Assembly: GCF_020905345.1 (NCBI RefSeq)
Contig: NZ_JAJJMO010000001.1
Span: forward strand, 4,216,001 to 4,280,000
From: Flavobacterium pisciphilum
Lineage (GTDB): Bacteria > Bacteroidota > Bacteroidia > Flavobacteriales > Flavobacteriaceae
DNA length: 64,000 bases
Reading direction: 5' to 3'
Of the stretch, positions 1 through 64,000 are shown one piece after another. The translations under genes were made by a program, and so were the position numbers. The notes beneath the pieces were generated by a model. That model was not told the DNA's origin. It worked only from the letters and a program-made list of their open reading frames with translations, and searched no databases. Every line of letters starts with the position of its first letter. The first letter of the stretch is position 1.

Positions 1-565
1 TGATAATGCACTTGTAGCAAATGAGGTTTTTCCTGAAGGTGAACTCGATGCTGATTTGCAGCAAGTAGATTTAAGAAAAACAAACAGTTGGCGTTTGCGA
101 TTGGGACAGATAGAGACTACTGAAATGATTGAAGTTCAGTTGGTAAATTCTGTTGCACCTTTTGTATTGTGCAATCGTCTTTCGGAAGTAATGAAGAAGG
201 ATAATACGGGACAAAAACACATTATAAATGTTTCGGCTATGGAAGGTAAGTTTCATCGATTTTTTAAAGAAGATCGGCATCCGCATACCAATATGGCTAA
301 AGCTGCTCTTAATATGCTAACACATACCTCATCAGGAACCTTAGCAAAACATGGTATTTTTATGAATGCTGTAGATACAGGTTGGGTAACCGACGAAGAT
401 CCTGCTGAATTAGCTAAAAAGAAACAAGAACTTGAAGATTTTCAGCCACCATTAGACATTGTTGATGGAGCTGCAAGGGTTATGGATCCTTTATTCGACG
501 GAATTAACACTGGTAAACATTGGTGCGGTAAATTCTTAAAAGATTACAACCCGATTCCTTGGTAG
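1..565 (+). CDS. Short-chain dehydrogenase/reductase, C-terminal part
   Basis: The frame is open from the window edge, so only the last 187 or so residues are present. The sequence shows an NVSAMEG stretch matching the SDR active-site serine strand, then [13 protein letters not shown], where the family has YxxxK, then a VDTGWV segment matching the usual PG/TGxV turn. The lysine is kept but the tyrosine position is threonine. SDR enzymes reduce or oxidise carbonyls and alcohols with NAD(P)(H). Some large bacterial SDR-like proteins share this HTNMAK form (recalled, not searched). The substrate is unknown. A strong hairpin terminator follows the stop. It is the only plus-strand gene in the first 5 kb. 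Confidence 0.8.
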
Positions 566-630
566 TTTTTAGTCTCAGTTTATAGTATTCAATCACAGTT
601 GTTTTTCTTTAGTTGTGAGAAGAAACATAG

Positions 631-669
631 AATCCCCAACAAAATTAGATTTTGTTGGGGATTTTTTTT
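631..669 (+). terminator. Rho-independent terminator of the SDR gene
   Basis: There is a perfect 15-base inverted repeat (631-645 with 649-663), a 3-base loop (TAG) and a T run to 669. It lies about 65 bases after the SDR stop on the plus strand, so it should end that transcript. Confidence 0.9.
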
Positions 670-701
670 AAATAAAATGAGGTAATCTTGAGTAGTGTTG
701 C

Positions 702-1148
702 CTATTTATTGGTTTCCAGTTTCATTTTTAATATTGGATAATCTTTTCCTTCATCATCCTTGTCTGCTCTGGCGTATGTCACAAAGCCAAATTTGGTGTA
801 AAAGTTAGCTGCATTTTGGTTTTGTTCGTTTACATCAACTTTGTTTGCTCCAAGTTCATTGATAGCAAAATTGATTAGTGTTTTACCAAGGCCTTTTCCT
901 ATGCGTTCTGGTGCTAAGAATAGCATCTCGATTTTATTGTCTGCAATACCAATAAAGCCATGAAGTGTATCTACTTCAGTTAAACAAAATACTTGAAAAG
1001 AGTTAAAGTCGATAGCTGACACAATTTTTTTGTAATAATCAATATCTGAAGGGATAAGAAAATCATGTGTAGCACGAACAGAGCTTTCCCAAACCTGAAT
1101 CATCTGTTCTTTAAATATATCATTGTAAGGTTGTATTTCAATTTTCAT
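702..1148 (-). CDS. GNAT family N-acetyltransferase
   Basis: A 148-residue protein of normal size for a single-domain GNAT enzyme, which transfers acetyl from acetyl-CoA to an amine. Visible landmarks are the acetyl-CoA loop RIGKGLGKTL (about residues 82-91), preceded by the beta strand EMLFLAPE, and the late motif NAANFYTKFGF, the usual NxxAxxFYxxxGF element. The N-terminus (IQPYNDIFKEQMIQVWESSV) resembles YhbS/ElaA-like GNATs. The substrate cannot be told. The gene is monocistronic, with a hairpin upstream at 1191-1227. Confidence 0.85.
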   Translation of the reverse strand: MKIEIQPYNDIFKEQMIQVWESSVRATHDFLIPSDIDYYKKIVSAIDFNSFQVFCLTEVDTLHGFIGIADNKIEMLFLAPERIGKGLGKTLINFAINELGANKVDVNEQNQNAANFYTKFGFVTYARADKDDEGKDYPILKMKLETNK

Positions 1149-1190
1149 TTTGTGTTTTTTTGAGTTTTAGTTTCCTTTCCGCTAAAAAAT

Positions 1191-1227
1191 AAAAGCCACA
1201 GCAGAATTAGATTTTGTTGTGGCTTTT
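1191..1227 (-). terminator. Terminator of the FKBP lipoprotein gene
   Basis: An imperfect hairpin with AAAAGCCACA (1191-1200) pairing to TGTGGCTTTT (1218-1227). It lies 50 bases downstream of the FKBP stop, and a T-rich stretch follows on the minus strand. The internal part of the arms resembles the terminator at 631-663 (ATTAGATTTTGTTG is shared), so the two hairpins may be related copies. Confidence 0.7.
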
Positions 1228-1277
1228 TTATTTAATTAAACGGAACTTTTATAAAAAGTAAAGTTTTGTTGTTTATT

Positions 1278-1748
1278 CTAATTTACTGAAATTAATTTAA
1301 TGTCAAAAATAAGCACTGAACCTCCAGGAATAGAGCTATAATCATTGTTACCGTATCCTAAATGGGCAGGGACTAAAAGAATTCCTGTGCCTCCTGTTTT
1401 GAAATATGGAATACCCTCTGTCCATCCTTTTATAACTTGATCTAAGCCAAAAGAAATTCCAGCACTGCTTTCGTCAAATACTTTTCCATCAATAAAAGAA
1501 CCTTTGTAAGCAACGGTTACATTAGAAGATGGGGTTGGTTGTGTTCCTGTTCCAGGTTCGTTAATTACATAGTACAAACCTGAATCAGTTTTATGTGCAT
1601 TTAGTTTATTTTTAGCTACATAGTCGATGATTTCTTGCTCGTTTTTGGCTACATAGTCAATAGTAGTATCAGTGTTTTCTGTTTTTTTACTTTTAGCGCA
1701 AGAGATAAAAAGTGTCAAAGCTAATAGTGCAGGTATAAGGTGTTTCAT
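1278..1748 (-). CDS. FKBP-type peptidyl-prolyl isomerase, lipoprotein
   Basis: A 156-residue protein with a lipoprotein signal: hydrophobic residues 4-15 and lipobox FISC with Cys17. The C-terminal FKBP fold (about residues 75-156) shows VTVAYKGSFIDGKVFDES, then the GLDQVIKGWTEGI helix and GILLVPAHLGYG, all classic FKBP landmarks. These proteins catalyse cis-trans isomerisation of Xaa-Pro bonds, here probably at the outer face of a periplasmic membrane. A short duplicated segment, DYVAKNEQEI/DYVAKNKL (about residues 31-47), precedes the fold. Bacteroidota often carry several such lipoprotein FKBPs. The gene stands alone with its own terminator. Confidence 0.9.
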   Translation of the reverse strand: MKHLIPALLALTLFISCAKSKKTENTDTTIDYVAKNEQEIIDYVAKNKLNAHKTDSGLYYVINEPGTGTQPTPSSNVTVAYKGSFIDGKVFDESSAGISFGLDQVIKGWTEGIPYFKTGGTGILLVPAHLGYGNNDYSSIPGGSVLIFDIKLISVN

Positions 1749-1806
1749 GAAAAAGTGTTTTTTTTAATGGCAAATATACTGAAATTTGATTATGTTATTT
1801 TTGGGC

Positions 1807-2811
1807 TTATTTGCAAATTATATATTCATAAAATGGTCTTGCTCCCATTGGTAGGATTGTAAATGTTCCTTTATTAGAAAGTATCATTGCAAAATCATTA
1901 TTGTATTCGGCATTAACATCTGCATTATAAAAAGTGATTTTTCGTGTTTTTAATTTTTTTGATTCTATTTCTACATCTCCAATTTCATAATTTTTAAATT
2001 GGAATGGTTTATCTTTAAAATCCCAATAGGTAAATTCTTTTTTGCTAAAATCTAGATAAGATTCATTTTCCGTATCACAGAATTTTTGGTGTTTTGTGAT
2101 GTAGTTTTCGATATCTTTTTTGGAATCAAAAGGAATGAAATCTATTTTTGGATTGCTATATATGTTGTCTTCGATGTAATCATAAGATAATCCTACGAGT
2201 TTTTTATTTTCTTTTGTTATCGAAAAATAGAAATTGTAAATTCGTTTTCCAGTCACATCCATTGCACGTGCTCTGTAATTACATTTTTCTTCTAAAATAC
2301 TATGGGATTTAAAAACGGTATCTGAAAGATTTACATAATCATTATTAAAATCAGTGAGTTTGAATTTGTTTTCATACTTCTCATAAAAAAAGCCAGTTTT
2401 CTCAAATTGAGTATCTCCAAGATATATTGGGAATTTTTCGGAAGAAACGGTAGTATGAATTTTAGATTCAAACCATTCTATATATTCCATTTTATTAGTA
2501 AAAATTATTAGAGGATATGGACCATCGTAGACAAATTCGACTAAACCATCTTTTTTGTCAATGAACTTATTTATTTCTTTTTCTTTATTACTATTAAACG
2601 CTTTTATGAAATCTTGAAAAAAGAAATTTAATTCTGTTTCTGATATTTTTTCAGGAGCAAGAGTTGATTTTTCAGGTGTACTTGGTTGTATTGTATTTAG
2701 TATATCTTTTTTAGGTTGTTCAGTTTTAATTGAGAAAAATAGGGTAACAATTAGTACCAATACAAAAGCTATAATTAGGCTTAACTTTAAAATCTTATTC
2801 TTTGACTCCAT
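1807..2811 (-). CDS. Hypothetical membrane-anchored protein
   Basis: A 334-residue protein not assigned to a family. One hydrophobic helix (about residues 9-27, LKLSLIIAFVLVLIVTLFFS) follows a Lys-rich start, so the protein is likely anchored in the inner membrane or exported, with the rest outside. Charged Lys/Glu-rich text with many aromatics follows, including two Cys-containing segments (EEKCNYRARAMDV and KFCDTENE) and a C-terminal EYIICK. The stretch FFQDFIKAFNSNKEKEINKFI near residues 64-84 has the look of an NTF2-like helix, but this is a guess. The flanks give no functional hint. Confidence 0.65.
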   Translation of the reverse strand: MESKNKILKLSLIIAFVLVLIVTLFFSIKTEQPKKDILNTIQPSTPEKSTLAPEKISETELNFFFQDFIKAFNSNKEKEINKFIDKKDGLVEFVYDGPYPLIIFTNKMEYIEWFESKIHTTVSSEKFPIYLGDTQFEKTGFFYEKYENKFKLTDFNNDYVNLSDTVFKSHSILEEKCNYRARAMDVTGKRIYNFYFSITKENKKLVGLSYDYIEDNIYSNPKIDFIPFDSKKDIENYITKHQKFCDTENESYLDFSKKEFTYWDFKDKPFQFKNYEIGDVEIESKKLKTRKITFYNADVNAEYNNDFAMILSNKGTFTILPMGARPFYEYIICK

Positions 2812-2938
2812 TTTTTTTGCTTTACAGAATAGTTATTTTCTTTTTGCTAAAGTAGGAATTTACTATTGTAAATAATTGAGGGGATTTTTTATTTTTCAAG
2901 ATAGTTTCTTGTTAATTTAAAATGTTTTTCACAAAAAA

Positions 2939-2980
2939 ACACCTCTAACATTTTAGCATTAGCTAAGATATTAGAGGTGT
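2939..2980 (-). terminator. Terminator of the ABC-F gene
   Basis: ACACCTCTAA (2939-2948) pairs exactly with TTAGAGGTGT (2971-2980), a 10-base stem, followed on the minus strand by a run of seven T. It lies 48 bases after the ABC-F stop codon. Confidence 0.85.
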
Positions 2981-3027
2981 AAATTGATTATAGTATTTGT
3001 TTTATTCTATGCTAAAAAAACTAAAAA

Positions 3028-4890
3028 CTACCCTTCAATCTTTGCGCTTAGTTCAAACCAGCGTTCTTCCTTTTGGTCTATTTTATTAATGATGTTTTGC
3101 AACTCATTGGCTTTTTTCTCAATATCAGCATCGGCCACTTTTCCGTCAGAGAATAATTGCTCAATTTTAGTTTTGTCGATTTCTAAATCTTTGATTTCTC
3201 TTTCTAGTTTCTGATACTCTTTTTGCTCATTGAAAGTTAGGTTTCCAGTTGGATTGTTTTGTTTCCAGTCTTTCTTTTCTGCTTTGTTCTCTTCTTTTTG
3301 AGCTACATCGGCACTGTCTTCATAAGCTCTAAAATCAGAGTAGTTTCCAGGGAAGTCTTCAACAACTCCTTGTCCTCTAAAAATGAATAAGTGATCTACA
3401 ATTTTATCCATAAAGTAACGGTCGTGTGAAACTACTAATAAGCATCCTGGGTAATCCAAAAGGAAGCTCTCTAATACGTTTAATGTTACGATATCCAAAT
3501 CGTTTGTAGGCTCATCCAGAATAAGGAAGTTTGGATTCTGAATCAAAACAGTACATAAATACAAACGTTTTAATTCTCCACCGCTTAATCTGTCAACAAA
3601 GTCATATTGTTTTTTTGCATCAAAAAGGAAACGCTCTAATAATTGTGAAGCCGAAATAATTTTTCCTTTCATCAACGGAATGTATTCTCCGTATTCTTTT
3701 ATAACATCGATTACACGTTGTCCTGGTTTTGGATTGATTCCGCTTTGAGTGTAATATCCAATTTTGATTGTTTCACCGACGATAACTTTTCCAGAATCTA
3801 GCGGAAGTGTCCCTGTCAATAAATTAAGGAAAGTTGATTTTCCAGTTCCGTTTTTACCAATAATTCCAATACGTTCTCCGCGTTGGAAATCGAAACTGAA
3901 ATTATCTAAAATAACGTGGTCTTTGAATTTTTTAGAAATTTTGTGAAGCTCGATAATCTTACTTCCCATACGTTCCATATTAATTTCTAGCTCGACTTTA
4001 TTTTCGCGACGACGACTTTGTGCTTTTTCTTTAATTACATAAAAGTCATCCTGACGAGATTTAGATTTTGTTGTTCTCGCTTTGGGCTGGCGACGCATCC
4101 ATTCTAATTCTTTTACAAATAAGTTTTGGGCTTTATCTACACTAGAATTTTCAGAAGCAATTCGTTCTTCTTTTTTCTCTAAATAGTAAGAGTAATTTCC
4201 TTTGTATTGGTATAATTTCCCATTGTCTAATTCTATGATTTCATTACAAACACGCTCTAAGAAGAAACGGTCGTGTGTTACCATAAACAATGTGATATTT
4301 TCTTTGGCAAAATAACTTTCTAACCATTCGATCATTTCAAGATCTAAGTGATTGGTAGGCTCATCCAGAATCAATAAGTCAGGACGATTAATAAGTATAA
4401 TTGCTAATGATAAACGTTTTTTCTGACCTCCTGAAAGACTTTTTACTTTTAGTTTAAAGTTTTCTAGTTTTAATTTAAAAAGGATTTGCTTGTATTGTGT
4501 TTCGAAATCCCAAGCATTGTGTTGGTCCATTCCGTCAAATGCCTTTTGATACGCTTCTTCATCTTCTGGATTTTCTAATGCTTTTTCATAGGCTTCAATA
4601 ACTTTTAGCGTTTCATTATCTGAAGCGAAAATGCTTTCTTCGATAGTTAGTTCGTCTTGTAAGTTGTTGTTTTGCGAAAGAAAAGCCATTCTGATTCCTT
4701 TTCTTAAAACTACCTGACCTGTATCTGGTTCTTCCAAACCATTGATAATACTCATAATAGTTGTTTTTCCAGAGCCATTTTTGGCAATGAAAGCAATTTT
4801 TTGGTCCTTATTGATTCCAAAAGAGATGTTGTCAAATAAGGTTCTTTCACCAAATGACTTGGATATGTTTTCTACAGATAAATAATTCAT
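3028..4890 (-). CDS. ABC-F family ATPase (Uup-like)
   Basis: A 620-residue soluble protein with two ABC nucleotide-binding domains and no membrane segments, as in ABC-F ribosome-associated ATPases. Domain 1 has Walker A AKNGSGKTT, signature LSGGQKKRL and Walker B LLILDEPTNHLD. A charged linker follows, about residues 240-310 (RRQPKARTTKSKSRQ). Domain 2 has Walker A GKNGTGKST, signature LSGGELKRL and Walker B FLILDEPTNDLD. The last 100 or so residues are a predicted coiled coil (EYQKLEREIKDLEIDKTKIE), typical of Uup, a housekeeping member, rather than of antibiotic-protection types. The gene is probably resident chromosome. The relic element at 5.0 kb inserted just upstream of its candidate promoter. 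Confidence 0.92.
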   Translation of the reverse strand: MNYLSVENISKSFGERTLFDNISFGINKDQKIAFIAKNGSGKTTIMSIINGLEEPDTGQVVLRKGIRMAFLSQNNNLQDELTIEESIFASDNETLKVIEAYEKALENPEDEEAYQKAFDGMDQHNAWDFETQYKQILFKLKLENFKLKVKSLSGGQKKRLSLAIILINRPDLLILDEPTNHLDLEMIEWLESYFAKENITLFMVTHDRFFLERVCNEIIELDNGKLYQYKGNYSYYLEKKEERIASENSSVDKAQNLFVKELEWMRRQPKARTTKSKSRQDDFYVIKEKAQSRRRENKVELEINMERMGSKIIELHKISKKFKDHVILDNFSFDFQRGERIGIIGKNGTGKSTFLNLLTGTLPLDSGKVIVGETIKIGYYTQSGINPKPGQRVIDVIKEYGEYIPLMKGKIISASQLLERFLFDAKKQYDFVDRLSGGELKRLYLCTVLIQNPNFLILDEPTNDLDIVTLNVLESFLLDYPGCLLVVSHDRYFMDKIVDHLFIFRGQGVVEDFPGNYSDFRAYEDSADVAQKEENKAEKKDWKQNNPTGNLTFNEQKEYQKLEREIKDLEIDKTKIEQLFSDGKVADADIEKKANELQNIINKIDQKEERWFELSAKIEG

Positions 4891-4989
4891 TGTATTAATG
4901 TGCTTAAAATCAAGCTTTTACGTTTTTAAAAAACAAAGAGGTCTCTAATTAGGTCTCTAATTTTAAGTAGTTAAAAAATAGAGATGGCG

Positions 4990-4997
4990 CAAAGATA
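4990..4997 (-). promoter_or_regulatory. Candidate -7 promoter box for the ABC-F gene
   Basis: On the minus strand this reads TATCTTTG, an exact match to the Bacteroidota -7 consensus TAnnTTTG, about 100 bases before the start codon. No well-spaced TTTG -33 box is present. The T-rich sequence at the expected place belongs to the repeat that begins here, so the element may have replaced the original upstream region. Confidence 0.5.
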
Positions 4998-5017
4998 GCT
5001 TTTTGTTACAAACAAAA

Positions 5018-5043
5018 AAAAGATAGCTTTACAACTATCTTTT
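5018..5043 (-). terminator. Terminator hairpin of the relic copy
   Basis: AAAAGATAG (5018-5026) pairs with CTATCTTTT (5035-5043), a 9-base stem with an 8-base loop. A long T run follows on the minus strand. It is identical in arm sequence to the hairpin at 21615-21640. Confidence 0.7.
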
Positions 5044-5202
5044 AGACTGAATTTTTAGCAATTCACTTATTTTATATCTTTTTCTGTTACTGAAGGGGCT
5101 ATACACTTTAATCTTCCTGTCTGTTTCATATTTTCCAATAGTGGTTTGACTTCTTATACCTAAAATCACCATTGCTTCTTTAGTGTTTGCATATTGTTCT
5201 AT
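5035..5202 (-). pseudogene. Decayed copy of the 55-residue HTH gene (start codon lost)
   Basis: This minus-strand stretch matches the small gene at 21632-21799 over all 168 bases, with about 7 differences counted by eye. The reading frame has no internal stop, and its end (SELLKIQSKR) is unchanged. The ATG has become ATA, Gly29 is Arg and Arg35 is Ser. With no start it is probably not translated as the full protein; an internal ATG at codon 11 is the only fallback. It overlaps the same stem-loop (5018-5043) seen downstream of the intact copy. It marks the tail of an older conjugative element of the same family. Confidence 0.8.
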
Positions 5203-5209
5203 ACTTGTA

Positions 5210-5500
5210 TTTCCTTTCAGTTTCCCAAGAATGAAAATAATTGGTATTCTTTTCCTTTCTTTTAAGAGTTGGTACTATGTTAATATGTCCATATTCACTT
5301 AGTTGATGCACACATTTGGAGAACTTCTTCTGAGAATAAATTATAGTAATCTTCATGATTTTGTAACAAGGATTTCAAGTAGGATTGACAAAACCCTTAT
5401 CCATTCTGAATTGAAGTAGTGCAAAATATATAGCAATATACACGACTTTTATGCAGTAGTCTTTCTCTATTACTTTAAAGAAATCATATTGTATCATACA
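5210..5500 (-). pseudogene. Degenerate copy of the 102-residue regulator gene
   Basis: Aligning by eye to 21811-22119 in the same orientation gives many shared blocks. Examples are the sequence around TCCATATTCACTTA (5290) against GCCGTATTCACTTA (21900), AGGATTGA-AAAAC-CTTATC (5382 against 21991), and CTATT-C-TTAAAGAAATCA (5467 against 22078). Substitutions and small indels are dense and no long frame survives. The intact relative encodes a small winged-helix-like protein. Boundaries are approximate. Confidence 0.7.
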
Positions 5501-5529
5501 TTACCAAGTTTATCAATTTATCTGCATAC

Positions 5530-5858
5530 TATTTCGCTTGGAATGGTTTACCTGTTAACTCACATTATTTTTTTGTATCTGTTTTGCGGTTTCCATTGTT
5601 TTATCACCAATGTTGTAGCGAGCGTCATTTTCCGGGAATGTCATCATAGAGATTTACCTATTTAAAACTGAGGTTTGCATTAATATAAAAGCGATGTTCA
5701 TTTCCGTTTTTAATTAGAGTTAAGGATTGTCTATTCCTAATATTGCAAATTATCCTTTAATTTATCAACTTCCATTTTATTTAATCCTTTTAATAGTAGT
5801 TATTGTAAAGCTTTTTCAAGATTGTAGCGTTAGCCTGAATGGAATTCTTTGATATAGT
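5530..5858 (-). pseudogene. Degenerate 3' fragment of the 351-residue accessory gene
   Basis: This stretch aligns to 22140-22486, the 3' third of the intact gene. Shared blocks include TTTCCATTGTTTTATCACC (5590), CATTTCCGTTTTTAATTAGAGTTA (5699) and CTTTTTCAAGATTGTA (5812). Similarity stops at about 5858, where the plus-strand AbiGi-like frame begins, so the rest of the old element was deleted or replaced here. Confidence 0.7.
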
Positions 5859-6285
5859 TGGAAAGGCATTAGATTATATAGAAGCATTTAACGATACCAT
5901 TAATTTTAGCCAGTATTCTCCATATTACGTAAAACACTATCAGGATGACTTGGAACGAAATGATAGTAGAGGGAAGGAAGTCATTAAAGATTACAGATTT
6001 TATGACGAAAAAGAATGGTGTTATGTTCCTGATATTACAACTGTGGTTCGAGATCATAATTTAACACTATAGCAGTATGTCCAGTGGAGTGAGCAAACAA
6101 AAGAGAAAAAGATACTTAAGGATGTATCTCTTTCTTTTGAGTGGTATGATATAAATGTTGTCGTCGTTGCTAATGTCCAGGAGAAGATACGCTTAGAAGC
6201 TATTCTTGAAGTGCTACCTGAAAATATAATGTTTACTGAGGAAAAGGCTGAGCTTATGAAGAAAGTACAGCTGTTTGATATTTGA
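5859..6285 (+). pseudogene. 3' remnant of an AbiGi-like abortive-infection antitoxin gene
   Basis: The plus frame reads YYVKHYQDDLERNDSRGKEV, then DYRFYDEKEWCYVPD, then an in-frame TAG at 6070-6072, and continues (QYVQWSEQTKEKKILKDVSL) to a TGA at 6283-6285. The RFYDEKEW-YVP pattern recalls the conserved C-terminal half of AbiGi-family antitoxins (phage-resistance abortive infection). This is from memory and not searched. The 5' half is missing: upstream is the relic conjugative-element DNA. With no N-terminus and a stop in the middle, the gene is dead. It suggests that the element once carried a defence gene. Confidence 0.6.
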
Positions 6286-6314
6286 ATTGAGGGTTCAAAA
6301 GACTATGGATTTTC

Positions 6315-7043
6315 TTATTTCATTAAATTCTCGGCATCATTAAGGCGTAATGCAACATTATCCCAATTGATAATATTGAAAAGTGCATCAACAAAATCTG
6401 TACGTTTGTTTTTGTATTTTAAATAATACGCATGTTCCCATACATCAATTACTAAAATAGGAATTGCTCCCCATTGTGTTAGTTTTTCGTGATTTTCACA
6501 TTGCAAAACCACCAGACTATCACTGTAAGGTTGGTAAGCTAAAACTCCCCATCCATTACCATCTACATTTTTTGAAGTAGCGGCTATCAAAACCTTTAAT
6601 CTATCAAAACTTCCAAAACTTTTTTCGATGCGCTTTAAAAGATTCCCAGTTGGCAAATTACTTTTATTGGTTAGATTGGTCCAAAAAATAGAATGCAGGA
6701 TATGTGAAGAAAAATGGTATGATAACTTTTTTGTCCAAAAATCAACTGTTTCAAGATTATTTTCATCCAATGCCTTTTTGATCATCTGTAAATCTTTATT
6801 TGCACCTTTTACTGCACCACCATGATGGAAAGTATAATGTAGGTGAAGAGTTTCAGCATCCATATAAGGTTCAAGGAAATTCTCATTATAAGGAAGAGTT
6901 TGCTGAATATAATTTCCGTTAGCATCCACTAGTTTATCAATTGAGTTATCTTTTAAATTTTTTGAAAATGCATTCTCAGTGGGAAGTATCAAAGCAGCGG
7001 CACCTAGGAGAGTGCCTGATTTTAAAAAGTCTTTTCTGTTCAT
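6315..7043 (-). CDS. Exported Fe/Mn superoxide dismutase, ChrC-like
   Basis: A 242-residue protein. The first 28 residues (MNRKDFLKSGTLLGAAALIL...) look like a signal peptide with a single Arg-Lys. The SOD fold follows: first metal ligand region LHLHYTFHHGGAV (about 68-80), second in SHILHSIFWTNL, and the signature DVWEHAYYLKY holding the Asp and His ligands. It converts superoxide to H2O2 and O2, here probably in the periplasm. It overlaps the chrA stop by 4 bases, so it is translationally coupled to the chromate transporter. In chromate operons of the chrBAC type, ChrC is an Fe-SOD that removes superoxide made during Cr(VI) reduction, which fits this place. Confidence 0.88.
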   Translation of the reverse strand: MNRKDFLKSGTLLGAAALILPTENAFSKNLKDNSIDKLVDANGNYIQQTLPYNENFLEPYMDAETLHLHYTFHHGGAVKGANKDLQMIKKALDENNLETVDFWTKKLSYHFSSHILHSIFWTNLTNKSNLPTGNLLKRIEKSFGSFDRLKVLIAATSKNVDGNGWGVLAYQPYSDSLVVLQCENHEKLTQWGAIPILVIDVWEHAYYLKYKNKRTDFVDALFNIINWDNVALRLNDAENLMK

Positions 7044-8212
7044 AATATTACTAGTTTTATGATTATACCCAAAATTGCAGCCATTGCAATAATATGGGGT
7101 TCCTGAATTTTCTTTATATAAAGTAAGGCAAAAACTGTCAGAATTGCTATTATTGTTGTGGGAAGATCTATTATACTTCTGGAGGCAATGACCACCACCG
7201 ATCCCACTAAAGCTCCAATAACGGCAGCTGTAATGCCTTCGACAAATGCTTTGACAGGTCTATTTTGTGCAATTTTTTTAAAAGATGGTGCCATGGCAAT
7301 TGTAAAGAGATAGCAGGGTAAAAATGTTGCTAAAGCGGCTACTAAAGCTCCCATAAACCCATTAACCAAATACCCAATAAACCCTACTGTTATCACAACA
7401 GGGCCTGGCGTAATCATGGCTACTGCAACTGAATCCAAAAATTGTTGTTCTGTTAACCATTGATTTTCTACCACTACGCCAGAATGTAAGAACGGAACAA
7501 TTGCTAGTCCGCTACCAAAAACAAAAGTTCCAGCTTTGGTAAAGAAAATTGCAATTTTCATGAGTGTGGTACTTTCGTAATTCCAAAATGCAAATTGAAA
7601 TAAAACTATCGAATTTACCGTTTTATCGTTCCACCATTTAGGGGGTGCTTTGACAATCATATACAAAAGACCTGCCGCTATAAATAACAATACCTGTTCC
7701 TGTTCAGTCCAATAGGTAACAATTACAGCCAGTATAAAAAACAGCCATAAGATCCATTTTGATTTGAAGGATTCCAGATTGAATTTTCCAACAGATTTTA
7801 ATGTGAGCTTGTAGGAACTCAGCGCTATAATTCCGATAACAGCAGCACCCACACCGTAAAAAACGGCTTGTATCCAGTTTAAGCCGCCATATAATTTGTA
7901 GATCATTCCCAATAACACTACCATTACAAAGGATGGTAGTACAAAGGCAAAACCTACTAAGGTAGCACCAAGAATTCTGTAATGTACAAATCCTAGATAT
8001 ATTCCCAATTGAGCTGCCAGCGGGCCTGGTGCCAATTGAGCCAGTGCCAAACCTTCTTTGTATTCTTCTTCAGAAATCCACTTGCGATTTTCCACTAAAT
8101 CTTTATGCATATAACCCACTAGGGCTACAGGACCACCAAAGCCTATTGTTCCTAATTTTAAAAAATAAACAACTAATTCTTTTAAGGTATATTTTTGTTC
8201 TTCGTTCATCAC
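7040..8212 (-). CDS. chrA: Chromate transporter ChrA (long form)
   Basis: A 390-residue polytopic membrane protein made of two homologous halves, as in long-chain ChrA. The N-half shows GTIGFGGPVALVGYMHKDLV and LAPGPLAAQLGIYLGF. The C-half repeats these as KAGTFVFGSGLAIVPFLHSGVV and MITPGPVVITVGFIGYL. ChrA exports chromate from the cytoplasm, driven by the membrane potential. About 10-12 membrane segments are visible. It starts 12 bases after the small outer-membrane protein gene and overlaps the SOD gene, so the four genes 9656 to 6315 read as one unit with a ChrB-type regulator at its head. Confidence 0.93.
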   Translation of the reverse strand: MMNEEQKYTLKELVVYFLKLGTIGFGGPVALVGYMHKDLVENRKWISEEEYKEGLALAQLAPGPLAAQLGIYLGFVHYRILGATLVGFAFVLPSFVMVVLLGMIYKLYGGLNWIQAVFYGVGAAVIGIIALSSYKLTLKSVGKFNLESFKSKWILWLFFILAVIVTYWTEQEQVLLFIAAGLLYMIVKAPPKWWNDKTVNSIVLFQFAFWNYESTTLMKIAIFFTKAGTFVFGSGLAIVPFLHSGVVVENQWLTEQQFLDSVAVAMITPGPVVITVGFIGYLVNGFMGALVAALATFLPCYLFTIAMAPSFKKIAQNRPVKAFVEGITAAVIGALVGSVVVIASRSIIDLPTTIIAILTVFALLYIKKIQEPHIIAMAAILGIIIKLVIL

Positions 8213-8224
8213 TAGAGTATTATT

Positions 8225-8725
8225 TTAAAATGCAATACCAAATTGAACACCAATAGTATATGTTATTGGATGGTTGTTTCCAAATCGTACAGGCAGAGGA
8301 ACTGCAACAAAATAACTACTGTTTGCATTTTTTATGACAGTTTTATTTATCACAGAAGTTATTCCATACCTACCAGAACTCTCAAAGGCCATTCTTCCAG
8401 CAAAAGTGTAGCCGTTTCCCAAAGCTACCAGAACTCCGGGATGAAAAACTATATTAGTTACTTTGTCACTATTACCTTGTACTTTAATGTTAGAGACGAC
8501 TTCAAAAGAAAATCCTATTTTAGAACTTTTCCAGATGTTTATTCCTGTTGGAAAACCAACGGCATAATAATCTCTGAAATTCACATTAGTTTGTTCATTA
8601 CTAATGGTTACTATGGGATGGTAAATTCCAAAATAGCCTGTTATTTTTGGATAGGTTGTTTGCGAACATATTTGTATGGTCGATGCCAATAAAGTAAAAA
8701 GAATAAGATGTCTAAATGAAAGCAT
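8225..8725 (-). CDS. Small predicted outer-membrane protein
   Basis: A 166-residue protein. The signal peptide is about residues 1-21 (MLSFRHLILFTLLASTIQICSQ). Alternating hydrophobic and polar strands with Gly and aromatic residues follow, ending YTIGVQFGIAF with a terminal Phe, as in small outer-membrane beta barrels. No family is recognised. It sits between the ChrB-AraC regulator and chrA on the same strand, so a role in chromate response or envelope passage is possible but not shown. A candidate -7 box (TAATTTTG on the minus strand, 8751-8758) lies just upstream, so the chrA unit may start here. Confidence 0.7.
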   Translation of the reverse strand: MLSFRHLILFTLLASTIQICSQTTYPKITGYFGIYHPIVTISNEQTNVNFRDYYAVGFPTGINIWKSSKIGFSFEVVSNIKVQGNSDKVTNIVFHPGVLVALGNGYTFAGRMAFESSGRYGITSVINKTVIKNANSSYFVAVPLPVRFGNNHPITYTIGVQFGIAF

Positions 8726-8786
8726 ATAAATTGTTTCTGTTAAAAAGAAACAAAATTATAGATCATCAGTAGGTATAAATAGAATA

Positions 8787-9656
8787 CTATTTACCTTTTG
8801 TATCTAGATTACTTTTTCTTGTATTTTTTCTATAAGAAGAAGGATTTTTCCCCGTACTTTGCTTGAATATTCTTGTAAAATGACTTTGATCTGAAAAACC
8901 AGTCATATATGCAATTTCTGTAAGTGAGTAGTTGGAATTCTGAATAAGCGAGATTGCCTTTTCAATTCTCAATTTCCGAACGTAATCCCCGAAATTTAGA
9001 TCTTCAAAGTACTTAGAGAATTCTCTTGATAAATAAGATGGATTAAGTTCCAAATCATTAGAAATTTTTTTTAGATCAAAAGTAAATTGAGTATCGATTT
9101 GATCCTGTATAATTCCCTTCAAATCTTTAACCCAAACTGGTGTTTTTTTATCATTTGTTTTTTTATCCTTCAAAAATTTATTGTAAACATCATGCAACAA
9201 GTTTTCAAAAGGACTGTTTTGTAAATGGCTTTGCTTGTGTAAATGTGTAGCCCAGCTGTACAAGGCATCATAAATTACCATCCCTGTTTCCAAAAGTTTG
9301 TGATCGTCGGCAATGTTATAGGAAAGCCCCGCTGAAATAGCCCATAGTCCTGCTGATTCTTTTGCAATATCATGACGGTCTGTGTCAGCTCCACGGATAA
9401 TACCTGCCATAATTAAAATGGCAGGGTCATCAATTTTATATTTTTTTACGATGTAATCAAAAGTGCTTTGTTCATTATAATGCGTAAATTCTACCTCAGG
9501 AATATCAAACGGAATGGCATCGAGTTCTTTTGATTTATCAAGAACCTCACTAAAAGGGACATAAATAAATTCAGCTTGCTTGTCTACAAAAGTCTTTATC
9601 AGCCATGGACAGGCCAATCGATCAATTTTTGGTCTTTCTCTTGTAATCCATTTCAT
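8787..9656 (-). CDS. chrB: Chromate-sensing regulator: ChrB-like domain fused to AraC HTH
   Basis: A 289-residue two-domain protein. Residues 1-145 or so match the C-terminal chromate-resistance domain of ChrB: KWITRERPKIDRLACPWLI at the very start, then VEFTHYNEQSTFDYIVKKY and IIRGADTDRHDIA. Residues 195-280 or so are an AraC-type double helix-turn-helix (LNPSYLSREFSKYF, then LTEIAYMTGFSDQSHFTRIFK and GKNPSSYR). Known ChrB proteins use a different N-terminal DNA-binding part; here the sensor half is joined to an AraC domain at its C-terminus. It heads the chromate unit, so it probably senses chromate and controls chrA and the SOD gene. Confidence 0.88.
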   Translation of the reverse strand: MKWITRERPKIDRLACPWLIKTFVDKQAEFIYVPFSEVLDKSKELDAIPFDIPEVEFTHYNEQSTFDYIVKKYKIDDPAILIMAGIIRGADTDRHDIAKESAGLWAISAGLSYNIADDHKLLETGMVIYDALYSWATHLHKQSHLQNSPFENLLHDVYNKFLKDKKTNDKKTPVWVKDLKGIIQDQIDTQFTFDLKKISNDLELNPSYLSREFSKYFEDLNFGDYVRKLRIEKAISLIQNSNYSLTEIAYMTGFSDQSHFTRIFKQSTGKNPSSYRKNTRKSNLDTKGK

Positions 9657-9714
9657 AACATATCTTAATTTTTTGAATATAAAACAATTATAAATTTAGG
9701 CTAATTTACATTTT

Positions 9715-10911
9715 TTATTCTTCTATGTTTTTCATTTTCATTAATAAAGAATAAGCCCCTTTTGTTACGATAGCTGCGTCTTCTAAATCATTTGAAGTTA
9801 TCTCGGTAAAACCATTTTCTGAATTACCTGTTGTTACTTCTCTCATTTCAAACTGTTTATCTGCTTTGGCTATAAAAATAAAATCTTTATTTTCAAAGTT
9901 TACTATAGCATCAGATGGTAAAACATTAGATTGTTGATTCTTGAGTTCAACTACAGCATTCATGTACATACCTGGTAGAAGTGTTTTGTCATAATTTGTA
10001 AAATGACAATGCATTTCAGTACTTCTATTTTGAGAAAAATCTTTACCAATTAATATAATCTTACAGGCATATTTTTTATCTGGATCAGTATTGGTGTAGG
10101 CTACTAATGATTGTCCTATTACCAGTTTATTAATGTCTTTTTCAAAAACAGTCAATGCCAGATGGATGTCTGAGGGATTCACTATTTCAAATAGAATATC
10201 ACTTGGGTTTACATACTTCCCTGTATTTACATTTACTTTGGAGACGTAACCGCTTATTGGAGAATAGATATTAACACTTTTGGATATGTTTTTAGCCGAT
10301 ATATTATTGGGGTTTATACCTGCAAATTTTAGTTTCTCTCCATAGGAATTAACCATTACTAAAAGTGAGTTATATTCAGTTTGCGCTTGCTGATATACTT
10401 TATCACTGCTGGCTTTACTTTGATTGAGTTCTTTTTGTCTTTCAAATTCGGCCTTGGCATAGCCAATTTTTGATTTGGCTAAGAGATAATCTTCCTGGAG
10501 TTGTATGTATTGCTGATCTTCCACCACACATAAAACCTGACCTTTGGTTACAAACATACCCTCTAAGAGTTTTGTACTTTTCAGATACCCTCCCATAGGT
10601 ACGCTTATGGATACTAAGTTTTGAGGTGGCACATCTATTTTACCATTTAGTTTTAAGGTTGATGAAACCTGTTTTTGCTCTATTTTTCCTGTTTGGATGC
10701 CCGCGTTTTTTATCTGGGCATCTGTAAGGATAGTGGTGTTTTTAATTGAAGGAACATCACTTTGGGGTTCTTCTTTTTTCTTTGTACAAGAAGCCAAAAA
10801 TAATAGCGCTATCATAATAAGTACGCTGTTTTTAACCAGCATTATTATAGTTTTCTTTTGTAGTTGTTTCTCCGATTTTTCGAAACTTATATTTTGAATG
10901 AGTGATTTCAT
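9715..10911 (-). CDS. RND efflux periplasmic adaptor, lipoprotein (CusB/CzcB type)
   Basis: 398 residues as listed. A better start may be Met24 (position 10842), because residues 24-42 form a clean lipoprotein signal ending LASC. It has the order expected of membrane fusion proteins: a lipoyl-like half (ISVPMGGYLKSTKLLEGMFVTKGQVL), a helical hairpin (LQEDYLLAKSKIGYAKAEFERQ), the second lipoyl half (SPISGYVSKVNVNTGKYV) and beta-barrel domains. It links the inner-membrane RND pump to the TolC-type channel. It is the last gene of the metal-efflux unit, after the P-type ATPase. RND adaptors usually sit next to the pump, so five genes apart is loose for this family. Confidence 0.87.
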   Translation of the reverse strand: MKSLIQNISFEKSEKQLQKKTIIMLVKNSVLIMIALLFLASCTKKKEEPQSDVPSIKNTTILTDAQIKNAGIQTGKIEQKQVSSTLKLNGKIDVPPQNLVSISVPMGGYLKSTKLLEGMFVTKGQVLCVVEDQQYIQLQEDYLLAKSKIGYAKAEFERQKELNQSKASSDKVYQQAQTEYNSLLVMVNSYGEKLKFAGINPNNISAKNISKSVNIYSPISGYVSKVNVNTGKYVNPSDILFEIVNPSDIHLALTVFEKDINKLVIGQSLVAYTNTDPDKKYACKIILIGKDFSQNRSTEMHCHFTNYDKTLLPGMYMNAVVELKNQQSNVLPSDAIVNFENKDFIFIAKADKQFEMREVTTGNSENGFTEITSNDLEDAAIVTKGAYSLLMKMKNIEE

Positions 10912-10962
10912 AATTGAATTGTTTATTTAATATTTTCTGGAACTGGCAGTTTGAAACTGGCT

Positions 10963-12801
10963 TTAAATCTTAACCCGAAGGAGTTTTATAGAGTTAATAA
11001 AAACTAATGTATCGGGAAGTAAATGGATAGCGGCCGCCTCAACGGGTCCGATTACTTTAAGCAGAACTAAAGTTATTCCAATGACGTGAACAACTCCAAC
11101 CCCTACAAAAATATTTTCACGGATAGTACGATAAGCTCTTTTACTAATTGCACGTGCTTTGGCAATTTTTTCCAATTTATCCTGCATCAGTACAATATCG
11201 GCAGCTTCCATTGCTGCTTCTGTCCCCATTGCACCCATTGCTATACCTACATTTGCCTGAACCAAGGCGGGAGCATCATTAATTCCATCTCCTACCATAG
11301 CCACTTTAGCACCCTCTTTCTGTAATTCTTTTATGATGTTAATCTTGTCTTCTGGCAATAAATCAGCCCTGTAATCAGTAATACCTATTTGATTGGAAAC
11401 ATATTGGGCAGTTTGCGGATTATCGCCGGTAAGCATAACAATGTTTTTAATACCGCTAGATCTTAGACCAGTAATCATTTCTTTAGCACCCTCGCGTATG
11501 GCATCAGAGATATAGAATATCCCAGCGAGTTTATTGCCGATGGAAAGATAGATGAGAGTATCGGTTAAATTTTCTGAGGTTATAGCCAATGGGATTTTGC
11601 TCTCTTCCATGAAAGGTTTGTTCCCTAACAACACAAGTTGGTTCTCTACCTTGGCTGAAACACCTCGTCCTTTGATGACTTGAAAGTTTTCAGGTTCTCC
11701 ATACGTAAGATTTAGTTTGTCTGCATGGCTTAAGATGGCTTTTGCCAAAGGATGGCTGGAGCGCCTGTCAACTGCAGCTGCAAATTGAATAAGCTGGTTT
11801 TCATTGTAAGAGGTATCAATCACTTCTATTTTGTTGACTATTGGACTTCCTATGGTCAATGTTCCAGTCTTGTCAAAAACAATCGTGGTCACTTTGGCAA
11901 GCTCTTCCAAAAACAAACCACCTTTTACTAAAATTCCTTCTCTGGCTGCACGTGCAATTGCTGCAATAGTAACTAATGGTGTCGCCAGACCCAGTTCGGC
12001 AGGAGAAGTAAAGATTAGCAGCGCAATTACAAGCTTGACATCACGAGTAAAAAAATAAACCGTTCCAACAAAGATAAATACAATAGGAATAAGCCACGAT
12101 GCCACTTTATCTGTGAATTTTTCAATAGGCGCCTGCTTATTTTGGGCATCTTCGACCAAAGCAATAATTCGCGAAAAAACCGTGTCCATCCCAGCTTTAG
12201 TCATTTGAATATCAAGAGCACCGAGCTCGAGTATTGTACCAGCAAAAACATCTTCTCCCTCTTTTTTTTCCTGAGGAAAACTTTCTCCTGTTATCGGAGC
12301 TTGATTAACAGAACCTGATCCTGTAATTACTTTTCCATCTACCGGTATTTTTTCACCGGCTTTTACTAAAATGACATCCCCAATTTTGAGGTCTGCTATA
12401 CCGACTATCAGTTCTGAGTTGTTTTTTTTAATTAGAGCCGTTTTAGGAACAGAACCGATAAGTTCTTTGATCGAGGATCTGGCTTTTTGTGTACTTGCAC
12501 TTGCAATGTATTCGGCAATAAGAATGATCATCAACACTACAGCGCCTGCCAGGTATTCTTTTCCTAGAATAGAAATAACAACAGCAATTGTTATAAACAG
12601 TTCTGTACCTATTTTTTTCTCTTTGATTAAATCCAGTACTGCTGTTTTAACTAAGGAGAAAAGTCCAAAAGCCATTGCAATAATTAAAACTAGTAGCGGG
12701 ATACTGTTGAGATAAAACAGTAAACTAGCTATCCCTACAATAACGATCCGTACAATTTCCCAAAGGAACTTTCGGGAGAAGAAAGTTTGTGTATAATTCA
12801 T
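10963..12801 (-). CDS. P1B-type heavy-metal ATPase with atypical SPA motif
   Basis: A 612-residue ATPase. Motifs in order are TGES (171-174), TSPAEL (265-270) in place of the membrane CPC/SPC, the phosphorylation site FDKTGTLT (Asp310), SSHPLA (HP motif), MLTGDN and GDGINDAPAL. No N-terminal Cys or His metal-binding domain is present, and the membrane segments before the actuator are fewer than in eight-helix types. P1B ATPases pump metal ions out of the cytoplasm. SPC marks the P1B-4 group (Co, Zn and others), and here the Cys is Ala. The C-terminal helix has HLLPDTLVFINS. The ion is uncertain; neighbours suggest Zn/Co/Cd. It is 12 bases after the TolC-type gene. Confidence 0.88.
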   Translation of the reverse strand: MNYTQTFFSRKFLWEIVRIVIVGIASLLFYLNSIPLLVLIIAMAFGLFSLVKTAVLDLIKEKKIGTELFITIAVVISILGKEYLAGAVVLMIILIAEYIASASTQKARSSIKELIGSVPKTALIKKNNSELIVGIADLKIGDVILVKAGEKIPVDGKVITGSGSVNQAPITGESFPQEKKEGEDVFAGTILELGALDIQMTKAGMDTVFSRIIALVEDAQNKQAPIEKFTDKVASWLIPIVFIFVGTVYFFTRDVKLVIALLIFTSPAELGLATPLVTIAAIARAAREGILVKGGLFLEELAKVTTIVFDKTGTLTIGSPIVNKIEVIDTSYNENQLIQFAAAVDRRSSHPLAKAILSHADKLNLTYGEPENFQVIKGRGVSAKVENQLVLLGNKPFMEESKIPLAITSENLTDTLIYLSIGNKLAGIFYISDAIREGAKEMITGLRSSGIKNIVMLTGDNPQTAQYVSNQIGITDYRADLLPEDKINIIKELQKEGAKVAMVGDGINDAPALVQANVGIAMGAMGTEAAMEAADIVLMQDKLEKIAKARAISKRAYRTIRENIFVGVGVVHVIGITLVLLKVIGPVEAAAIHLLPDTLVFINSIKLLRVKI

Positions 12802-12812
12802 AATTCAATGTT

Positions 12813-14018
12813 TTAATTCGTTAATGAATTGATTTCAATAATACTGCTATTGAGCCTTTTAACAGCTTCAATATAGTTGCCTTGAATTTCAGTATTTTGA
12901 TTGATAAGCATCACCCATTCTAAATAGTTGATATCTCCATTGATGAATTTTTTATTAGCAGCATCGGTTACTAAATCTACATTTTTTAATGCTTTGTTTT
13001 CATAATAGAGGATAGTTTCTTTATACTTTTTATATTGCAGAATTAATTCCTGATAACGATTTTGCAGCTTTAGTTTTTCTAAATGCAAATTGTTTTCCGT
13101 AATTTGTGTGGTTGTTTCTAATGCTTTTTGTCTGTTTCGAATTGAAGAATTAAATAAAGGAATCGCTACACCAAACTGACCGTAAAAACCATCATAGCTA
13201 TCCTGAAAAGCAGTATTGGTTTTGAATGTCTGCCAATATACACCGCCAATAAGTTCTGGAAGTTTTTTTGATTTTTCTAATGAGATTTCTGCTTTATTGA
13301 CACTTACTTCCTGCTCCCTTATCTTAATGATTGGTTGGTTATCAAGGGCGTTTTTGTCTAAATTTTCTTGTAAGTCCATTTTGAATCTATCACATGTTGG
13401 TATAAAATCAGTATCTTCATTTAACAAATACTTAAATTGTATCTGAAGCATTTTAAAATCATTTTGCAGCTCTTGTAGCTGAATCTGTATTTGTCCGGAT
13501 TGATTCTCAGCGGTTGATTTTTCTAAAATGTTACTTTCCCCTTTGTTAAAACGCAGGGTTGATTTTCTCAAGAATTCAGAATAGATACTATCGCTTTTAA
13601 GTAAGAGTTTTTCTTTTTCTTTGAGATACACCATTTCATAGAATACAACCGTAACTTCCTTAGTTATTTCTTTTTTTAACAGTGCCTCATTCCACTGTCC
13701 GGTTTTTGCTTGTTCGATCAAAAGCTGCTTTTGCCTCCTGTAGATTGTCGGGAATTTAATGCTCTGTGAAACACCAATTTTGACATCGTTCATGTTCGTG
13801 TTAAATTGTCCATATTCTCCCACGATACCCGTATTGGAAATATCATATCCTGTCTTGGTCATTTTTTGAAGATAATCGGAATTAAGTTTAGCGTTTTTTG
13901 CTTTTACGTTGTTCTGCAATGCCTTTTCAAGAGCCTTCTCAATGGATATATTTTGTTGGGCGTTACCGGAAATAGTTATGAAAAAACAAAATGAGGCAAT
14001 TATACATATCCTTTTCAT
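12813..14018 (-). CDS. TolC-family outer-membrane efflux channel
   Basis: A 401-residue protein with signal peptide (residues 1-20, ending SGNAQQ). Two long helical-hairpin repeats typical of OEP proteins follow: SIEKALEKALQNNVKAKNAK at the start of repeat 1 and NQPIIKIREQEVSVNKAEIS at repeat 2, with YGQFGVAIPLFNSSIRNRQ as the membrane-strand region of repeat 2. It forms the exit duct of the tripartite metal pump. It begins 2 bases after the CNNM gene stop and is followed 11 bases later by the ATPase, so it is clearly in the operon. Confidence 0.9.
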   Translation of the reverse strand: MKRICIIASFCFFITISGNAQQNISIEKALEKALQNNVKAKNAKLNSDYLQKMTKTGYDISNTGIVGEYGQFNTNMNDVKIGVSQSIKFPTIYRRQKQLLIEQAKTGQWNEALLKKEITKEVTVVFYEMVYLKEKEKLLLKSDSIYSEFLRKSTLRFNKGESNILEKSTAENQSGQIQIQLQELQNDFKMLQIQFKYLLNEDTDFIPTCDRFKMDLQENLDKNALDNQPIIKIREQEVSVNKAEISLEKSKKLPELIGGVYWQTFKTNTAFQDSYDGFYGQFGVAIPLFNSSIRNRQKALETTTQITENNLHLEKLKLQNRYQELILQYKKYKETILYYENKALKNVDLVTDAANKKFINGDINYLEWVMLINQNTEIQGNYIEAVKRLNSSIIEINSLTN

Positions 14019-14020
14019 TT

Positions 14021-15316
14021 TTACTTTGTTTTGGTTAGATCCCGTAGTTGTACGAGAATTATCGAATGTTTTGTTTTCTTGAGAATAGTGAATTCATAAT
14101 CATTAAATGTAATTTTATCCTTGACATCTGGTATTCTTCCGAACTTACTATTTAGAACACCTGCTAAGGTTTCATTTTCTCCATCGTTTTTTATAGGATG
14201 TGGCAGATCATCGTTAATATCATTTAAGTGTGTTGAAGCGAGTACTTCATAAATGTTAATCTCTTTCTTTATAACATTTGCCACTTCATCATCTGTTTCA
14301 TCCTGAATTTCTCCTACTAATTCTTCAATTATATCTTCAAGGGTCACAATGCCCTGGGTACCGCCATATTCGTTTACAACAACGGCTAACTGAATGTGCT
14401 TTAATTGAAACTCTTTCAAAAGAGAACCTATTTTTCGGGAGGAGGGAACAAAAAGAACAGGACGCATCATTTCTTTGATAACAATAGGTTGGTTCTTTTT
14501 TGCTTTAAGTAGTAGGTCTTTTAAATAGACTACACCAATGATGTTATCTATATTTGTTTCATAACAGGGTATACGGGAAAATCCTTGATCAATTACTCTG
14601 TCGAGTTCTGAATCATCAAAATTATCTATGTCAACAGAAATTACATTTGTTCTGGACACTATAATTTGTTTTACGGTACGCTCGGAAAAGTCAAAAGCAT
14701 TGTTGATAATATCATAGTCCATTTCTTCAATTACACCGTCTTCTTTCCCTTGTTTAACTAAATATTTTAGCTCGTCACTGCTGTGGGCTTCAGAGCCATG
14801 TGAAGCATCAATACCAAAGATTTTAAGAATTGCATTTGCAATTCCGTTGAGCAGCCATATAAAAGGTTTAAATAGGATATAAAAAAACTGCAATGGATAT
14901 GCAATAAAGAGTGTTGTTTTTTCAGATTTTTGAATGGCAATGGACTTTGGAGCTAATTCTCCAAAAACGATATGCAAAACTGTAATTACGGCAAATGCTA
15001 GTGGTATTGCAATTTTATGCGCATATTCAGGTTTGAGTTCTAATCCGATGAGATCCACAAATTTTAGAATCAATTTTGAAACAACAGGTTCACCGACCCA
15101 TCCCAATCCAAGGCTTGCTAAGGTTATCCCAAGCTGAGTGGCTGCAAGATAACCGTTTAGATTGTGCAATATATGCTTGGACAGGATAGCGCTTTTGTTG
15201 CCTAGTTTTGCTTGTAATTCTACTTGAGACAATCGAACCTTTACAATTGCAAATTCAGCTGCAACAAAAAATCCATTGAGGAATACAAGAAATAATGTGA
15301 TAAAAATGTCTATCAT
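14021..15316 (-). CDS. CNNM/CorC (HlyC) family membrane protein
   Basis: A 431-residue protein. The N-terminal CNNM (DUF21) membrane domain spans about residues 1-190 (MIDIFITLFLVFLNGFFVAAEFAIVKVR, then GLGWVGEPVV and HIVFGELAPKSIAIQ). Two CBS domains (about 205-325, FSERTVKQIIVSRTNVISVD and YGGTQGIVTLEDIIEELVGEI) and a C-terminal CorC/HlyC domain follow. These proteins move or sense divalent cations such as Mg or Co. It lies between the RND pump and the outer-membrane channel, 4 bases after the pump gene. This is an unusual guest inside an RND operon and suggests that it acts in the same metal response. Confidence 0.9.
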   Translation of the reverse strand: MIDIFITLFLVFLNGFFVAAEFAIVKVRLSQVELQAKLGNKSAILSKHILHNLNGYLAATQLGITLASLGLGWVGEPVVSKLILKFVDLIGLELKPEYAHKIAIPLAFAVITVLHIVFGELAPKSIAIQKSEKTTLFIAYPLQFFYILFKPFIWLLNGIANAILKIFGIDASHGSEAHSSDELKYLVKQGKEDGVIEEMDYDIINNAFDFSERTVKQIIVSRTNVISVDIDNFDDSELDRVIDQGFSRIPCYETNIDNIIGVVYLKDLLLKAKKNQPIVIKEMMRPVLFVPSSRKIGSLLKEFQLKHIQLAVVVNEYGGTQGIVTLEDIIEELVGEIQDETDDEVANVIKKEINIYEVLASTHLNDINDDLPHPIKNDGENETLAGVLNSKFGRIPDVKDKITFNDYEFTILKKTKHSIILVQLRDLTKTK

Positions 15317-15320
15317 GATT

Positions 15321-18300
15321 TTATTTGAATTTGGTTGGTTTTAATTTAATTCCTTTCTCGAACATAATGTACAGGATAGGAAGTACAAATAAGGTCAGAA
15401 AGGTTGCAATTAATAATCCTCCAATAACCACTGTAGCCAGAGGTTTCTGCACTTCAGCTCCGGAGCCGTTACTTAAGGCCATTGGCAGAAAACCTAATGA
15501 AGCAACTAATGCGGTCATCAGTACTGGTCTTAATCGTATTTTGGTTCCTTGTAATACTATTTTATTTAAGTCCGTTTCTCCTGATTTTCGAATACTATTG
15601 AACTCTGCAATCAAGACTAAACCATTTAAAACAGCAACACCAAACAATGCTATAAAACCAACACCTGCACTAATACTAAATGGCATTCCTCTAAGGGCTA
15701 AAAAGAAAATCCCTCCAATGGCAGAAAGTGGGATAGCAGAATAAATCAGTAAACCTTGTTTTACAGATTTAAAAGCAAAGTATAGCAAAAGAAAAATTAA
15801 TATCAGCGATATTGGTACAGCAATCATTAAACGGTTTTTTGCTTCATTTAAATTTTCGAATGTACCCCCATAAGTAGGGTAATAGCCTGCAGGGAATTTA
15901 ATTTGCGTATTGACTTTATTTTGCAATTCAGTAACAATGCTTTGCACATCACGTCCACGGACATTGAAACCAACGACAATTCTTCGTTTGGCATCTTCTC
16001 GTTGTATTTGGTTTGGACCTTCTGTAATTTCCACTTTTGCCAGTTGGGATAAAGGTATTTGCGTACCGTTTGAGGTTGGAATGAGTAAATTCTGAACATC
16101 TGTCAAATCCTGGCGTTTTTCGCCTTCTAGGCGAACAACAAGGTCAAATCGTTTTTCTCCTTCGTACACCACTCCTGTGCTTTGTCCTGCAAATGCGGTA
16201 TTTACAATTCGATTAATATCTTCAATATTTAAATTATACTGTGCAATTGCGGCACGATCGTAATCGATAACTACCTGTGGCATCCCTGTAACAGTCTCTA
16301 CATACAAATCAGATGTGCCCTTTACGGTATTGACAATTTTACCTAATCTATTAGCATATAAAGCCAAAGTATCCAAGTCTTCTCCAAAGATTTTACATAC
16401 AACATCTTGTCTGGCACCAGTCATCAGTTCATTGAAACGCATTTGTACTGGGTACTGGAAACCATAAGAAACACCAGGTACTGCTTCAAGTTCTTTTGCC
16501 ATTTTTCCAGAAAGTTCTTCAAAAGTTGAGGCGGAGGTCCATTCACTTTTGTCTTTAAGAATCACCATCATATCACTTGCGTCAATAGGCATTGGGTCGG
16601 TTGGCACTTCACTGCTACCGGTTTTACCTACGATTTTCTCTACTTCGGGGAATTTCTCCAATAATATTTTTGCTCCCTGTGAGATTGCCGTCATAGAAGT
16701 CTCTAGATTACTTCCGGGCAAAACTCTTGTTTCGACAGCAAAATCTCCTTCTTCTAGTGAAGGCATAAATTCACCTCCCATAAATGAAAGTGTTACAAGA
16801 GCTAACACAAATAAAGAAAGTGTTATTCCAATAATAGTCCTCGGAATTGTCAATGCCTTGCTTAAGAGGGGTTGATAGAAATTCTCCAGTTTCTCCATCA
16901 TTCTATCAGAGAAGTTTTTTTTATGGCTTATATTTTTGCTCAAAAACAAAGCTGTCATCATCGGTACGTATGTAAGGGACAAGATAAAAGCACCGAACAA
17001 GGCAAATGCTATGGTTTGTGCCATTGGCAAGAACATTTTGCCTTCTATACCTCGCAGAGTAAAAATTGGAATGTAGACAATCAAAATAATTAATTCTCCA
17101 AAAACTGATACATTACGCATTTTAATGGATGTCTTTAGTACGGTTTCATCCATATCTTCCTGTGATATTTTGGTTGCTTTACGACTATGCAGGCTAAAGA
17201 GACATGCTTCTACAATAATAACGGCACCATCTACAATTAACCCAAAATCCAGTGCACCAAGGCTCATTAAATTACCGCTAACCCCAAAGATGTTCATTAA
17301 AATTACGGCTATAAGCATAGCCATAGGGATAACCGAGGCTACTATTAATCCCGCTCTAAGATTACCTAAAAAGAAGATCAGTACAAAAAGGACAATCAGT
17401 GCACCCTCGAGTAAGTTCTTTTCTACCGTTGAGATGGAATTATTTACCATTTTGGTGCGATCCAGGAAAGGCTCTACCACAACTCCTTCAGGTAATGTCT
17501 TTTGGATTTGTTCGATACGTTCTTTGATATTTTTTATAACAATATTGCTATTAGCACCTTTGAGCATCATTACCACTGCACCTGAAACTTCTCCTTTACC
17601 ATTGTAGGTCATGGCTCCGTATCGAATGGCACTTCCTATGCGGACATCTGCTACATCACGAATGAAGAGCGGACTTCCGTTTGCGGTGTTCTTAATTGAA
17701 ATGTCATTTATATTGTCTATGGAACTAATCAGACCTTCGCTACGGATATACAAGACTTTGGGACCTCTTTCAATATAAGCTCCTCCAGTATTCTGATTGT
17801 TTTTTTCTAAGGCAGTAAATACATCACTTATGGTAATGTTATAGGATTGTAATTTGTTAGGATCAATTGCAATTTCAAATTGTTTTAGCTTTCCTCCGAA
17901 GCTACTTACTTCAGCTACTCCTTCAACTCCTACGAGCTGACGACGGACAATCCAGTCCTGGATTGTTCTTAATTCTGTTATATCATATTTTTTTTCATAA
18001 CCTGGTTTAGTTTTAACCACATATTGGTAAATTTCGCCCAAACCAGTTGTAACTGGTGCCAAAGAAGGCTCTCCAATACCTTTTGGTATTTGATCCTTTA
18101 CAGCACTTAATTTTTCGGTTACCTGTTGTCTGGCCCAATACACATCAGTTGCGTCATCAAAAACAATGGTAACTACAGATAGTCCAAAGCGGGAGAAACT
18201 GCGTATTTCCTTTAACCCAGGAATATTGCTGTTGGCCTGTTCGATTGGGAAGGTAATGAGCCGCTCAATATCAGTCGCTCCCAGTGATGGGGCTGAAGTA

Positions 18301-18449
18301 ATCACCTGAACCTGGTTATCGGTTATATCTGGTACAGCATCAATGGGCAGTTTTGTAAATTGATAGCTGCCATAGCCGATAAGAACGAGGATAAAGAGGC
18401 CTATGATAAGCTTATTTTTTATCGAAAATTCTATGATTTTATTTAGCAT
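15321..18449 (-). CDS. czcA: Heavy-metal RND efflux pump (CzcA/CusA family)
   Basis: A 1042-residue protein, the normal length for HME-RND pumps, with a complete duplicated 12-helix plan. The N-terminus IKNKLIIGLFILVLIGYGSYQ is the first helix. The helix-4 motif reads DFGLIVDGAVIIVE, matching the HME1 pattern for divalent ions (Co/Zn/Cd) rather than the Cu/Ag form. Periplasmic loops include FPIEQANSNIPGLKEIRSFS and RFGLSVVTIVFDDATDVYWARQ. It exports metal from the periplasm or inner membrane, driven by protons, together with the adaptor at 9715 and the channel at 12813. It heads the efflux operon after the anchor-protein gene at 18480. Confidence 0.93.
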   Translation of the reverse strand: MLNKIIEFSIKNKLIIGLFILVLIGYGSYQFTKLPIDAVPDITDNQVQVITSAPSLGATDIERLITFPIEQANSNIPGLKEIRSFSRFGLSVVTIVFDDATDVYWARQQVTEKLSAVKDQIPKGIGEPSLAPVTTGLGEIYQYVVKTKPGYEKKYDITELRTIQDWIVRRQLVGVEGVAEVSSFGGKLKQFEIAIDPNKLQSYNITISDVFTALEKNNQNTGGAYIERGPKVLYIRSEGLISSIDNINDISIKNTANGSPLFIRDVADVRIGSAIRYGAMTYNGKGEVSGAVVMMLKGANSNIVIKNIKERIEQIQKTLPEGVVVEPFLDRTKMVNNSISTVEKNLLEGALIVLFVLIFFLGNLRAGLIVASVIPMAMLIAVILMNIFGVSGNLMSLGALDFGLIVDGAVIIVEACLFSLHSRKATKISQEDMDETVLKTSIKMRNVSVFGELIILIVYIPIFTLRGIEGKMFLPMAQTIAFALFGAFILSLTYVPMMTALFLSKNISHKKNFSDRMMEKLENFYQPLLSKALTIPRTIIGITLSLFVLALVTLSFMGGEFMPSLEEGDFAVETRVLPGSNLETSMTAISQGAKILLEKFPEVEKIVGKTGSSEVPTDPMPIDASDMMVILKDKSEWTSASTFEELSGKMAKELEAVPGVSYGFQYPVQMRFNELMTGARQDVVCKIFGEDLDTLALYANRLGKIVNTVKGTSDLYVETVTGMPQVVIDYDRAAIAQYNLNIEDINRIVNTAFAGQSTGVVYEGEKRFDLVVRLEGEKRQDLTDVQNLLIPTSNGTQIPLSQLAKVEITEGPNQIQREDAKRRIVVGFNVRGRDVQSIVTELQNKVNTQIKFPAGYYPTYGGTFENLNEAKNRLMIAVPISLILIFLLLYFAFKSVKQGLLIYSAIPLSAIGGIFFLALRGMPFSISAGVGFIALFGVAVLNGLVLIAEFNSIRKSGETDLNKIVLQGTKIRLRPVLMTALVASLGFLPMALSNGSGAEVQKPLATVVIGGLLIATFLTLFVLPILYIMFEKGIKLKPTKFK

Positions 18450-18479
18450 ATTTTTTTAAGATTAACAGGCACTCAATTG

Positions 18480-19103
18480 TTATATTGAATATTCTCCTTT
18501 TAGCTTTATAGTAACTTTGATATCCTTGGTATCGTTATTTTTAAAGTACCAACCATGTTTTCCTTCAAAGGGTGCATAAAATGTACCCACCATATTATTA
18601 GCGTATGCTAAAGTGTAACTCTCGAAATAGACATCAGTAACTGCCTTTTTTTGGTTTACTTCCCCATGGAAATCTAAGTATACTGTTCCTTTATCGGTTG
18701 TCCATTCATATTTCATCATTCCGCCTTTGAGCATATAGGTCTTGTATTCAATCCCTTTTCCTGCAGGAACAAGTACCTCTACAGTATCTTCTCTTTGGTC
18801 ATATTGTTTTATGGCTACAGGATTATCGGCTTCAATGGGTCTTTTTACTTCTGGTCCTGAACCGGCTTTTTCCATTTTAATCAGAGGGAATGATTGCTGG
18901 GGTATATTTGCAATATCCTGATTAGTATCTTGGGGAATGTAAAGCTTATTGAAACCAAATAATTTCCCTGTCCCTACTGGATCAATCCCGTATTCAGCTG
19001 GAAGAACAGCAGTAACTAAAATAACTATTGCGAGTATAAATGCAAAAGCAACTGCTTTAATAATCTCTTTTTTTTCTATTATTTGATGATTTATTTCTGA
19101 CAT
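18480..19103 (-). CDS. Membrane-anchored protein linked to metal efflux
   Basis: A 207-residue protein with one N-terminal membrane helix (about residues 14-33, IKAVAFAFILAIVILVTAVL) and a periplasmic domain. It ends in a beta-rich part with KGGMMKYEWTTDKGTVYLDFHGE and FYAPFEGKHGWYFKNND. It resembles a family usually named transmembrane anchor protein, found beside HupE/UreJ and RND metal pumps (recalled, not searched). The His-Gly-Trp and His-Gly-Glu spots could touch metal but this is a guess. It is 30 bases upstream of czcA and 11 bases after the HupE gene. Confidence 0.75.
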   Translation of the reverse strand: MSEINHQIIEKKEIIKAVAFAFILAIVILVTAVLPAEYGIDPVGTGKLFGFNKLYIPQDTNQDIANIPQQSFPLIKMEKAGSGPEVKRPIEADNPVAIKQYDQREDTVEVLVPAGKGIEYKTYMLKGGMMKYEWTTDKGTVYLDFHGEVNQKKAVTDVYFESYTLAYANNMVGTFYAPFEGKHGWYFKNNDTKDIKVTIKLKGEYSI

Positions 19104-19114
19104 TGTTTAATTTT

Positions 19115-19798
19115 TTAAGATGTAAAATAACCTGTTAATTGAAAGCCTAATAAGACAAAGCCGGCTGCGATAAGCATCGTATTTGTTAATGTTGAAAACC
19201 GAACAAAACTTGAATACCTGCGCCATATTGTAATGAGAATCAGCACAAAAGTCAAAGCAATAAACTGACCGATTTCGACCCCTATATTGAATCCAAGCAA
19301 ATTGGTAAACAATCCTTCTTTATCGAATTTAAAATCCTGTAATTTACTGGCAAGTCCGAAGCCATGGAATAATCCAAAAATCAGCACGGCAGCTTTTGTG
19401 TTGGGTTGTTTACCGAAGAATCTTTGGAAGCCACCTAAATTATCGAAGCCTTTGTAGATAATGGAAAGTGCAATGATGGCATCGATAAGAAAAGCATTGA
19501 TTGCAATATTACACATTACACCCAATAGAAGAGTTATACTGTGTCCGATTGTAAAAAAGCTTACATAAAGCAGCACTTCTTTTGGGCGGTACAAGAAAAA
19601 AATAACACCAATTAGAAAAAGTAGGTGGTCATAGCCCGTGAGCATGTGTTTGGCACCAATATACAAGAATGGACCAAAGGCTATACCATCATTTCCTGTT
19701 AGGAATGTTTGTGTATTTTCGTCAACGCCATGAGCAAAAAGCGCATTGGCTCCTACAAAAAGCAGGATGATAAATAGTATGATTTTTTTTGAGTTCAT
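19115..19798 (-). CDS. HupE/UreJ family membrane protein
   Basis: A start at 19798 gives 227 residues with a clean signal peptide (MNSKKIILFIILLFVGANALFAHG); the frame is open 13 codons further, to 19837. HupE/UreJ landmarks are visible: FGPFLYIGAKHMLTGYDHLLFLIGVIFF (His, Asp and His in a helix), FTIGHSITLL and LFGLFHGFGLASKLQDF. HupE-type proteins take up or pass nickel or cobalt in hydrogenase and urease systems. The truncated HupE-like members in RND clusters are less well known. About six membrane helices are present. The signal peptide, cut just before HGVDE, would leave a histidine at the mature N-terminus. Confidence 0.85.
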   Translation of the reverse strand: MNSKKIILFIILLFVGANALFAHGVDENTQTFLTGNDGIAFGPFLYIGAKHMLTGYDHLLFLIGVIFFLYRPKEVLLYVSFFTIGHSITLLLGVMCNIAINAFLIDAIIALSIIYKGFDNLGGFQRFFGKQPNTKAAVLIFGLFHGFGLASKLQDFKFDKEGLFTNLLGFNIGVEIGQFIALTFVLILITIWRRYSSFVRFSTLTNTMLIAAGFVLLGFQLTGYFTS

Positions 19799-19855
19799 AG
19801 GTTCATTTTTAAAGTTTCCCGTGCAGCAATTGCGCACAGGAAACCAAGTAAATCT

Positions 19856-20032
19856 TTAGTGAGTATGCCCGTGAGCTGCGTCTTTTTTTTCTTGTTCTAC
19901 TTTGCTAATACTATCTTTGCTTGTAGTTTGCTGATTCGTATTTTGGGTATCCTGATTTTGATCATTTGCTTTTTGATTGCAAGAAGACACTATAAATAGA
20001 GTAAGGACTGCAATGGCTAAAATATTTTTCAT
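19856..20032 (-). CDS. Small His-tailed lipoprotein (58 residues)
   Basis: Not usually called because of its size. Translating the minus strand gives MKNILAIAVLTLFIVSSC, a lipoprotein signal with Cys18, then a Gln/Asn-rich linker (NQKANDQNQDTQNTNQQTT) and an acidic-lysine stretch ending in DAAHGHTH. A His-rich tail after a lipid anchor suggests a periplasmic metal-binding tether. It lies between the 142-residue protein, which also ends in HGHQH, and the HupE gene, with 25-60 base gaps, so it is in the same unit. No homolog was searched. Confidence 0.75.
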   Translation of the reverse strand: MKNILAIAVLTLFIVSSCNQKANDQNQDTQNTNQQTTSKDSISKVEQEKKDAAHGHTH

Positions 20033-20057
20033 GACTGTAGTTTATTTAATTAAATTA

Positions 20058-20486
20058 TTAATGTTGGTGACCGTGGTTTATATCCTGCTGAGAAACCTGT
20101 GTGTTTTTAAACTTAGCAGTTATGGTTTTCCCTTTGACAACTGCAGTAAGGGTACAATAGGTATAGATATTTGCCTTTGGTATATTTACAAATAAAGAAT
20201 TGTTTATGTCAGATGAAATAGAGTTATTCGCTTTGGTTTTGTTGAAAAATTCAAAGGTTACCTCTCCTGTTACTCCTTTATTAGAAATTATTTTTCCTTT
20301 GGAATTTAGGATATAAAAGCTGCAACTGGAGTCTCTTTCAATCATTTCAACTGAGTATTCTCCTGCGTTTTGCAGCAGACCGTTGTGCGGACCTTTGGAA
20401 GTGTTTTTGTTTTGCTGCGCGGTAGTAGTTGTAGCCCCTACTATTAGTAGCATAAGGGCAACAACAATTGACTTTATTGTTTGCAT
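20058..20486 (-). CDS. Exported protein with C-terminal His-rich tail
   Basis: A 142-residue protein with a signal peptide (about residues 1-23, ending TTTAQQ). The body is beta-rich, with NGLLQNAGEYSVEMIERDSSCSFYILNSKGK, two Cys residues (about 55 and 112) and a tail INHGHQH. The KGPHNGLLQNAG start of the mature part is a pattern I associate with small secreted proteins beside Bacteroidota metal pumps; it is not a named family to me. Role: perhaps a periplasmic metal carrier for the pump. It is the second gene of the efflux cluster. Confidence 0.72.
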   Translation of the reverse strand: MQTIKSIVVALMLLIVGATTTTAQQNKNTSKGPHNGLLQNAGEYSVEMIERDSSCSFYILNSKGKIISNKGVTGEVTFEFFNKTKANNSISSDINNSLFVNIPKANIYTYCTLTAVVKGKTITAKFKNTQVSQQDINHGHQH

Positions 20487-20575
20487 GTTGGATTTTTACG
20501 TTAAGACTATAGTTGTATCACTCACAAGGCACACCAAAAAACTTTATAAAGAGTAGTAATCGATTTTAACTTAAT

Positions 20576-20583
20576 CAAAGATA
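20576..20583 (-). promoter_or_regulatory. Candidate -7 promoter box of the metal-efflux operon
   Basis: The minus strand reads TATCTTTG, matching TAnnTTTG, about 90 bases before the 142-residue protein start. It sits inside an inverted repeat, CGATTTTA (20560-20567) with TAAAATCG (20582-20589), which could be an operator for a metal regulator. A clear TTTG -33 box is not seen. Confidence 0.4.
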
Positions 20584-20728
20584 AAATCGGTTAAAGTTTT
20601 GGTAGTAAAATGTAAATGGATTATAGATACTAAGTATCCTTGGCTATGGAAATAGCAAAGTTTATTTTAAAATCAAACATTAGACTATTTTATTGATAGT
20701 ACTAGGTTAGGATTTAAAATAGAACAGA

Positions 20729-21133
20729 TTAACTCAATTTAGGAGGGAGCCAGATAGAGGCAAAAACATTAGAAATGTAAAATTCCTTATAGAAAGGCAC
20801 ACTTCTTTTCGTAGCGATAATGTTTGGCTTGTCTAAAGAAAACGTAGTTTGGTTTTCAAAGGCAAGTGTAGTATTGATTACATTAGGATTTATAGTCTTG
20901 AAGGGCAGATTTTGGTGATTTTCTTTTCCTTTATTGGAATGTTTTTTAGTATTGTAGTAGTGAAAATCAATAAAATTAGTAAATGATGAAACAAGATTAT
21001 CATGATTATCATGATTATCACTGTGCTCTTTGAAATGCTCTACTAGGTTTGTTAATTTCAATAATTGCCCCATTTCTGTGTTGGCACACAGGAATACAAG
21101 TAGTAATGATATGGCAATTGTTTTTCTTAACAC
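20729..21133 (-). CDS. His-rich exported protein
   Basis: A 134-residue protein. The N-terminal hydrophobic stretch (LRKTIAISLLLVFLCANTEMGQ) looks like a signal peptide. The mature part has many His and Asn (EHFKEHSDNHDNHDNLV, then DFHYYNTKKHSNKGKENHQN), a likely metal-binding region. It is the first gene on this strand before the efflux operon, 240 bases upstream of the next gene, and probably has its own promoter. Similar small His-rich proteins of unknown role are common at the head of Bacteroidota czc/cus clusters (recalled). Confidence 0.68.
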   Translation of the reverse strand: MLRKTIAISLLLVFLCANTEMGQLLKLTNLVEHFKEHSDNHDNHDNLVSSFTNFIDFHYYNTKKHSNKGKENHQNLPFKTINPNVINTTLAFENQTTFSLDKPNIIATKRSVPFYKEFYISNVFASIWLPPKLS

Positions 21134-21590
21134 GTAACAAATATATAAATAAAGTTTGTTACTTTATTTATTGATTGAAATTTTTATACATTAATAGTTG
21201 TTTTTTATTCAAGATAAGCTCAAGGAGTGCTTTTTTCAATACAATATTTTTTTTCAGATTATTTTTTATCGAATTTTCTAATTTATTAGTAATTATGTCA
21301 GTAGTAAGGAATTAACCAGTGTACAAATTGGATTGTAAATAGTGAGTAATAGATATCTAATGGATTTTCTGTTGGAGCCAGAAATTAGCAAGCACATGTT
21401 TTTTAAACCCTAAGGATTTAGGGTATAATAGGGGTTTAGACCCGAACTGTAAAGCTAAAATCTACAGTGTACTGTGCTTTCACTATTTATTAGTTTAATG
21501 TGCTACTATTACCACAAAAGTTAGGTGCTAAATTTTAAAGGCATATTATTATTGTATTTTCCTATCGACTAGTAGACTTAGTTAATTTCA
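21134..21590. other. Gene-free stretch between metal island and transfer module
   Basis: No convincing frame was found on either strand. It is AT-rich, with one GC-denser spot at 21404-21442 that can form several alternative stems from repeated ACCC/GGGT blocks: ACCCTAA 407-413 with TTAGGGT 418-424, and TAAACCC 404-410 with GGGTTTA 432-438 (last three digits of position). Its place at the junction makes it a candidate end or recombination region, but no integrase is nearby. Confidence 0.5.
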
Positions 21591-21614
21591 AGATAACTTT
21601 TGTAAACAAACAAA

Positions 21615-21640
21615 AAAAGATAGCTTTACAACTATCTTTT
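21615..21640 (-). terminator. Terminator at the end of the transfer operon
   Basis: AAAAGATAG (21615-21623) pairs with CTATCTTTT (21632-21640), a 9-base stem, loop TTGTAAAG, followed on the minus strand by seven T. The stem overlaps the stop codon of the small HTH gene. It ends the roughly 20-kb leftward operon. Confidence 0.8.
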
Positions 21641-21799
21641 AGACTGAATTTTTAGCAATTCACTTACTTTATATCTTTTTCTGTTACTGAAGGGTCTATA
21701 CACTTTAATTTTTCCGTCTGTTTCATATTTTCCAATAGTGGTTTGACTTCTTATACCTAAAATCACCATTGCTTCTTTAGTGTTTACATATTGTTCCAT
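21632..21799 (-). CDS. Small excisionase-like helix-turn-helix protein (55 residues)
   Basis: A small frame translated from the sequence: MEQYVNTKEAMVILGIRSQT, TIGKYETDGKIKVYRPFSNR, KRYKVSELLKIQSKR. The order helix (TKEAMVILGI), turn-helix (SQTTIGKYE), then a short wing (GKIKVYRPFSNRKRYKVSELL) is the MerR-like/excisionase fold (HTH_17 type). Such proteins act as excisionases or small regulators on mobile elements. It starts 11 bases after the 102-residue gene stop and is the last gene of the transfer operon. A start-less near copy lies at 5035-5202. The high conservation of the dead copy against its diverged neighbours is odd. Confidence 0.8.
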   Translation of the reverse strand: MEQYVNTKEAMVILGIRSQTTIGKYETDGKIKVYRPFSNRKRYKVSELLKIQSKR

Positions 21800-21810
21800 A
21801 CTTTTATTTT

Positions 21811-22119
21811 TTAAATGCGGTCGACTTTATTGTCTTTGATATGAAAATAAATTGTACTTCTTTGGTTTCTGTTGCGAGTTGATACATATTTAATGTAGCC
21901 GTATTCACTTAATTCGTGTATACATCTGAGGTATGTTTTAGGTGAAGAAACCATTGCTATCTTCATAATTTCATAGCTATATACTTTAATAGGATTGATA
22001 AAACTCTTATCAACCCTAAATTGAAGCAATGCAGCATAGATACCAATATGAGTGATACTGATACGATGATCTTTTTCTATTGCCTTAAAGAAATCAGATA
22101 AAGGTTGTAGTGTTTCCAT
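21811..22119 (-). CDS. Small winged-helix-like DNA-binding protein
   Basis: A 102-residue protein. Predicted helices ITHIGIYAALLQFR, YSYEIMKIAMVSSPKTYLRCIHELSEYGYIKYV, then beta residues RNQRSTIYFHIK, give a winged-helix layout: recognition helix SPKTYLRCIHELSEYG, wing TRNRNQRSTIYF. It could regulate transfer or excision of the element. It lies between the 351-residue protein and the 55-residue HTH gene with short gaps. A heavily decayed copy is at 5210-5500. Confidence 0.7.
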   Translation of the reverse strand: METLQPLSDFFKAIEKDHRISITHIGIYAALLQFRVDKSFINPIKVYSYEIMKIAMVSSPKTYLRCIHELSEYGYIKYVSTRNRNQRSTIYFHIKDNKVDRI

Positions 22120-22133
22120 TATTTCCTATATTA

Positions 22134-23189
22134 TTAGCTTATGTGCATCCCATTTCGTTTAGAAGGATTCATCTGTTGGCTCTCATTAGTTTTTTGTATT
22201 TGTTTTACTGTTTTCATTGTTTTATTACCCAAAGCCGTTGAGAGTGTAATTTTTCTTGAGTGCTCATCATAAATGTTCACCGATTTAAACTGGGGATTAG
22301 CTTCAATATAAAACCGGTATTCATTTCCGTTTTTAATTAAAGTTATGGGCTGCCTATTTCCTTTTTTTAAAGCATCCTTTAGTTTATCGGCTTCGGTTTT
22401 ATTGGTTAATTCCTTCAAAGGAAGTTGCTGCACTGCCTTTTCAAGATCATAACCATACCCCGAATAAAATTCTTTAATACGATGATTTCCAACAGCATCC
22501 TTGTCATTGAGATCGAGCTGAATCCATGATCTTTCTGTTTGAATTGCTCGTCCCGCTAATAAATTATATGCCTGTGTTGTATCAACAGAATTTCTTTCCT
22601 GCACTTTAAAGTATTGACTTCTGTTTTCTTCAGGCTTTGATTCGTTTTGCAGAGTAGTTTTATATCCATCAAATTGATACTGTCCACTCTGGTCTTTAGA
22701 AAAAGACAACTCATGATTTAGACGTTCTTTTTCGTTGACGTAATAGGAAACGGGAATAATGAACCGCTCATGACCTTGTTTGATTTGCTGCTCAATTTTG
22801 ATTGATAAATCTCCAAAACCAATACGCTGCACCTGATCGTGCAGCGATTGATTATTCTTTTCCTCTTCTTTTGCATCCTTACGAACTGCAATTTGATCTA
22901 TAAGTGGTGCAACAATCAGCTTACGAACAAGACGTATTAATAGATTAGGATAAAGCTGTTTTAGTATTTTGCTCTTTTCCTGCTTGAGCATCTGTAAAGC
23001 AAAACGTTCCTCTATGTTTTTAGTACCCTTATATTTTGTTCCAATGCGTTCGTAATGATGGAGTTTCTCTTTAAGCAATGACCTATTGTTGGAAAGACTG
23101 AAATTAAACAGTTTACTAAAACGCTCTTCCCTGGAGTGCCACTGTTTTAATTCCATCTCTACTCTGTTAACGGGAAGTTGTTCATTCAT
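22134..23189 (-). CDS. Conjugative-element accessory protein (DUF3945-like repeat)
   Basis: A 351-residue protein. The C-terminal part (about 235-325) carries the unit GYGYDLEKAVQQLPLKEL, LKDALKKGNRQPITLIKNGN, YRFYIEANPQFKSVNIYDEH, which the next gene repeats nearly motif for motif. The unit recalls DUF3945-type domains of Bacteroidota conjugative elements (from memory). The N-terminal 100 residues are a Lys/Glu-rich helical part. It is probably cytoplasmic; its role is unknown. It overlaps nothing and starts 9 bases after the paralogue at 23199. The relic at 5530-5858 is a broken copy of its 3' third. Confidence 0.7.
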   Translation of the reverse strand: MNEQLPVNRVEMELKQWHSREERFSKLFNFSLSNNRSLLKEKLHHYERIGTKYKGTKNIEERFALQMLKQEKSKILKQLYPNLLIRLVRKLIVAPLIDQIAVRKDAKEEEKNNQSLHDQVQRIGFGDLSIKIEQQIKQGHERFIIPVSYYVNEKERLNHELSFSKDQSGQYQFDGYKTTLQNESKPEENRSQYFKVQERNSVDTTQAYNLLAGRAIQTERSWIQLDLNDKDAVGNHRIKEFYSGYGYDLEKAVQQLPLKELTNKTEADKLKDALKKGNRQPITLIKNGNEYRFYIEANPQFKSVNIYDEHSRKITLSTALGNKTMKTVKQIQKTNESQQMNPSKRNGMHIS

Positions 23190-23198
23190 GATTCATGA

Positions 23199-23996
23199 TT
23201 ACATGGATTGGCTTTTCCTTTTGCTCTTAGCTTCCTTTGGTACTTCTGGTCCATCATCATCGGTAGTTTGGTTTTGCTTTTTACTACCTTGTTTTTCGGA
23301 AGTTTGCTGGGTTTCGGATTGTTTTTCTTCTTTGGAATGACGATTGTCAATACGTTGCATTGTAGCATCATACACATTGATAGTTTTGAATTGTGGATTA
23401 GCTTCAATGTACTGCTTAACTTCATTACCATCTTTTAAGAAAGTAGCAGATTGCAGGTTTCCTTTTTTCATAGAATCCATTAAATCTTCTTTATACTTTG
23501 GATTTTCTAATTCTTTAATGGGATGCTTGGTGAGTGTTGCTTCCAAATCATAACCATAATTTTGATGGTATTGATTTAGTTTAAAATTTCCATTAGTCTC
23601 AGTTTGTTTAAAGTCAATTTGAAGCCAGGAATTGTATAGTTCACCTTCTTTATTTGTCAAATCCTTATTTACGGATCTTCCTTCCATAAGATTAAAAGCT
23701 TCTTTCATGGTGATGTTGCTGCCTTTATTAATATAGAAGGTTTGCTCCAACGCTTCTTTGGAATTCTCTTTATGCAATTCTACTTTATAAGAATTAAAAA
23801 AATACATATCACTTTGATCGGATTTTTTAAAATTCAACGTAGCTATAGCTGTATCATTGCCATATTTAGCATGATGGGTCAAAGTAAAATTAGGTTCTTC
23901 CTTCTGTAATTTTTCTTTTAATTCAGACTCAAGTGCATCACCGAAACCGGTGTACTTAACCTGCTCTTTTAAGTATTCAAAATTTTTCTCGTTCAT
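23199..23996 (-). CDS. Paralogue of the accessory protein (DUF3945-like)
   Basis: A 265-residue protein aligned along most of its length to the 351-residue neighbour: LKEQVKYTGFGDALESELKE matches the neighbour's VQRIGFGDLSIKIEQQIKQ, and NYGYDLEATLTKHPIKEL, MKKGNLQSATFLKDGNEVKQ and YIEANPQFKTINVYDATMQR match its repeat. The tail is polar and charged (SEKQGSKKQNQTTDDDGPEV, then KRKSQSM). It lacks the N-terminal extension. It sits directly after traN in the operon. Probably a duplication of a single ancestral gene. Function unknown. Confidence 0.7.
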   Translation of the reverse strand: MNEKNFEYLKEQVKYTGFGDALESELKEKLQKEEPNFTLTHHAKYGNDTAIATLNFKKSDQSDMYFFNSYKVELHKENSKEALEQTFYINKGSNITMKEAFNLMEGRSVNKDLTNKEGELYNSWLQIDFKQTETNGNFKLNQYHQNYGYDLEATLTKHPIKELENPKYKEDLMDSMKKGNLQSATFLKDGNEVKQYIEANPQFKTINVYDATMQRIDNRHSKEEKQSETQQTSEKQGSKKQNQTTDDDGPEVPKEAKSKRKSQSM

Positions 23997-24024
23997 GATT
24001 TCATTCTTTAAATGATTAAATGTT

Positions 24025-24870
24025 TTATAGTTTGGGAAGTACAGTAACCTGTACCAGTTTTGTATTCTTTACATGTAGTTCTACGTGCCTGCCGCCATTT
24101 TTCTCCATAAGCTGTATGGATAAGAATTTTTTCTCTGGAATGGTGAATTTTGGAAGTGCAAATACAAAGGTGTTTTCTGCTTCACCTTCAATTTTAACTA
24201 CATTGTTCAAGATATAGATTGGAGTGATTTCGATTTCCTGTGAAGCTGTTCGTTTTATTTTTTTAGTATCGCGAATAAAAAAACGAAGTTGGTCAATATC
24301 ATAATTGATTTTAGAGTTGTTTGTTACTTTTATCCTGTAATACATCACTTCGTCACGAATAAAAATTCCGTTGAGACTAAAATCAATGTCATACTGGCTT
24401 TCTTTTTCACCTCGCAGTTTTTTCTTGTCGTAAAAAGCTAATTTGGAATATTCCTGAACATCCTCATCATTTATGTTTTCATCAGAAAAATAAATTTCCT
24501 GTCCTTCGGATTTAGTTTTATTCAAACTGAGATTCAATTGTGGTGATTCCTCATCATAATTCAATACGAAAGAATACAATTTTGCGTCAGCAGTCACTAC
24601 CGTAAGATTGGTCTGAAGAAATCCTTTTTGAGCTGCTTTGATTTGAAGAATGTTTTCCAGACCTTTTGCCTTTTGTACCAGTATATCGGAACTTCCTTTG
24701 TCCACGCTTTTAATAGCAAAAGGGAATACAATATTGGTCGTTTTTGAGTACGCGATCAGTAAAGAATCGGGCTCAATTTTAGAAAGGTTGTTTTTACTTG
24801 TTTGTTGTGCAAATACACCGATGGTCATTAATAATAAATACCCCATCACTAACACATTAAATTTTTTCAT
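24025..24870 (-). CDS. traN: Conjugative transposon protein TraN (DUF4138)
   Basis: A 281-residue protein with a signal peptide (residues 1-21, ending GVFAQQ). The beta-rich periplasmic body has TTNIVFPFAIKSVDKGSSDI, VTADAKLYSFVLNYDE and NSKINYDIDQLRFFIRD, typical of Bacteroides TraN (VirB9-like). It is thought to build the outer-membrane part of the mating channel. It is 17 bases after traM, in the standard order J-K-L-M-N. The absence of traO-Q after it is notable. Confidence 0.88.
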   Translation of the reverse strand: MKKFNVLVMGYLLLMTIGVFAQQTSKNNLSKIEPDSLLIAYSKTTNIVFPFAIKSVDKGSSDILVQKAKGLENILQIKAAQKGFLQTNLTVVTADAKLYSFVLNYDEESPQLNLSLNKTKSEGQEIYFSDENINDEDVQEYSKLAFYDKKKLRGEKESQYDIDFSLNGIFIRDEVMYYRIKVTNNSKINYDIDQLRFFIRDTKKIKRTASQEIEITPIYILNNVVKIEGEAENTFVFALPKFTIPEKKFLSIQLMEKNGGRHVELHVKNTKLVQVTVLPKL

Positions 24871-24887
24871 AGCAATATTTTTAGTTT

Positions 24888-26165
24888 TTAATTGGAATCT
24901 TTTTGTTTTTCATCACGAAGCAGTACTTGATAGCCTGCTTTTACAATCACTTTAATCATCTTTACTTTTTTACTCAACAGACTTTTAGCCGCTTCAATTC
25001 CAGCTCCAGCTGCTTGGGATCCCCAAGAGTCGTCTAATGAGGCAACGCCCAGAGTTTGCATAGAACGGTCAGCAGATGCTTTGGAAACATCACGATTAAT
25101 AGCTCCCGGAATATAAATACCAATAAGTCCATCCATATCGTACACCGACAAATCCACTGGGAATAAGGAGTTGTTGTATCTAATACTATTTATCTTGATG
25201 GTTAGTCGTTCTCCTTTTAAGGAAGCTACGCCAAACAAGAAATTATCCTTTGGTATTTTAATACCGCTTATAAAAATGTCATTCATGAGTCGAAACTTAA
25301 CTGTAGCTCCATTTACAATAGTTTGTGTTTCATGGATGACAGCTTCCACCGCATTTTGCGAGTAGTCATTAACTGCGGGTTCATCTATGGAGTAAAACCT
25401 ATTGTGTCTGGACTGGTTAGTATTATCCGATTTGTTTTGTAAAGAGGAAACAGGGTCTTCTTGCTCTCTGATGGAAATAGAGAATACTTGCCCTCGCTGA
25501 GCCTCGGAAGCTTTTCTTAATTTTTCCTGTAATCTGTCGGGATGTTGGATATCTAATATATTTTCCAACATTCCACCGAGTTGTTGCAATTCTGGATCTG
25601 GAGTATCCTGCCCAGTATTCATGGACTGCATCATTTGTTCGAGTCTGTCTACATCATTAGAATGCATGGAAGACTCATTTGATTTTGTATACCTATTAAC
25701 ATCCCTGTTTTGTGTAGGAACAGCTACAGGCGCATTGATTGCTTTTTGTAATGCTTCTAGTTTTTGATGCATTTTTATTTCGTTTGGATCCTGATAAGCT
25801 GATGTATTTAATCCAGTTTGTCCTTTTTTAGAATTCACATTACTACTATCTTCAGTCGAGTCAATCTGGAAAGACTGACTTAAATAGTTAGGATCTTTCT
25901 TGATGAGTTCATTTAACTTTGCCGAATCAAGGGCTGCCATATCGTAGTAATTCATCTTATCTAAGGGAAGTCCTTCTTTGAGATTTGCATTGGGCAGTTT
26001 ACTATTAAACCCTTTTTCTTGTGGTGTTGCTAAGTTGGCCGCTTCCATTTTTCCACCGCCTAATGCCCAAAATATCGCCGTTATAAATGGGAGGACTAAT
26101 AGAGGTAATACCAAGAGCATCTTACGATGCTTTAACTCCTTTAATGATTTTGTTTTTTGTTCCAT
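24888..26165 (-). CDS. traM: Conjugative transposon protein TraM
   Basis: A 425-residue protein with an N-terminal membrane helix (about 14-33, MLLVLPLLVLPFITAIFWAL), a long Gln/Asn/Lys-rich linker (about 50-240), and a C-terminal domain (about 255-425) with VNDYSQNAVEAVIHETQTIVN, NDIFISGIKIPKDNFLFGVA and VYDMDGLIGIYIPGAINRD. This is the VirB10-like TraM layout: inner-membrane anchor, periplasmic linker, and a beta domain in the outer-membrane complex. It is 4 bases after the TraL-position gene. Confidence 0.9.
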   Translation of the reverse strand: MEQKTKSLKELKHRKMLLVLPLLVLPFITAIFWALGGGKMEAANLATPQEKGFNSKLPNANLKEGLPLDKMNYYDMAALDSAKLNELIKKDPNYLSQSFQIDSTEDSSNVNSKKGQTGLNTSAYQDPNEIKMHQKLEALQKAINAPVAVPTQNRDVNRYTKSNESSMHSNDVDRLEQMMQSMNTGQDTPDPELQQLGGMLENILDIQHPDRLQEKLRKASEAQRGQVFSISIREQEDPVSSLQNKSDNTNQSRHNRFYSIDEPAVNDYSQNAVEAVIHETQTIVNGATVKFRLMNDIFISGIKIPKDNFLFGVASLKGERLTIKINSIRYNNSLFPVDLSVYDMDGLIGIYIPGAINRDVSKASADRSMQTLGVASLDDSWGSQAAGAGIEAAKSLLSKKVKMIKVIVKAGYQVLLRDEKQKDSN

Positions 26166-26169
26166 GATA

Positions 26170-26652
26170 TCAATTTTTAAAATGTGAGTAATAATAATTT
26201 TCTAGTATTGATAGGCTGTCCATAAGTCCCTGGCGGTATTGTACAATACTATCATGCGTTTTTTTTCCTGTCGGACTGCGCCCCAGACTATCCATATACC
26301 TTCGAAAATGAATAATTTTTTCAAATTCCTTTTTACTAATAATTGTTTTGAGCTCGATGTCTTTTTCTTTTAAGGAAACCGAATTAGTTGGTTTAGTAAT
26401 TGGAATTACAGTTATATTTTTAGTTGTATTTCCGGAAAAGCTACTCGCAATCAAATAAATACTACAACCTCCTGTTAATACTATAAAACTGAACAGTATC
26501 ACAATCCAGTTGAGTCGTGAGAAATGAGCTGTTTTACGCTCCAGCCATTGTGCACATTTATGTTGCAATCGAAGATTTGCCTGCTCAAATTTTTGCCAAA
26601 GACTGTTTTTAATACTTTCATTAGCATCGTTTTTCCTAAAATAAAATCTCAT
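26170..26652 (-). CDS. TraL-position membrane protein
   Basis: A 160-residue protein with one membrane helix (about 47-69, FSRLNWIVILFSFIVLTGGCSIYL) and a periplasmic Lys/Glu-rich tail. Bacteroides transfer operons carry a small traL between traK and traM; this gene holds that place and general form, but I do not see sequence motifs that prove it. The N-terminal 45 residues are amphipathic and basic. It is tightly spaced (13 bases after traK, 4 bases before traM), so it is co-expressed with the mating-channel genes. Confidence 0.7.
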   Translation of the reverse strand: MRFYFRKNDANESIKNSLWQKFEQANLRLQHKCAQWLERKTAHFSRLNWIVILFSFIVLTGGCSIYLIASSFSGNTTKNITVIPITKPTNSVSLKEKDIELKTIISKKEFEKIIHFRRYMDSLGRSPTGKKTHDSIVQYRQGLMDSLSILENYYYSHFKN

Positions 26653-26665
26653 AATCAGTAGTTTA

Positions 26666-27286
26666 TTATTTTCTGTTTTCAGTGCCTAAATCCCGATTCT
26701 CAATGGTATTCCATCGCTCGATTAAAAAACCATGGGGATTGTTGTCACTTCGCGATACATTGCGAAGATTGCCTTCCGTTATAAGGTTCCGATGGGCAAT
26801 GCTGGTGGTACGGATGATATTTTGAGTAGCATAACATCGGAACCCATACGGATAGGTATTGATGTCAATGGTTATACTGTCAATTTTTATCGTCTGGCTG
26901 ACATTCCCTGATATGATACCGGAGTAATAGCCGTTTTCTTTTAAATCATCGTAGATCCTTTTGGCACTGTCATCAGCTAGATAAAGTGCCTTGGTAACAT
27001 TACTTTTGATTACTTTATCATCGGGATCAAGAGTAAAGAAGAATTGGTGAAACGTCTTTACATGGTCTCGTGCCTCAATAGGTATGTTGTCTTTTCGGTC
27101 CGAAGTATAGGCTTCTAATGCTTTTCCATTAGCCAGTATGTAAACCTTGTTCTGCATTTGAGATACTAGGGAAAAACTTTTGTAAAGGGAGAAACAACTA
27201 ATTAAAATGCAACCAACAATTACCAGTATTGTAAAGCCACGAACATGGCGAAAGGCAGTGTCAATATTTTTCATTTTACTAAACAT
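26666..27286 (-). CDS. traK: Conjugative transposon protein TraK
   Basis: A 206-residue protein with an N-terminal membrane helix (about 18-38, FTILVIVGCILISCFSLYKS) and a periplasmic domain with FHQFFFTLDPDDKVIKSNVTKALYLAD and YYSGIISGNVSQTIKIDSI. These match the TraK (VirB8-like) assembly factor of Bacteroides elements. It sits between traJ and the TraL-position gene in canonical order. Confidence 0.9.
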   Translation of the reverse strand: MFSKMKNIDTAFRHVRGFTILVIVGCILISCFSLYKSFSLVSQMQNKVYILANGKALEAYTSDRKDNIPIEARDHVKTFHQFFFTLDPDDKVIKSNVTKALYLADDSAKRIYDDLKENGYYSGIISGNVSQTIKIDSITIDINTYPYGFRCYATQNIIRTTSIAHRNLITEGNLRNVSRSDNNPHGFLIERWNTIENRDLGTENRK

Positions 27287-27304
27287 GCTATTTTTATTTA
27301 GAGG

Positions 27305-28501
27305 TTAGGAATTGCCTTTTAATTTATTACCCATATAGTTATCCTTATCTTTAAAGTAAGGAGATGAGCCAGCAGAACCAGACATGCTTTGGTACATTCT
27401 CCCAGCTGCATTACCCATCGCATCTGCTGCCATACCAGCTCCTTGGGAGGTAGTGTTGATAACGGAAGTTGTGGAATTGCTGAAGATACTAGTGACTTTT
27501 TGCCCTAAAGCACCACCACCGCCAGCATGAACAATATAGTTGGCAACAGAAGGGACAGTGAAATACCCTACGATTCCAATTATCATAAATACCAGATACG
27601 CAACATCGGTTCTGCTAAAGAAAGTATCACCGTGTTCACCTACTTGCGAGATGTCTAGTTTTAGCATATTCTCTTGAATCTTTCCGATGATACTTCCAAA
27701 TATATTGGCTACTGGGAGCCATAAGTAAATATTGATGTAACGGGCCAGCCAGACGGTGAGCGTATGTTGAAAACCATCAAAAACGGATATGCCAAAAACG
27801 AGTGGCCCCAAGATAGACAGTACTACCAATTGAAAAGTTCGAAGTGTATCGATGCAAAGTGAAGCCGCTTCAAATAAAACTCGTAGTACTTCGCTCATCC
27901 ATTCTTTTACTGAATTTCTAAAATTATATGAGGCTTTACTCATTGCAAATTGGATATCATTACCAATACTGGCAAATTTCCCCTCTCCCTCTGGATTGGC
28001 ATCATCATGAGTATATTTATACCATTTGTCGCGATCACCACTTCCATCGGAGCCAACATACATCTGCCAGGGATTAGTGCTCTTAAGGGCTTCTTCTTTT
28101 TCTTTAAGTAGTCGTTCAATAGCTTTGTTCGATCCTTCCACCATTGCAGCGGTTGCGGTAACAGTAGGTTTCATCACGCCATTAATCATGTATAGTACTG
28201 AAGGAAAAATCATGATGCAAAATCCAATAACAAATGGGCGAAAGAGAGGGTAGAAGTCTATAGGTTCTGCGCTGGCAATATGTCTCCAAACTCGAGAGGC
28301 GATATACCAAATAGCTGCAAAACCGGCAAGACCTTGTCCAACTCCCAGTAGATTATTACATAAAGGCATCATCTCATCGTATAACTGTTCCAATACACTA
28401 TGCAGACTGTTCATCTCGTCTGCAACTCCTTGCGCTTGGCTTATAAAGGGTAATAAAATCCCCAGAAGAACAAATAATGTCTTCTTGTTTATCTTTATCA
28501 T
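27305..28501 (-). CDS. traJ: Conjugative transposon protein TraJ
   Basis: A 398-residue polytopic membrane protein with signal-like start (residues 1-23) and at least six hydrophobic spans (for example GFAAIWYIASRVWRHIASAEP and YINIYLWLPVANIFGSIIGK). TraJ is VirB6-like and forms part of the inner-membrane channel. The Gly/Ala/Ser/Met-rich C-terminus (GMAADAMGNAAGRMYQSMSG) is typical for the family. It is 16 bases after the third TraI-like gene. Confidence 0.9.
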   Translation of the reverse strand: MIKINKKTLFVLLGILLPFISQAQGVADEMNSLHSVLEQLYDEMMPLCNNLLGVGQGLAGFAAIWYIASRVWRHIASAEPIDFYPLFRPFVIGFCIMIFPSVLYMINGVMKPTVTATAAMVEGSNKAIERLLKEKEEALKSTNPWQMYVGSDGSGDRDKWYKYTHDDANPEGEGKFASIGNDIQFAMSKASYNFRNSVKEWMSEVLRVLFEAASLCIDTLRTFQLVVLSILGPLVFGISVFDGFQHTLTVWLARYINIYLWLPVANIFGSIIGKIQENMLKLDISQVGEHGDTFFSRTDVAYLVFMIIGIVGYFTVPSVANYIVHAGGGGALGQKVTSIFSNSTTSVINTTSQGAGMAADAMGNAAGRMYQSMSGSAGSSPYFKDKDNYMGNKLKGNS

Positions 28502-28517
28502 AAGAGTGAATATTTAG

Positions 28518-29147
28518 TTATTTAATGAACATGTTGCGAATCGCATTTACATCATTGCGCTCCTTGGCTCGTTGCAAAGCCAGTACTGAAGTATTGTTGT
28601 TGAAGTTTCTTAGGAACATAAGCTTGTCTTGCATATCTGCATATATCTTGTCAATGGAAGCTAACCTCTCATCATCAGACATCCGCATTTTATTTGCGGT
28701 AACTACCGAAGTAAGTTCATCAAGATTTCTAAGGCTCTGTTTAAACAGATTATCATATACTCTTTCGAGATAAGCGATTTCATCAGCATTGAAATTTTTA
28801 CTATCCCGAAAACGACCAAAGGCAGATTTGTATTCTTTAACCAATTGCACCTGATAAGTGACAATATCTCCGATTCGCCTGTAATTTCTGACCGTGGGAC
28901 TAACTTGCATGAGCGCATCAAGGAACGTTTCATGTAGACTGAAATTTCCTTTGGATAAATCTTTCACCGTATTATACCCACCGCTAAGCATTTCATAGCC
29001 TTTTTTCATATCCTTTAGAATCTGTTTGAACTGGCTCAGTTTCTCAATGTTCAGAATCAATTGCTGGATTTCTTGTTTTTGGGCCGTTAGCTTGGAAGGG
29101 AGTAGTAAAACAATAAATGCAATCCCTATAATCAGTATTTTTTTCAT
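28518..29147 (-). CDS. TraI-like exported protein (paralogue 3)
   Basis: A 209-residue protein with a signal peptide (residues 1-22, ending KLTAQ) and a helical body: KKGYEMLSGGYNTVKDLSKG, NFSLHETFLDALMQVSPTVR, YLERVYDNLFKQSLRNLDEL and MRMSDDERLASIDKIY. It shares the GDEVxYxxRVxxxLxxxxxxNxDEL...MSDDERLxxID pattern with the genes at 29154 and 29786. Databases often label such proteins TerB-like because of a weak match, but context says transfer module. Probably a VirB5-like periplasmic pilus or channel component; this is an inference. Confidence 0.75.
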   Translation of the reverse strand: MKKILIIGIAFIVLLLPSKLTAQKQEIQQLILNIEKLSQFKQILKDMKKGYEMLSGGYNTVKDLSKGNFSLHETFLDALMQVSPTVRNYRRIGDIVTYQVQLVKEYKSAFGRFRDSKNFNADEIAYLERVYDNLFKQSLRNLDELTSVVTANKMRMSDDERLASIDKIYADMQDKLMFLRNFNNNTSVLALQRAKERNDVNAIRNMFIK

Positions 29148-29153
29148 GATATA

Positions 29154-29771
29154 TCAGTTTATGCCGCGCAAGGCACGGCTGATTTTTGCTTCTTTCAACT
29201 CCTTGGTTTTTGATAAAGCCATCAGTTTAGTTTGATTACCAAAACCCTCAGAGAAAGTGTAGTTATCGAGCATGTTTTGGTAGATAGTATCAATGCGTTT
29301 CATTCGCTCGTCGTCTTTCAACTCTAACTGTCCGTCCGAAATAAGTATCAATAGTTCATCCATATTGGTATCACAATTTTCAATCAACCTTTCAAATACC
29401 CTTTGGATATAATCAACTTCATCGCCGTGGAATAAATCATCCTGTTGGATTTGCCTGTACAAGCTCTTGTAGCTTTTTATGATTTTTAACTGAAGAGCTA
29501 TAATTTCAGTTACCCTTGCATACTTTTTAATTTTTGGATTGACCTGCTTGAGCGATGTGAGATAATCACCATGAAGATTAAATTCTCCACGCTTAAAATC
29601 TGATATTGCACCCAGTCCTTTTTTGGCTACCGAATAGCCTTTTTGAGCATATCCGATATACGTTTGAAGTGCCGCTATTTGCTGTAAAAGCATCCTTTGT
29701 TGTTTGGCCTGTGCATGAATATTTCCCTTAAAGAATCCTAATAAGAGAAACATAAAAAATATCTTTTTCAT
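29154..29771 (-). CDS. TraI-like exported protein (paralogue 2)
   Basis: A 205-residue protein with a signal peptide (residues 1-20, ending NIHAQA). It is helical throughout, with AQKGYSVAKKGLGAISDFKRGEF, NPKIKKYARVTEIIALQL, VDYIQRVFERLIENCDTNMD and LKDDERMKRIDTIYQNML. It has the same length and layout as the gene at 28518, so the two are likely duplicates within the operon. Start and stop spacing (6 bases to the next gene) shows co-translation. Confidence 0.75.
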   Translation of the reverse strand: MKKIFFMFLLLGFFKGNIHAQAKQQRMLLQQIAALQTYIGYAQKGYSVAKKGLGAISDFKRGEFNLHGDYLTSLKQVNPKIKKYARVTEIIALQLKIIKSYKSLYRQIQQDDLFHGDEVDYIQRVFERLIENCDTNMDELLILISDGQLELKDDERMKRIDTIYQNMLDNYTFSEGFGNQTKLMALSKTKELKEAKISRALRGIN

Positions 29772-29785
29772 GATTTTTTGATTTA

Positions 29786-30475
29786 TTACGGAATTCCGTA
29801 AAATTTCTTAACCGAATTGACATCATGCTGTGTTTTGACCCTTTGAAGACTCAGCATTATATTCTGTCTGTTGAAGAGTGTCAGGTCATTATAATTAGTC
29901 TCGATTTGATCCGCAGCAGCATTTATAATTTCCAATCTCTTGGCATCACTCATCTGTGTGGTAAATGAATCCAATACCAAGAAAATCTGGTCGATATTTT
30001 TTAGACTTTCATTTAATATCCCAGAATAAACCCTTTGCATATAATCCAATTCGCTTGCATTAAAATGAGCATCTTTTTGAAACAAGTTCCATGCTCTTTC
30101 ATATTCGTCGACTAATCGAATTTGTTTTTGACTAATATCTTTGATACGCTGGTAATAGGTAATAATGGATTTGACTTTTGCGAGCTCTTCATAATACTCT
30201 TTGTAGAGGTCTTTTTGTTTCTGGGTCCAATCGGAAATCTCATCCAGTTTTAGTTTGGATAAAATATTTTCTATTTTCTTCTGCGCATTCTGAAGCCAGA
30301 TGGTTTTGTTTTGCAGTTTTTGTATCCTAAGGTCAATAGCCTTAATTACCTTTTTCGCAACTGCTTTTACCATTTCTAAAATTGGTATTGCCGCGACTCT
30401 TTCTGCTGGTCGGGTAGGAGTGCTTATCAGTAAAAAGCACAAGAGGCAGATTGTAATTTTCTTTTTTGCTTTCAT
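29786..30475 (-). CDS. traI: Conjugative transposon protein TraI (DUF4141-like)
   Basis: A 229-residue protein with an N-terminal hydrophobic segment (about 7-20, ITICLLCFLLISTP) and a Lys-rich helical body. The C-terminal half (SELDYMQRVYSGILNESLKN, QMSDAKRLEIINAAADQIET, QRVKTQHDVNSVKKFYGI) is the same fold pattern as the two following genes. Extra helices (about 40-100) precede it. Its place just after traG is that of TraI in Bacteroides transfer operons. Confidence 0.82.
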   Translation of the reverse strand: MKAKKKITICLLCFLLISTPTRPAERVAAIPILEMVKAVAKKVIKAIDLRIQKLQNKTIWLQNAQKKIENILSKLKLDEISDWTQKQKDLYKEYYEELAKVKSIITYYQRIKDISQKQIRLVDEYERAWNLFQKDAHFNASELDYMQRVYSGILNESLKNIDQIFLVLDSFTTQMSDAKRLEIINAAADQIETNYNDLTLFNRQNIMLSLQRVKTQHDVNSVKKFYGIP

Positions 30476-30487
30476 AATTAGTATTGT

Positions 30488-32962
30488 TTAGTTTCCATTT
30501 CTCAAATCAATAGCAAGTGCAGCAATACCTTTTCGGATGTCACCATCAAACTTTTTGGCATACGCTTGTACTTTTACTTTTTCGGTTTCTTCGGTGGTAT
30601 AGGCGAGATATTCTTCCAGCGATACTTCAGTGCGGTAGACTTTCGATTGCATGCCCCCAAGTGAGATAAACACTTCTTTGTATTTTTTATAAGGGGCATT
30701 GGCTTTGTTTACTGAGAGTACCAGTGCTTTCTCTTTTTCGGTAAGTCCAAGTAATTCTTGTATTTGCTCGAACTTATTTTGGTACTTGCTCTGATCCAGT
30801 AATATCTTGCAATCACTATTATTAATAATCGCTTGCTTGACTACCGGAGAAGAGATAATATCCTCTACTTCCTGAGTGACTATAATGGCTTCACCAAAGA
30901 ATTTACGAACGGTCTTAAACAAATACTTAATGTATTCCGCCATACCTTCTTTGGCTATAGCCTTCCATGCTTCTTCAATAAGTATCATTTTTCGAATGCC
31001 TTTTAGTTTACGCATCTTGCTTATGAATACTTCCATGATGATGATAGTCACTACTGGAAAGAGTATTGGATGGTCTTTGATATTATCGAGTTCAAAAACA
31101 ATAAAACGTTCTTTCAATAGATCCAGATTCTCGGTAGCATTGAGCAGGTAATCAAATTCACCTCCTTTGTAATACGGACGTAAGACATACAGGAAATTGT
31201 TCACATCAAAATCCTTTTCTTTTACTTTATCACCCTCCAATATGGTTACAAAATCATCTTTTAGAAATTCGTAAAAGCTGTCAAAACAGGGAAATAAAAC
31301 GGAATTACCATCTAACTTTTCGTAGTACAATTGAAGTGCATTGGATAATGCTACATACTCACTTCGATTGAAAGTTTCATTGTCTTTTTTCCAAAGAGCT
31401 AGTAATAATGTTTTAATGCTTTCTTTTTTTTCAGTATCCAGTATATCACCATCACTGATATAAAATGGGTTGAATCGAATTGGATTCTTTTCATCATAAG
31501 TAAAATAATATCCACCCACCATATCACATAATCCTTTGTAACTGTGCCCCACATCAACCAATACAACATGAGTTCCTTGTTCGTAGTAACTTCTCACCAT
31601 ATGGTTGGTGAAAAAGGATTTACCACTTCCTGATGGCCCCAGTATAAATTTGTTCCGATTGGTACAAATCCCCATTTTTACAGGTTCATCACTAATATCT
31701 ACATGAACAGGCTTTCCTGTCAAACGATCTCCCAAACGAATTCCAATTGGACTAAGAGAAGAGCGATAACCAGTTTCTAAATTCAAAAAGCAGACAGCTT
31801 GTTCTATGAAGGTATCGAAGGTGTCGTTCATTGGGAAATCTGCGGAATTCCCAGGAATACCTGCCCAAAAAATCTGAGCTGCTCCCACAGTTTCTTGTTT
31901 AGCAGCTGCATCCATCTGAGCCAGTGCTGAAAAAACTTTATTCTTCAGGTCTTTGAGTTCTTCTTTGTTATCTGTCCAAATCAATACATTAAAATGGGCT
32001 TTTGCAGGAAGGCGTTGCTGACCGATAGCTTCATTAAGAAAATCATTAGTGGCATCACGCGCAATAAGGTTCTCTCTGCTGTAGGCTGATAAGGATTGTA
32101 AACGCAGTCTTTTACTCTCTAGTTTCTGCAGGGTTTTCTGGAAATCCTCTATAAAAATGTACTGGTTGTAAATGTGGTTGCAGGATAATAATTGACCAAG
32201 TGTGGAAGCAAATCCGATGCTGAACTTGGTCTTATCGGTAGAATAGCGGTCGTAGTTAATTCTAGAACCACATAGAGCAGGCAGGTCGGCAGCATCACCT
32301 AAAGAATAAATTTGGCAATGCTTGTCTCCAACCTGCAAACCATCATCGAAAGCAATATCCTTAAATACAAATGAATTTTCCTTTTCAGAAAGGAAACAAT
32401 ACTTTTCTATAATCCCAATCTTTCTACTGTGGCTTCGAAGGTCATCATTTCCCAGACGAGTTAGTTTCACAAAACCACTGTCTTCCAATATGCGTCTGAA
32501 TTGTCCAGTGCTATCAATAAAATCCTGACGTAATTGCGTTTTTAATGTTTCTTCCGGAACAATGGAAGTTCTCAGTAAATTCGAGAATAAGGAACTGGAG
32601 GTTTTCCTACCTGCTGGTTTTTTGGTCAGGAAAATATAACACGAATGATCCAGAAATGGACGTTCATTAAAAAAACGCTCACTGCTTCGGGTTAAAAAAC
32701 TTGAGTCTTCACTTGTGAAATCGGGCTCAAACTTACTGTCTATAAACCAGTCTTGTTTGTGGAACACACTAAACTTAGGAAGCAACTTTATGGCTTTAAG
32801 CCATGCTTGATGGAACGCTTCGTATTCCTGATCAGACAAAGTAAATATCTCAGGCAGTTCTGCCTTGAATACCACCGTTACATCTCCTTGTTTGGACAGG
32901 ATACAATCGTGCTCTACATCCATAATCGGTAAAATATCATCTATCATCTTTTCCATCTTCAT
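30488..32962 (-). CDS. traG: Conjugation ATPase TraG (VirB4-like)
   Basis: An 824-residue ATPase. Walker A is GPSGSGKS (about residue 440) and Walker B is MILIEEAWKAI (about 660), with downstream FFGEAIIVTQEVEDIISSPV typical of VirB4/TraG ATPases. It has the N-terminal TraG_N-type half (MIDDILPIMDVEHDCILSKQG). It powers assembly of the mating channel at the inner membrane. It is between the unknown 285-residue protein and the TraI genes. Confidence 0.95.
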   Translation of the reverse strand: MKMEKMIDDILPIMDVEHDCILSKQGDVTVVFKAELPEIFTLSDQEYEAFHQAWLKAIKLLPKFSVFHKQDWFIDSKFEPDFTSEDSSFLTRSSERFFNERPFLDHSCYIFLTKKPAGRKTSSSLFSNLLRTSIVPEETLKTQLRQDFIDSTGQFRRILEDSGFVKLTRLGNDDLRSHSRKIGIIEKYCFLSEKENSFVFKDIAFDDGLQVGDKHCQIYSLGDAADLPALCGSRINYDRYSTDKTKFSIGFASTLGQLLSCNHIYNQYIFIEDFQKTLQKLESKRLRLQSLSAYSRENLIARDATNDFLNEAIGQQRLPAKAHFNVLIWTDNKEELKDLKNKVFSALAQMDAAAKQETVGAAQIFWAGIPGNSADFPMNDTFDTFIEQAVCFLNLETGYRSSLSPIGIRLGDRLTGKPVHVDISDEPVKMGICTNRNKFILGPSGSGKSFFTNHMVRSYYEQGTHVVLVDVGHSYKGLCDMVGGYYFTYDEKNPIRFNPFYISDGDILDTEKKESIKTLLLALWKKDNETFNRSEYVALSNALQLYYEKLDGNSVLFPCFDSFYEFLKDDFVTILEGDKVKEKDFDVNNFLYVLRPYYKGGEFDYLLNATENLDLLKERFIVFELDNIKDHPILFPVVTIIIMEVFISKMRKLKGIRKMILIEEAWKAIAKEGMAEYIKYLFKTVRKFFGEAIIVTQEVEDIISSPVVKQAIINNSDCKILLDQSKYQNKFEQIQELLGLTEKEKALVLSVNKANAPYKKYKEVFISLGGMQSKVYRTEVSLEEYLAYTTEETEKVKVQAYAKKFDGDIRKGIAALAIDLRNGN

Positions 32963-32993
32963 CTATCATTTACCTGTTAATTCAAACCATCAT

Positions 32994-33851
32994 CTAGAGT
33001 CTTTTTCCTCTTTTTGGGGGAGTCATGTCATTATCAAAAGTTTGTTTGTTGGAATGTTTTTTTACATCTAGCGGGCTTGTATAAGTAGACGCTTTCAAAT
33101 TTTTCTCGATTGGATAGTCCCTGATATAGGCTGAGTCTTCATGGCCATTGCGTCTTGCAAGTCCAACAGGATCCAGATATAAAAGATTAGGCAATTCTAC
33201 TCGGATAACATCCTTTGAGGATTCATTGCCTACTAGCTTTTGAAGTTTGGTGTCATATAGAAAATGATAAGCAAAGTCTCCATCAAAAGAACCAATCTCA
33301 AAGTCTTTGAATTCCAATTTCACAAAAGCATCCTCCGCTAATCTCAGTTCTTTTAAGTTGAGATCTATGATAAAATCCTGTCCTGCGATATCAATATGAG
33401 GAAGGATTCCAGCTACCCGTTCCATGAAACCTTCATAATTGGGATTTAGAAACTCTAAGTCTGTTTTGTTTTTTAGACTTTCTATAGTAACTCCATACTT
33501 CTTTGCCATGCCTTCGGAATCTAAAATGAGCAAAGGCGGTATGTTGATATTGATAGTATCTTCAACTGAATCGAGTTGGCATGGAAAATTTTTATACTCA
33601 GAATGGTAACACATAGAGTAGTGGGTTCCGTGATCTTTCATATCACTGAAAGGAATCGTATTGGTAAGATTTGTTGTTTCGATTAATGCCTGACTATTGA
33701 TGTCTACATAAAAGCTTGTTCCTTCAATCTCATGAGTGGGTAATCTTTCCAGAGGAATAGTATTACTTGGATTCGCTGTTTCCACTATAGCCTGAGCGTT
33801 ACTATCAATGTGAAACTTGCAACCGGTAGTTATTGAAATTTCATTTTTCAT
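32994..33851 (-). CDS. Unknown protein with internal repeats, in the transfer operon
   Basis: A 285-residue protein with no signal peptide. Residues 10-32 and 46-68 or so are a near repeat: FHIDSNAQAIVETANPSNTI against FYVDINSQALIETTNLTNTI. A second pair is IPPLLILDSEGMAKKYG against LPNLLYLDPVGLARRNG, farther apart. The tail is basic (KGKRL at the end). It overlaps traF by 11 bases (33841-33851), so it is coupled to it. No known family recognised. It could be a cytoplasmic regulator or chaperone of the transfer system; this is speculation. Confidence 0.7.
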   Translation of the reverse strand: MKNEISITTGCKFHIDSNAQAIVETANPSNTIPLERLPTHEIEGTSFYVDINSQALIETTNLTNTIPFSDMKDHGTHYSMCYHSEYKNFPCQLDSVEDTININIPPLLILDSEGMAKKYGVTIESLKNKTDLEFLNPNYEGFMERVAGILPHIDIAGQDFIIDLNLKELRLAEDAFVKLEFKDFEIGSFDGDFAYHFLYDTKLQKLVGNESSKDVIRVELPNLLYLDPVGLARRNGHEDSAYIRDYPIEKNLKASTYTSPLDVKKHSNKQTFDNDMTPPKRGKRL

Positions 33852-34179
33852 TTGGTGTGTTTTTAGAAAAGTTCATGAATATTTTTCTACTCTGGGATTT
33901 CACTGCTTTAGGAATTTGTCGTTTTGCTAGCGCTTTCATCATACCAAATTCTCCGTATTGATGGCTCATTTTGTATATTTTTAAAACCCATAATGTTCCC
34001 GAAACACCAATTATTCCAATGCAGATAAATGAAGGTAAACCTGCTATATACATAATCGCAAACAGTATCATTAAAGCAATTACTCCCCCACCCAAATACC
34101 AGATATATTGTGCCTTCAGTCCCTTAAACTCGATGCTTTGGTTGATTCCTTTGTTGATTTGATAGACACTATTTGACAT
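33841..34179 (-). CDS. traF: Conjugative transposon protein TraF (DUF4133)
   Basis: A 112-residue protein with two adjacent membrane helices (about 27-47 and 51-68, WYLGGGVIALMILFAIMYIA and FICIGIIGVSGTLWVLKIY), a polar N-terminus (YQINKGINQSIEFKGLKAQY) and basic tail. This is the standard DUF4133/TraF form (VirB3-like) of Bacteroides elements. It lies 10 bases after the methylase-helicase gene and just upstream of the 285-residue gene. Confidence 0.9.
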   Translation of the reverse strand: MSNSVYQINKGINQSIEFKGLKAQYIWYLGGGVIALMILFAIMYIAGLPSFICIGIIGVSGTLWVLKIYKMSHQYGEFGMMKALAKRQIPKAVKSQSRKIFMNFSKNTPNEK

Positions 34180-34189
34180 GGTGTTTGTT

Positions 34190-37100
34190 TTAAAATTTCA
34201 TCTTGTTACTTCGTCTGATTTCAGAAAAAGAGTTTTGCTGCCAGGTATCACTTTCTCTTTCTGAGACTGCAAAATGTTGGGATTCTTCACTACTCTTTAT
34301 CGGTAATTGAATTACTGGTACTGTATTAGTTGCTGTAGTTTCATCACTAATATTAACCTCTTGTGGATTTGCTTCTTTCAATTGGTTCACCTGAATTTTC
34401 AAGGCTATTTCTCTTTCCAAACTCGATAGGTCACTTTTCATTTGCTGCAACTCGTGTTCTTTACTAAAAGACTTTACAATTAATTTTTGCAATTCCGGCA
34501 GCTGATTTTCAATCTCACTTAAAGTTTTTTGGTATTTCTCCTTCAGATGTTCCACCCGGTCAATAGCATTTAGAAAATGACGGGCTGCTAGTTTTGGATT
34601 GTCCACATTCGGAGTTCCTCCATTGAATGTGTATTTAATACCATCCTCCAAACGTTGCGCATAAAAGCTGTTGGAATAGCGATACTGATACAAACCATCA
34701 TTTTGATAGGCTTCACGTTCTCTTTTTATATAAAGCCCAAAATCATATAACTTCCCAATCTGCTTGGCCTCATTTTCTCCTTCAGGAGGTTTCCAGTGTT
34801 TATAGAGTTCGATAATTTGTTTACCGATATTCTCAGAATCGGATGCTTTACAATCATATAACTGTATGGGATTCGCTTTAGAGCCATCAGGTTCATATTT
34901 CAGATTCTTTTTGTACAAGCTATCATCAACAGTTAGCTTATCCAATGTTTTGGTAATGACCATCTTTTCCTCCAGTAAGTATTCCACCTGATATTTAGTT
35001 CTTGAAATTTCTTTGTAATGTGCTTTTTTAAGGCTTTCCATCACGGCAACTTTTTTCTCCAGTTTTGATTTTTCCAGTAAAGAAGTATCTCCTGAGAGAA
35101 CTGCGATATATTCCGAAAAATTCATTCCGCTTTGCTCATCCATTGCGCCCTCATCAATAGATCTTACATTCAGTTCACAATTTTTCATCTGACTGATAAA
35201 AGTCTGTTTGTTCTTCAACAGATTGAACTTGTAATTATCCAATGATTGCTCAGTGGCGTAGATGAAATTCTTTACCTTATTATCATAATACTGTTTGGCA
35301 ACTTCGTTACCTTGTCTGCCACCTCGGCCATTGCGCTGTCCCAGATCTGACGGTCTCCATGGAATATCCAAATGATGCATGGCAACAACACGTTTTTGTA
35401 CATTCAGTCCAGTGCCTGCTTTTTCGGTGCTACCTAACAGAATGCGTATTTCACCAGTATTCATTTTGTAAAATAGTTGTGCTTTCTTTTTATCCGTCCA
35501 ATCGTGGATATAGGTGATTTCATGGGCAGGAATATTAAAATCTGCTACCAGTTTATCTTTAAGGGCATCGTACATATTGAAGGCATCTGGTTTAGGAGTC
35601 CCGATATCTGAAAAGACAATCTGTGTCCCTTTGTGTATAACCGAAGCATGGTACATTTCAGCCACATTTCGGGCGCATGTATTGACTTTATTATCGGGAT
35701 GATCTGCGTACCCTTCATCTATGAGTCTCATATCAGCAGCCATTTTTTTAGCGTAATTAGTGGCTATCAACATTCTTCCGCGATCTTCCTCTCTGGTGAG
35801 AGGTGCTCTTCCGATAAGTGTCGCATTACCGGTTTTCGCAAACTGCATGAGTTTGATAATAAACTCACTTTGCTGGGGCGTAGGGCTAATATTGACAAGT
35901 TGTTCCTCAATTTCAGGTTTGTCCAGATCAATATGTTTTGCGGTTTTATAATCGGTAATTTCATTATAGAATAATGCTAGTTCCGGAACTTTAATAAAAT
36001 GACGAAAACGCTCTTTGGCAATAATTTCATTGGTGACCGAAAATTCAAAATCGGTCGTCTTTCTGGCAAAAACAGATGCCCAGCCGTCAAAATTTTCAAT
36101 ACGCTGGCGTTCCATTTCTTTTGGACGCAGGTATTTGAAAAGCAAATACATTTCGGTTAGGCTATTGGAAATAGGGGTGCCAGAAAGAAAGGTCACACAC
36201 AGATCTGAATCAAATTTCTCTTGAAGGGTGCGTACAGCAAATAACATATTAAGTGCCTTTTGGCTTCCTTGCATATTTCCAATTCCGGCAACACGATCAT
36301 GACGGGTAGTAAAGGTTAGATTCTTGAATTTATGTGACTCATCTACAAACAAATGATCGATACCCATTTCTCTAAAGTTAATTCCACTGTCTTTTTTATC
36401 TTCTATGTCACTCAGTACCTTTTTTAGCTTACCATCGAGATTATTTTTTCGTATCTCAAGACCTTTTAATATTTTTTTAGAGATATCACCTCCCAAATCT
36501 TTTGCCGTATCAAGATCCCTTTCTACATTGTCAAGCTCATTTTGTAAAATCTCTTTTTGGATTTCGGCAGATTGTGGAATTTTGCCAAATTGATCGTGCG
36601 TTAAAATGATGCAATCCCAATTGTTGTTTTTGATTTCATGGAAAAGTCTCATTCTTTTAGCAGGAGTAAAATCATTTTCGCCGGGAGCTAGTATTCGAGC
36701 ATTCGGATAGGCCTTGCGATAGGTCGTTGCAATTTGGTCAACATTGGCATGCAGTGCCAGTATTGCAGGTTTGTGGATAATTCCCAATCGTTTCATTTCA
36801 TTGGCAGCCACAATCATGGTTAGTGTTTTGCCGAGTCCAACTTCATGATCGATTAAAGCGCCACGGTTCTGAATGATACGCCAGGCAGCATTTTTTTGAG
36901 AACTGTATAAATCTTCGATTTCAAGAGCCTTTTTATCCAAACCCGGAAAACTCAAATGACTTCCGTCATACTCACGTAATACATAACAGTTGAACGTATT
37001 GTTATAGAGACTTTCCAATTCATTCTTTTCACTCACGGGTAATTCCTGCAACCATTCAATAAATCCATTACGGATGTTCTCGATTTTTTGATGTGCTAAT

Positions 37101-39760
37101 TGAATGGCTTCATTGTCGGGCAACCGTATAGGTTTGCCTGCCGGTCCATCTACTTCATAAGTAAAAAACGGAGCCGTGTTTTCAAGTGCATGTTCTAATA
37201 TGGTATAACCATAAGTGGTTCTTCCACTTTTTGGAGTTACAGCAAATTCCCTGTCGATTTTGGTATTATGTCCTGCGCTCACTTTAAAGGTATCCAGCGA
37301 AGGGAAATAACTAATTTCAGTTGTCTGATCGAATAGCTGCCCTGCAAAATTTTCATAGTAATGCATCGGTATCCATCGTTCGCCAAGATTAAAATCTAGT
37401 AATTCAAAAGGGATACGCTCAGGCTGTACCTTTTCCAGTGCCTGCATTCCTTTATAATACTGTGTATTTTCAGGATACTGTTGTACTGCCTGTTTAGCCT
37501 GCTGCCATTTTTCCACAACATTACCACTTAGATACAAATCTGAGGTTTCCCAATCTTGGTGTATCGGGTTGAGATAAATATGATGGTTTAAACTTTCTAT
37601 TGCCTCGTTTTCTTCAAGCCCGGTTGCAGCAGTTATAAATCCTAAATCGACAACTCCTTTTTCATTCAGACTGCGGGCTAATGCTTCAATTGGATCATCT
37701 GTGTAATAACGTTCCTGTTGTTTTACTACAGATTCACTTAGGATATCGGACTTCACATATCGTTCCCCTTCTTTGCGTTCCAGTGAAGACAGTACAGTAA
37801 ATCCAAAAGCGGAATCCTGCATGATTAGCCTGCGATTCTCAGCGCTGTTCAAAATACCATAGTGAGAAACAAACTTTGTATAGTGCTTATCCAGATTTTC
37901 CCGGATTTCCTTACTTGCAGCTTGACCTGACTGTTCATTTTCAAATAGCTCTAAATAATTATCCCGAATAGTGATATAGGAATCGTAAAATTTTAGATTG
38001 CTTTGTAATACTAAAGGTTGGAAAAAAGCTTGTTTGTGCTCGCTGTTGATGTCACTTATAATTCCTATAGCTTCTCCAAGCCTAACCAATGTTCCTTCTT
38101 TATAGAAAGGTTTGAATGAAGCAACTTCTTCATAAAGTCTTTTTTCAAGGTTAAAAGCAGGTTCAAGTGTTCTATCTCCTTCATATACATAGGCGTGGTC
38201 ATATTGCTGAAGAGTATTGGACAGCGCCAACAGTTCGTGAGGCAATAATCCGCCATTCATCCAATTGGCTGAAAAACCATCAATTTCTTTTACATTAGAA
38301 TATAATTTATAGAAGTACCGATTGGACTTGTTTTGTTTGGCGGTAATAAGTACCGCATTTTCATGTGATGGATTATCTTGTGTGCGGATTGTACTGAGTA
38401 TTCTTGCCGTTTTTTTATCTACTACAGTTTCATCGAGCGGATTGATATAATCCATCGCACGGTTAATATTCTCTGCTGGTACTGTATCGAACAATCCAAG
38501 CTGAACGGAGATACCACTTGCTATACTTTCTGGCATAGGTAAGTAGGTGAATTTTTTTCCGGATATTTCAGGTTGCTGAACAATACCTGATTTTTGAGAC
38601 AACACAAAACGCTCTAAACTGAAATTATTTTTTAGCCCACTAGTAATATTTTGTGCCAGAGGATTTGCAATAGAATTAATGTCACCACTTTGTCTGACAC
38701 TTTGATGCGCCTGTCCATATTGATTTTTACCGGCGAACAATTCATCTCCAATTATGAGTTCTGGTCGATTGTGCTGGTATTTATTGGCATTGTATTTTCC
38801 AAACTCATTTTCCAGTTCAACAGTCTGTAGCAGCTCTTTTTCATTGTAAGACAATGTTTCTTTGTGTTCATTTTTCTGAACAATAAGTAAATGATTTGGC
38901 GCATCTGTATTACCAGTTTCTTTCATCAGGTTATCAGGCATGACAGCCACACTCATAAAATCTGCATTTTGGAAAAGATACTCCCGTACACTCTGATTCG
39001 AAGGACTATTTAAAAAACCGTCTGTTGTGATGTAAGCCATAAGACCACCATTAGCGAGCTTATCCAGTCCTTTTGCAAAGAAATAATTATGAATTTTTCC
39101 TGAAATTGCTTTATCAGGATAGGCTGCATCATAAACTGAAAAATTACCAAAGGGAATATTGCTCACTACAAGATCATAACTGCCATTATCATTTGTGGGT
39201 GCTTCCTCAAATCCTATGATATGAGTGGTACTTTTTGTTGTCAGCGTACTGTTTAATACCGAAAGAAGCAAACCGCTCAATCTGTCTTTTTCGACAGCAG
39301 TAATTTGTTCCAAATTTGGAAAAGTCTTGTCTGCTTCAGTGATAAAAATACCTGAACCTGCTGATGGTTCGTATAATCTTTTGGGACTAATACCTTGTTC
39401 TTGCAAAACAGTGTACAGGGTTTTGGGTACAATCTCTGGAGTGTAAAATGCCGTTAGTACACTGTTGCGTAGCGAAGAAACAATCCCATTATAATCCTTT
39501 TCAGAATTGTGTTCCTGTAATAATTCGTGCAGACGAATCATCTCTGAATGTAGTTTCAAATCTTCGTTAGTAGCTCCCGATTTAATCCAATCTTCGGCAG
39601 TACCATTAGGGTATAATACAGCTTTGATACCTCCAAAGCCAGCGTATGCCTTAAGTGTCGCAATAGCTTCTTCCGATAAAATATCACCTTGCTGCCATTG
39701 CATTGCAATGATAATTGCCTCGATATTGGTACTTAGTTTTTGGGATAGATTGTACACCAT
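34190..39760 (-). CDS. Giant N6-DNA methylase and SNF2-type helicase protein
   Basis: An 1856-residue protein. The N-terminus has a Bacteroidota-element marker [14 protein letters not shown] (39-51). The methyltransferase part has the SAM motif EPSAGSG (131-137) and the catalytic motif NIPF (201-204, in place of NPPF/Y). The helicase part shows HEVGLGKT (about 970), DESHKF (about 1140), LSGTPISNS and the late motif [12 protein letters not shown]. Proteins of this type occur in conjugative elements and phages and resemble P1 DarB-type antirestriction proteins. A role protecting incoming DNA is likely but unproven. The 3' quarter (about 1500-1856) is helical and coiled coil. Confidence 0.88.
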
Positions 39761-39777
39761 AATTACTTCTTTTCATA

Positions 39778-40227
39778 CTACATAGTGCTATAAATAGGGC
39801 AACTCAGATAGTCAGCAATCTGACCAATAAGGGCATTCCTCAAAGTAGGATCTTCTTCATTTTCTCTTGTAAAACCGATAGTTTCAAAAACTGGTTTGCA
39901 ACTATCTATAAGGTTGATTACCTCATAAGTGAGAATGCCTGATTCCTGAAAAGTGGTATACGTTTTCTCAAACTCATCAGAAAGTAGGGTACGGATATAT
40001 ACAAATCGGGAAGGTTTTAAATCGTCCGTCAGTACATTGAGACAAATTTCTTCGATGATATATTGAGGTGTAACCTCAGAGAACAGATCTTCCAATATGG
40101 ACTTTACACTATTTATTTTTTGATTGAAATAATCTGATACGCCATATTCTTCTTGTAGGGTAAACATCAAATCGGGATTGTTATGAATAATGTAGAACCA
40201 TAACTTTTCTTTGAGTAGATTTTCCAT
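39778..40227 (-). CDS. Hypothetical protein between TraE and the methylase
   Basis: A start at 40227 gives 149 residues (MENLLKEKLWFYIIHNNPDLMFTL...); the frame is open to 40293, which would overlap traE, so the shorter form is preferred (11-base gap to traE stop). It is helical, with NQKINSVKSILEDLFSEVTP, LNVLTDDLKPSRFVYIRTLL and the C-terminal IADYLSCPIYSTM. No family recognised; it is in the transfer operon and co-expressed with traE. Confidence 0.7.
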   Translation of the reverse strand: MENLLKEKLWFYIIHNNPDLMFTLQEEYGVSDYFNQKINSVKSILEDLFSEVTPQYIIEEICLNVLTDDLKPSRFVYIRTLLSDEFEKTYTTFQESGILTYEVINLIDSCKPVFETIGFTRENEEDPTLRNALIGQIADYLSCPIYSTM

Positions 40228-40238
40228 GGCAACTGGTT

Positions 40239-40586
40239 TTAAATCCCAAAAAAGGACTTGATTACGGTAGCCACTACTACCAGAAAGACACAACTACCAA
40301 ACCAGGCGGCGGCAACTTTTCCAGTATCAGGATCACCTGCATTCCATTTTTGATAGACCTTAACAGCTCCAATTAGTCCTAGTATGGCTCCAACGGCATA
40401 CATCAGTTCAGTACCTGCATCAAAATAGCTTCTCACTTGTTGGTTAGCTTCATTGATTCCGGCAAGTCCATCCTGGGCATAAGTCTCGTAACTTATCACA
40501 AAAAGGATTTGAGCCAGGAGAATACCAATACGATTCATTTTTTTGGATATAAACTTTTTAAAATTCCAGTTCCATTTTCTCATCAC
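40239..40586 (-). CDS. traE: Conjugative transposon protein TraE (DUF4134)
   Basis: 115 residues as listed; Met17 (40538) would give a form with a clean signal peptide (MNRIGILLAQILFVISYETYAQ). The two membrane helices are AGTELMYAVGAILGLIGAVK and AAAWFGSCVFLVVVATVIKSFFGI, and the marker GDPDTGKVAAAWFGSCVF is characteristic of DUF4134/TraE (VirB2-like). It probably forms the pilin-like part of the channel. It is preceded by a GC-rich structured region (40621-40702). Confidence 0.92.
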   Translation of the reverse strand: MMRKWNWNFKKFISKKMNRIGILLAQILFVISYETYAQDGLAGINEANQQVRSYFDAGTELMYAVGAILGLIGAVKVYQKWNAGDPDTGKVAAAWFGSCVFLVVVATVIKSFFGI

Positions 40587-40620
40587 ATATTATTTAAAGT
40601 TTAAAAATTCAGGTAAAAAA

Positions 40621-40702
40621 CGGAGGTGTTGCCGCTGTCGCAGTGCCACTTTCCTGTTACATATGCCATACTGCGCCGGGACGGACAGGGGCATTTCCTC
40701 CG
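40621..40702 (-). ncRNA. GC-rich intra-operon structured element with terminator end
   Basis: This stretch has no frame but much higher GC than its surroundings. Its outer arms pair (CGGAGG 40621-40626 with CCTCCG 40697-40702), and on the minus strand the closing CCTCCG is followed by six T, so it ends like a Rho-independent terminator in the middle of the transfer operon. Inside are ATGCCCC (40690-40696) against GGCAAC (40628-40633) and further short pairs. It may act as an attenuator or a small RNA between the 159-residue gene and traE. A sequence with shared blocks is at 62710-62780. Confidence 0.5.
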
Positions 40703-40721
40703 TTATATTGTTTTAGATTTT

Positions 40722-41201
40722 TTAGTTCCATAACCCTTCTGCTTCCGCTTGGGTTACAGATACAGCGTCAAGTGTTTTGCACTCTGTCACAATCAGTTCA
40801 CTCACAGAAGAGCGAAAAGCAGAATCTTTTACGGATGGATATTCTCTTAGGAGGAGTTGCAGATAATAGGTAAATTCTTTTTTGACTAATTTTTTCTTTG
40901 CGGCATCAGTGATAAAACTTTTTAATCGTGCCACCAGCGCATCAACATCCTGAAAGGTGGTGTCAAATTCTCCAAACGTAGGTTGGCTTAAAGTAGGTGC
41001 AGGTGTCTCCTGATCGTTTTCTTCGGATTGAAAGTCTCCGTAATTTGGATCTCCTAATCTGCGGAATTGAAGTTTCCGTTTTCCTGAGATCACTTCTTTG
41101 AGATCATCAAAATAAAATCGAAATCCAACAAATAAATACCAACTTGTCAATAGCAGGATAACCACAACTATGTAATTACCCCATGAAATGTTTGTAAACA
41201 T
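40722..41201 (-). CDS. First gene of the transfer operon, membrane-anchored hypothetical
   Basis: A 159-residue protein with one N-terminal membrane helix (residues 9-31, NYIVVVILLLTSWYLFVGFRFYF), a charged stretch (KEVISGKRKLQFRRLGDPNY), an acidic linker (SEENDQETPAPTLSQ) and a C-terminal helical domain (FQDVDALVARLKSFITDAA, REYPSVKDSAFRSSVSELIV). It is preceded by a rare strong GAGGAG Shine-Dalgarno-like box 4 bases before the ATG, unusual for Bacteroidota. Its role is unknown; its place at the head of the operon is shared by other flavobacterial elements as I recall. Confidence 0.75.
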   Translation of the reverse strand: MFTNISWGNYIVVVILLLTSWYLFVGFRFYFDDLKEVISGKRKLQFRRLGDPNYGDFQSEENDQETPAPTLSQPTFGEFDTTFQDVDALVARLKSFITDAAKKKLVKKEFTYYLQLLLREYPSVKDSAFRSSVSELIVTECKTLDAVSVTQAEAEGLWN

Positions 41202-41288
41202 ACGCTCCTCATTTTATCGTTCTACATTAGTTTTTCACAATCCCCATAGATGGAATAATTCCAAATGAGGATCTTCATCATTACAGGG

Positions 41289-41320
41289 CAAAGAAACAAT
41301 AGACAACAAACTGCTACAAG
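41289..41320 (-). promoter_or_regulatory. Candidate promoter of the transfer operon
   Basis: On the minus strand CTTG (41320-41317) is followed after 20 bases by TTTCTTTG (41296-41289), close to the TTTG-N20-TAnnTTTG consensus (one mismatch in each box). It is about 90 bases upstream of the first gene start. Three repeats (41332-41362) lie 12 bases upstream of the -33 box. Confidence 0.5.
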
Positions 41321-41331
41321 TACAACTTTTT

Positions 41332-41362
41332 GTTGCACCCCAGTTGTACCCCGTTGCACCCC
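41332..41362. repeat. Three tandem GTTGYACCCC repeats
   Basis: GTTGCACCCC (41332-41341), one spacer base, GTTGTACCCC (41343-41352) and GTTGCACCCC (41353-41362). The C-rich units stand out from the AT-rich background. They lie immediately upstream of the candidate transfer-operon promoter, so they may be regulator-binding sites. Confidence 0.8.
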
Positions 41363-41411
41363 CAGTAAAATCAAGGAGAAAAAAAATAAAAAAAATGTAA
41401 AAAAATAAAAA

Positions 41412-41431
41412 AGCCTTCCGATTGGAAGGCT
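41412..41431 (-). terminator. Terminator between the cassette array and the transfer operon
   Basis: AGCCTTCC (41412-41419) and GGAAGGCT (41424-41431) form a perfect 8-base stem with a 4-base loop, followed on the minus strand by a T-rich run. It should stop transcription coming from the cassette genes at 41525 and above before it reaches the transfer-operon promoter. Confidence 0.85.
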
Positions 41432-41473
41432 AATTAGCAGATAAAAGGAATTATTTTAGGATAGTTTTTAGTT

Positions 41474-41499
41474 TGAAAATCCCACTAAATTTTCAAATG
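41474..41499. repeat. Perfect 9-base inverted repeat after the frameshifted gene
   Basis: TTTGAAAAT (41474-41482) and ATTTTCAAA (41491-41499) flank CCCACTAA. It is just downstream of the gene at 41525, where a cassette-terminal repeat would be expected, but its sequence does not match the three repeats in the array. Confidence 0.6.
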
Positions 41500-41524
41500 G
41501 CTACGAAACTGTGTTACTAACAGT

Positions 41525-42324
41525 TTAAATTTGTATTATGTATATTTCTTTATTCCAAACTTGTATTTCATAATTATTGTACGTCTTCGCGTCTAACCAT
41601 AAATTGTCGTTTACTCTTTTTAAATCTTTCGTAAGTCTTTCTTTTACATTTTCAAGAAAGTGTTCGGTATAATGTAAGCGTTGGCAATATAATTTACCTT
41701 TTCCTTTTGAATAATCCAGATTATTTTTCTTAAAGTCTATATAATCTGTATAAATTCCCATTACATTAGGTGCACCTATAAATAGATTTTTCAAATCGTC
41801 AAACATTGATTTAACATCTAAAATATTAATTTTCTTGTTTGATGTTATACTTGGTTTAACTGTTTTGCCTACATTGTCTAATTTTTCAGAATATCTGTAT
41901 GTCTCTGCATTTCTTTCTAAAATTTTATTCAGTATTTCCAAAATTTTAAAATATTTATTGAACTCGTCTTTATCTTCTTTAGAGGCTTTAACTTGTTTGT
42001 GAAATCTGAAAAAAATATTTTGAATTCAGTTGATAAAGCTACTAAGTCGTGGCTTTTTAAAAGATGTGTCCAATTCTCAAATTTAGTAAGTTGCTTTGAC
42101 GTAACGTATTGTTCAAAAAACTTAATATTTTCTTTCAGTGCCAATTCAATAGCGTGTGCAATTGTAAATAGAAAAGGTTGTGCAATTTCGTCAAAACGTC
42201 TCTTGGTCCTTGAATATTCTTCAAAGAAAAAGTCAACCATTCTTTCGTATTGCCCCCAAATTTGAACATTGTCATAAGTCTGTCCAATGTATGTTACAAA
42301 TCGGTCTCTTTCGTTATTGTTCAT
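41525..42324 (-). pseudogene. Frameshifted helical protein gene (HEPN-like?)
   Basis: Two overlapping minus-strand frames (42324-41929 and 41941-41525) read as one protein if one base is added in an A7 run on the plus strand (42009-42015). In that case KIFFRFHKQVKASKEDKD joins smoothly through FNKYFKILEILNKILERN to the second frame, giving about 266 residues. As it stands the first frame ends in a short unrelated tail. The N-half has HAIELALKENIKFF and LLKSHDLVAL, a pattern reminiscent of HEPN-fold proteins, but this is weak. Either a real inactivating or phase-variable slip, or a sequencing error in a homopolymer. Confidence 0.7.
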
Positions 42325-42371
42325 TTTATCGTATGTATCTTAAAATTGTCCATAAAATTCTGTTTCTACGG

Positions 42372-42486
42372 GGAGCTATTAGACTAAATTAAGCCTATGT
42401 CGGATTTCTCAAATCATCCCAAATACAAAACCAACTCCTATTAAGCCAATTGCCCAAATCCGTTGCAGTGGCTGCTGGGCAATCGC
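42372..42486 (-). repeat. Cassette-terminal attC-like repeat 1
   Basis: On the minus strand this begins GCGATTGCCCAGC, then CAACGGATTTGGGCAATTGG, and goes on to GTATTTGGGATGATTTGAGA and AATCCG, ending near GGCTTAATTTAG. It starts 8 bases after the stop of the 42494 gene. The core order (ACGGATTT...TGGC...TTGG, TTTGGGATGATTTG, AAATCCG, GGCTTAAT) is shared with repeats 2 and 3. CGGATTT and AAATCCG can pair across the element. See the findings for why this looks like an integron attC site. Confidence 0.7.
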
Positions 42487-42493
42487 TTTTTTA

Positions 42494-43141
42494 TTATTCC
42501 ATTTTTTGGAATACGGTTTCTATTTTTTCTCTTAAATTTCTAATATGCTTATCAGAATTTTTAATTGATGGCTTTTCTTTTATTAAATTTAATTTTTGTG
42601 TAATTGTTCCAAGTTCATTTTCTTCAAATTCATACATTGAATTCCAATCTCCGGAATATTGCATTTCAAGATAGTTTAAATCTTCTCTTTCACTTATTAA
42701 TATAGACTTAACTTCGTCAAAATCTTTTATAGTTTTAGAAAACAACTCTTTAATTTCTGTTGGTAATAATATTTTTTCTCTTGCTAATTCATTTGCACAT
42801 TCTAAATAATTTTTTATCCACTCGTTTATACGATTCTTGAATTTTGTGTGTCCAATTGGATTTGGTTGATTGTTAAACAAAAGATTGTTTACAAGTTGAA
42901 AATTTGCTAACTGATGATATATTTTTCTTAAAGCGGTAATTTGTAATTCATTATATCTTGAAAATCTTATCTCGGATTTTTTCAATTCATTTTTAAAATT
43001 CTCAACTTTTTTTGTTACGATTAAAGTTTGAATTACTTGAAGTAAAGCAATGACAAATGTAAAAGCGATTAAAATTAAAAGATGATAATTTTTGTAGTCT
43101 GTAAAGTGTTTTTCTAATACCTGTTTTATTAAGTCTTCCAT
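42494..43141 (-). CDS. Cassette 1 protein: membrane-anchored, coiled coil
   Basis: A 215-residue protein. One membrane helix (about 18-39, NYHLLILIAFTFVIALLQVIQ) is followed by a long helical, charged body (ENFKNELKKSEIRFSRYNEL, LYNKIRN-like helices, NEWIKNYLECANELAREKI, EVKSILISEREDLNYLEMQY). The small N-terminal membrane anchor with a soluble helical domain is common among cassette and phage-defence proteins, but no family is recognised. It is followed at once by the attC-like repeat 1. Confidence 0.7.
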   Translation of the reverse strand: MEDLIKQVLEKHFTDYKNYHLLILIAFTFVIALLQVIQTLIVTKKVENFKNELKKSEIRFSRYNELQITALRKIYHQLANFQLVNNLLFNNQPNPIGHTKFKNRINEWIKNYLECANELAREKILLPTEIKELFSKTIKDFDEVKSILISEREDLNYLEMQYSGDWNSMYEFEENELGTITQKLNLIKEKPSIKNSDKHIRNLREKIETVFQKME

Positions 43142-43217
43142 TTTTTTATTTTTTATTGAGTTAAAAGTTCATCAATAAAAGTAAGATAAGTTCAATTCAG
43201 AAACACAATTAAAATGA

Positions 43218-43499
43218 TTAAAAAAACACCCAAAAAATATATTTTCCCTTTAATGTATAGACGTTGTGTTGTCGTTGGTAGCCTTTTTCATAGTAGTGTG
43301 TAAGTAGTACGATTATATATAGAGACCATAAGAATAAATTGTAAAGTATAATTAAAAAAACTTTTATTCTCTGTGGTCCAAATATTAAAGTTATAATTGA
43401 AGATGAACTAAAATGGCCACATATTTTTTTATATGAGTAATTGTATGTATTATAACTTAATATTCCTAAAAAGAAATATGTTTTAAACCAATCTTGCAT
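43218..43499 (-). CDS. Cassette 1 second protein, small membrane protein (93 residues)
   Basis: Two or three hydrophobic segments (SSSIITLIFG and VFLIILYNLFLWSLYIIVLL) with many Phe, Tyr and Ile, consistent with a small membrane protein or an AT-rich chance frame. It is between the 42494 gene and repeat 2 on the same strand. Kept with low confidence because it is alone in its interval and frame length exceeds chance in such AT-rich DNA only moderately. Confidence 0.4.
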   Translation of the reverse strand: MQDWFKTYFFLGILSYNTYNYSYKKICGHFSSSSIITLIFGPQRIKVFLIILYNLFLWSLYIIVLLTHYYEKGYQRQHNVYTLKGKYIFWVFF

Positions 43500-43744
43500 T
43501 TCAAAGTTAAAAATGGAAATAAAGCGTACTACTGGATATAAAAAAGGTTCTTATAACTTTAAAAAAATCTAAAGTTTTTAGAATAAATTCGCTCCATTTT
43601 ATCAATCCTGGAACTAAACTCTTTTCCAAAATTAATAAATCCAAACGCAGTCATTAAAGCATTAAAAGGAAACAGTATTTTATTTATTTTTTCTCTCATT
43701 AATTTTTTCTATTCTTCGTTTTTTTGCAAATTGTCGCCCAACTT
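43500..43744. other. Gene-poor stretch at the start of cassette 1
   Basis: The only frame is a short minus-strand one of about 31 residues (ATG near 43651, stop at 43559-43561, reading TAFGFINFGKEFSSRIDKME), possibly a decayed gene. The cassette boundary GTTGGGC on the minus strand is at 43744-43738. Confidence 0.5.
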
Positions 43745-43864
43745 TACTATAGTAGGGTTAAGATTAAATTAAGCTCATTATTTGGATTTGCAAAATAAAT
43801 CCCAAATACAAAAACAAGTTTCCAGTAAGCCGATTGCCAAAATCCGTTGTAGCTGTTATGTGAG
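43745..43864 (-). repeat. Cassette-terminal attC-like repeat 2
   Basis: On the minus strand it begins CTCACATAAC, then AGCTACAACGGATTTTGGCA, ATCGGCTTACTGG, TTTTGTATTTGGGATTTATT, TTGCAAATCCAAATAATGAG, CTTAATTTAATC. It starts 3 bases after the stop of the RES-domain gene. The internal pair GGATTT(T) with (C)AAATCC forms a stem. The end is adjacent to GTTGGGC (43744-43738), the start of cassette 1. Confidence 0.75.
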
Positions 43865-43867
43865 GTT

Positions 43868-44800
43868 TTATTTTGGCCTCCATGGTTCTTTACTCCACAC
43901 TAAATTTCCATTTGCATCACAACTCTCTATCTCATATGTAAAATAAGATTTAAAATCTGCCTTTTCAAAGTCAAAATCCAAACAGAGTGTTTGAATAGCT
44001 GTTTCAAATTTAATTTTATCATTTAGATTTTCCTCAAATAAAACATAATTATCTCCTGTGTACTTCATTGCTACACTTGGGTAAATTAAGCCGTCAAATT
44101 TTTTGTCAGAATGTTGTGGAGCAATTAAACCATTTGCATGTTTCAATCTACTTACATAGGAAGCACTCAATTTATAATCATGGTGTGTTCTTATATCAAT
44201 TTTTGAGAATTCATCACAAAAAAATTCCATAATTAAATCATTAACATCTAATGTTGTTGAGTCAATAATGTTATTTTCTCTAACGTGATTTTTATTTCCT
44301 TCTTTATATTTTTTAATATCTTCTCTGACATTAACGACAGAATTACTGTAATAAACTGGCGCTAAGTTTAAGTCTTTAGTCGTTTCCCAAACACTTATGG
44401 TAGTTAAACCAATTTCTTTTTTAGGATTGATTGATTTTTTCAGGCTCTGTAACACTTCAGCACATGCTAATTTTACATTTGATGAACAGTAGAAGATTGG
44501 TTCATGAGGTTTGTTTGCTCTACCATATTCGACTATGTTTTCCGGTTTGTTTATCCCTAACTCTGAAACATTATAAAAAATTTGGTTTTCATTATTTTTT
44601 CTAGCTCTAAATAATTTTGTTCCTTTAGGAATATGCCCGATTCCAAATGGTATCATATGGAAAACATCATCAATCATATTGTTAATGTCATCAATTTCAT
44701 ATTGACTTAAATCAAGAGATTGCAGTTTATTGATGAATGCTACCGCAGTTTCTTGATCTGGAAATCTGCTTTCAAAATCTACTATATTTAAATCTTTCAT
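43868..44800 (-). CDS. Cassette 2 protein: RES-domain protein
   Basis: A 310-residue protein. The RES domain has KLFRARKN (Arg65 and Arg67), YGRANKPHEPIFYCSS (92-107) and NVKLACAEV with Glu115, matching the Arg-Glu-Ser pattern from which the domain takes its name. RES toxins degrade NAD+. Here no antitoxin of the Xre type is adjacent; the N-terminal 50 residues (DLNIVDFESRFPDQETAVAF) are an extension, and the C-terminal half (about 170-310) is long for a toxin. A stand-alone RES protein may be a phage-defence effector; this is an inference. Confidence 0.85.
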   Translation of the reverse strand: MKDLNIVDFESRFPDQETAVAFINKLQSLDLSQYEIDDINNMIDDVFHMIPFGIGHIPKGTKLFRARKNNENQIFYNVSELGINKPENIVEYGRANKPHEPIFYCSSNVKLACAEVLQSLKKSINPKKEIGLTTISVWETTKDLNLAPVYYSNSVVNVREDIKKYKEGNKNHVRENNIIDSTTLDVNDLIMEFFCDEFSKIDIRTHHDYKLSASYVSRLKHANGLIAPQHSDKKFDGLIYPSVAMKYTGDNYVLFEENLNDKIKFETAIQTLCLDFDFEKADFKSYFTYEIESCDANGNLVWSKEPWRPK

Positions 44801-44836
44801 TATTTGATATGGTTGTGTTTTAAAATCTCGAATAAC

Positions 44837-44961
44837 GTTCTGGTAATCAGTGATTTTAGAATTAGATTAAGCCTTGTTTTCGGATTTGCCAAATCATCCC
44901 AAATGCAAATCCATTTTTCCATTAACCCAATCGCCAAAATCCGTTGTAGTAGCTGTTGTGC
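44837..44961 (-). repeat. Cassette-terminal attC-like repeat 3
   Basis: On the minus strand it begins GGCACAACAGC, then TACTACAACGGATTTTGGCG, ATTGGGTTAATGG, GGATTTGCATTTGGGATGAT, TTGGCAAATCCGAAAACAAG, GCTTAATCTAATT. It starts 15 bases after the stop of the phospholipase D-like gene. GGATTTGC and GCAAATCC form a perfect 8-base stem. The core is clearly related to repeats 1 and 2. The end is adjacent to GTTATTCGAG (44836-44827), the start of cassette 2. Confidence 0.75.
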
Positions 44962-44975
44962 CTTCTCTTTTTTAT

Positions 44976-45833
44976 TTATAATATTGGTTTTCTCATTGAT
45001 GTTTTTCCAAATGATTCTTTTCCAGTTCTATGGCAATAATTTTCTTTATAATCATAATTTGAAAAACTTTTCCAACTTTGGTATGAATAATCACAAAAAG
45101 GCATTTTAGGATTAAAAGTTATTTTTTGACCAGTTCTAATACAAAATCCATTAGTTGGTTTTTCAATTTCTCTTCTTGTTGGAATTTCTATTTCCTCAGA
45201 AGCCAAATGTAATTCAGATTTATAATCTAAAATTGTTTTGATTGCATTTCGATTGTTATTTCCAAATCCGGAATAAAATTTATCTGTTGTGTCAAGTAAA
45301 ATGTCTGATTTTACATAATTTTTCCCCAATATTAAACTTAATAATTTCTTTTGATATACAGGTCTTTTTACAAATACGGCTTCATTTTCTTCTGCAATTT
45401 TCCAACAAGTTTCCCAAGCATCTTTTTCAGTTTTGTTTGTTATTTTGTTTACGATATTAAGTTCTGAATAGATACCAAATTCAATATTGTTTTTAAATGA
45501 GTAATCATAAAGATTAACTGATGTAATTACACCTTTTTTTTCATTTCCATAATATTTTGCGTGTAAATTTGGAACATAAATGATACTAATATTTAGGAAT
45601 TTTTTAAAATATTCAAAATCATTTTTACTTAGACTTCGGCTTATATTATTTTCATTTTTTCCAAAAACAATTAAAATGTGTATTTTAGGATTGTTTAAAT
45701 GATTGTCAAATAATTTTTTAAAATAATCATCTAGTTTTATAAATGGAGAAACAATTAAAAGTGTTTCTTTTGTTTCCCAGATAATTTTAGATATGGTTTC
45801 TTCGAGTTCCAAACCCGTAATAAATTTACTCAT
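44976..45833 (-). CDS. Cassette 3 protein: phospholipase D-like with Cys-rich C-terminus
   Basis: A 285-residue protein. One HKD-type motif is visible: NLHAKYYGNEKKGVITSVNL with His91, Lys93 and Asn107, followed by Glu118. The N-terminus (residues 23-60, KETLLIVSPFIKLDDYF, IHILIVFGKN) fits the PLD fold. The C-terminal 65 residues hold a probable zinc-type element with CIRTGQK near residue 230 and YCHRTGK near 265. Many PLD-like nucleases of phage defence have a single HKD motif and dimerise; the tail pattern recurs in such proteins as I recall. Function in nucleic-acid cleavage is likely, not shown. Confidence 0.82.
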   Translation of the reverse strand: MSKFITGLELEETISKIIWETKETLLIVSPFIKLDDYFKKLFDNHLNNPKIHILIVFGKNENNISRSLSKNDFEYFKKFLNISIIYVPNLHAKYYGNEKKGVITSVNLYDYSFKNNIEFGIYSELNIVNKITNKTEKDAWETCWKIAEENEAVFVKRPVYQKKLLSLILGKNYVKSDILLDTTDKFYSGFGNNNRNAIKTILDYKSELHLASEEIEIPTRREIEKPTNGFCIRTGQKITFNPKMPFCDYSYQSWKSFSNYDYKENYCHRTGKESFGKTSMRKPIL

Positions 45834-46206
45834 TTTTTAATCTAATTTTTTCTGTTTTGTTTTGCGTTTCTGTTACTCGAAAGTGAAGCACAACTCGTTA
45901 ATATCAGCTATAAAATGGCATCAAACAACTTTTTTACTTGTCTTTGTGAAATAAGTTTCTTTTATTCAAGCGAATATAAGAAATCTTTTTACTACAATTT
46001 ATTAACTTTTGAATTAAAATAAAATGATTTCTACGTTTTATCTTGTTGAATTTTCTTTAGATCATATCATAGAATGGTTCACAAAGAGATTATTAAAGAT
46101 TAATAAATGGTAGACCCAAACATATTCAATTTGATACATTTCTGAGCCATGAAAGTATAAAAGTTTGTAATAGAATTTATGGTTGCCTAAGTAACTTTTG
46201 TATATT
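45834..46206. other. Gene-free stretch upstream of cassette 3
   Basis: On the minus strand the cassette boundary GTTGTGC lies at 45894-45888. The rest is AT-rich noncoding DNA, about 370 bases to the next gene. A 74-residue minus-strand frame at 46062-46286 overlaps the lipoprotein gene out of frame and is rejected. Confidence 0.6.
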
Positions 46207-46755
46207 CTAATAAGATAAAAATTCAATTTCCGATTTTTTATCCATAAGCTGCCAGCCATCATCTGTTCGTATAAAATAGACTTCATGAGTGAGTGTATCT
46301 TTCAATCCATTTTTAATGACAGCAGCAAAAATATTCTTTTTTCGAATCGTAGTGTATTCTACAATTGCCTTATTACCAGAACTCATAATCCGAATTCCCT
46401 TAATTGCTCCAAATTCTTCATCTGCTACTTTTACGCGTTGAATTTTAGATATTTTATCAGCAAGGGGTGTAGGCAGTAAGTATGGTTTTGCCGCAGAGGT
46501 AAAACTCACGAAAGAAATTGTATCACCAAATTTCTTATTTTGAAGCACTTTTACAAATCCTTTTTCGACAAGACCAGATTTAAAAATGGTGTACGCGTGT
46601 GCGGGATCATTGCAGTAAATATCATGGTCTACAATTGTAGGATAATGATTTTTTTCTAGAATAAGGGCAGTAGCCAATTTCTCATCTAGTTTTTTAGGTT
46701 GACAGCCTGTGATTATCAAAATTAACAAGGTCCAAATGCAGGATAGCTTTTTCAT
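46207..46755 (-). CDS. Lipoprotein of unknown function
   Basis: A 182-residue protein with a lipoprotein signal (LSCIWTLLILIITGC, Cys18). The rest is a compact beta-rich domain with DHDIYCNDPAHAYTIFKSGL, VSFTSAAKPYLLPTPLADKI and YFIRTDDGWQLMDKKSEIEF. No family recognised. It lies 30 bases after the 226-residue gene and may be co-transcribed with it. Confidence 0.72.
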   Translation of the reverse strand: MKKLSCIWTLLILIITGCQPKKLDEKLATALILEKNHYPTIVDHDIYCNDPAHAYTIFKSGLVEKGFVKVLQNKKFGDTISFVSFTSAAKPYLLPTPLADKISKIQRVKVADEEFGAIKGIRIMSSGNKAIVEYTTIRKKNIFAAVIKNGLKDTLTHEVYFIRTDDGWQLMDKKSEIEFLSY

Positions 46756-46785
46756 GTTTTTAAATTTTAAATTAGTACTATTTAG

Positions 46786-47466
46786 TTAATATTCTTTAAT
46801 CTGTTTAATCATACGTTCCAATGTTTCAATCGCTATTTCTTTGTCTCTTTCTTCGGCAACGTATGCCTTGCCACGCATCGCATTATAAGAAAGATTTACT
46901 TTATTTGGAGTGGATAAAAAAGGAACGATTGTTTTAAATAAATGATTCATTGATTTTGAAATAAGAATTTTTAGTTCATCGGATGCTCTAAGTATCAGAG
47001 CTGTCTGATCTGTTGAAAGTTTGCATAGTACTTTACTAGAAGTAGAGTCTACAACAGAGGACTCAGTTATCTTCTTTTCAGTAATTGGAAAGGGCTTGTT
47101 TAAATAGTTTGCAAATCTTGATTCAACAAAAGTTATTAATTCATCTAAACAGGATATTAAAGTTGATGTAACCTCTTTTAAATGTTCGCGGTGTTGATCA
47201 TTGCGGTTACTTATTTCTGTGATTCTATCTAAAAGAAATAGCAGTGATGAATAATAATTTCCAACTAATATTTTAATCTGTTTCTCATTGGTAAGCGAAA
47301 AAACTTGTACCGTAAACTGTGATTGAATTAAGAATGTTTGCTCGGTCGCTTTTTTAATAATCGCTTTGGATTGAATGGGAGTAATCATAGTAAGGTCTGT
47401 TTTACGAGGATTAAGGGTTGAGGTCACCGTTAAATCCATCCATTCTAAAAGATAGGTTTGAGTCAT
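46786..47466 (-). CDS. Hypothetical helical protein
   Basis: A 226-residue protein without signal or membrane segment. Mostly helical, with MITPIQSKAIIKKATEQTFL (an alternative start at Met27), KILVGNYYSSLLFLLDRITE and ASDELKILISKSMNHLFKTI, and a tail NKVNLSYNAMRGKAYVAEERD. No family recognised. It lies upstream of the lipoprotein gene and downstream of the AraC gene on the same strand. Confidence 0.6.
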   Translation of the reverse strand: MTQTYLLEWMDLTVTSTLNPRKTDLTMITPIQSKAIIKKATEQTFLIQSQFTVQVFSLTNEKQIKILVGNYYSSLLFLLDRITEISNRNDQHREHLKEVTSTLISCLDELITFVESRFANYLNKPFPITEKKITESSVVDSTSSKVLCKLSTDQTALILRASDELKILISKSMNHLFKTIVPFLSTPNKVNLSYNAMRGKAYVAEERDKEIAIETLERMIKQIKEY

Positions 47467-47576
47467 TTTTTTTACTTTTTACTTAGTAAATATTTCTCTC
47501 GACTTGCAATCGACAGTACTCTAAATCAATGCTTATAGAACATTCTTAACCCAGTCAAATTATGTTTATGTATTAT

Positions 47577-48437
47577 TCAATGAGGATTTAATCGTGACCG
47601 ATATTCGGAAGGGGACAGGGAAGTATGTCTTTTGAAAAAATTACTGAAAGCTGAAGAATCGGTGAATTGCAGTTCTTCACTAATATTGGAAATACTTATA
47701 TCTGTATTTTGAAGTAAATTTTCAGCCTCTAAAACAGTAGCTTGATCAATAAATTGTTTAGCTGTTTTCTGAGTTAATTCCTTAATTATTTTTGTAAGAT
47801 TACTAGGTGTCATAGATAATACATCCGCATAATATTTTACATTGTGTTGTTCTCTGCAATTCATTTCTAAAATTTTAAAAAATTGTATTAGTAGTTTTTC
47901 TTTTATGGTGAAATTTTCGTTTAATTGTTGAAGATAACTGCTATGTTTTTCTGCTAATACATAAAGGAATAAATTAAAACTAAGCAGCAATATTTCTTCT
48001 TTAAAAATTTGTTTACTGGATTTTCTTTTTTTTTGATATAATTGTTCAAACAAAAATACTAGGTGCTGGAGTTCTTTATCTTTGATATAAATTTTCGAAG
48101 GAAGTTTCCTAGTGTAAAAATCAAAATACCCTATATGTAGTCTTCGGATGTTATTCTCAAAAATAAAATCTGGTGTACACGATATTAGGCATATTTGCAA
48201 TTGTTTACTCATTGTCAAAATTTCACATGAACTTTGTATCGGAATTATTAGTAATTCATTTTCGAAGACTGTAACGTCTTTGTTATCTATTTTTATAGAT
48301 AAAGAACCTGAATTTACACTCAGTACAGAAAAATGGTCTGCGTTAAGAAGCTCATTAAAAACGGTTATAGGTGCTAAATTTTTGTATATGTAGACCTGCA
48401 AACCGGGATGATGATATTTTGAGTTTTTTCTTACCAC
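47577..48437 (-). CDS. AraC-family transcriptional regulator
   Basis: A 286-residue regulator. The N-terminal 150 residues form a cupin-like sensor (HPGLQVYIYKNLAPITVFNE, LSVNSGSLSIKIDNKDVTVF). The C-terminal 100 are the AraC double helix-turn-helix (YYADVLSMTPSNLTKIIKEL, then ISISNISEELQFTDSSAFSNFFKRHTSLSPSEYRS). It has the place and form of a ligand-sensing activator. Its target is unknown; genes at 46207 and 46786 on the same strand are candidates. Confidence 0.88.
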   Translation of the reverse strand: MVRKNSKYHHPGLQVYIYKNLAPITVFNELLNADHFSVLSVNSGSLSIKIDNKDVTVFENELLIIPIQSSCEILTMSKQLQICLISCTPDFIFENNIRRLHIGYFDFYTRKLPSKIYIKDKELQHLVFLFEQLYQKKRKSSKQIFKEEILLLSFNLFLYVLAEKHSSYLQQLNENFTIKEKLLIQFFKILEMNCREQHNVKYYADVLSMTPSNLTKIIKELTQKTAKQFIDQATVLEAENLLQNTDISISNISEELQFTDSSAFSNFFKRHTSLSPSEYRSRLNPH

Positions 48438-48515
48438 AACAATGCTCTTTTATAAAATTAGGATTGCAACGAGTTAAATAAATTTTATTTTATATAGGTT
48501 TAAGTTGATATCAGG

Positions 48516-48767
48516 TTACTCCGATAGTAATCTGGACATCAATGAAACAGTGACAAAAAGTAAATTGGACATGCCACTCACAAAAAGTAAGTAAGCCAGA
48601 ATGCGTGGGCTATCACTTTTTATCTCACCATTTGTGAGGTAGCCAATTATTTCATCATAGGAAAGTAGGTCTATGATGAAATAAAGACTAACAAGATTGA
48701 AAAGAATTAGAAACACAGTAAAAGTGTATATTATTTCCTTTTCGATGGAATAAAGACGATACAACAT
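48516..48767 (-). CDS. Small two-helix membrane protein
   Basis: An 83-residue protein with two hydrophobic helices (about 12-33, IYTFTVFLILFNLVSLYFII, and about 57-76, LAYLLFVSGMSNLLFVTVSL) and a short hydrophilic loop. Its ATG overlaps the TGA of the upstream lipoprotein gene (TGATG), so the two are translationally coupled. Unknown role. Confidence 0.65.
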   Translation of the reverse strand: MLYRLYSIEKEIIYTFTVFLILFNLVSLYFIIDLLSYDEIIGYLTNGEIKSDSPRILAYLLFVSGMSNLLFVTVSLMSRLLSE

Positions 48768-49504
48768 CAGTAAGTTGCTAGAGTACGTATCATAATTCCT
48801 GTAACAAGGGAGCGTCTAATCGCAGTAGATGAATTATCCATAGCACCACTAAGTCCCCCAACACGGTGTCCCTTAGAGGGAGGCCAATCTTTATCTTTGC
48901 GTGCCAGATTGTAATAGATGGAATATCGTATTATGGAAGAAGTCGTGAGGATAATTCTTTTATCCTCGTTACTAAATCCGGAATTAGCTATCACGGATGA
49001 TTCATAATAAATAATGTTTTGATAAATTTCCTCATAGGGATGATTTTCCCATAAAAGGACATTATTCATAAAACTGGAAAGGCTATCTTTTGCAGCACTT
49101 GTCATTGTAGAATTTGTAATAGTCTGATCTAGTTCAAACTGAGGATTATTTACAATTTCTTGTATTATGTCAAGATTAATTGGCAGATTTGTTTGCATGT
49201 TTAATAGCATTAAATCATTGTTTGCAGCTGCAATGACTTCAATTTGTTGGCTAATTTGCGCAATTGTAGTATGCTGATAATTGCCGGACAAATAAACATC
49301 AAGAATGTTATTATGTATTTGACCTGCAAAGTCATACGTGTTTTCCGGATTTTCAGGGGTCAGGTTTTCCATCAAACTTGTTGATTTTTCTAATTTTTTC
49401 ATGCTTATCTTACGAGCGATGCTTTCTGTGTTGTCAACAGTATCATTTGTACAGGAAATAATTAATAATGTTAAAATTACTAATGATATTGAAATGTTTT
49501 TCAT
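48767..49504 (-). CDS. Lipoprotein of unknown function
   Basis: A 245-residue protein with a lipoprotein signal (SISLVILTLLIISC, Cys18). Helical body rich in Asn and Ile (QQIEVIAAANNDLMLLNMQT, NSTMTSAAKDSLSSFMNNVL), ending GGLSGAMDNSSTAIRRSLVTG. No family recognised. It has a good promoter (49617-49648) and lies divergently from the TPR/AraC regulator at 49853. Confidence 0.7.
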   Translation of the reverse strand: MKNISISLVILTLLIISCTNDTVDNTESIARKISMKKLEKSTSLMENLTPENPENTYDFAGQIHNNILDVYLSGNYQHTTIAQISQQIEVIAAANNDLMLLNMQTNLPINLDIIQEIVNNPQFELDQTITNSTMTSAAKDSLSSFMNNVLLWENHPYEEIYQNIIYYESSVIANSGFSNEDKRIILTTSSIIRYSIYYNLARKDKDWPPSKGHRVGGLSGAMDNSSTAIRRSLVTGIMIRTLATY

Positions 49505-49616
49505 GATTGAAATGTGTAAAATGTGATAGACTACTTTTGTAGTCAGTTCATTTCACCCGGGTAAGCAGAACTTGAATTTAGCACGATGCCAAATGTTTTT
49601 GCTTTTGAATTCGAGA

Positions 49617-49648
49617 CAAATCTAAAGGGCTTTTTTTTATCCCGCAAA
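49617..49648 (-). promoter_or_regulatory. Promoter of the 49504 lipoprotein gene
   Basis: On the minus strand TTTG (49648-49645), 20 bases, then TAGATTTG (49624-49617). This is an exact match to the Bacteroidota TTTG-N20-TAnnTTTG consensus, about 110 bases before the start codon. Confidence 0.75.
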
Positions 49649-49659
49649 ACATTGTATAT

Positions 49660-49698
49660 GGATTTTCATACTTTACGGTATGGATTTTATGAAAATCC
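49660..49698. promoter_or_regulatory. Operator-like inverted repeat between divergent genes
   Basis: GGATTTTCATA (49660-49670) and TATGAAAATCC (49688-49698) form a perfect 11-base inverted repeat with 17 bases between. It lies just upstream of the promoter at 49617-49648 and before the plus-strand regulator gene, so it may bind that regulator. Confidence 0.6.
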
Positions 49699-49852
49699 GT
49701 ATGCCTTTTTTAGAGTAAAATAGCTAGTTATCAATTGTTTGTATTATATTTGAGATAATTTCTGGCAAAATATCCCTAGATTCTTTTTAAGCCGAATACT
49801 TGGCTCTAAAATGGTTTTGCAGAGGAAATAATGTCTCATTTTAATTCACATT

Positions 49853-51526
49853 ATGATTAGAAAGTATCTTTTTTTACTCTCTTTTTGTTGGGGAGGTCAA
49901 ATCAGCGCACAGGAACTCCATTTTAAAATTCCTGACACACTTCGATACAAGAATTATGATTATCTCTTTGAGCGAATAGAAGAATCCGTAAAAGATAGTG
50001 TTAAACAATCCCTCTATCTTCAATCTTTTTTGGTAAAATCAAAAGCAGAAAAGAATTTTGAAGAGATGGTAAATGGCTATAAAAACTATCTCTACCACTC
50101 CCCAGAAAATTTGAAACTGGTATATGCAGACAGTATGATCTACACTGCAAAAAAATCAAAGGACAATGCTTTGATAGGTTCGGCCTATCTTACAAAAGGA
50201 ATTGTATACTATGCTTGGAAAAAACACAATTATGCATTAGATAATTATCTTATTGCCAATAGTTATATTTCTAAAACTAATGACAAGTATTTAATCTATA
50301 AGGTCAAATACAATATTGCTAACATAAAATACTTTCTTGGGTCTTATAATGAGGCAATTGCTTTGTTTAAGGAATGCATCAATTATTTTAAGAAAAATAA
50401 TGATAGTGGTTATTTGAATTCACTTCATTCTCTTGGGTTGTGTTATAATCGTATTGGAAACTACAGCTTATGTACAGAAACAAATGAGAAGGGATTATTG
50501 GAAGGAGAAAGATTGGCTAATAATGAAATGAAAGAGTATTTTATTCTTTCCGAAGGAGTTAATCAGTATTTCAGAGGTAATTATGCTTTGGCTATTAAGA
50601 AAATAAACTATTCATTAGCCGTTATTCAAAAAAACAAAGGTTTTGCAAATGAGTCTGTTGCGTATTTTTATATTGGGAAAAGCTATTGGGATCTTAAGAA
50701 ACCCGAACTAGCGATACCCTATTTTCAAAAAGTGGATTCTATTTTTGATGATAAAGGATACATCCGTCCGGATCTTCGCAATAACTATGAATTACTACTC
50801 AGCTACTTTAAATCCAAAGACGATCTTGTGCTACAACTTTATTATATTGAAAAACTACTTAAAGTGGATAGCATATTGCACAATAGATATAGATATGTAT
50901 CAGGAAGAATTCACAAAGATTATGACACTAAAGAATTATTGGTACAGAAAAACAGTATTAAAAAGTTACTCAATAAAAGAGAACGGGATGGTTTTATTCT
51001 TAAAGGGATAGTAGTCCTTTTATTTTTATCTGTTGCCTTTCTCATTTATAAACATATTAAAAACAGGAAAATCTATCGACAAAGATTTGATGATTTAATG
51101 AAAAAAAGTGATGCTACTATTAAAGTTGATTCCAAGAATATAACCAATAGAATAGAAGACATGAATCAAGAAACGGTTACATCGGTCTTAAAGCAATTGG
51201 AGAAGTTTGAAACAGACAAAATATTTTTGGAGGAAGATTGGACTTTAGCAAAGCTTGCTGTTGCTTTTAACTCAAACACAAGGTATATTTCACAAATAAT
51301 AGCTACTTACAGAGATAAAAAGTTTGCAAATTATATCAATGACCTAAAAGTGGATTATTTGATTGGCTTATTAAAAGAGAATAAAAAAATTCAGAATTAT
51401 AATAACAATGCACTATCAGAAGAATGCGGTTTTAGCACTACAGAGCGTTTTGCAAAAGCTTTTTTTTCCAGAACTGGGATACCTGCATCATATTTTATGG
51501 AGGAACTTCGAAAAGAGCAATTGTAA
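49853..51526 (+). CDS. TPR, membrane and AraC-type hybrid regulator
   Basis: A 557-residue protein with signal peptide (residues 1-19, ending GGQISAQ), then TPR repeats (about 100-340, for example GSYNEAIALFKECINYFKKN, GNYALAIKKINYSLAVIQKN and KKPELAIPYFQKVDSIFDD), one membrane helix (about 385-403, GIVVLLFLSVAFLIYKHI) and a C-terminal AraC-type HTH (WTLAKLAVAFNSNTRYISQI, then ALSEECGFSTTERFAKAFFSRTG). Such proteins are thought to read a periplasmic signal and control transcription at the membrane. The divergent lipoprotein gene is a likely target. A -7 box TATATTTG lies at 49745-49752. Confidence 0.88.
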   Translation: MIRKYLFLLSFCWGGQISAQELHFKIPDTLRYKNYDYLFERIEESVKDSVKQSLYLQSFLVKSKAEKNFEEMVNGYKNYLYHSPENLKLVYADSMIYTAKKSKDNALIGSAYLTKGIVYYAWKKHNYALDNYLIANSYISKTNDKYLIYKVKYNIANIKYFLGSYNEAIALFKECINYFKKNNDSGYLNSLHSLGLCYNRIGNYSLCTETNEKGLLEGERLANNEMKEYFILSEGVNQYFRGNYALAIKKINYSLAVIQKNKGFANESVAYFYIGKSYWDLKKPELAIPYFQKVDSIFDDKGYIRPDLRNNYELLLSYFKSKDDLVLQLYYIEKLLKVDSILHNRYRYVSGRIHKDYDTKELLVQKNSIKKLLNKRERDGFILKGIVVLLFLSVAFLIYKHIKNRKIYRQRFDDLMKKSDATIKVDSKNITNRIEDMNQETVTSVLKQLEKFETDKIFLEEDWTLAKLAVAFNSNTRYISQIIATYRDKKFANYINDLKVDYLIGLLKENKKIQNYNNNALSEECGFSTTERFAKAFFSRTGIPASYFMEELRKEQL

Positions 51527-51566
51527 TTTTTATTGAGGTTTATTTTTGTTTACATATTTTAAAAAA

Positions 51567-51600
51567 AAATCCATCTCAAAGATACTATCGAGATGGATTT
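51567..51600 (-). terminator. Terminator between converging genes
   Basis: AAATCCATCTC (51567-51577) pairs with GAGATGGATTT (51590-51600), an 11-base stem. On the minus strand a run of T follows, so it mainly ends the 51608 transcript; it can also serve the plus-strand regulator gene. Confidence 0.85.
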
Positions 51601-51607
51601 AACTTGA

Positions 51608-54600
51608 TTATCTAAAATTATTATTGTTTCTATACTTATACGTAAACTCTGTCGATTTCTTATCTCCTGGCAAATTGTATTTCATTACTATTTCATAATT
51701 ACCATAGCGCATAAATAAGAAATCATTATTTAGAAAACGGTTTGCAATAGATGTACTACTCACCAAACCATTTACATAATCATTAGCAATCTGATTGTTT
51801 AAATCAACCCAATCCTGTTTGTAAAGCAAAGGCATATTATACTTAAATGGGAAATTACCTTTTGTCCATGATTGGTTTACATTATTCTCAATACTAGTCA
51901 TATAATAAGCATTGAGCGGTATCGCTTTTGCAGGAATCACTCCTAATTCACTAGTATCTCTGTCACTTATAGCATATTTACCATTTAAAGGATAATCTTT
52001 ATAGAGATATGGATAGATATCTGTTGTATAATACGCATCATTTAGTTTAGATTGTGCTGTTATCATAGGCTTACTATCGCTATAGGTTACTCCTTGCAAT
52101 TCAACCATATCAAATGCTTCCTGACTTGAAATCGTATTGGTTAAATAGATGACATCTGAAAACAAGACTCCAAAATTGTAACTCTGCGTATTTATCGCAT
52201 TCATCTTAGAAGTAAAGGTTTTGTACTTACTGGTGTTGAATGAATAAGATAGACGATCAATACTACCCTCTGCTTTAGATAACTCATCAGCTTGGTTTTC
52301 TCTTACTTGGATGTCATTACCTGCATCACTGATAGTATTCGTTTTTGTTGTAGCTGTTGAATTTCTTGACGGACTTTCTTTCAAACTACTTACTATCGAA
52401 AAGTTATATTTCTTGTCCTGATTAATATTAGGTAGATCATAATAGACTTCATTAGAACTGGTATTATAATTAAAAGTCGTAGCTTTTGCATTAGAAACTC
52501 CATCTTCATTTACCTTAATACTAGTTTCCCAATTGGTATCTTCAAACAAATAATCCTGACCACGTTTAAGCTGAATGTATCCTTTTGAATATTCTTCTTC
52601 AAGGAAATATTTCTGATCTACAACCGGATACGAATATTTTATATTGGTAAGTGGAATATGATCGGGAGCTCCTCCCGTTGTAAATAGTCTCTCTTCATAT
52701 TCTGTTGCCACTTTTCCGTCTATTATTATAGGCTGAAATACACCATTTACCATCTTTTGAAAACTAACCTCTACCTGAACTTTTAATTCCTTGTTCGGGG
52801 GTAAAATATCTGTAGAAACAAAATTAGCTTTGTCTTTTGAAGAACCCCATTCTAAGATTCCCTGAATTTCTTTTGTACCATCAAGAACCTTAAATTTTTC
52901 TAGTATCACCTTATAGGTAACATCACCTGCATCTTCCGGAATTACAAAAGCTTCATTTACCTTCATTGAAAAAGCGGCTTGAGGTACAGCGAAAACATCT
53001 ACATCGGTAGAACTTTGTTTTGGAGTCACATCTGTTATCAGTTTAAGTCCACCTAGCGGAGATCCATTCTCAAACTTACATTCTTCCCCTATTTCTAATT
53101 TAAAGCGGAATTTACCTTTAATTAACCCTCCTAAAATATTCATGTTTCCACCCACATACCCTCTCATCCAAACTGGATTTGGTAATTTTGCCTGTAATAA
53201 AACCGCAGCCCCTCCTGAAACAATTGGAATCTTTAATTTCAAGAATGATAATTTAATTCTAATTCCCAATTCTCCTTGTAGATACGCATATGATTGTCCG
53301 TTGGCATACCAGCCATTTATACCCACTCGATCTCCTGTATTAGAACATCTGGCCTCTTGATAATCTTTTAGCATGATATCAAATCCCATTCCTGCCTGAA
53401 AACGGGCATAAAAAAGTAAGAAACTCAAATCCCCTGTATCAAAATCTAAACTTGCACCAAAGGCTATACCCCCTCCATTTGCCAATGCATTTTCGTCACG
53501 CATATAATCTAATTGTTTGGCATCTACACCCAGAATCTGAGCCACAATAGGGGGCGGGGGCGGACTTGCTGGCAATAATGTACCTGCCATAAAATAACTG
53601 GTTGTTTTAAGGTATAAACCGGCAACTCCTATTTTTATACCACATCTTTTATCTGGAGTTCCCATGTACATATACCAATCTTTCGGGTCTTTATGAAATA
53701 CTCCCCAAACTGCCTGCCCACCAGGTCCAGTACCTGACAGAAAATTTCCGGGAGTATTAATATATACATCCGTTGTGGCATGCATAGAATTATTCTGAAA
53801 ATCAAATTCTATTGCTGCTGCCATTTTTATACCTACCGCAGCTGATAAATCTCCGGGAATTGCTGCTTTTGCCTCTGGAATATATTTACTGGCGAAAGAA
53901 CCTTTAAGATCACTTTCAGTTATGCCTAAAAAACTTTTCTTTGAAGTAACATCTGACGCTACTTTTCCCATTAAGTCAGTAACATCTTTGAGTCCTGGTA
54001 TAGTAGCCATAACATTTGCTTTCCCAAAAATGGCTAATCTATTGATTCCACCTTTTGAATTAAAAGCCATTTCAAATCCAGCTTCACCATCACAGATACT
54101 TTCTGAACCAATATTAAAATAAATTAAAGCTTTAATTCCTAAACTTACTTTTTCATCAGGCGTATAGCTTAATCCTGATGGTGAGAAATCTCCAATGGCT
54201 ATATCTTGATTTCTGTGCATTTTATAATAGGCACCTCCACCAAAACCGGTAATCATAAACGGGACACCAGGCGTTGGAGGAAATTTTACTGCGGCATCAA
54301 AATACCAATATCTAAAAGTACTACGTCCAAAAATTGCTTTTGCTTTTACGTTGACAACTTTTGCCACATCTACTTCTAAGTCAGCATTAAAGCCATCTCC
54401 ATAGATGGGGTCTTTTTCCATTAAGATAAGACCTCCCTTAATGGTGAGTCCACTAAACTGGCAATCAATATTTATGGCTGATAAATCTAAACCATCATAT
54501 CGGCTTCGTTGCCTATAACCGTCATCATACATTTTCCCTTTTATCCCAATTCGGGCAGTGGCTCCAGCTCCGACACTTTCCATCAAGTTAATTCCTAAAT

Positions 54601-56278
54601 CAAAATCGATTCGGGAATCATTTCCGTTAATGGCAACATTTATATTACCAATTGAAACAGGGAAATTTCCAAAGGCAACAGTACCTTTATAGCCCATATT
54701 TCGAACAGAAATAATAGGGGAGACGGTCTGCAATTGTAGATTTTCAAAAGAAATTCCCTTAAAGTCAACTGTACGTTTTCCCTCTACTTCCTTATCATCT
54801 GTTGCTCCTTTATTGGTACCAAAAGAAACTGTTCCGTTTAAATTAGCCTTAGGTAAAAACCGTCCATTGACTAATTTTAGTTCAACAGAACTATTAGGCA
54901 ACAGCAAAGCTTTTGCTTTCCAAATGTCAAAAGCTATGGAATCTTTTGTAACTACAATCAGCTGCTGTTCATTCATGGATATAAAACCATTATATGCTAA
55001 ACCTGCTCTATTGGTTTGCGCTGGTTTATCCGGAGTTGGGGTTCCAGTACTTGGTGTTCCAGGAGTTGAAGTTTCTTTTTTCCCTGTTGTTGCTTTTGTT
55101 ATTGGTAAAAGAATCTGACCGCTTAAATTTACCTTTACAAAAGTATTCGCCGCAATAGTTACATCAATATGATCTAAGGAATAGGCCCATGATTTTTCCT
55201 TACTGGTTATACCCCGATCCAGTGGAAACACATTATCGGCATAAAAAGTCCCAGAAACCCCATATTTATCAATAATAAGATTTTGAGCTCCTACATAAAG
55301 TCGCTCTTTGCTTGATGCCGTATCTGTAGTCTGAAATTCTTTTGGCAGACCTACATCAAAAGTCTGAATGAATATTCCTTTCCATGCTTGGGGATTTGGT
55401 ACTAAAAGTGCGTTTTTCGCATAATACTCCGGAAAGACGACTGTGGGATCATTTTTTAAATCACTTAAATCCAATACTGCATTACTGACTAAAAATTGGA
55501 AATTACCGTCAAAATCTTTTCCGTTTCTTTTGTCTTTTAACGTAAAAGGTTGCAAACTTACATTGACTAAAATATCATTCCAACTACTTGCCATAAAGCT
55601 AAACTCACCTCTAACTCTGTTTGGTATCTGAACCGTTTTTCCGTTATAATACGTTTTAGGAACAGTTATCTTTGCTTCGTCGACAGTTTTAGTTATAGGA
55701 TCAATTGGTAATATCAGGTTTCTTGAAAACTCAACGGCTCCCGAAATTTTCATTTCTTTAAAACCATCGCAATCAATTGTTACATAGGTCAAATCATCGA
55801 CATTTCCGGTTGCCATATCAAAACCGCCGTATAATGAAACCTGCCATTTATTATCACTAAACGGAATATCAACATTGCCAAGTAATACCAATTTGGCCTC
55901 TCCCATGATACCTCCCTGATGTGATAATTTTACATTATCAGCACCAAAAAATAATTGCATTGGTTGCCCGTCTGGCCCTTTTTGTGGAATATCTACTCTA
56001 CAAAAAACTGTCAAAGTGGTATACTCTGGTAAAAAAACAGCTTTTGTTATTCCAATAGAATATTGAACATTATTTACGGTATTACGAATCCCTATTGGTA
56101 ATTCTACCAAATCCTGATTTGAAAATTTATCTACCCAACGCTCAGAGGCTTCAATCTTTTCGATAGCGCTCGAAGCTGCTCCTAATTCTTTTGGTGGTGT
56201 AGCATTCTGCCCATAAGAAAAAACAACCGAAAGGATGATAAATAATACCGATAAATGTATTCTGTAAAACTTTTTCAT
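51608..56278 (-). CDS. Very large exported protein of unknown function
   Basis: The start at 56278 (Met39 of the longest frame) gives about 1556 residues with a clean signal peptide (residues 1-24, ending FSYGQ). The body is beta-rich throughout, with repeated blocks resembling one another (GISFENLQLQTVSPIISVRN, GNINVAINGNDSRIDFDLG), a Pro-rich spacer (ASPPPPPIV), and a C-terminal part (about 1100-1556) like Ig-type modules. No T9SS C-terminal domain is seen. It could be a surface scaffold or adhesin. It is the last gene of a five-gene exported cluster, 127 bases after the barrel gene. Confidence 0.75.
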   Translation of the reverse strand: MKKFYRIHLSVLFIILSVVFSYGQNATPPKELGAASSAIEKIEASERWVDKFSNQDLVELPIGIRNTVNNVQYSIGITKAVFLPEYTTLTVFCRVDIPQKGPDGQPMQLFFGADNVKLSHQGGIMGEAKLVLLGNVDIPFSDNKWQVSLYGGFDMATGNVDDLTYVTIDCDGFKEMKISGAVEFSRNLILPIDPITKTVDEAKITVPKTYYNGKTVQIPNRVRGEFSFMASSWNDILVNVSLQPFTLKDKRNGKDFDGNFQFLVSNAVLDLSDLKNDPTVVFPEYYAKNALLVPNPQAWKGIFIQTFDVGLPKEFQTTDTASSKERLYVGAQNLIIDKYGVSGTFYADNVFPLDRGITSKEKSWAYSLDHIDVTIAANTFVKVNLSGQILLPITKATTGKKETSTPGTPSTGTPTPDKPAQTNRAGLAYNGFISMNEQQLIVVTKDSIAFDIWKAKALLLPNSSVELKLVNGRFLPKANLNGTVSFGTNKGATDDKEVEGKRTVDFKGISFENLQLQTVSPIISVRNMGYKGTVAFGNFPVSIGNINVAINGNDSRIDFDLGINLMESVGAGATARIGIKGKMYDDGYRQRSRYDGLDLSAINIDCQFSGLTIKGGLILMEKDPIYGDGFNADLEVDVAKVVNVKAKAIFGRSTFRYWYFDAAVKFPPTPGVPFMITGFGGGAYYKMHRNQDIAIGDFSPSGLSYTPDEKVSLGIKALIYFNIGSESICDGEAGFEMAFNSKGGINRLAIFGKANVMATIPGLKDVTDLMGKVASDVTSKKSFLGITESDLKGSFASKYIPEAKAAIPGDLSAAVGIKMAAAIEFDFQNNSMHATTDVYINTPGNFLSGTGPGGQAVWGVFHKDPKDWYMYMGTPDKRCGIKIGVAGLYLKTTSYFMAGTLLPASPPPPPIVAQILGVDAKQLDYMRDENALANGGGIAFGASLDFDTGDLSFLLFYARFQAGMGFDIMLKDYQEARCSNTGDRVGINGWYANGQSYAYLQGELGIRIKLSFLKLKIPIVSGGAAVLLQAKLPNPVWMRGYVGGNMNILGGLIKGKFRFKLEIGEECKFENGSPLGGLKLITDVTPKQSSTDVDVFAVPQAAFSMKVNEAFVIPEDAGDVTYKVILEKFKVLDGTKEIQGILEWGSSKDKANFVSTDILPPNKELKVQVEVSFQKMVNGVFQPIIIDGKVATEYEERLFTTGGAPDHIPLTNIKYSYPVVDQKYFLEEEYSKGYIQLKRGQDYLFEDTNWETSIKVNEDGVSNAKATTFNYNTSSNEVYYDLPNINQDKKYNFSIVSSLKESPSRNSTATTKTNTISDAGNDIQVRENQADELSKAEGSIDRLSYSFNTSKYKTFTSKMNAINTQSYNFGVLFSDVIYLTNTISSQEAFDMVELQGVTYSDSKPMITAQSKLNDAYYTTDIYPYLYKDYPLNGKYAISDRDTSELGVIPAKAIPLNAYYMTSIENNVNQSWTKGNFPFKYNMPLLYKQDWVDLNNQIANDYVNGLVSSTSIANRFLNNDFLFMRYGNYEIVMKYNLPGDKKSTEFTYKYRNNNNFR

Positions 56279-56405
56279 AAGCAAATAATCCTGTTTTTTT
56301 GTAAAATAAAGCATAGTAACTTCTTTAATATTGTAGCCAAACTTCTTTTTGAAACAATCTGTATCCCTTTGGCTTACATTAAAAAGAGGCATACTCTTTC
56401 GATTC

Positions 56406-58862
56406 TTAATTATTCTTTAGATGTTTAAAATCAACCTCATCGTCTTTAACCTTTTTCGTTGCTAAATCATGGTAAAACGGAATTAGTTTTATTTTTAACT
56501 CTTCTATTATTTCTGTATCTGTTTTATTCTCTTTCATCATTTTAAAGAAGTGATTTAATTCTTGTTTATTAAAATTTGAAAGATTTTCGTTTTTATGAAT
56601 ATCATCTGCAGAAGTATTGGCAAGTATTGAAATCTCACTAAGCATCCATCGATGAATTAATAAAGGTTGTAGCTTTTTATTTTTTCTTTCGACTAATTTT
56701 AAATAAGATTTATAGCTAATTTTATCGGTTGCATCTTGTTCACTGATCCCATGCATTTTATGTTTATTGACTCTTCCCAATGCCATAACATAATCATTTT
56801 CAAACACTGCGTCTTTGCGAATTATTTCTTGATCTAAACTCTGTACCGTTTCAAGAATATATTTGTTGTATTTGTCTAAGATGTCATTATTTAAATCATA
56901 CTTTTTCAGATAAATCAACGCTTTTTCTTTAAAACTTCCATCATCTGGGGTTAGAGTCGTAAGTGTCAACAAATGTTGCAGTTCGTCCGAATCTTCCTTT
57001 GGAATCGGTCGTAATGCAAGTTGAAGTTCTTCTAACTGCTTTATGATTTCATTTCTGGTTCCTTTGTAAGTCTTGTCTTTGTGCTTTATTTCTAAAATAG
57101 GATCTGAAACAATTTTCACTTCTTCTTTAGGTTCTTTTTTGGCTGGTAATTTTATTTTATCCAGTGAATAAGAATAATTCAACGTAGCAGTTAAATCATT
57201 AAATTTCTTCGCATTAGAACTAGTTCTAAACATTGAAATAATACTCATATTAAAATTGTGTTTTTCGAGCAGCATATAACTATTGTTAAACTTAACTCCA
57301 AATACAGAACTTGAATTCATATTTGACTGAGAATTATTATACAGCACTCCAAAATTTGTATTTAGCTTATCTTTGAACAACTTCTTAGAGGCTCCAACGG
57401 AACCACCAACCGAAGAATTACTATTTTGACCAACTGCATTATTGGTGTAATTAAGAGAGCTGTTTAATGCTACTTTGGTTCCTATAAAATTTACTGAATG
57501 GGTTAAATTATAATTCTGTACTGTACTGGCCTGCCCTTTTCTTATAATACCTCCTTGTTCATTTGCCTGACCAGCGATGCTATAATTGAAATTGAAATTT
57601 TGATTTCTCTTTTCCCCAAAAGCATAGGACATATTTACATTGGCATTTTGAGATAATTGTCTATAATCTAAAGTATCAGACTGCACTACATTTGGATTAT
57701 TTATAAGCTCAAACTGATCTAATTTTTTATTTGTGTAAGTAGAGAAATTCGAATAACTACCCGAAATAGTAAGTTGATCTGTTACTGTGTAATTCATATT
57801 AATGGAAGCTACAACCCGCTTAGTATCCTGTTTTTTAGCTTTTGCTAGATCATCTCTTTGAAATCCTAAACTGGTAGAAACTGTAATTTTATCCTGATAA
57901 AAAGGACGTGAAAAACGCAAAGCTATGTTTTCTAAGTCATTATTAAAATATAGCGCGCCCAATGTGTTGTAGTTAGGATCAATACGCTCGTACGTTAATC
58001 CTATGACACTCTTTTGGATGTTATAATCAAAATTAACATTAAAGGCATTCATATAACTTGTACTTTCTTTGGCAGAAAACAACTTGTCTCTGAAACTTCC
58101 ACCTGAAAGATTTTTACTTCGAGTATCATCCGTTAAAACAGACAAAGCATACTCAACATTAAAGTTTAAATTTTTTAATAAAGAGGTACTAAAGGTCAAA
58201 CTGTTTACAAAATTTTCTTTTGGCGTTACCCCCTTATCACTCATCATGTTTAGAGAATTCACATTGTCTTTGGCATAAAAACCAATCCAGCCAATTTTAT
58301 ATTGTGGTTGCTCAAAACCTATTTTTGCTCCGTAACCAAAACGCTGATACACTGGAATTCCTCCCATTGCATCTTCTTCTGAAACGGCTTTAAGTAATTG
58401 TCCTCCCATTAAAGTGACTTTAAAAGGACTTCTAGGAGTAAGTTCCAGACCAACTCCTTTAAATGGAAAACCACTTAAGGTATAAGGAGAAAAGGTCATA
58501 CTTACATTACCTATATAGGCTTTTACCCATTTGTATTTGGGCATAATACTTAATCTGTTGAAATCAAATGGGGCAGTATAGCCCAAATTATTTCCCTGAT
58601 TGGTAATGCTATAAAATAACGGAACATTAAAATTAAAAGCACTAATATTTAAACTCCCTGAAAGCAAATAAGTAAAAGGCTCACGTGCATTTGGCATATT
58701 AGAATTATAATACATCATATTGGCATTAATAGTACCTGTAACTTTAAAATTAGGTTTATAAAAACTCTCTAAATCCACATCCTGGGTATATCCTTTGCCG
58801 CAAATACAACAGACAAAAACGATACATAACCAAAACAAGATCTTCTTATTCTCTCTCTTCAT
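56406..58862 (-). CDS. Beta-barrel-like outer-membrane protein with helical tail
   Basis: An 818-residue protein with signal peptide (residues 1-26, ending KGYTQ). About residues 35-590 are many amphipathic strands rich in aromatic residues and Asn/Gly (FNVPLFYSITNQGNNLGYTA, QNFNFNYSIAGQANEQGG, NFIGTKVALNSSLNYTNNAV), like an outer-membrane barrel. About residues 600-818 are charged helices (KTYKGTRNEIIKQLEELQLA, IEELKIKLIPFYHDLATKK). A helical domain after a barrel is unusual. It could form a channel for the large neighbour. It is 7 bases after the PKD gene. Confidence 0.72.
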   Translation of the reverse strand: MKRENKKILFWLCIVFVCCICGKGYTQDVDLESFYKPNFKVTGTINANMMYYNSNMPNAREPFTYLLSGSLNISAFNFNVPLFYSITNQGNNLGYTAPFDFNRLSIMPKYKWVKAYIGNVSMTFSPYTLSGFPFKGVGLELTPRSPFKVTLMGGQLLKAVSEEDAMGGIPVYQRFGYGAKIGFEQPQYKIGWIGFYAKDNVNSLNMMSDKGVTPKENFVNSLTFSTSLLKNLNFNVEYALSVLTDDTRSKNLSGGSFRDKLFSAKESTSYMNAFNVNFDYNIQKSVIGLTYERIDPNYNTLGALYFNNDLENIALRFSRPFYQDKITVSTSLGFQRDDLAKAKKQDTKRVVASINMNYTVTDQLTISGSYSNFSTYTNKKLDQFELINNPNVVQSDTLDYRQLSQNANVNMSYAFGEKRNQNFNFNYSIAGQANEQGGIIRKGQASTVQNYNLTHSVNFIGTKVALNSSLNYTNNAVGQNSNSSVGGSVGASKKLFKDKLNTNFGVLYNNSQSNMNSSSVFGVKFNNSYMLLEKHNFNMSIISMFRTSSNAKKFNDLTATLNYSYSLDKIKLPAKKEPKEEVKIVSDPILEIKHKDKTYKGTRNEIIKQLEELQLALRPIPKEDSDELQHLLTLTTLTPDDGSFKEKALIYLKKYDLNNDILDKYNKYILETVQSLDQEIIRKDAVFENDYVMALGRVNKHKMHGISEQDATDKISYKSYLKLVERKNKKLQPLLIHRWMLSEISILANTSADDIHKNENLSNFNKQELNHFFKMMKENKTDTEIIEELKIKLIPFYHDLATKKVKDDEVDFKHLKNN

Positions 58863-58869
58863 TTATTGG

Positions 58870-60213
58870 TTATTGTTTTTGTACTTTGATATCGCATAAA
58901 ATATAAGAACCTGTTCCGTTCTTTACCATATCTTTAATTTTGATGGCTCCTTTTCGTCCGTCTTGTGTTTTAAACAGAATGATTTTTGGATAAGTAAAGC
59001 CAAATTGCTGTTCGCCAGCTGCGTTGTAATTTATATTTAAAGATTTTATCGCGGTATCATTTACCATCGCGTCAAATTGGGTTTCGGTGAAATTTAAACC
59101 ACAATTACACAAATTTTGGGAGTTTATAAAAATGGTGCTTTGTGAATTTTGGAGTGTTAAAAAGCCATAATTGTTTACCTGATCCGGCGATATAAATCTG
59201 TTATAGGTAAAATTGTTGTTCAAGCCCTGAAAAACAATATCAATTAAGCTGCTATTCTGATCGTTGATTTCATTTGCTTTGTATACCTGTCTTGTAACTG
59301 TTGAGAACATTGCCCCAATAGTATTATTGTTATGTGCTGAATTGATTCCCAATTTAACGTTGGTCAAAATACGCAGATTAGTATCAGGTAAAACTGTAAT
59401 AGTGGATTTAAAAACTTGACTGGTTTTATCATTAATAGCTTCTAGGGTAACTTCATGACTGCCTGCACTTGTAAAAACAACCGTAGGGTTTTCTTCTGTT
59501 GATGTTGCTGGATTTCCGCCTTCAAAAGTCCATTTGTAGTTTGTCGCACTAGTAGATTTATTGGCAAAATGTATCGTAACCGGAGCCTCATAATCATCAT
59601 CTTCGAACTTTGGTTCGTATGTAAACAAACTCACTAGGTACGGAGCAACAGTGATTGTTTTAGTTTGTTTCTGTGATTCAAAACCATTAGAAACCGTTAG
59701 AGTAATGTTGTGTTCACCAGGAGTTGTAAACACAGCATTTGGAGGTGTTTTTCCTGAGAAACTTGCAGGGATTCCATCTTGAAAATCCCACTGAAAAGTT
59801 AATCCCTCTCCAGGGGTAGTATTCTTTAGAACGACTTCAACCGGAGAATAATTGCTCTTAATAATTTCATGGGTAAACTGAATGTTGATTCCGTCTCTTA
59901 TAATAACGGTTTTACTAAATTCTTTATGCTCTCCATCTACATTTGATGCTTTGAGTTTTATGGTAAACGTTCCTTGTTTATCATACAATATCTCACCTGG
60001 ATTTTTTAAAGATGAACTACTTGGATTGCCTCCTTCAAAAGTCCATTCATACGTATCTGCTCCAGTGACTTTATTGTCTATTTTGATAATAACAGGAATT
60101 GATTCATCCTCATTTGCATACGAAGTCGTAAAATCACCTTCTAAGGCTATAGAAGTTTCCTGATAACACGAAGTAATAACAATAAATAATAGTAAGAGTA
60201 AAGTTTTTTTCAT
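58870..60213 (-). CDS. Lipoprotein with three PKD domains
   Basis: A 447-residue protein with a lipoprotein signal (LLLLLFIVITSC, Cys16). Three PKD-type Ig folds follow, each with the typical YxWTFxGGxPxxS...NPxxxxxxxGxxxVTL pattern: YEWTFEGGNPSSSSLKNPGE, FQWDFQDGIPASFSGKTPPN and YKWTFEGGNPATSTEENPTV. The last 150 residues are a separate domain (NNNFTYNRFISPDQVNNYG, NLCNCGLNFTETQFDAMVND). PKD domains mediate protein or sugar binding on cell surfaces. It is in a tight operon with the barrel protein. Confidence 0.88.
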   Translation of the reverse strand: MKKTLLLLLFIVITSCYQETSIALEGDFTTSYANEDESIPVIIKIDNKVTGADTYEWTFEGGNPSSSSLKNPGEILYDKQGTFTIKLKASNVDGEHKEFSKTVIIRDGINIQFTHEIIKSNYSPVEVVLKNTTPGEGLTFQWDFQDGIPASFSGKTPPNAVFTTPGEHNITLTVSNGFESQKQTKTITVAPYLVSLFTYEPKFEDDDYEAPVTIHFANKSTSATNYKWTFEGGNPATSTEENPTVVFTSAGSHEVTLEAINDKTSQVFKSTITVLPDTNLRILTNVKLGINSAHNNNTIGAMFSTVTRQVYKANEINDQNSSLIDIVFQGLNNNFTYNRFISPDQVNNYGFLTLQNSQSTIFINSQNLCNCGLNFTETQFDAMVNDTAIKSLNINYNAAGEQQFGFTYPKIILFKTQDGRKGAIKIKDMVKNGTGSYILCDIKVQKQ

Positions 60214-60286
60214 TCCATTTATTTTAAAACAGTACAGCTTTTTAGGGCTGTAATGTTTTTATTATACAGTATTCTATCGCTAAATA

Positions 60287-61591
60287 TTACAAATAGCGTT
60301 TGATAATCTTATCTGTAGAAAAAGCCCAAACAACATTGTTCTTATATGAAATATTGCGGATAGGTTGGTCGTGTGTGTAGTCAAGAGTCCAAACACTACC
60401 ACCATTAATTGTTTTATAGATTTTATTATCTAGAATTGCCCAACCTGTATTGGCATCTTTAAAAGTAAATTTGGTAAACATCTCTCCATTATAAATTTGA
60501 GACCAAGAGTCACCTCCATTAATGGTTTTAAACAACTTAACATCTAGTAATGTATTTAGATATTTATTGATTAAAAGAAAACCATTTTCAGAATCAACAA
60601 AACAAATTTCTCTAGCGTAATAACCTGCAGGTTCCTTTACAAAAGGATACTCTTTCCAACCGTCTGTTGTGTTGTTTTTGAATAAGATAAAAGGCTGATT
60701 GATATTACCTTGTTCCTTATATCCAATTGCCCAAATATGGTTATTATCAATTTCTGTTGCTTGATAAAGATTGGCTCCATTACCTTCTATTTCGTAAACT
60801 TTAGTAAAATTGACTCCATTTGTTGTGGTAAATACTTTTCCTTTTTGAGAGACAATTGTCCCGTCTTTCATATTATCATCTACATAGATAGAATAAGCAG
60901 TTCCTACTTTGTTATCTCCAAAATTGGCAAATTCATCTATACCAAGATATCCACCAACTGCTATTTTAGAAATTCCAAAACCAGTATGACACCATCCTTC
61001 ATCATTTATAGTTGCATGAAATCCAGCACCAAAACCATTATTGGCCCAATCTGTCCAAGTAATACCTCCATCTAAAGTTCTAGAGAGACGTGCACCACTT
61101 TGAGTGTAATATAAAATCTTATCACTTAACATTTGTATGCGAGGAATTGCAGAGTCACTTTTTCTATGTATTGGAATAGTGAACCAGCCTGTAGTTGATG
61201 GAATTGGTAAAATCCCAATGTTGCCATTATAAGTATTTTTTACATCATTAGTTACTATTCTGTTTGCAATTGTTAGAACTAATGATGGTAATAGTTTTTC
61301 CGTAGCTGGTAGTGTAAATGATATTTCGCTGGCAGTAGCCGAAAGAATTGTTGCAGGTACCCCATCAAATGTTATTTTTATATCACTTACTTTATCCGAA
61401 AAATTTTCACCATAGATACTAACAGTTTCTCCAGTTTCTCCAGCATTTTTTGAATAGGATGTTACTTTTGCTGTTTTTATCACTACAACTGGTAGCTCTT
61501 GAGTAGACGAATCATTTCCTGAATCTGAACTACAACTATTTAGCGTTAAAAAAAGTTGTAATGCTGCTAATAGTAAAATTCTCTTTTTCAT
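60287..61591 (-). CDS. Lipoprotein with IPT/TIG and BNR-like repeats
   Basis: A 434-residue protein with a lipoprotein signal (LAALQLFLTLNSC, Cys20). A TIG/IPT domain (about 45-125, YSKNAGETGETVSIYGENFS, VSDIKITFDGVPATILSATA) is followed by a beta-propeller-like part with repeats of the BNR form (RLSRTLDGGITWTDW, LFKTINGGDSWSQIY, KIYKTINGGSVWTLDY). Such proteins bind surface ligands or partners. It is the second gene of the five-gene exported cluster. Confidence 0.85.
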   Translation of the reverse strand: MKKRILLLAALQLFLTLNSCSSDSGNDSSTQELPVVVIKTAKVTSYSKNAGETGETVSIYGENFSDKVSDIKITFDGVPATILSATASEISFTLPATEKLLPSLVLTIANRIVTNDVKNTYNGNIGILPIPSTTGWFTIPIHRKSDSAIPRIQMLSDKILYYTQSGARLSRTLDGGITWTDWANNGFGAGFHATINDEGWCHTGFGISKIAVGGYLGIDEFANFGDNKVGTAYSIYVDDNMKDGTIVSQKGKVFTTTNGVNFTKVYEIEGNGANLYQATEIDNNHIWAIGYKEQGNINQPFILFKNNTTDGWKEYPFVKEPAGYYAREICFVDSENGFLLINKYLNTLLDVKLFKTINGGDSWSQIYNGEMFTKFTFKDANTGWAILDNKIYKTINGGSVWTLDYTHDQPIRNISYKNNVVWAFSTDKIIKRYL

Positions 61592-61616
61592 TTTTATTTA
61601 ATTTCTGTTAACTTAA

Positions 61617-62453
61617 TTATTTTCTTTTCTCCAAATATTGGCTTCCTAAAGTATATCCGTTGCCAACAAGAACCCTTACAATATTCATAGCTGTAATATC
61701 CTTGCTCATTCTATATCCAATCGGATTACCTCTATTGTCAAAAGTGGCTTTAAAAACCTTATTATCAAACGTAATAAGTTCTTGATTTAAAAATTTATCA
61801 TAGCCTGAAACCATAGCTGATTTAGCAAACCAGGTAGCAATTTTATAATTATCTAAATCCATAACTTCATACATCAACTCTCCATTAGTTGCTAGCGATG
61901 TCATCCTGATATAACCAATTCTTTTATCATCAGGATCCAGGTTTTGTGCCTTTATACTATAAATAACCCCTGTATCGTCAATTGCTAACTGATAGCTGTT
62001 TATCAAATTGCTCATTATATCCGAATCGTTTTTAATACCTAAAAGGTTTTCAGAAACACCTGTTGATTCTCCATTAATAAATTTTTCCACTGCTTCTGTA
62101 TTTAAACCATCAGTATTTAAATAATTATGTTCTATCAACGCATTTACAACACTCTTCCCATTATTAAAAGGATTGAACTTTCCTGATGTAAAAGCAATTT
62201 CATTGAACTTTCCTGTTGTTTCATTTCTTAACTCTATCCACGGAATAGCTGCCGGATCAGTAACTTTTTTTAACTCTGCTGTGATCGTATAGTTTTTGTC
62301 AAGATTTGAAATTTTAAAAAGTGGCTTTTTACCTTCTATATATCCAATTGTTTTTTCATCCAGCTTTATGTCTCCTTTGTCAATCTTGATTTTTTGTGCA
62401 AAACCGCAAATACTGATTAGTATAATTATTAGGGTTAAAATGTTTTTTTTCAT
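61617..62453 (-). CDS. Exported protein, first gene of the cluster
   Basis: A 278-residue protein with signal peptide (residues 1-19, ending CGFAQ). The body is beta-rich at first (KIKIDKGDIKLDEKTIGYIE, FKISNLDKNYTITAELKKVT), then helical and mixed (FNPFNNGKSVVNALIEHNYL, MSNLINSYQLAIDDTGVIYS). No family recognised. It is probably soluble or surface-attached. It is 25 bases upstream of the TIG/BNR gene. Confidence 0.72.
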   Translation of the reverse strand: MKKNILTLIIILISICGFAQKIKIDKGDIKLDEKTIGYIEGKKPLFKISNLDKNYTITAELKKVTDPAAIPWIELRNETTGKFNEIAFTSGKFNPFNNGKSVVNALIEHNYLNTDGLNTEAVEKFINGESTGVSENLLGIKNDSDIMSNLINSYQLAIDDTGVIYSIKAQNLDPDDKRIGYIRMTSLATNGELMYEVMDLDNYKIATWFAKSAMVSGYDKFLNQELITFDNKVFKATFDNRGNPIGYRMSKDITAMNIVRVLVGNGYTLGSQYLEKRK

Positions 62454-62785
62454 GTGTAAATGCTTGTTTTTAATTTTAATATCATATAATAATTGTGATT
62501 ACGGTTTAATTTTTATATTAGCTTTTTAATTTATAAATGTGGTATTATTTAATCAAAGATTTATAAGTTTTCACTCATAAATCAATCTTCTGGATATGAG
62601 TCATGAACTTAAAAATCTAGCAATGATACTTCTCTTCATTTTTTAATAATTTCTAGACACAGATCGATTTTGTTTTTTAATTATTTTTTTCTTTAGATTG
62701 ACATAAAACCTCGCATTTCAAGCATACATGCCACACTAAAAGCTTTACCCCGCAGCTGTGACGGCAGGGGATATTTCTATAGTTC
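62454..62785. other. Gene-free stretch with a GC-rich block
   Basis: No frame is convincing. The block 62720-62775 is much richer in G and C than its surroundings (CCCCGCAGCTGTGACGGCAG, then GGG) and shares short blocks with the structured element at 40621-40702. It may be a small RNA or a terminator-like element downstream of the 62786 gene. Confidence 0.5.
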
Positions 62786-63985
62786 TTATTTTGTAAAATA
62801 GATATCGTAACCAGATTCGACCTTCTTTACTTGTACATTTAACGTTTTCTTTAATTCATTAATGCCATAATTATCAAATACATATTCTGTTTTATAGAAG
62901 AAGTCATAGATTACTCCTTTTTTAATTTCATTATGCTCTTTAATTATTATTTTTAAATGAAATTCAACATTCTCAATTTCTGTAATTAAATCGCTATAAT
63001 TCCTTATATCATTTAGTTCATCATAAGTCAATTTCAGTTTTTCATTATCAAAATCAATACAGCCATTATAAAGTAAATTTCGATAAGTTGGCTCATCTGC
63101 TAATACAATACCGAAATCACAAATATTAATTGAAATCAAATAGAATTTTTTTTGAACGTAATTTATTAGCAATAGAATTTCATTTAAACTTTCAATAAAT
63201 TTTTCACCGTCTATATAATCACTATATCTTCGGAAGGTCATTTTTTTTGATTTATCATTAATATTCAAAGTTAATTCGTAGTTTTCTGCAGTATCTTCGA
63301 TAGATAATAATGAAAAAATAATTTTTTCTTCTAATAAATTAAAGCTTTTAATAAAAGTCTCTAAGTAATCTTTACCTTCCCAAATACAATCTGGCACATC
63401 AAAATAATAATAATTGTTATCTACTATATTATCTATTTTTTCTAAACCATTATAATAGTATTTGTCATCATTTAATACCAGTTTGTCTATATCAAGATAG
63501 CGATCTATTTCACTATTTATCACTAGTGGTTTACTATTAGAATCAATATCAATTAAATGTATATCTTCTTTTCCTTCTTCTACATATAAAAATATATTAT
63601 TGTTAAGTTTTGCAAAAGGAATGATTTTAGAACAATTTATTACAGGAAACAAATATCTTTTTATATGTTCATCAATTTCTTTTAGAATGAAGTATGGATT
63701 ACTAAAATTATCTCCTTCTCTAATATGATAATCGATAACTTGAAATGTGCCATAACATGGTATTTCAAATTCTATCTTTATTTTGTTTTTTAATTGGAAT
63801 TCAAGTATTTTCCTAATGGCATTTGGTATAATTCTATTGTTGCTTTTTTCAAAGGTATTTAATTGCTTGTTTTTTAATAAAATAACTATTTTAAAAAACT
63901 TAACTAGAATAACAAAAAATCCATAAATTATAAAAAATATGCCAAGATACTCCCAAAATAGCTTACCAGTATTGTGTAATATCAT
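62786..63985 (-). CDS. Unrecognised membrane-anchored protein
   Basis: A 399-residue protein with one N-terminal membrane helix (about 13-32, YLGIFFIIYGFFVILVKFFK) and a long Lys/Ile/Asn-rich soluble part (EIDEHIKRYLFPVINCSKII, LTYDELNDIRNYSDLITEIE). It starts 15 bases from the window edge, so its upstream neighbours cannot be seen. No family recognised. The high Asn/Ile/Lys content and AT-rich codons resemble cassette or horizontally acquired genes. Confidence 0.6.
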   Translation of the reverse strand: MILHNTGKLFWEYLGIFFIIYGFFVILVKFFKIVILLKNKQLNTFEKSNNRIIPNAIRKILEFQLKNKIKIEFEIPCYGTFQVIDYHIREGDNFSNPYFILKEIDEHIKRYLFPVINCSKIIPFAKLNNNIFLYVEEGKEDIHLIDIDSNSKPLVINSEIDRYLDIDKLVLNDDKYYYNGLEKIDNIVDNNYYYFDVPDCIWEGKDYLETFIKSFNLLEEKIIFSLLSIEDTAENYELTLNINDKSKKMTFRRYSDYIDGEKFIESLNEILLLINYVQKKFYLISINICDFGIVLADEPTYRNLLYNGCIDFDNEKLKLTYDELNDIRNYSDLITEIENVEFHLKIIIKEHNEIKKGVIYDFFYKTEYVFDNYGINELKKTLNVQVKKVESGYDIYFTK

Positions 63986-64000
63986 ACCAAGTATTACAAG

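What the first reader, a model, noticed from the sequence alone, without database searches (positions are those of the whole stretch)
43738..45894. Each cassette start is complementary to the start of its own terminal repeat
In integrons the first bases of a cassette (TTRRRY) come from the same attC as its last repeat, so they pair with that repeat's own outer arm. Here, on the minus strand, cassette 3 begins GTTGTGC (45894-45888) and its terminal repeat begins with GCACAAC (44961-44955), exactly complementary. Cassette 2 begins GTTATTCGAG (44836-44827) and its repeat begins with CTCACATAAC (43864-43855), 8 of 10 complementary. Cassette 1 begins GTTGGGC (43744-43738) and its repeat begins with GCCCAGC (42480-42474), 6 of 7. 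Starts do not match the neighbouring repeats as well. This co-inheritance of both ends is hard to explain without cassette-like circular exchange.
Basis: partly seen in the sequence, partly recalled or inferred. Interest (0 to 1): 0.9.

Follow-up and report, generated by a model that had tools for sequence, protein, structure and literature searches.

The report
Integron-like gene cassettes in Flavobacterium
The match between the start of each gene unit and its own downstream repeat marks cut-and-paste gene cassettes: the window carries a small, decaying cassette array inside a conjugative element, and related bacteria carry the full system with an enzyme unlike the usual integron integrase.

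Summary
In the window the three starts fit their own repeats better than any other pairing (sum 15, null 5.3, P about 1e-5). Across 204 cassettes from 25 regions, the six bases after GTT match the cassette's own repeat 5.07 of 6 on average (133 perfect; shuffles 2.6-2.9). The 130-bp repeats look like attC sites: their arms covary, and pair best when rejoined with their own cassette start. In relatives a 347-aa tyrosine recombinase lies upstream, followed by a conserved attI-like site; unrelated cassettes begin at its GTT. This recombinase lacks the IntI-specific insert and falls outside the IntI clade. The window holds an integrase-less version: a decayed attI with cassettes inside a conjugative element (ICE). 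Some sister ICEs are empty there; others share the attI piece followed by different DNA. Best reading: an integron system of Bacteroidia run by a non-IntI recombinase, with attI platforms also carried on ICEs. Recombination itself was not tested. A 2026 Riemerella paper describes unexplained integration of a gene with an attC-like tail, which this system could explain.

The parts
46207..46755 (-). ICE gene (182 aa), conserved flank on the attI side
   Evidence: Orthologues in 11 of 12 fetched sister ICE regions, missing in L233
45892..46202 (-). Segment shared with sister ICEs: leader plus attI-like site; carries TTATATTCGC at the promoter place and ATTAACGAGTT at the crossover
   Evidence: DNA similarity with L229, L230, L231 and L234 runs from the ICE to window 45891-45893 and stops; with L236 to 45906; L237 only in part
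45889..45986 (-). Decayed attI
   Evidence: nhmmer hit, 15.6 bits, E 6.3e-4, with a profile of 51 attI regions of other genomes
45892..45894 (-). GTT crossover of attI, start of cassette 3
44836..45893 (-). Cassette 3; ORF 44976-45833, 285 aa, weak similarity to DrmC (PADLOC E 4.2e-5)
44828..44961 (-). attC-like site of cassette 3
   Evidence: R1 99.6 bits
43742..44835 (-). Cassette 2; ORF 43868-44800, 310 aa, RES domain
   Evidence: Pfam PF08808, 39.3 bits, cut-off 23.2
43736..43865 (-). attC-like site of cassette 2
   Evidence: R1 88.8 bits
42357..43741 (-). Cassette 1; ORF 42494-43141, 215 aa, no Pfam match over its cut-off
42350..42481 (-). attC-like site of cassette 1, its GTT mutated
   Evidence: R1 90.5 bits; sequence
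41525..42324 (-). Remnant of a further cassette: two overlapping ORFs in different frames
41470..41524 (-). Possible truncated attC-like site of another type (by eye, resembles the site in L091)
41470..46202 (-). Whole inserted segment relative to empty ICEs
   Evidence: Blocks ending at window 41466-41469 and 46203 lie 2-5 bp apart in L232, L235 and L240
40722..41201 (-). ICE gene (159 aa), conserved flank on the other side
   Evidence: Orthologues in 12 of 12 sister regions
22134..39760 (-). Conjugation part of the ICE, with TraG, TraJ and TraM
   Evidence: TIGR03783 1159 bits, TIGR03782 452, TIGR03779 330, each over its cut-off

Best explanation
The repeats are attC-like recombination sites and the units are gene cassettes of an integron-type system. 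A cassette is a circle with one site R''-stem-R'. Recombination between G and TT of GTT opens it, so its first bases (TTNNNNN) stay paired in origin with the arm (NNNNNAAC) of its own terminal repeat. In relatives the recombinase is a 347-aa tyrosine recombinase that inserts cassettes at attI just behind its own gene, in the same orientation. The window holds a version without recombinase: an attI with cassettes inside an ICE, loaded by a recombinase acting in trans or in an earlier host, and now decaying. Shown: the rule, the covariation, attI next to the recombinase, the cassette change at attI, the ICE with and without the insert. Inferred: catalysis by this recombinase, circular intermediates, single-strand folding, loading in trans.
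For: Rule. Paired arms: 165 rejoined sites, R arm 88% paired against 52% in shuffles (maximum 55%), L arm 94% against 79%. R arm positions 1-7 pair at 75-96% rejoined, 39-80% as they stand in the array. Recombinase gene directly before attI: crossover pattern in 83 of 98 unique loci; 50 locus pairs with at least 85% alike attI have median 0.60 identity beyond GTT, random level 0.59. Promoter motif TAnnTTTG in 55 of 83, background 27 of 533 stretches. Cassettes: 181 of 204 with the longest ORF in array direction, 7 opposite, 16 without. attI remnant in the window and at L009. Sister ICEs with attI and other DNA behind GTT, or empty. An own-genome cassette is 83.7% identical over 465 bp to the attI-proximal cassette of Flavobacterium sp. 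LC2016-12. R1 hits in 185 of 299 genomes of the genus.
Against: No recombinase orthologue in the window's genome (best hit XerD-like, 121-142 bits) nor in four other genomes with the ICE-borne attI. Across the genus the two parts co-occur only weakly: odds ratio 2.5 (p 1.6e-4) at strict cut-offs, 1.36 (p 0.23) at loose ones. 18 of 41 attI-proximal starts have no exact partner. In the ICEs the rule at attI was exact in L229, 4 of 6 in L231 and not seen in L230 and L236. The window's attI score is low (15.6 bits, strong composition bias). No activity data.
Confidence: 0.87

Rival explanations
1. Canonical integron (IntI family) or a plain CALIN of one: the system is the known one in another phylum.
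For: attC-like, attI-like and cassette features are those of integrons; canonical IntI is common in sister classes (105 of 395 phylum genomes over the TIGR02249 cut-off). The recombinase is at the cut-off of NF040815, which NCBI names 'tyrosine recombinase/integron integrase' (219.9 and 220.5 of 220).
Against: 0 of 299 genus genomes over the TIGR02249 cut-off; recombinase 198 and 212 of 265 bits; the IntI insert is missing in the aligned rows; IntI is a separate clade at 100/100; gene orientation is collinear with the array.
Confidence: 0.1
2. The repeats are MITE-like, terminator or RNA elements behind genes, spread by copying, with no cassette exchange.
For: They are dispersed, structured and lie behind single genes.
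Against: Start and own repeat covary cassette by cassette; unrelated genes begin at one base of attI; no Rfam family at E up to 1 in window 40000-48000.
Confidence: 0.02
3. Each unit is a small transposon whose ends are terminal inverted repeats.
For: Complementary sequences lie at both sides of each unit.
Against: The complementary arm lies about 130 bp inside the unit's end, differs from unit to unit, and units abut in one direction.
Confidence: 0.01

Closest known systems
Integron (IntI, attI, attC cassettes), sedentary chromosomal type
   Same: attI beside the recombinase gene, arrays of single-ORF cassettes in one direction, folded attC with covarying R and L arms, crossover in GTT, own start paired with own R''
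   Different: Recombinase without the IntI-specific insert and outside the IntI clade; gene collinear with the array; extra N-terminal domain of about 65 aa
CALIN (attC cluster without integrase)
   Same: The window has three attC-like sites and no integrase
   Different: It keeps an attI remnant and lies in an ICE
XerA / 'integron-like' simple tyrosine recombinases (PMC8138268, passages read)
   Same: Best PDB sequence matches are a XerC-like protein (4a8e) and XerA (5hxy); [quoted passage not shown]
   Different: Here recombinases without the insert sit at what look like working integrons
Homology-independent gene uptake in Riemerella anatipestifer (PMC13148043, section 11 read)
   Same: Gene moves with a 27-bp leader and a 140-bp tail that folds like attC, without flanking homology
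   Different: No recombinase or integron was named there; that this system does it is my inference
Bacteroidetes conjugative transposons (CTnDOT-type tra genes)
   Same: TraG, TraJ and TraM over cut-off
   Different: Carries an attI-cassette platform

Membership tests
Integron | Integrase with IntI-specific additional domain | tested here: not met
   Missing in the printed complete rows of the Bacteroidia recombinases, present in the 4 printed IntI rows; under cut-off of TIGR02249 and NF011946
Integron | Integrase inside the IntI clade | tested here: not met
   53-protein tree, IntI 20 rows 100/100; Bacteroidia rows elsewhere with 98/97 (one Algoriphagus row included); deeper forks weak, long branches flagged
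Integron | attI site next to the integrase gene | tested here: met
   Pattern in 83 of 98 unique loci of relatives; in the window attI remains without the gene
Integron | attC sites: own cassette start complementary to R'' | tested here: met
   5.07 of 6 over 204 cassettes, shuffles 2.6-2.9
Integron | attC folds as imperfect hairpin with conserved structure over sequence | tested here: met
   Covariation in 165 rejoined sites; sites of other sequence but like architecture, by eye, in L116, L125 and L128
Integron | Cassettes mostly one ORF, same direction | tested here: met
   181 of 204
Integron | Promoter (Pc) reading into the array | tested here: inconclusive
   TAnnTTTG motif in 55 of 83, background 27 of 533; motif only
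Integron | Integrase gene divergent from the array (usual, recalled; exceptions known) | tested here: not met
   attI lies behind the stop codon on the same strand
Integron | Recombination of attC and attI by the integrase, bottom strand | not testable with these tools
   DNA folding energy only slightly favours the bottom strand (-24.3 against -21.5)
CALIN | At least two attC sites without integrase | tested here: met
   Three sites, no orthologue in the genome; IntegronFinder's own attC model was not run
Bacteroidetes ICE | Conjugative transposon tra genes | tested here: met
   TIGR03783, TIGR03782 and TIGR03779 over cut-off; ICE ends not mapped
Transposon with terminal inverted repeats | Fixed inverted repeats at both ends | tested here: not met
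   Arms differ from cassette to cassette and lie inside the end

The most novel reading that the evidence does not exclude
A second, non-IntI class of integron: XerA-like recombinases of Bacteroidia that never had, or did without, the IntI-specific insert recombine attC-like folded sites at an attI placed behind their own gene. It is spread over the class, and ICEs carry attI platforms without recombinase that are loaded in trans and moved by conjugation.
Probability: 0.65. Interest if true: 0.92.

Novelty: new variant of a known kind. Interest (0 to 1): 0.87.

Why it matters
Integron surveys count Bacteroidetes as nearly empty: PMC9024848 reports In0 elements and one complete integron in Salinibacter (passages read). 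Tools that look for the IntI-specific domain (PMC9668308, passages) would miss a recombinase without it. Here 140 of 299 sampled genomes of the genus hold the recombinase at E 1e-70 or better and 185 of 299 hold an attC-like match; relatives of the recombinase appear in 160 of 345 genomes and 96 of 177 genera of the class. If it works, the view that the IntI insert is needed for integron recombination becomes testable with a natural counter-case, and there is a candidate mechanism for the unexplained gene uptake reported in Riemerella.

Tried and rejected
Rfam gave nothing for window 40000-48000 at E up to 1. TIGR02249 over the cut-off: none in the own genome or in 299 genus genomes. A search for recombinase pieces at window 45801-47600 gave only chance-level matches. 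A first blast of cassettes with flanks was spoiled by overlapping neighbours and is not used. (172 cassettes, 42 homologous pairs) cannot test the left boundary, since bodies were cut at the predicted start and kept only if they matched their own repeat at 4 of 6 or more; 18 of the 42 pairs align from the first base. The plan to use gene order next to the window's array to find a lost recombinase turned up ICEs instead. Co-occurrence across genomes is weak. The structure model has mean pLDDT 79.5 and pTM 0.52; no fold comparison was obtained.

Papers: 10 of 10 searches used. Read as passages: PMC9024848, PMC2426708, PMC8618304, PMC7370490, PMC8352920, PMC9668308, PMC8138268; section 11 of PMC13148043 in full. 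None of the passages or listings seen describes this system in Flavobacterium; the library lacks most subscription journals and holds no preprints.

Full report
WHERE IT IS. The window is 64 kb of a 5.46-Mb genome. Its genus also holds Flavobacterium sp. LC2016-12: the same-genus genome G154 has a contig of the length and the recombinase place of that strain's record. On the minus strand lie three repeats of about 130 bp, each directly behind an ORF. The same element occurs at two more places of the genome (L008, L009).

OBSERVATION. The three complementarities are as stated, except that the start of cassette 1 is at 43742-43736. The own pairing is the best of six, and random GTT sites reach its score in about 1e-5 of draws. 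For a larger test I took 23 sources, found 180 sites with a sequence model, made an HMM from 139 of the 150 aligned sites, and searched the stitched regions plus named ones: 247 sites, 204 consecutive pairs that passed spacing and completeness limits, from 25 regions; some regions share a genome (the three of the window's genome; L067 and L073; L112 and L123). The six bases after GTT match those of the cassette's own repeat at 5.07 of 6, with 133 perfect. The same site's two arms match at 2.86, shuffled partners at 2.56 (maximum 2.86 of 10,000), partners shuffled inside the array at 2.87 (maximum 3.21 of 5,000), the next repeat at 2.78. Pairs with a gap of 1.2 kb or more do worse (3.71 of 6 over 35, against 5.35 over 169); missed sites in between are my explanation, not tested.

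SITES. When each site is rejoined with its own cassette start, as it would be in a circle, 165 sites show a hairpin with seven R-arm pairs and 14 L-arm pairs. Many pairs occur as GC, CG, AT and TA. R pairs are formed in 88% of cells against 52% in shuffles (maximum 55% of 1,000), L pairs in 94% against 79%. As the sites stand in the array the R arm pairs far worse (0.39-0.80 per position against 0.75-0.96). Single mismatches and an asymmetric spacer recall the extrahelical bases and spacer of attC (recalled from the literature). The structure was derived from these same sites, so the level of pairing leans to it; the difference between rejoined and standing sites does not come from that.

RECOMBINASE. 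In 299 genomes of the genus no protein passes the IntI cut-off, but recombinases with 108-128 bits lie beside several arrays. The 347-aa protein (L059:5436-6479:-; 75-84% identical in G154 and G168) has orthologues at E 1e-70 or better in 140 of 299 genomes, not in the window's. Catalytic R, H, R, H and Y are invariant in 25 rows (R204, H294, R297, H320, Y329; roles from general knowledge of the family). Named hosts include Flavobacterium, Lutibacter, Pedobacter and Algoriphagus records among 54 loci, some of them MAG contigs that may be misbinned. Two Chryseobacterium plasmids carry it at 67% identity. The insert that marks IntI is present in the four printed IntI rows and missing in the printed complete rows of these proteins. 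The tree sets IntI apart at 100/100; how the two groups join is not resolved. Both end in SPxDxL.

ATTI. Behind the recombinase stop codon comes a region of about 105 bp with a TAnnTTTG motif, inverted repeats that differ between species, and TATATACAAGTT or similar. The crossover pattern is found in 83 of 98 unique loci. Where two loci share at least 85% of this region (50 pairs), identity behind GTT is 0.60, as for random DNA (0.59). The first cassette obeys the rule: the exact complement of its first nine bases lies downstream in 23 of 41 loci, with 0.87 expected. Some of those sites have another sequence with the same layout (Lutibacter L128; L116; L125). In 20 loci of other families of the class I see the attI-like end by eye in 15; in 4 of the 20 an exact ten-base partner lies downstream.

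WINDOW. A profile of 51 attI regions of other genomes hits the window at 45986-45889, ending at the start of cassette 3 (15.6 bits, E 6.3e-4), and L009 at 2409-2499 (34.5 bits, E 8.6e-10); the next hit is the opposite strand of the same L009 place (E 0.0043), then E above 1. The bias terms are large (16.1 and 14.4). The flanks belong to an ICE. I fetched 12 sister regions. In three (L232, L235, L240) window 41466-41469 and 46203 lie 2-5 bp apart: an empty site; L239 is near-empty (176 bp). In L229, L230, L231 and L234 similarity runs through the attI piece to window 45891-45893 and stops; in L236 to 45906; in L237 a part only. Behind it L229, L230, L231 and L236 carry attC-like sites; L234 and L237 gave no hit. 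L238 and L233 have other DNA. The genomes of L229, L230, L231 and L236, and the window's, have only XerD-like hits (140-149 bits); the genome of L232 (empty site) has the recombinase. So the ICE platform lacks its own recombinase and, in these five, the host lacks one too; loading in trans or in earlier hosts is inference. Decay of the window's sites fits that.

CARGO. Cassette 2 encodes a RES-domain protein; cassette 3 has weak DrmC similarity. Of ten cassette proteins of G168 and G109, five pass a Pfam cut-off: HTH_3, Trypsin_2, DUF7003, Fic and HNH.

AGAINST. Recombinase and sites co-occur only weakly across genomes: 61 shared of 121 and 112 at strict cut-offs (odds ratio 2.5, p 1.6e-4), 92 of 185 and 140 at loose ones (1.36, p 0.23). 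A sequence model of one site type and arrays without recombinase would weaken the link, but this is not shown. No recombination was seen.

KNOWN. PMC8138268 calls a subgroup of recombinases integron-like and says the insert is not fully conserved there but essential for integron function. PMC13148043 (Riemerella) shows uptake of a gene with exactly 27 bp before and 140 bp after it, without homology, the tail folding like attC, mechanism open. I did not test whether Riemerella holds this recombinase. I class the finding as a new variant of integrons: it works like one on all sequence evidence, but fails the IntI membership tests.

Noticed in passing
L008 about 3850-3890 and 6470-6520: The own-genome array at 3.82 Mb is flanked by two copies of a stretch with a terminator and what looks like a tRNA 3' part; read by eye, tRNA tool not run.
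   Followed up: no
L081, L121 and L165, just behind the attI GTT or its place: GC-rich hairpin DNA with shared pieces (such as AAACCATCGTTGCTTTCGCACGACGTTCTC in L081 and L165) follows attI; possibly a mobile element or ORF-less cassette aimed at attI.
   Followed up: no
L165:18765-20081: A group II intron reverse transcriptase gene (ltrA) lies among the genes behind attI on the Chryseobacterium plasmid NZ_CP041688.1.
   Followed up: no
attI regions: The inverted-repeat arms of attI differ between species but keep their symmetry (GTATGA/TCATAC, GCGAA/TTCGC, AGCCAT/ATGGCT); they may be binding sites that change with the recombinase.
   Followed up: partly
G213 array (L064-L065): The start GTTATGGTG recurs at six cassettes whose next detected repeat does not match; either a repeated cassette or a site type that the profile misses.
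   Followed up: no
window 41470-41524: Possible truncated attC-like site of another type at the ICE-side end of the array, behind a frame-broken cassette.
   Followed up: partly
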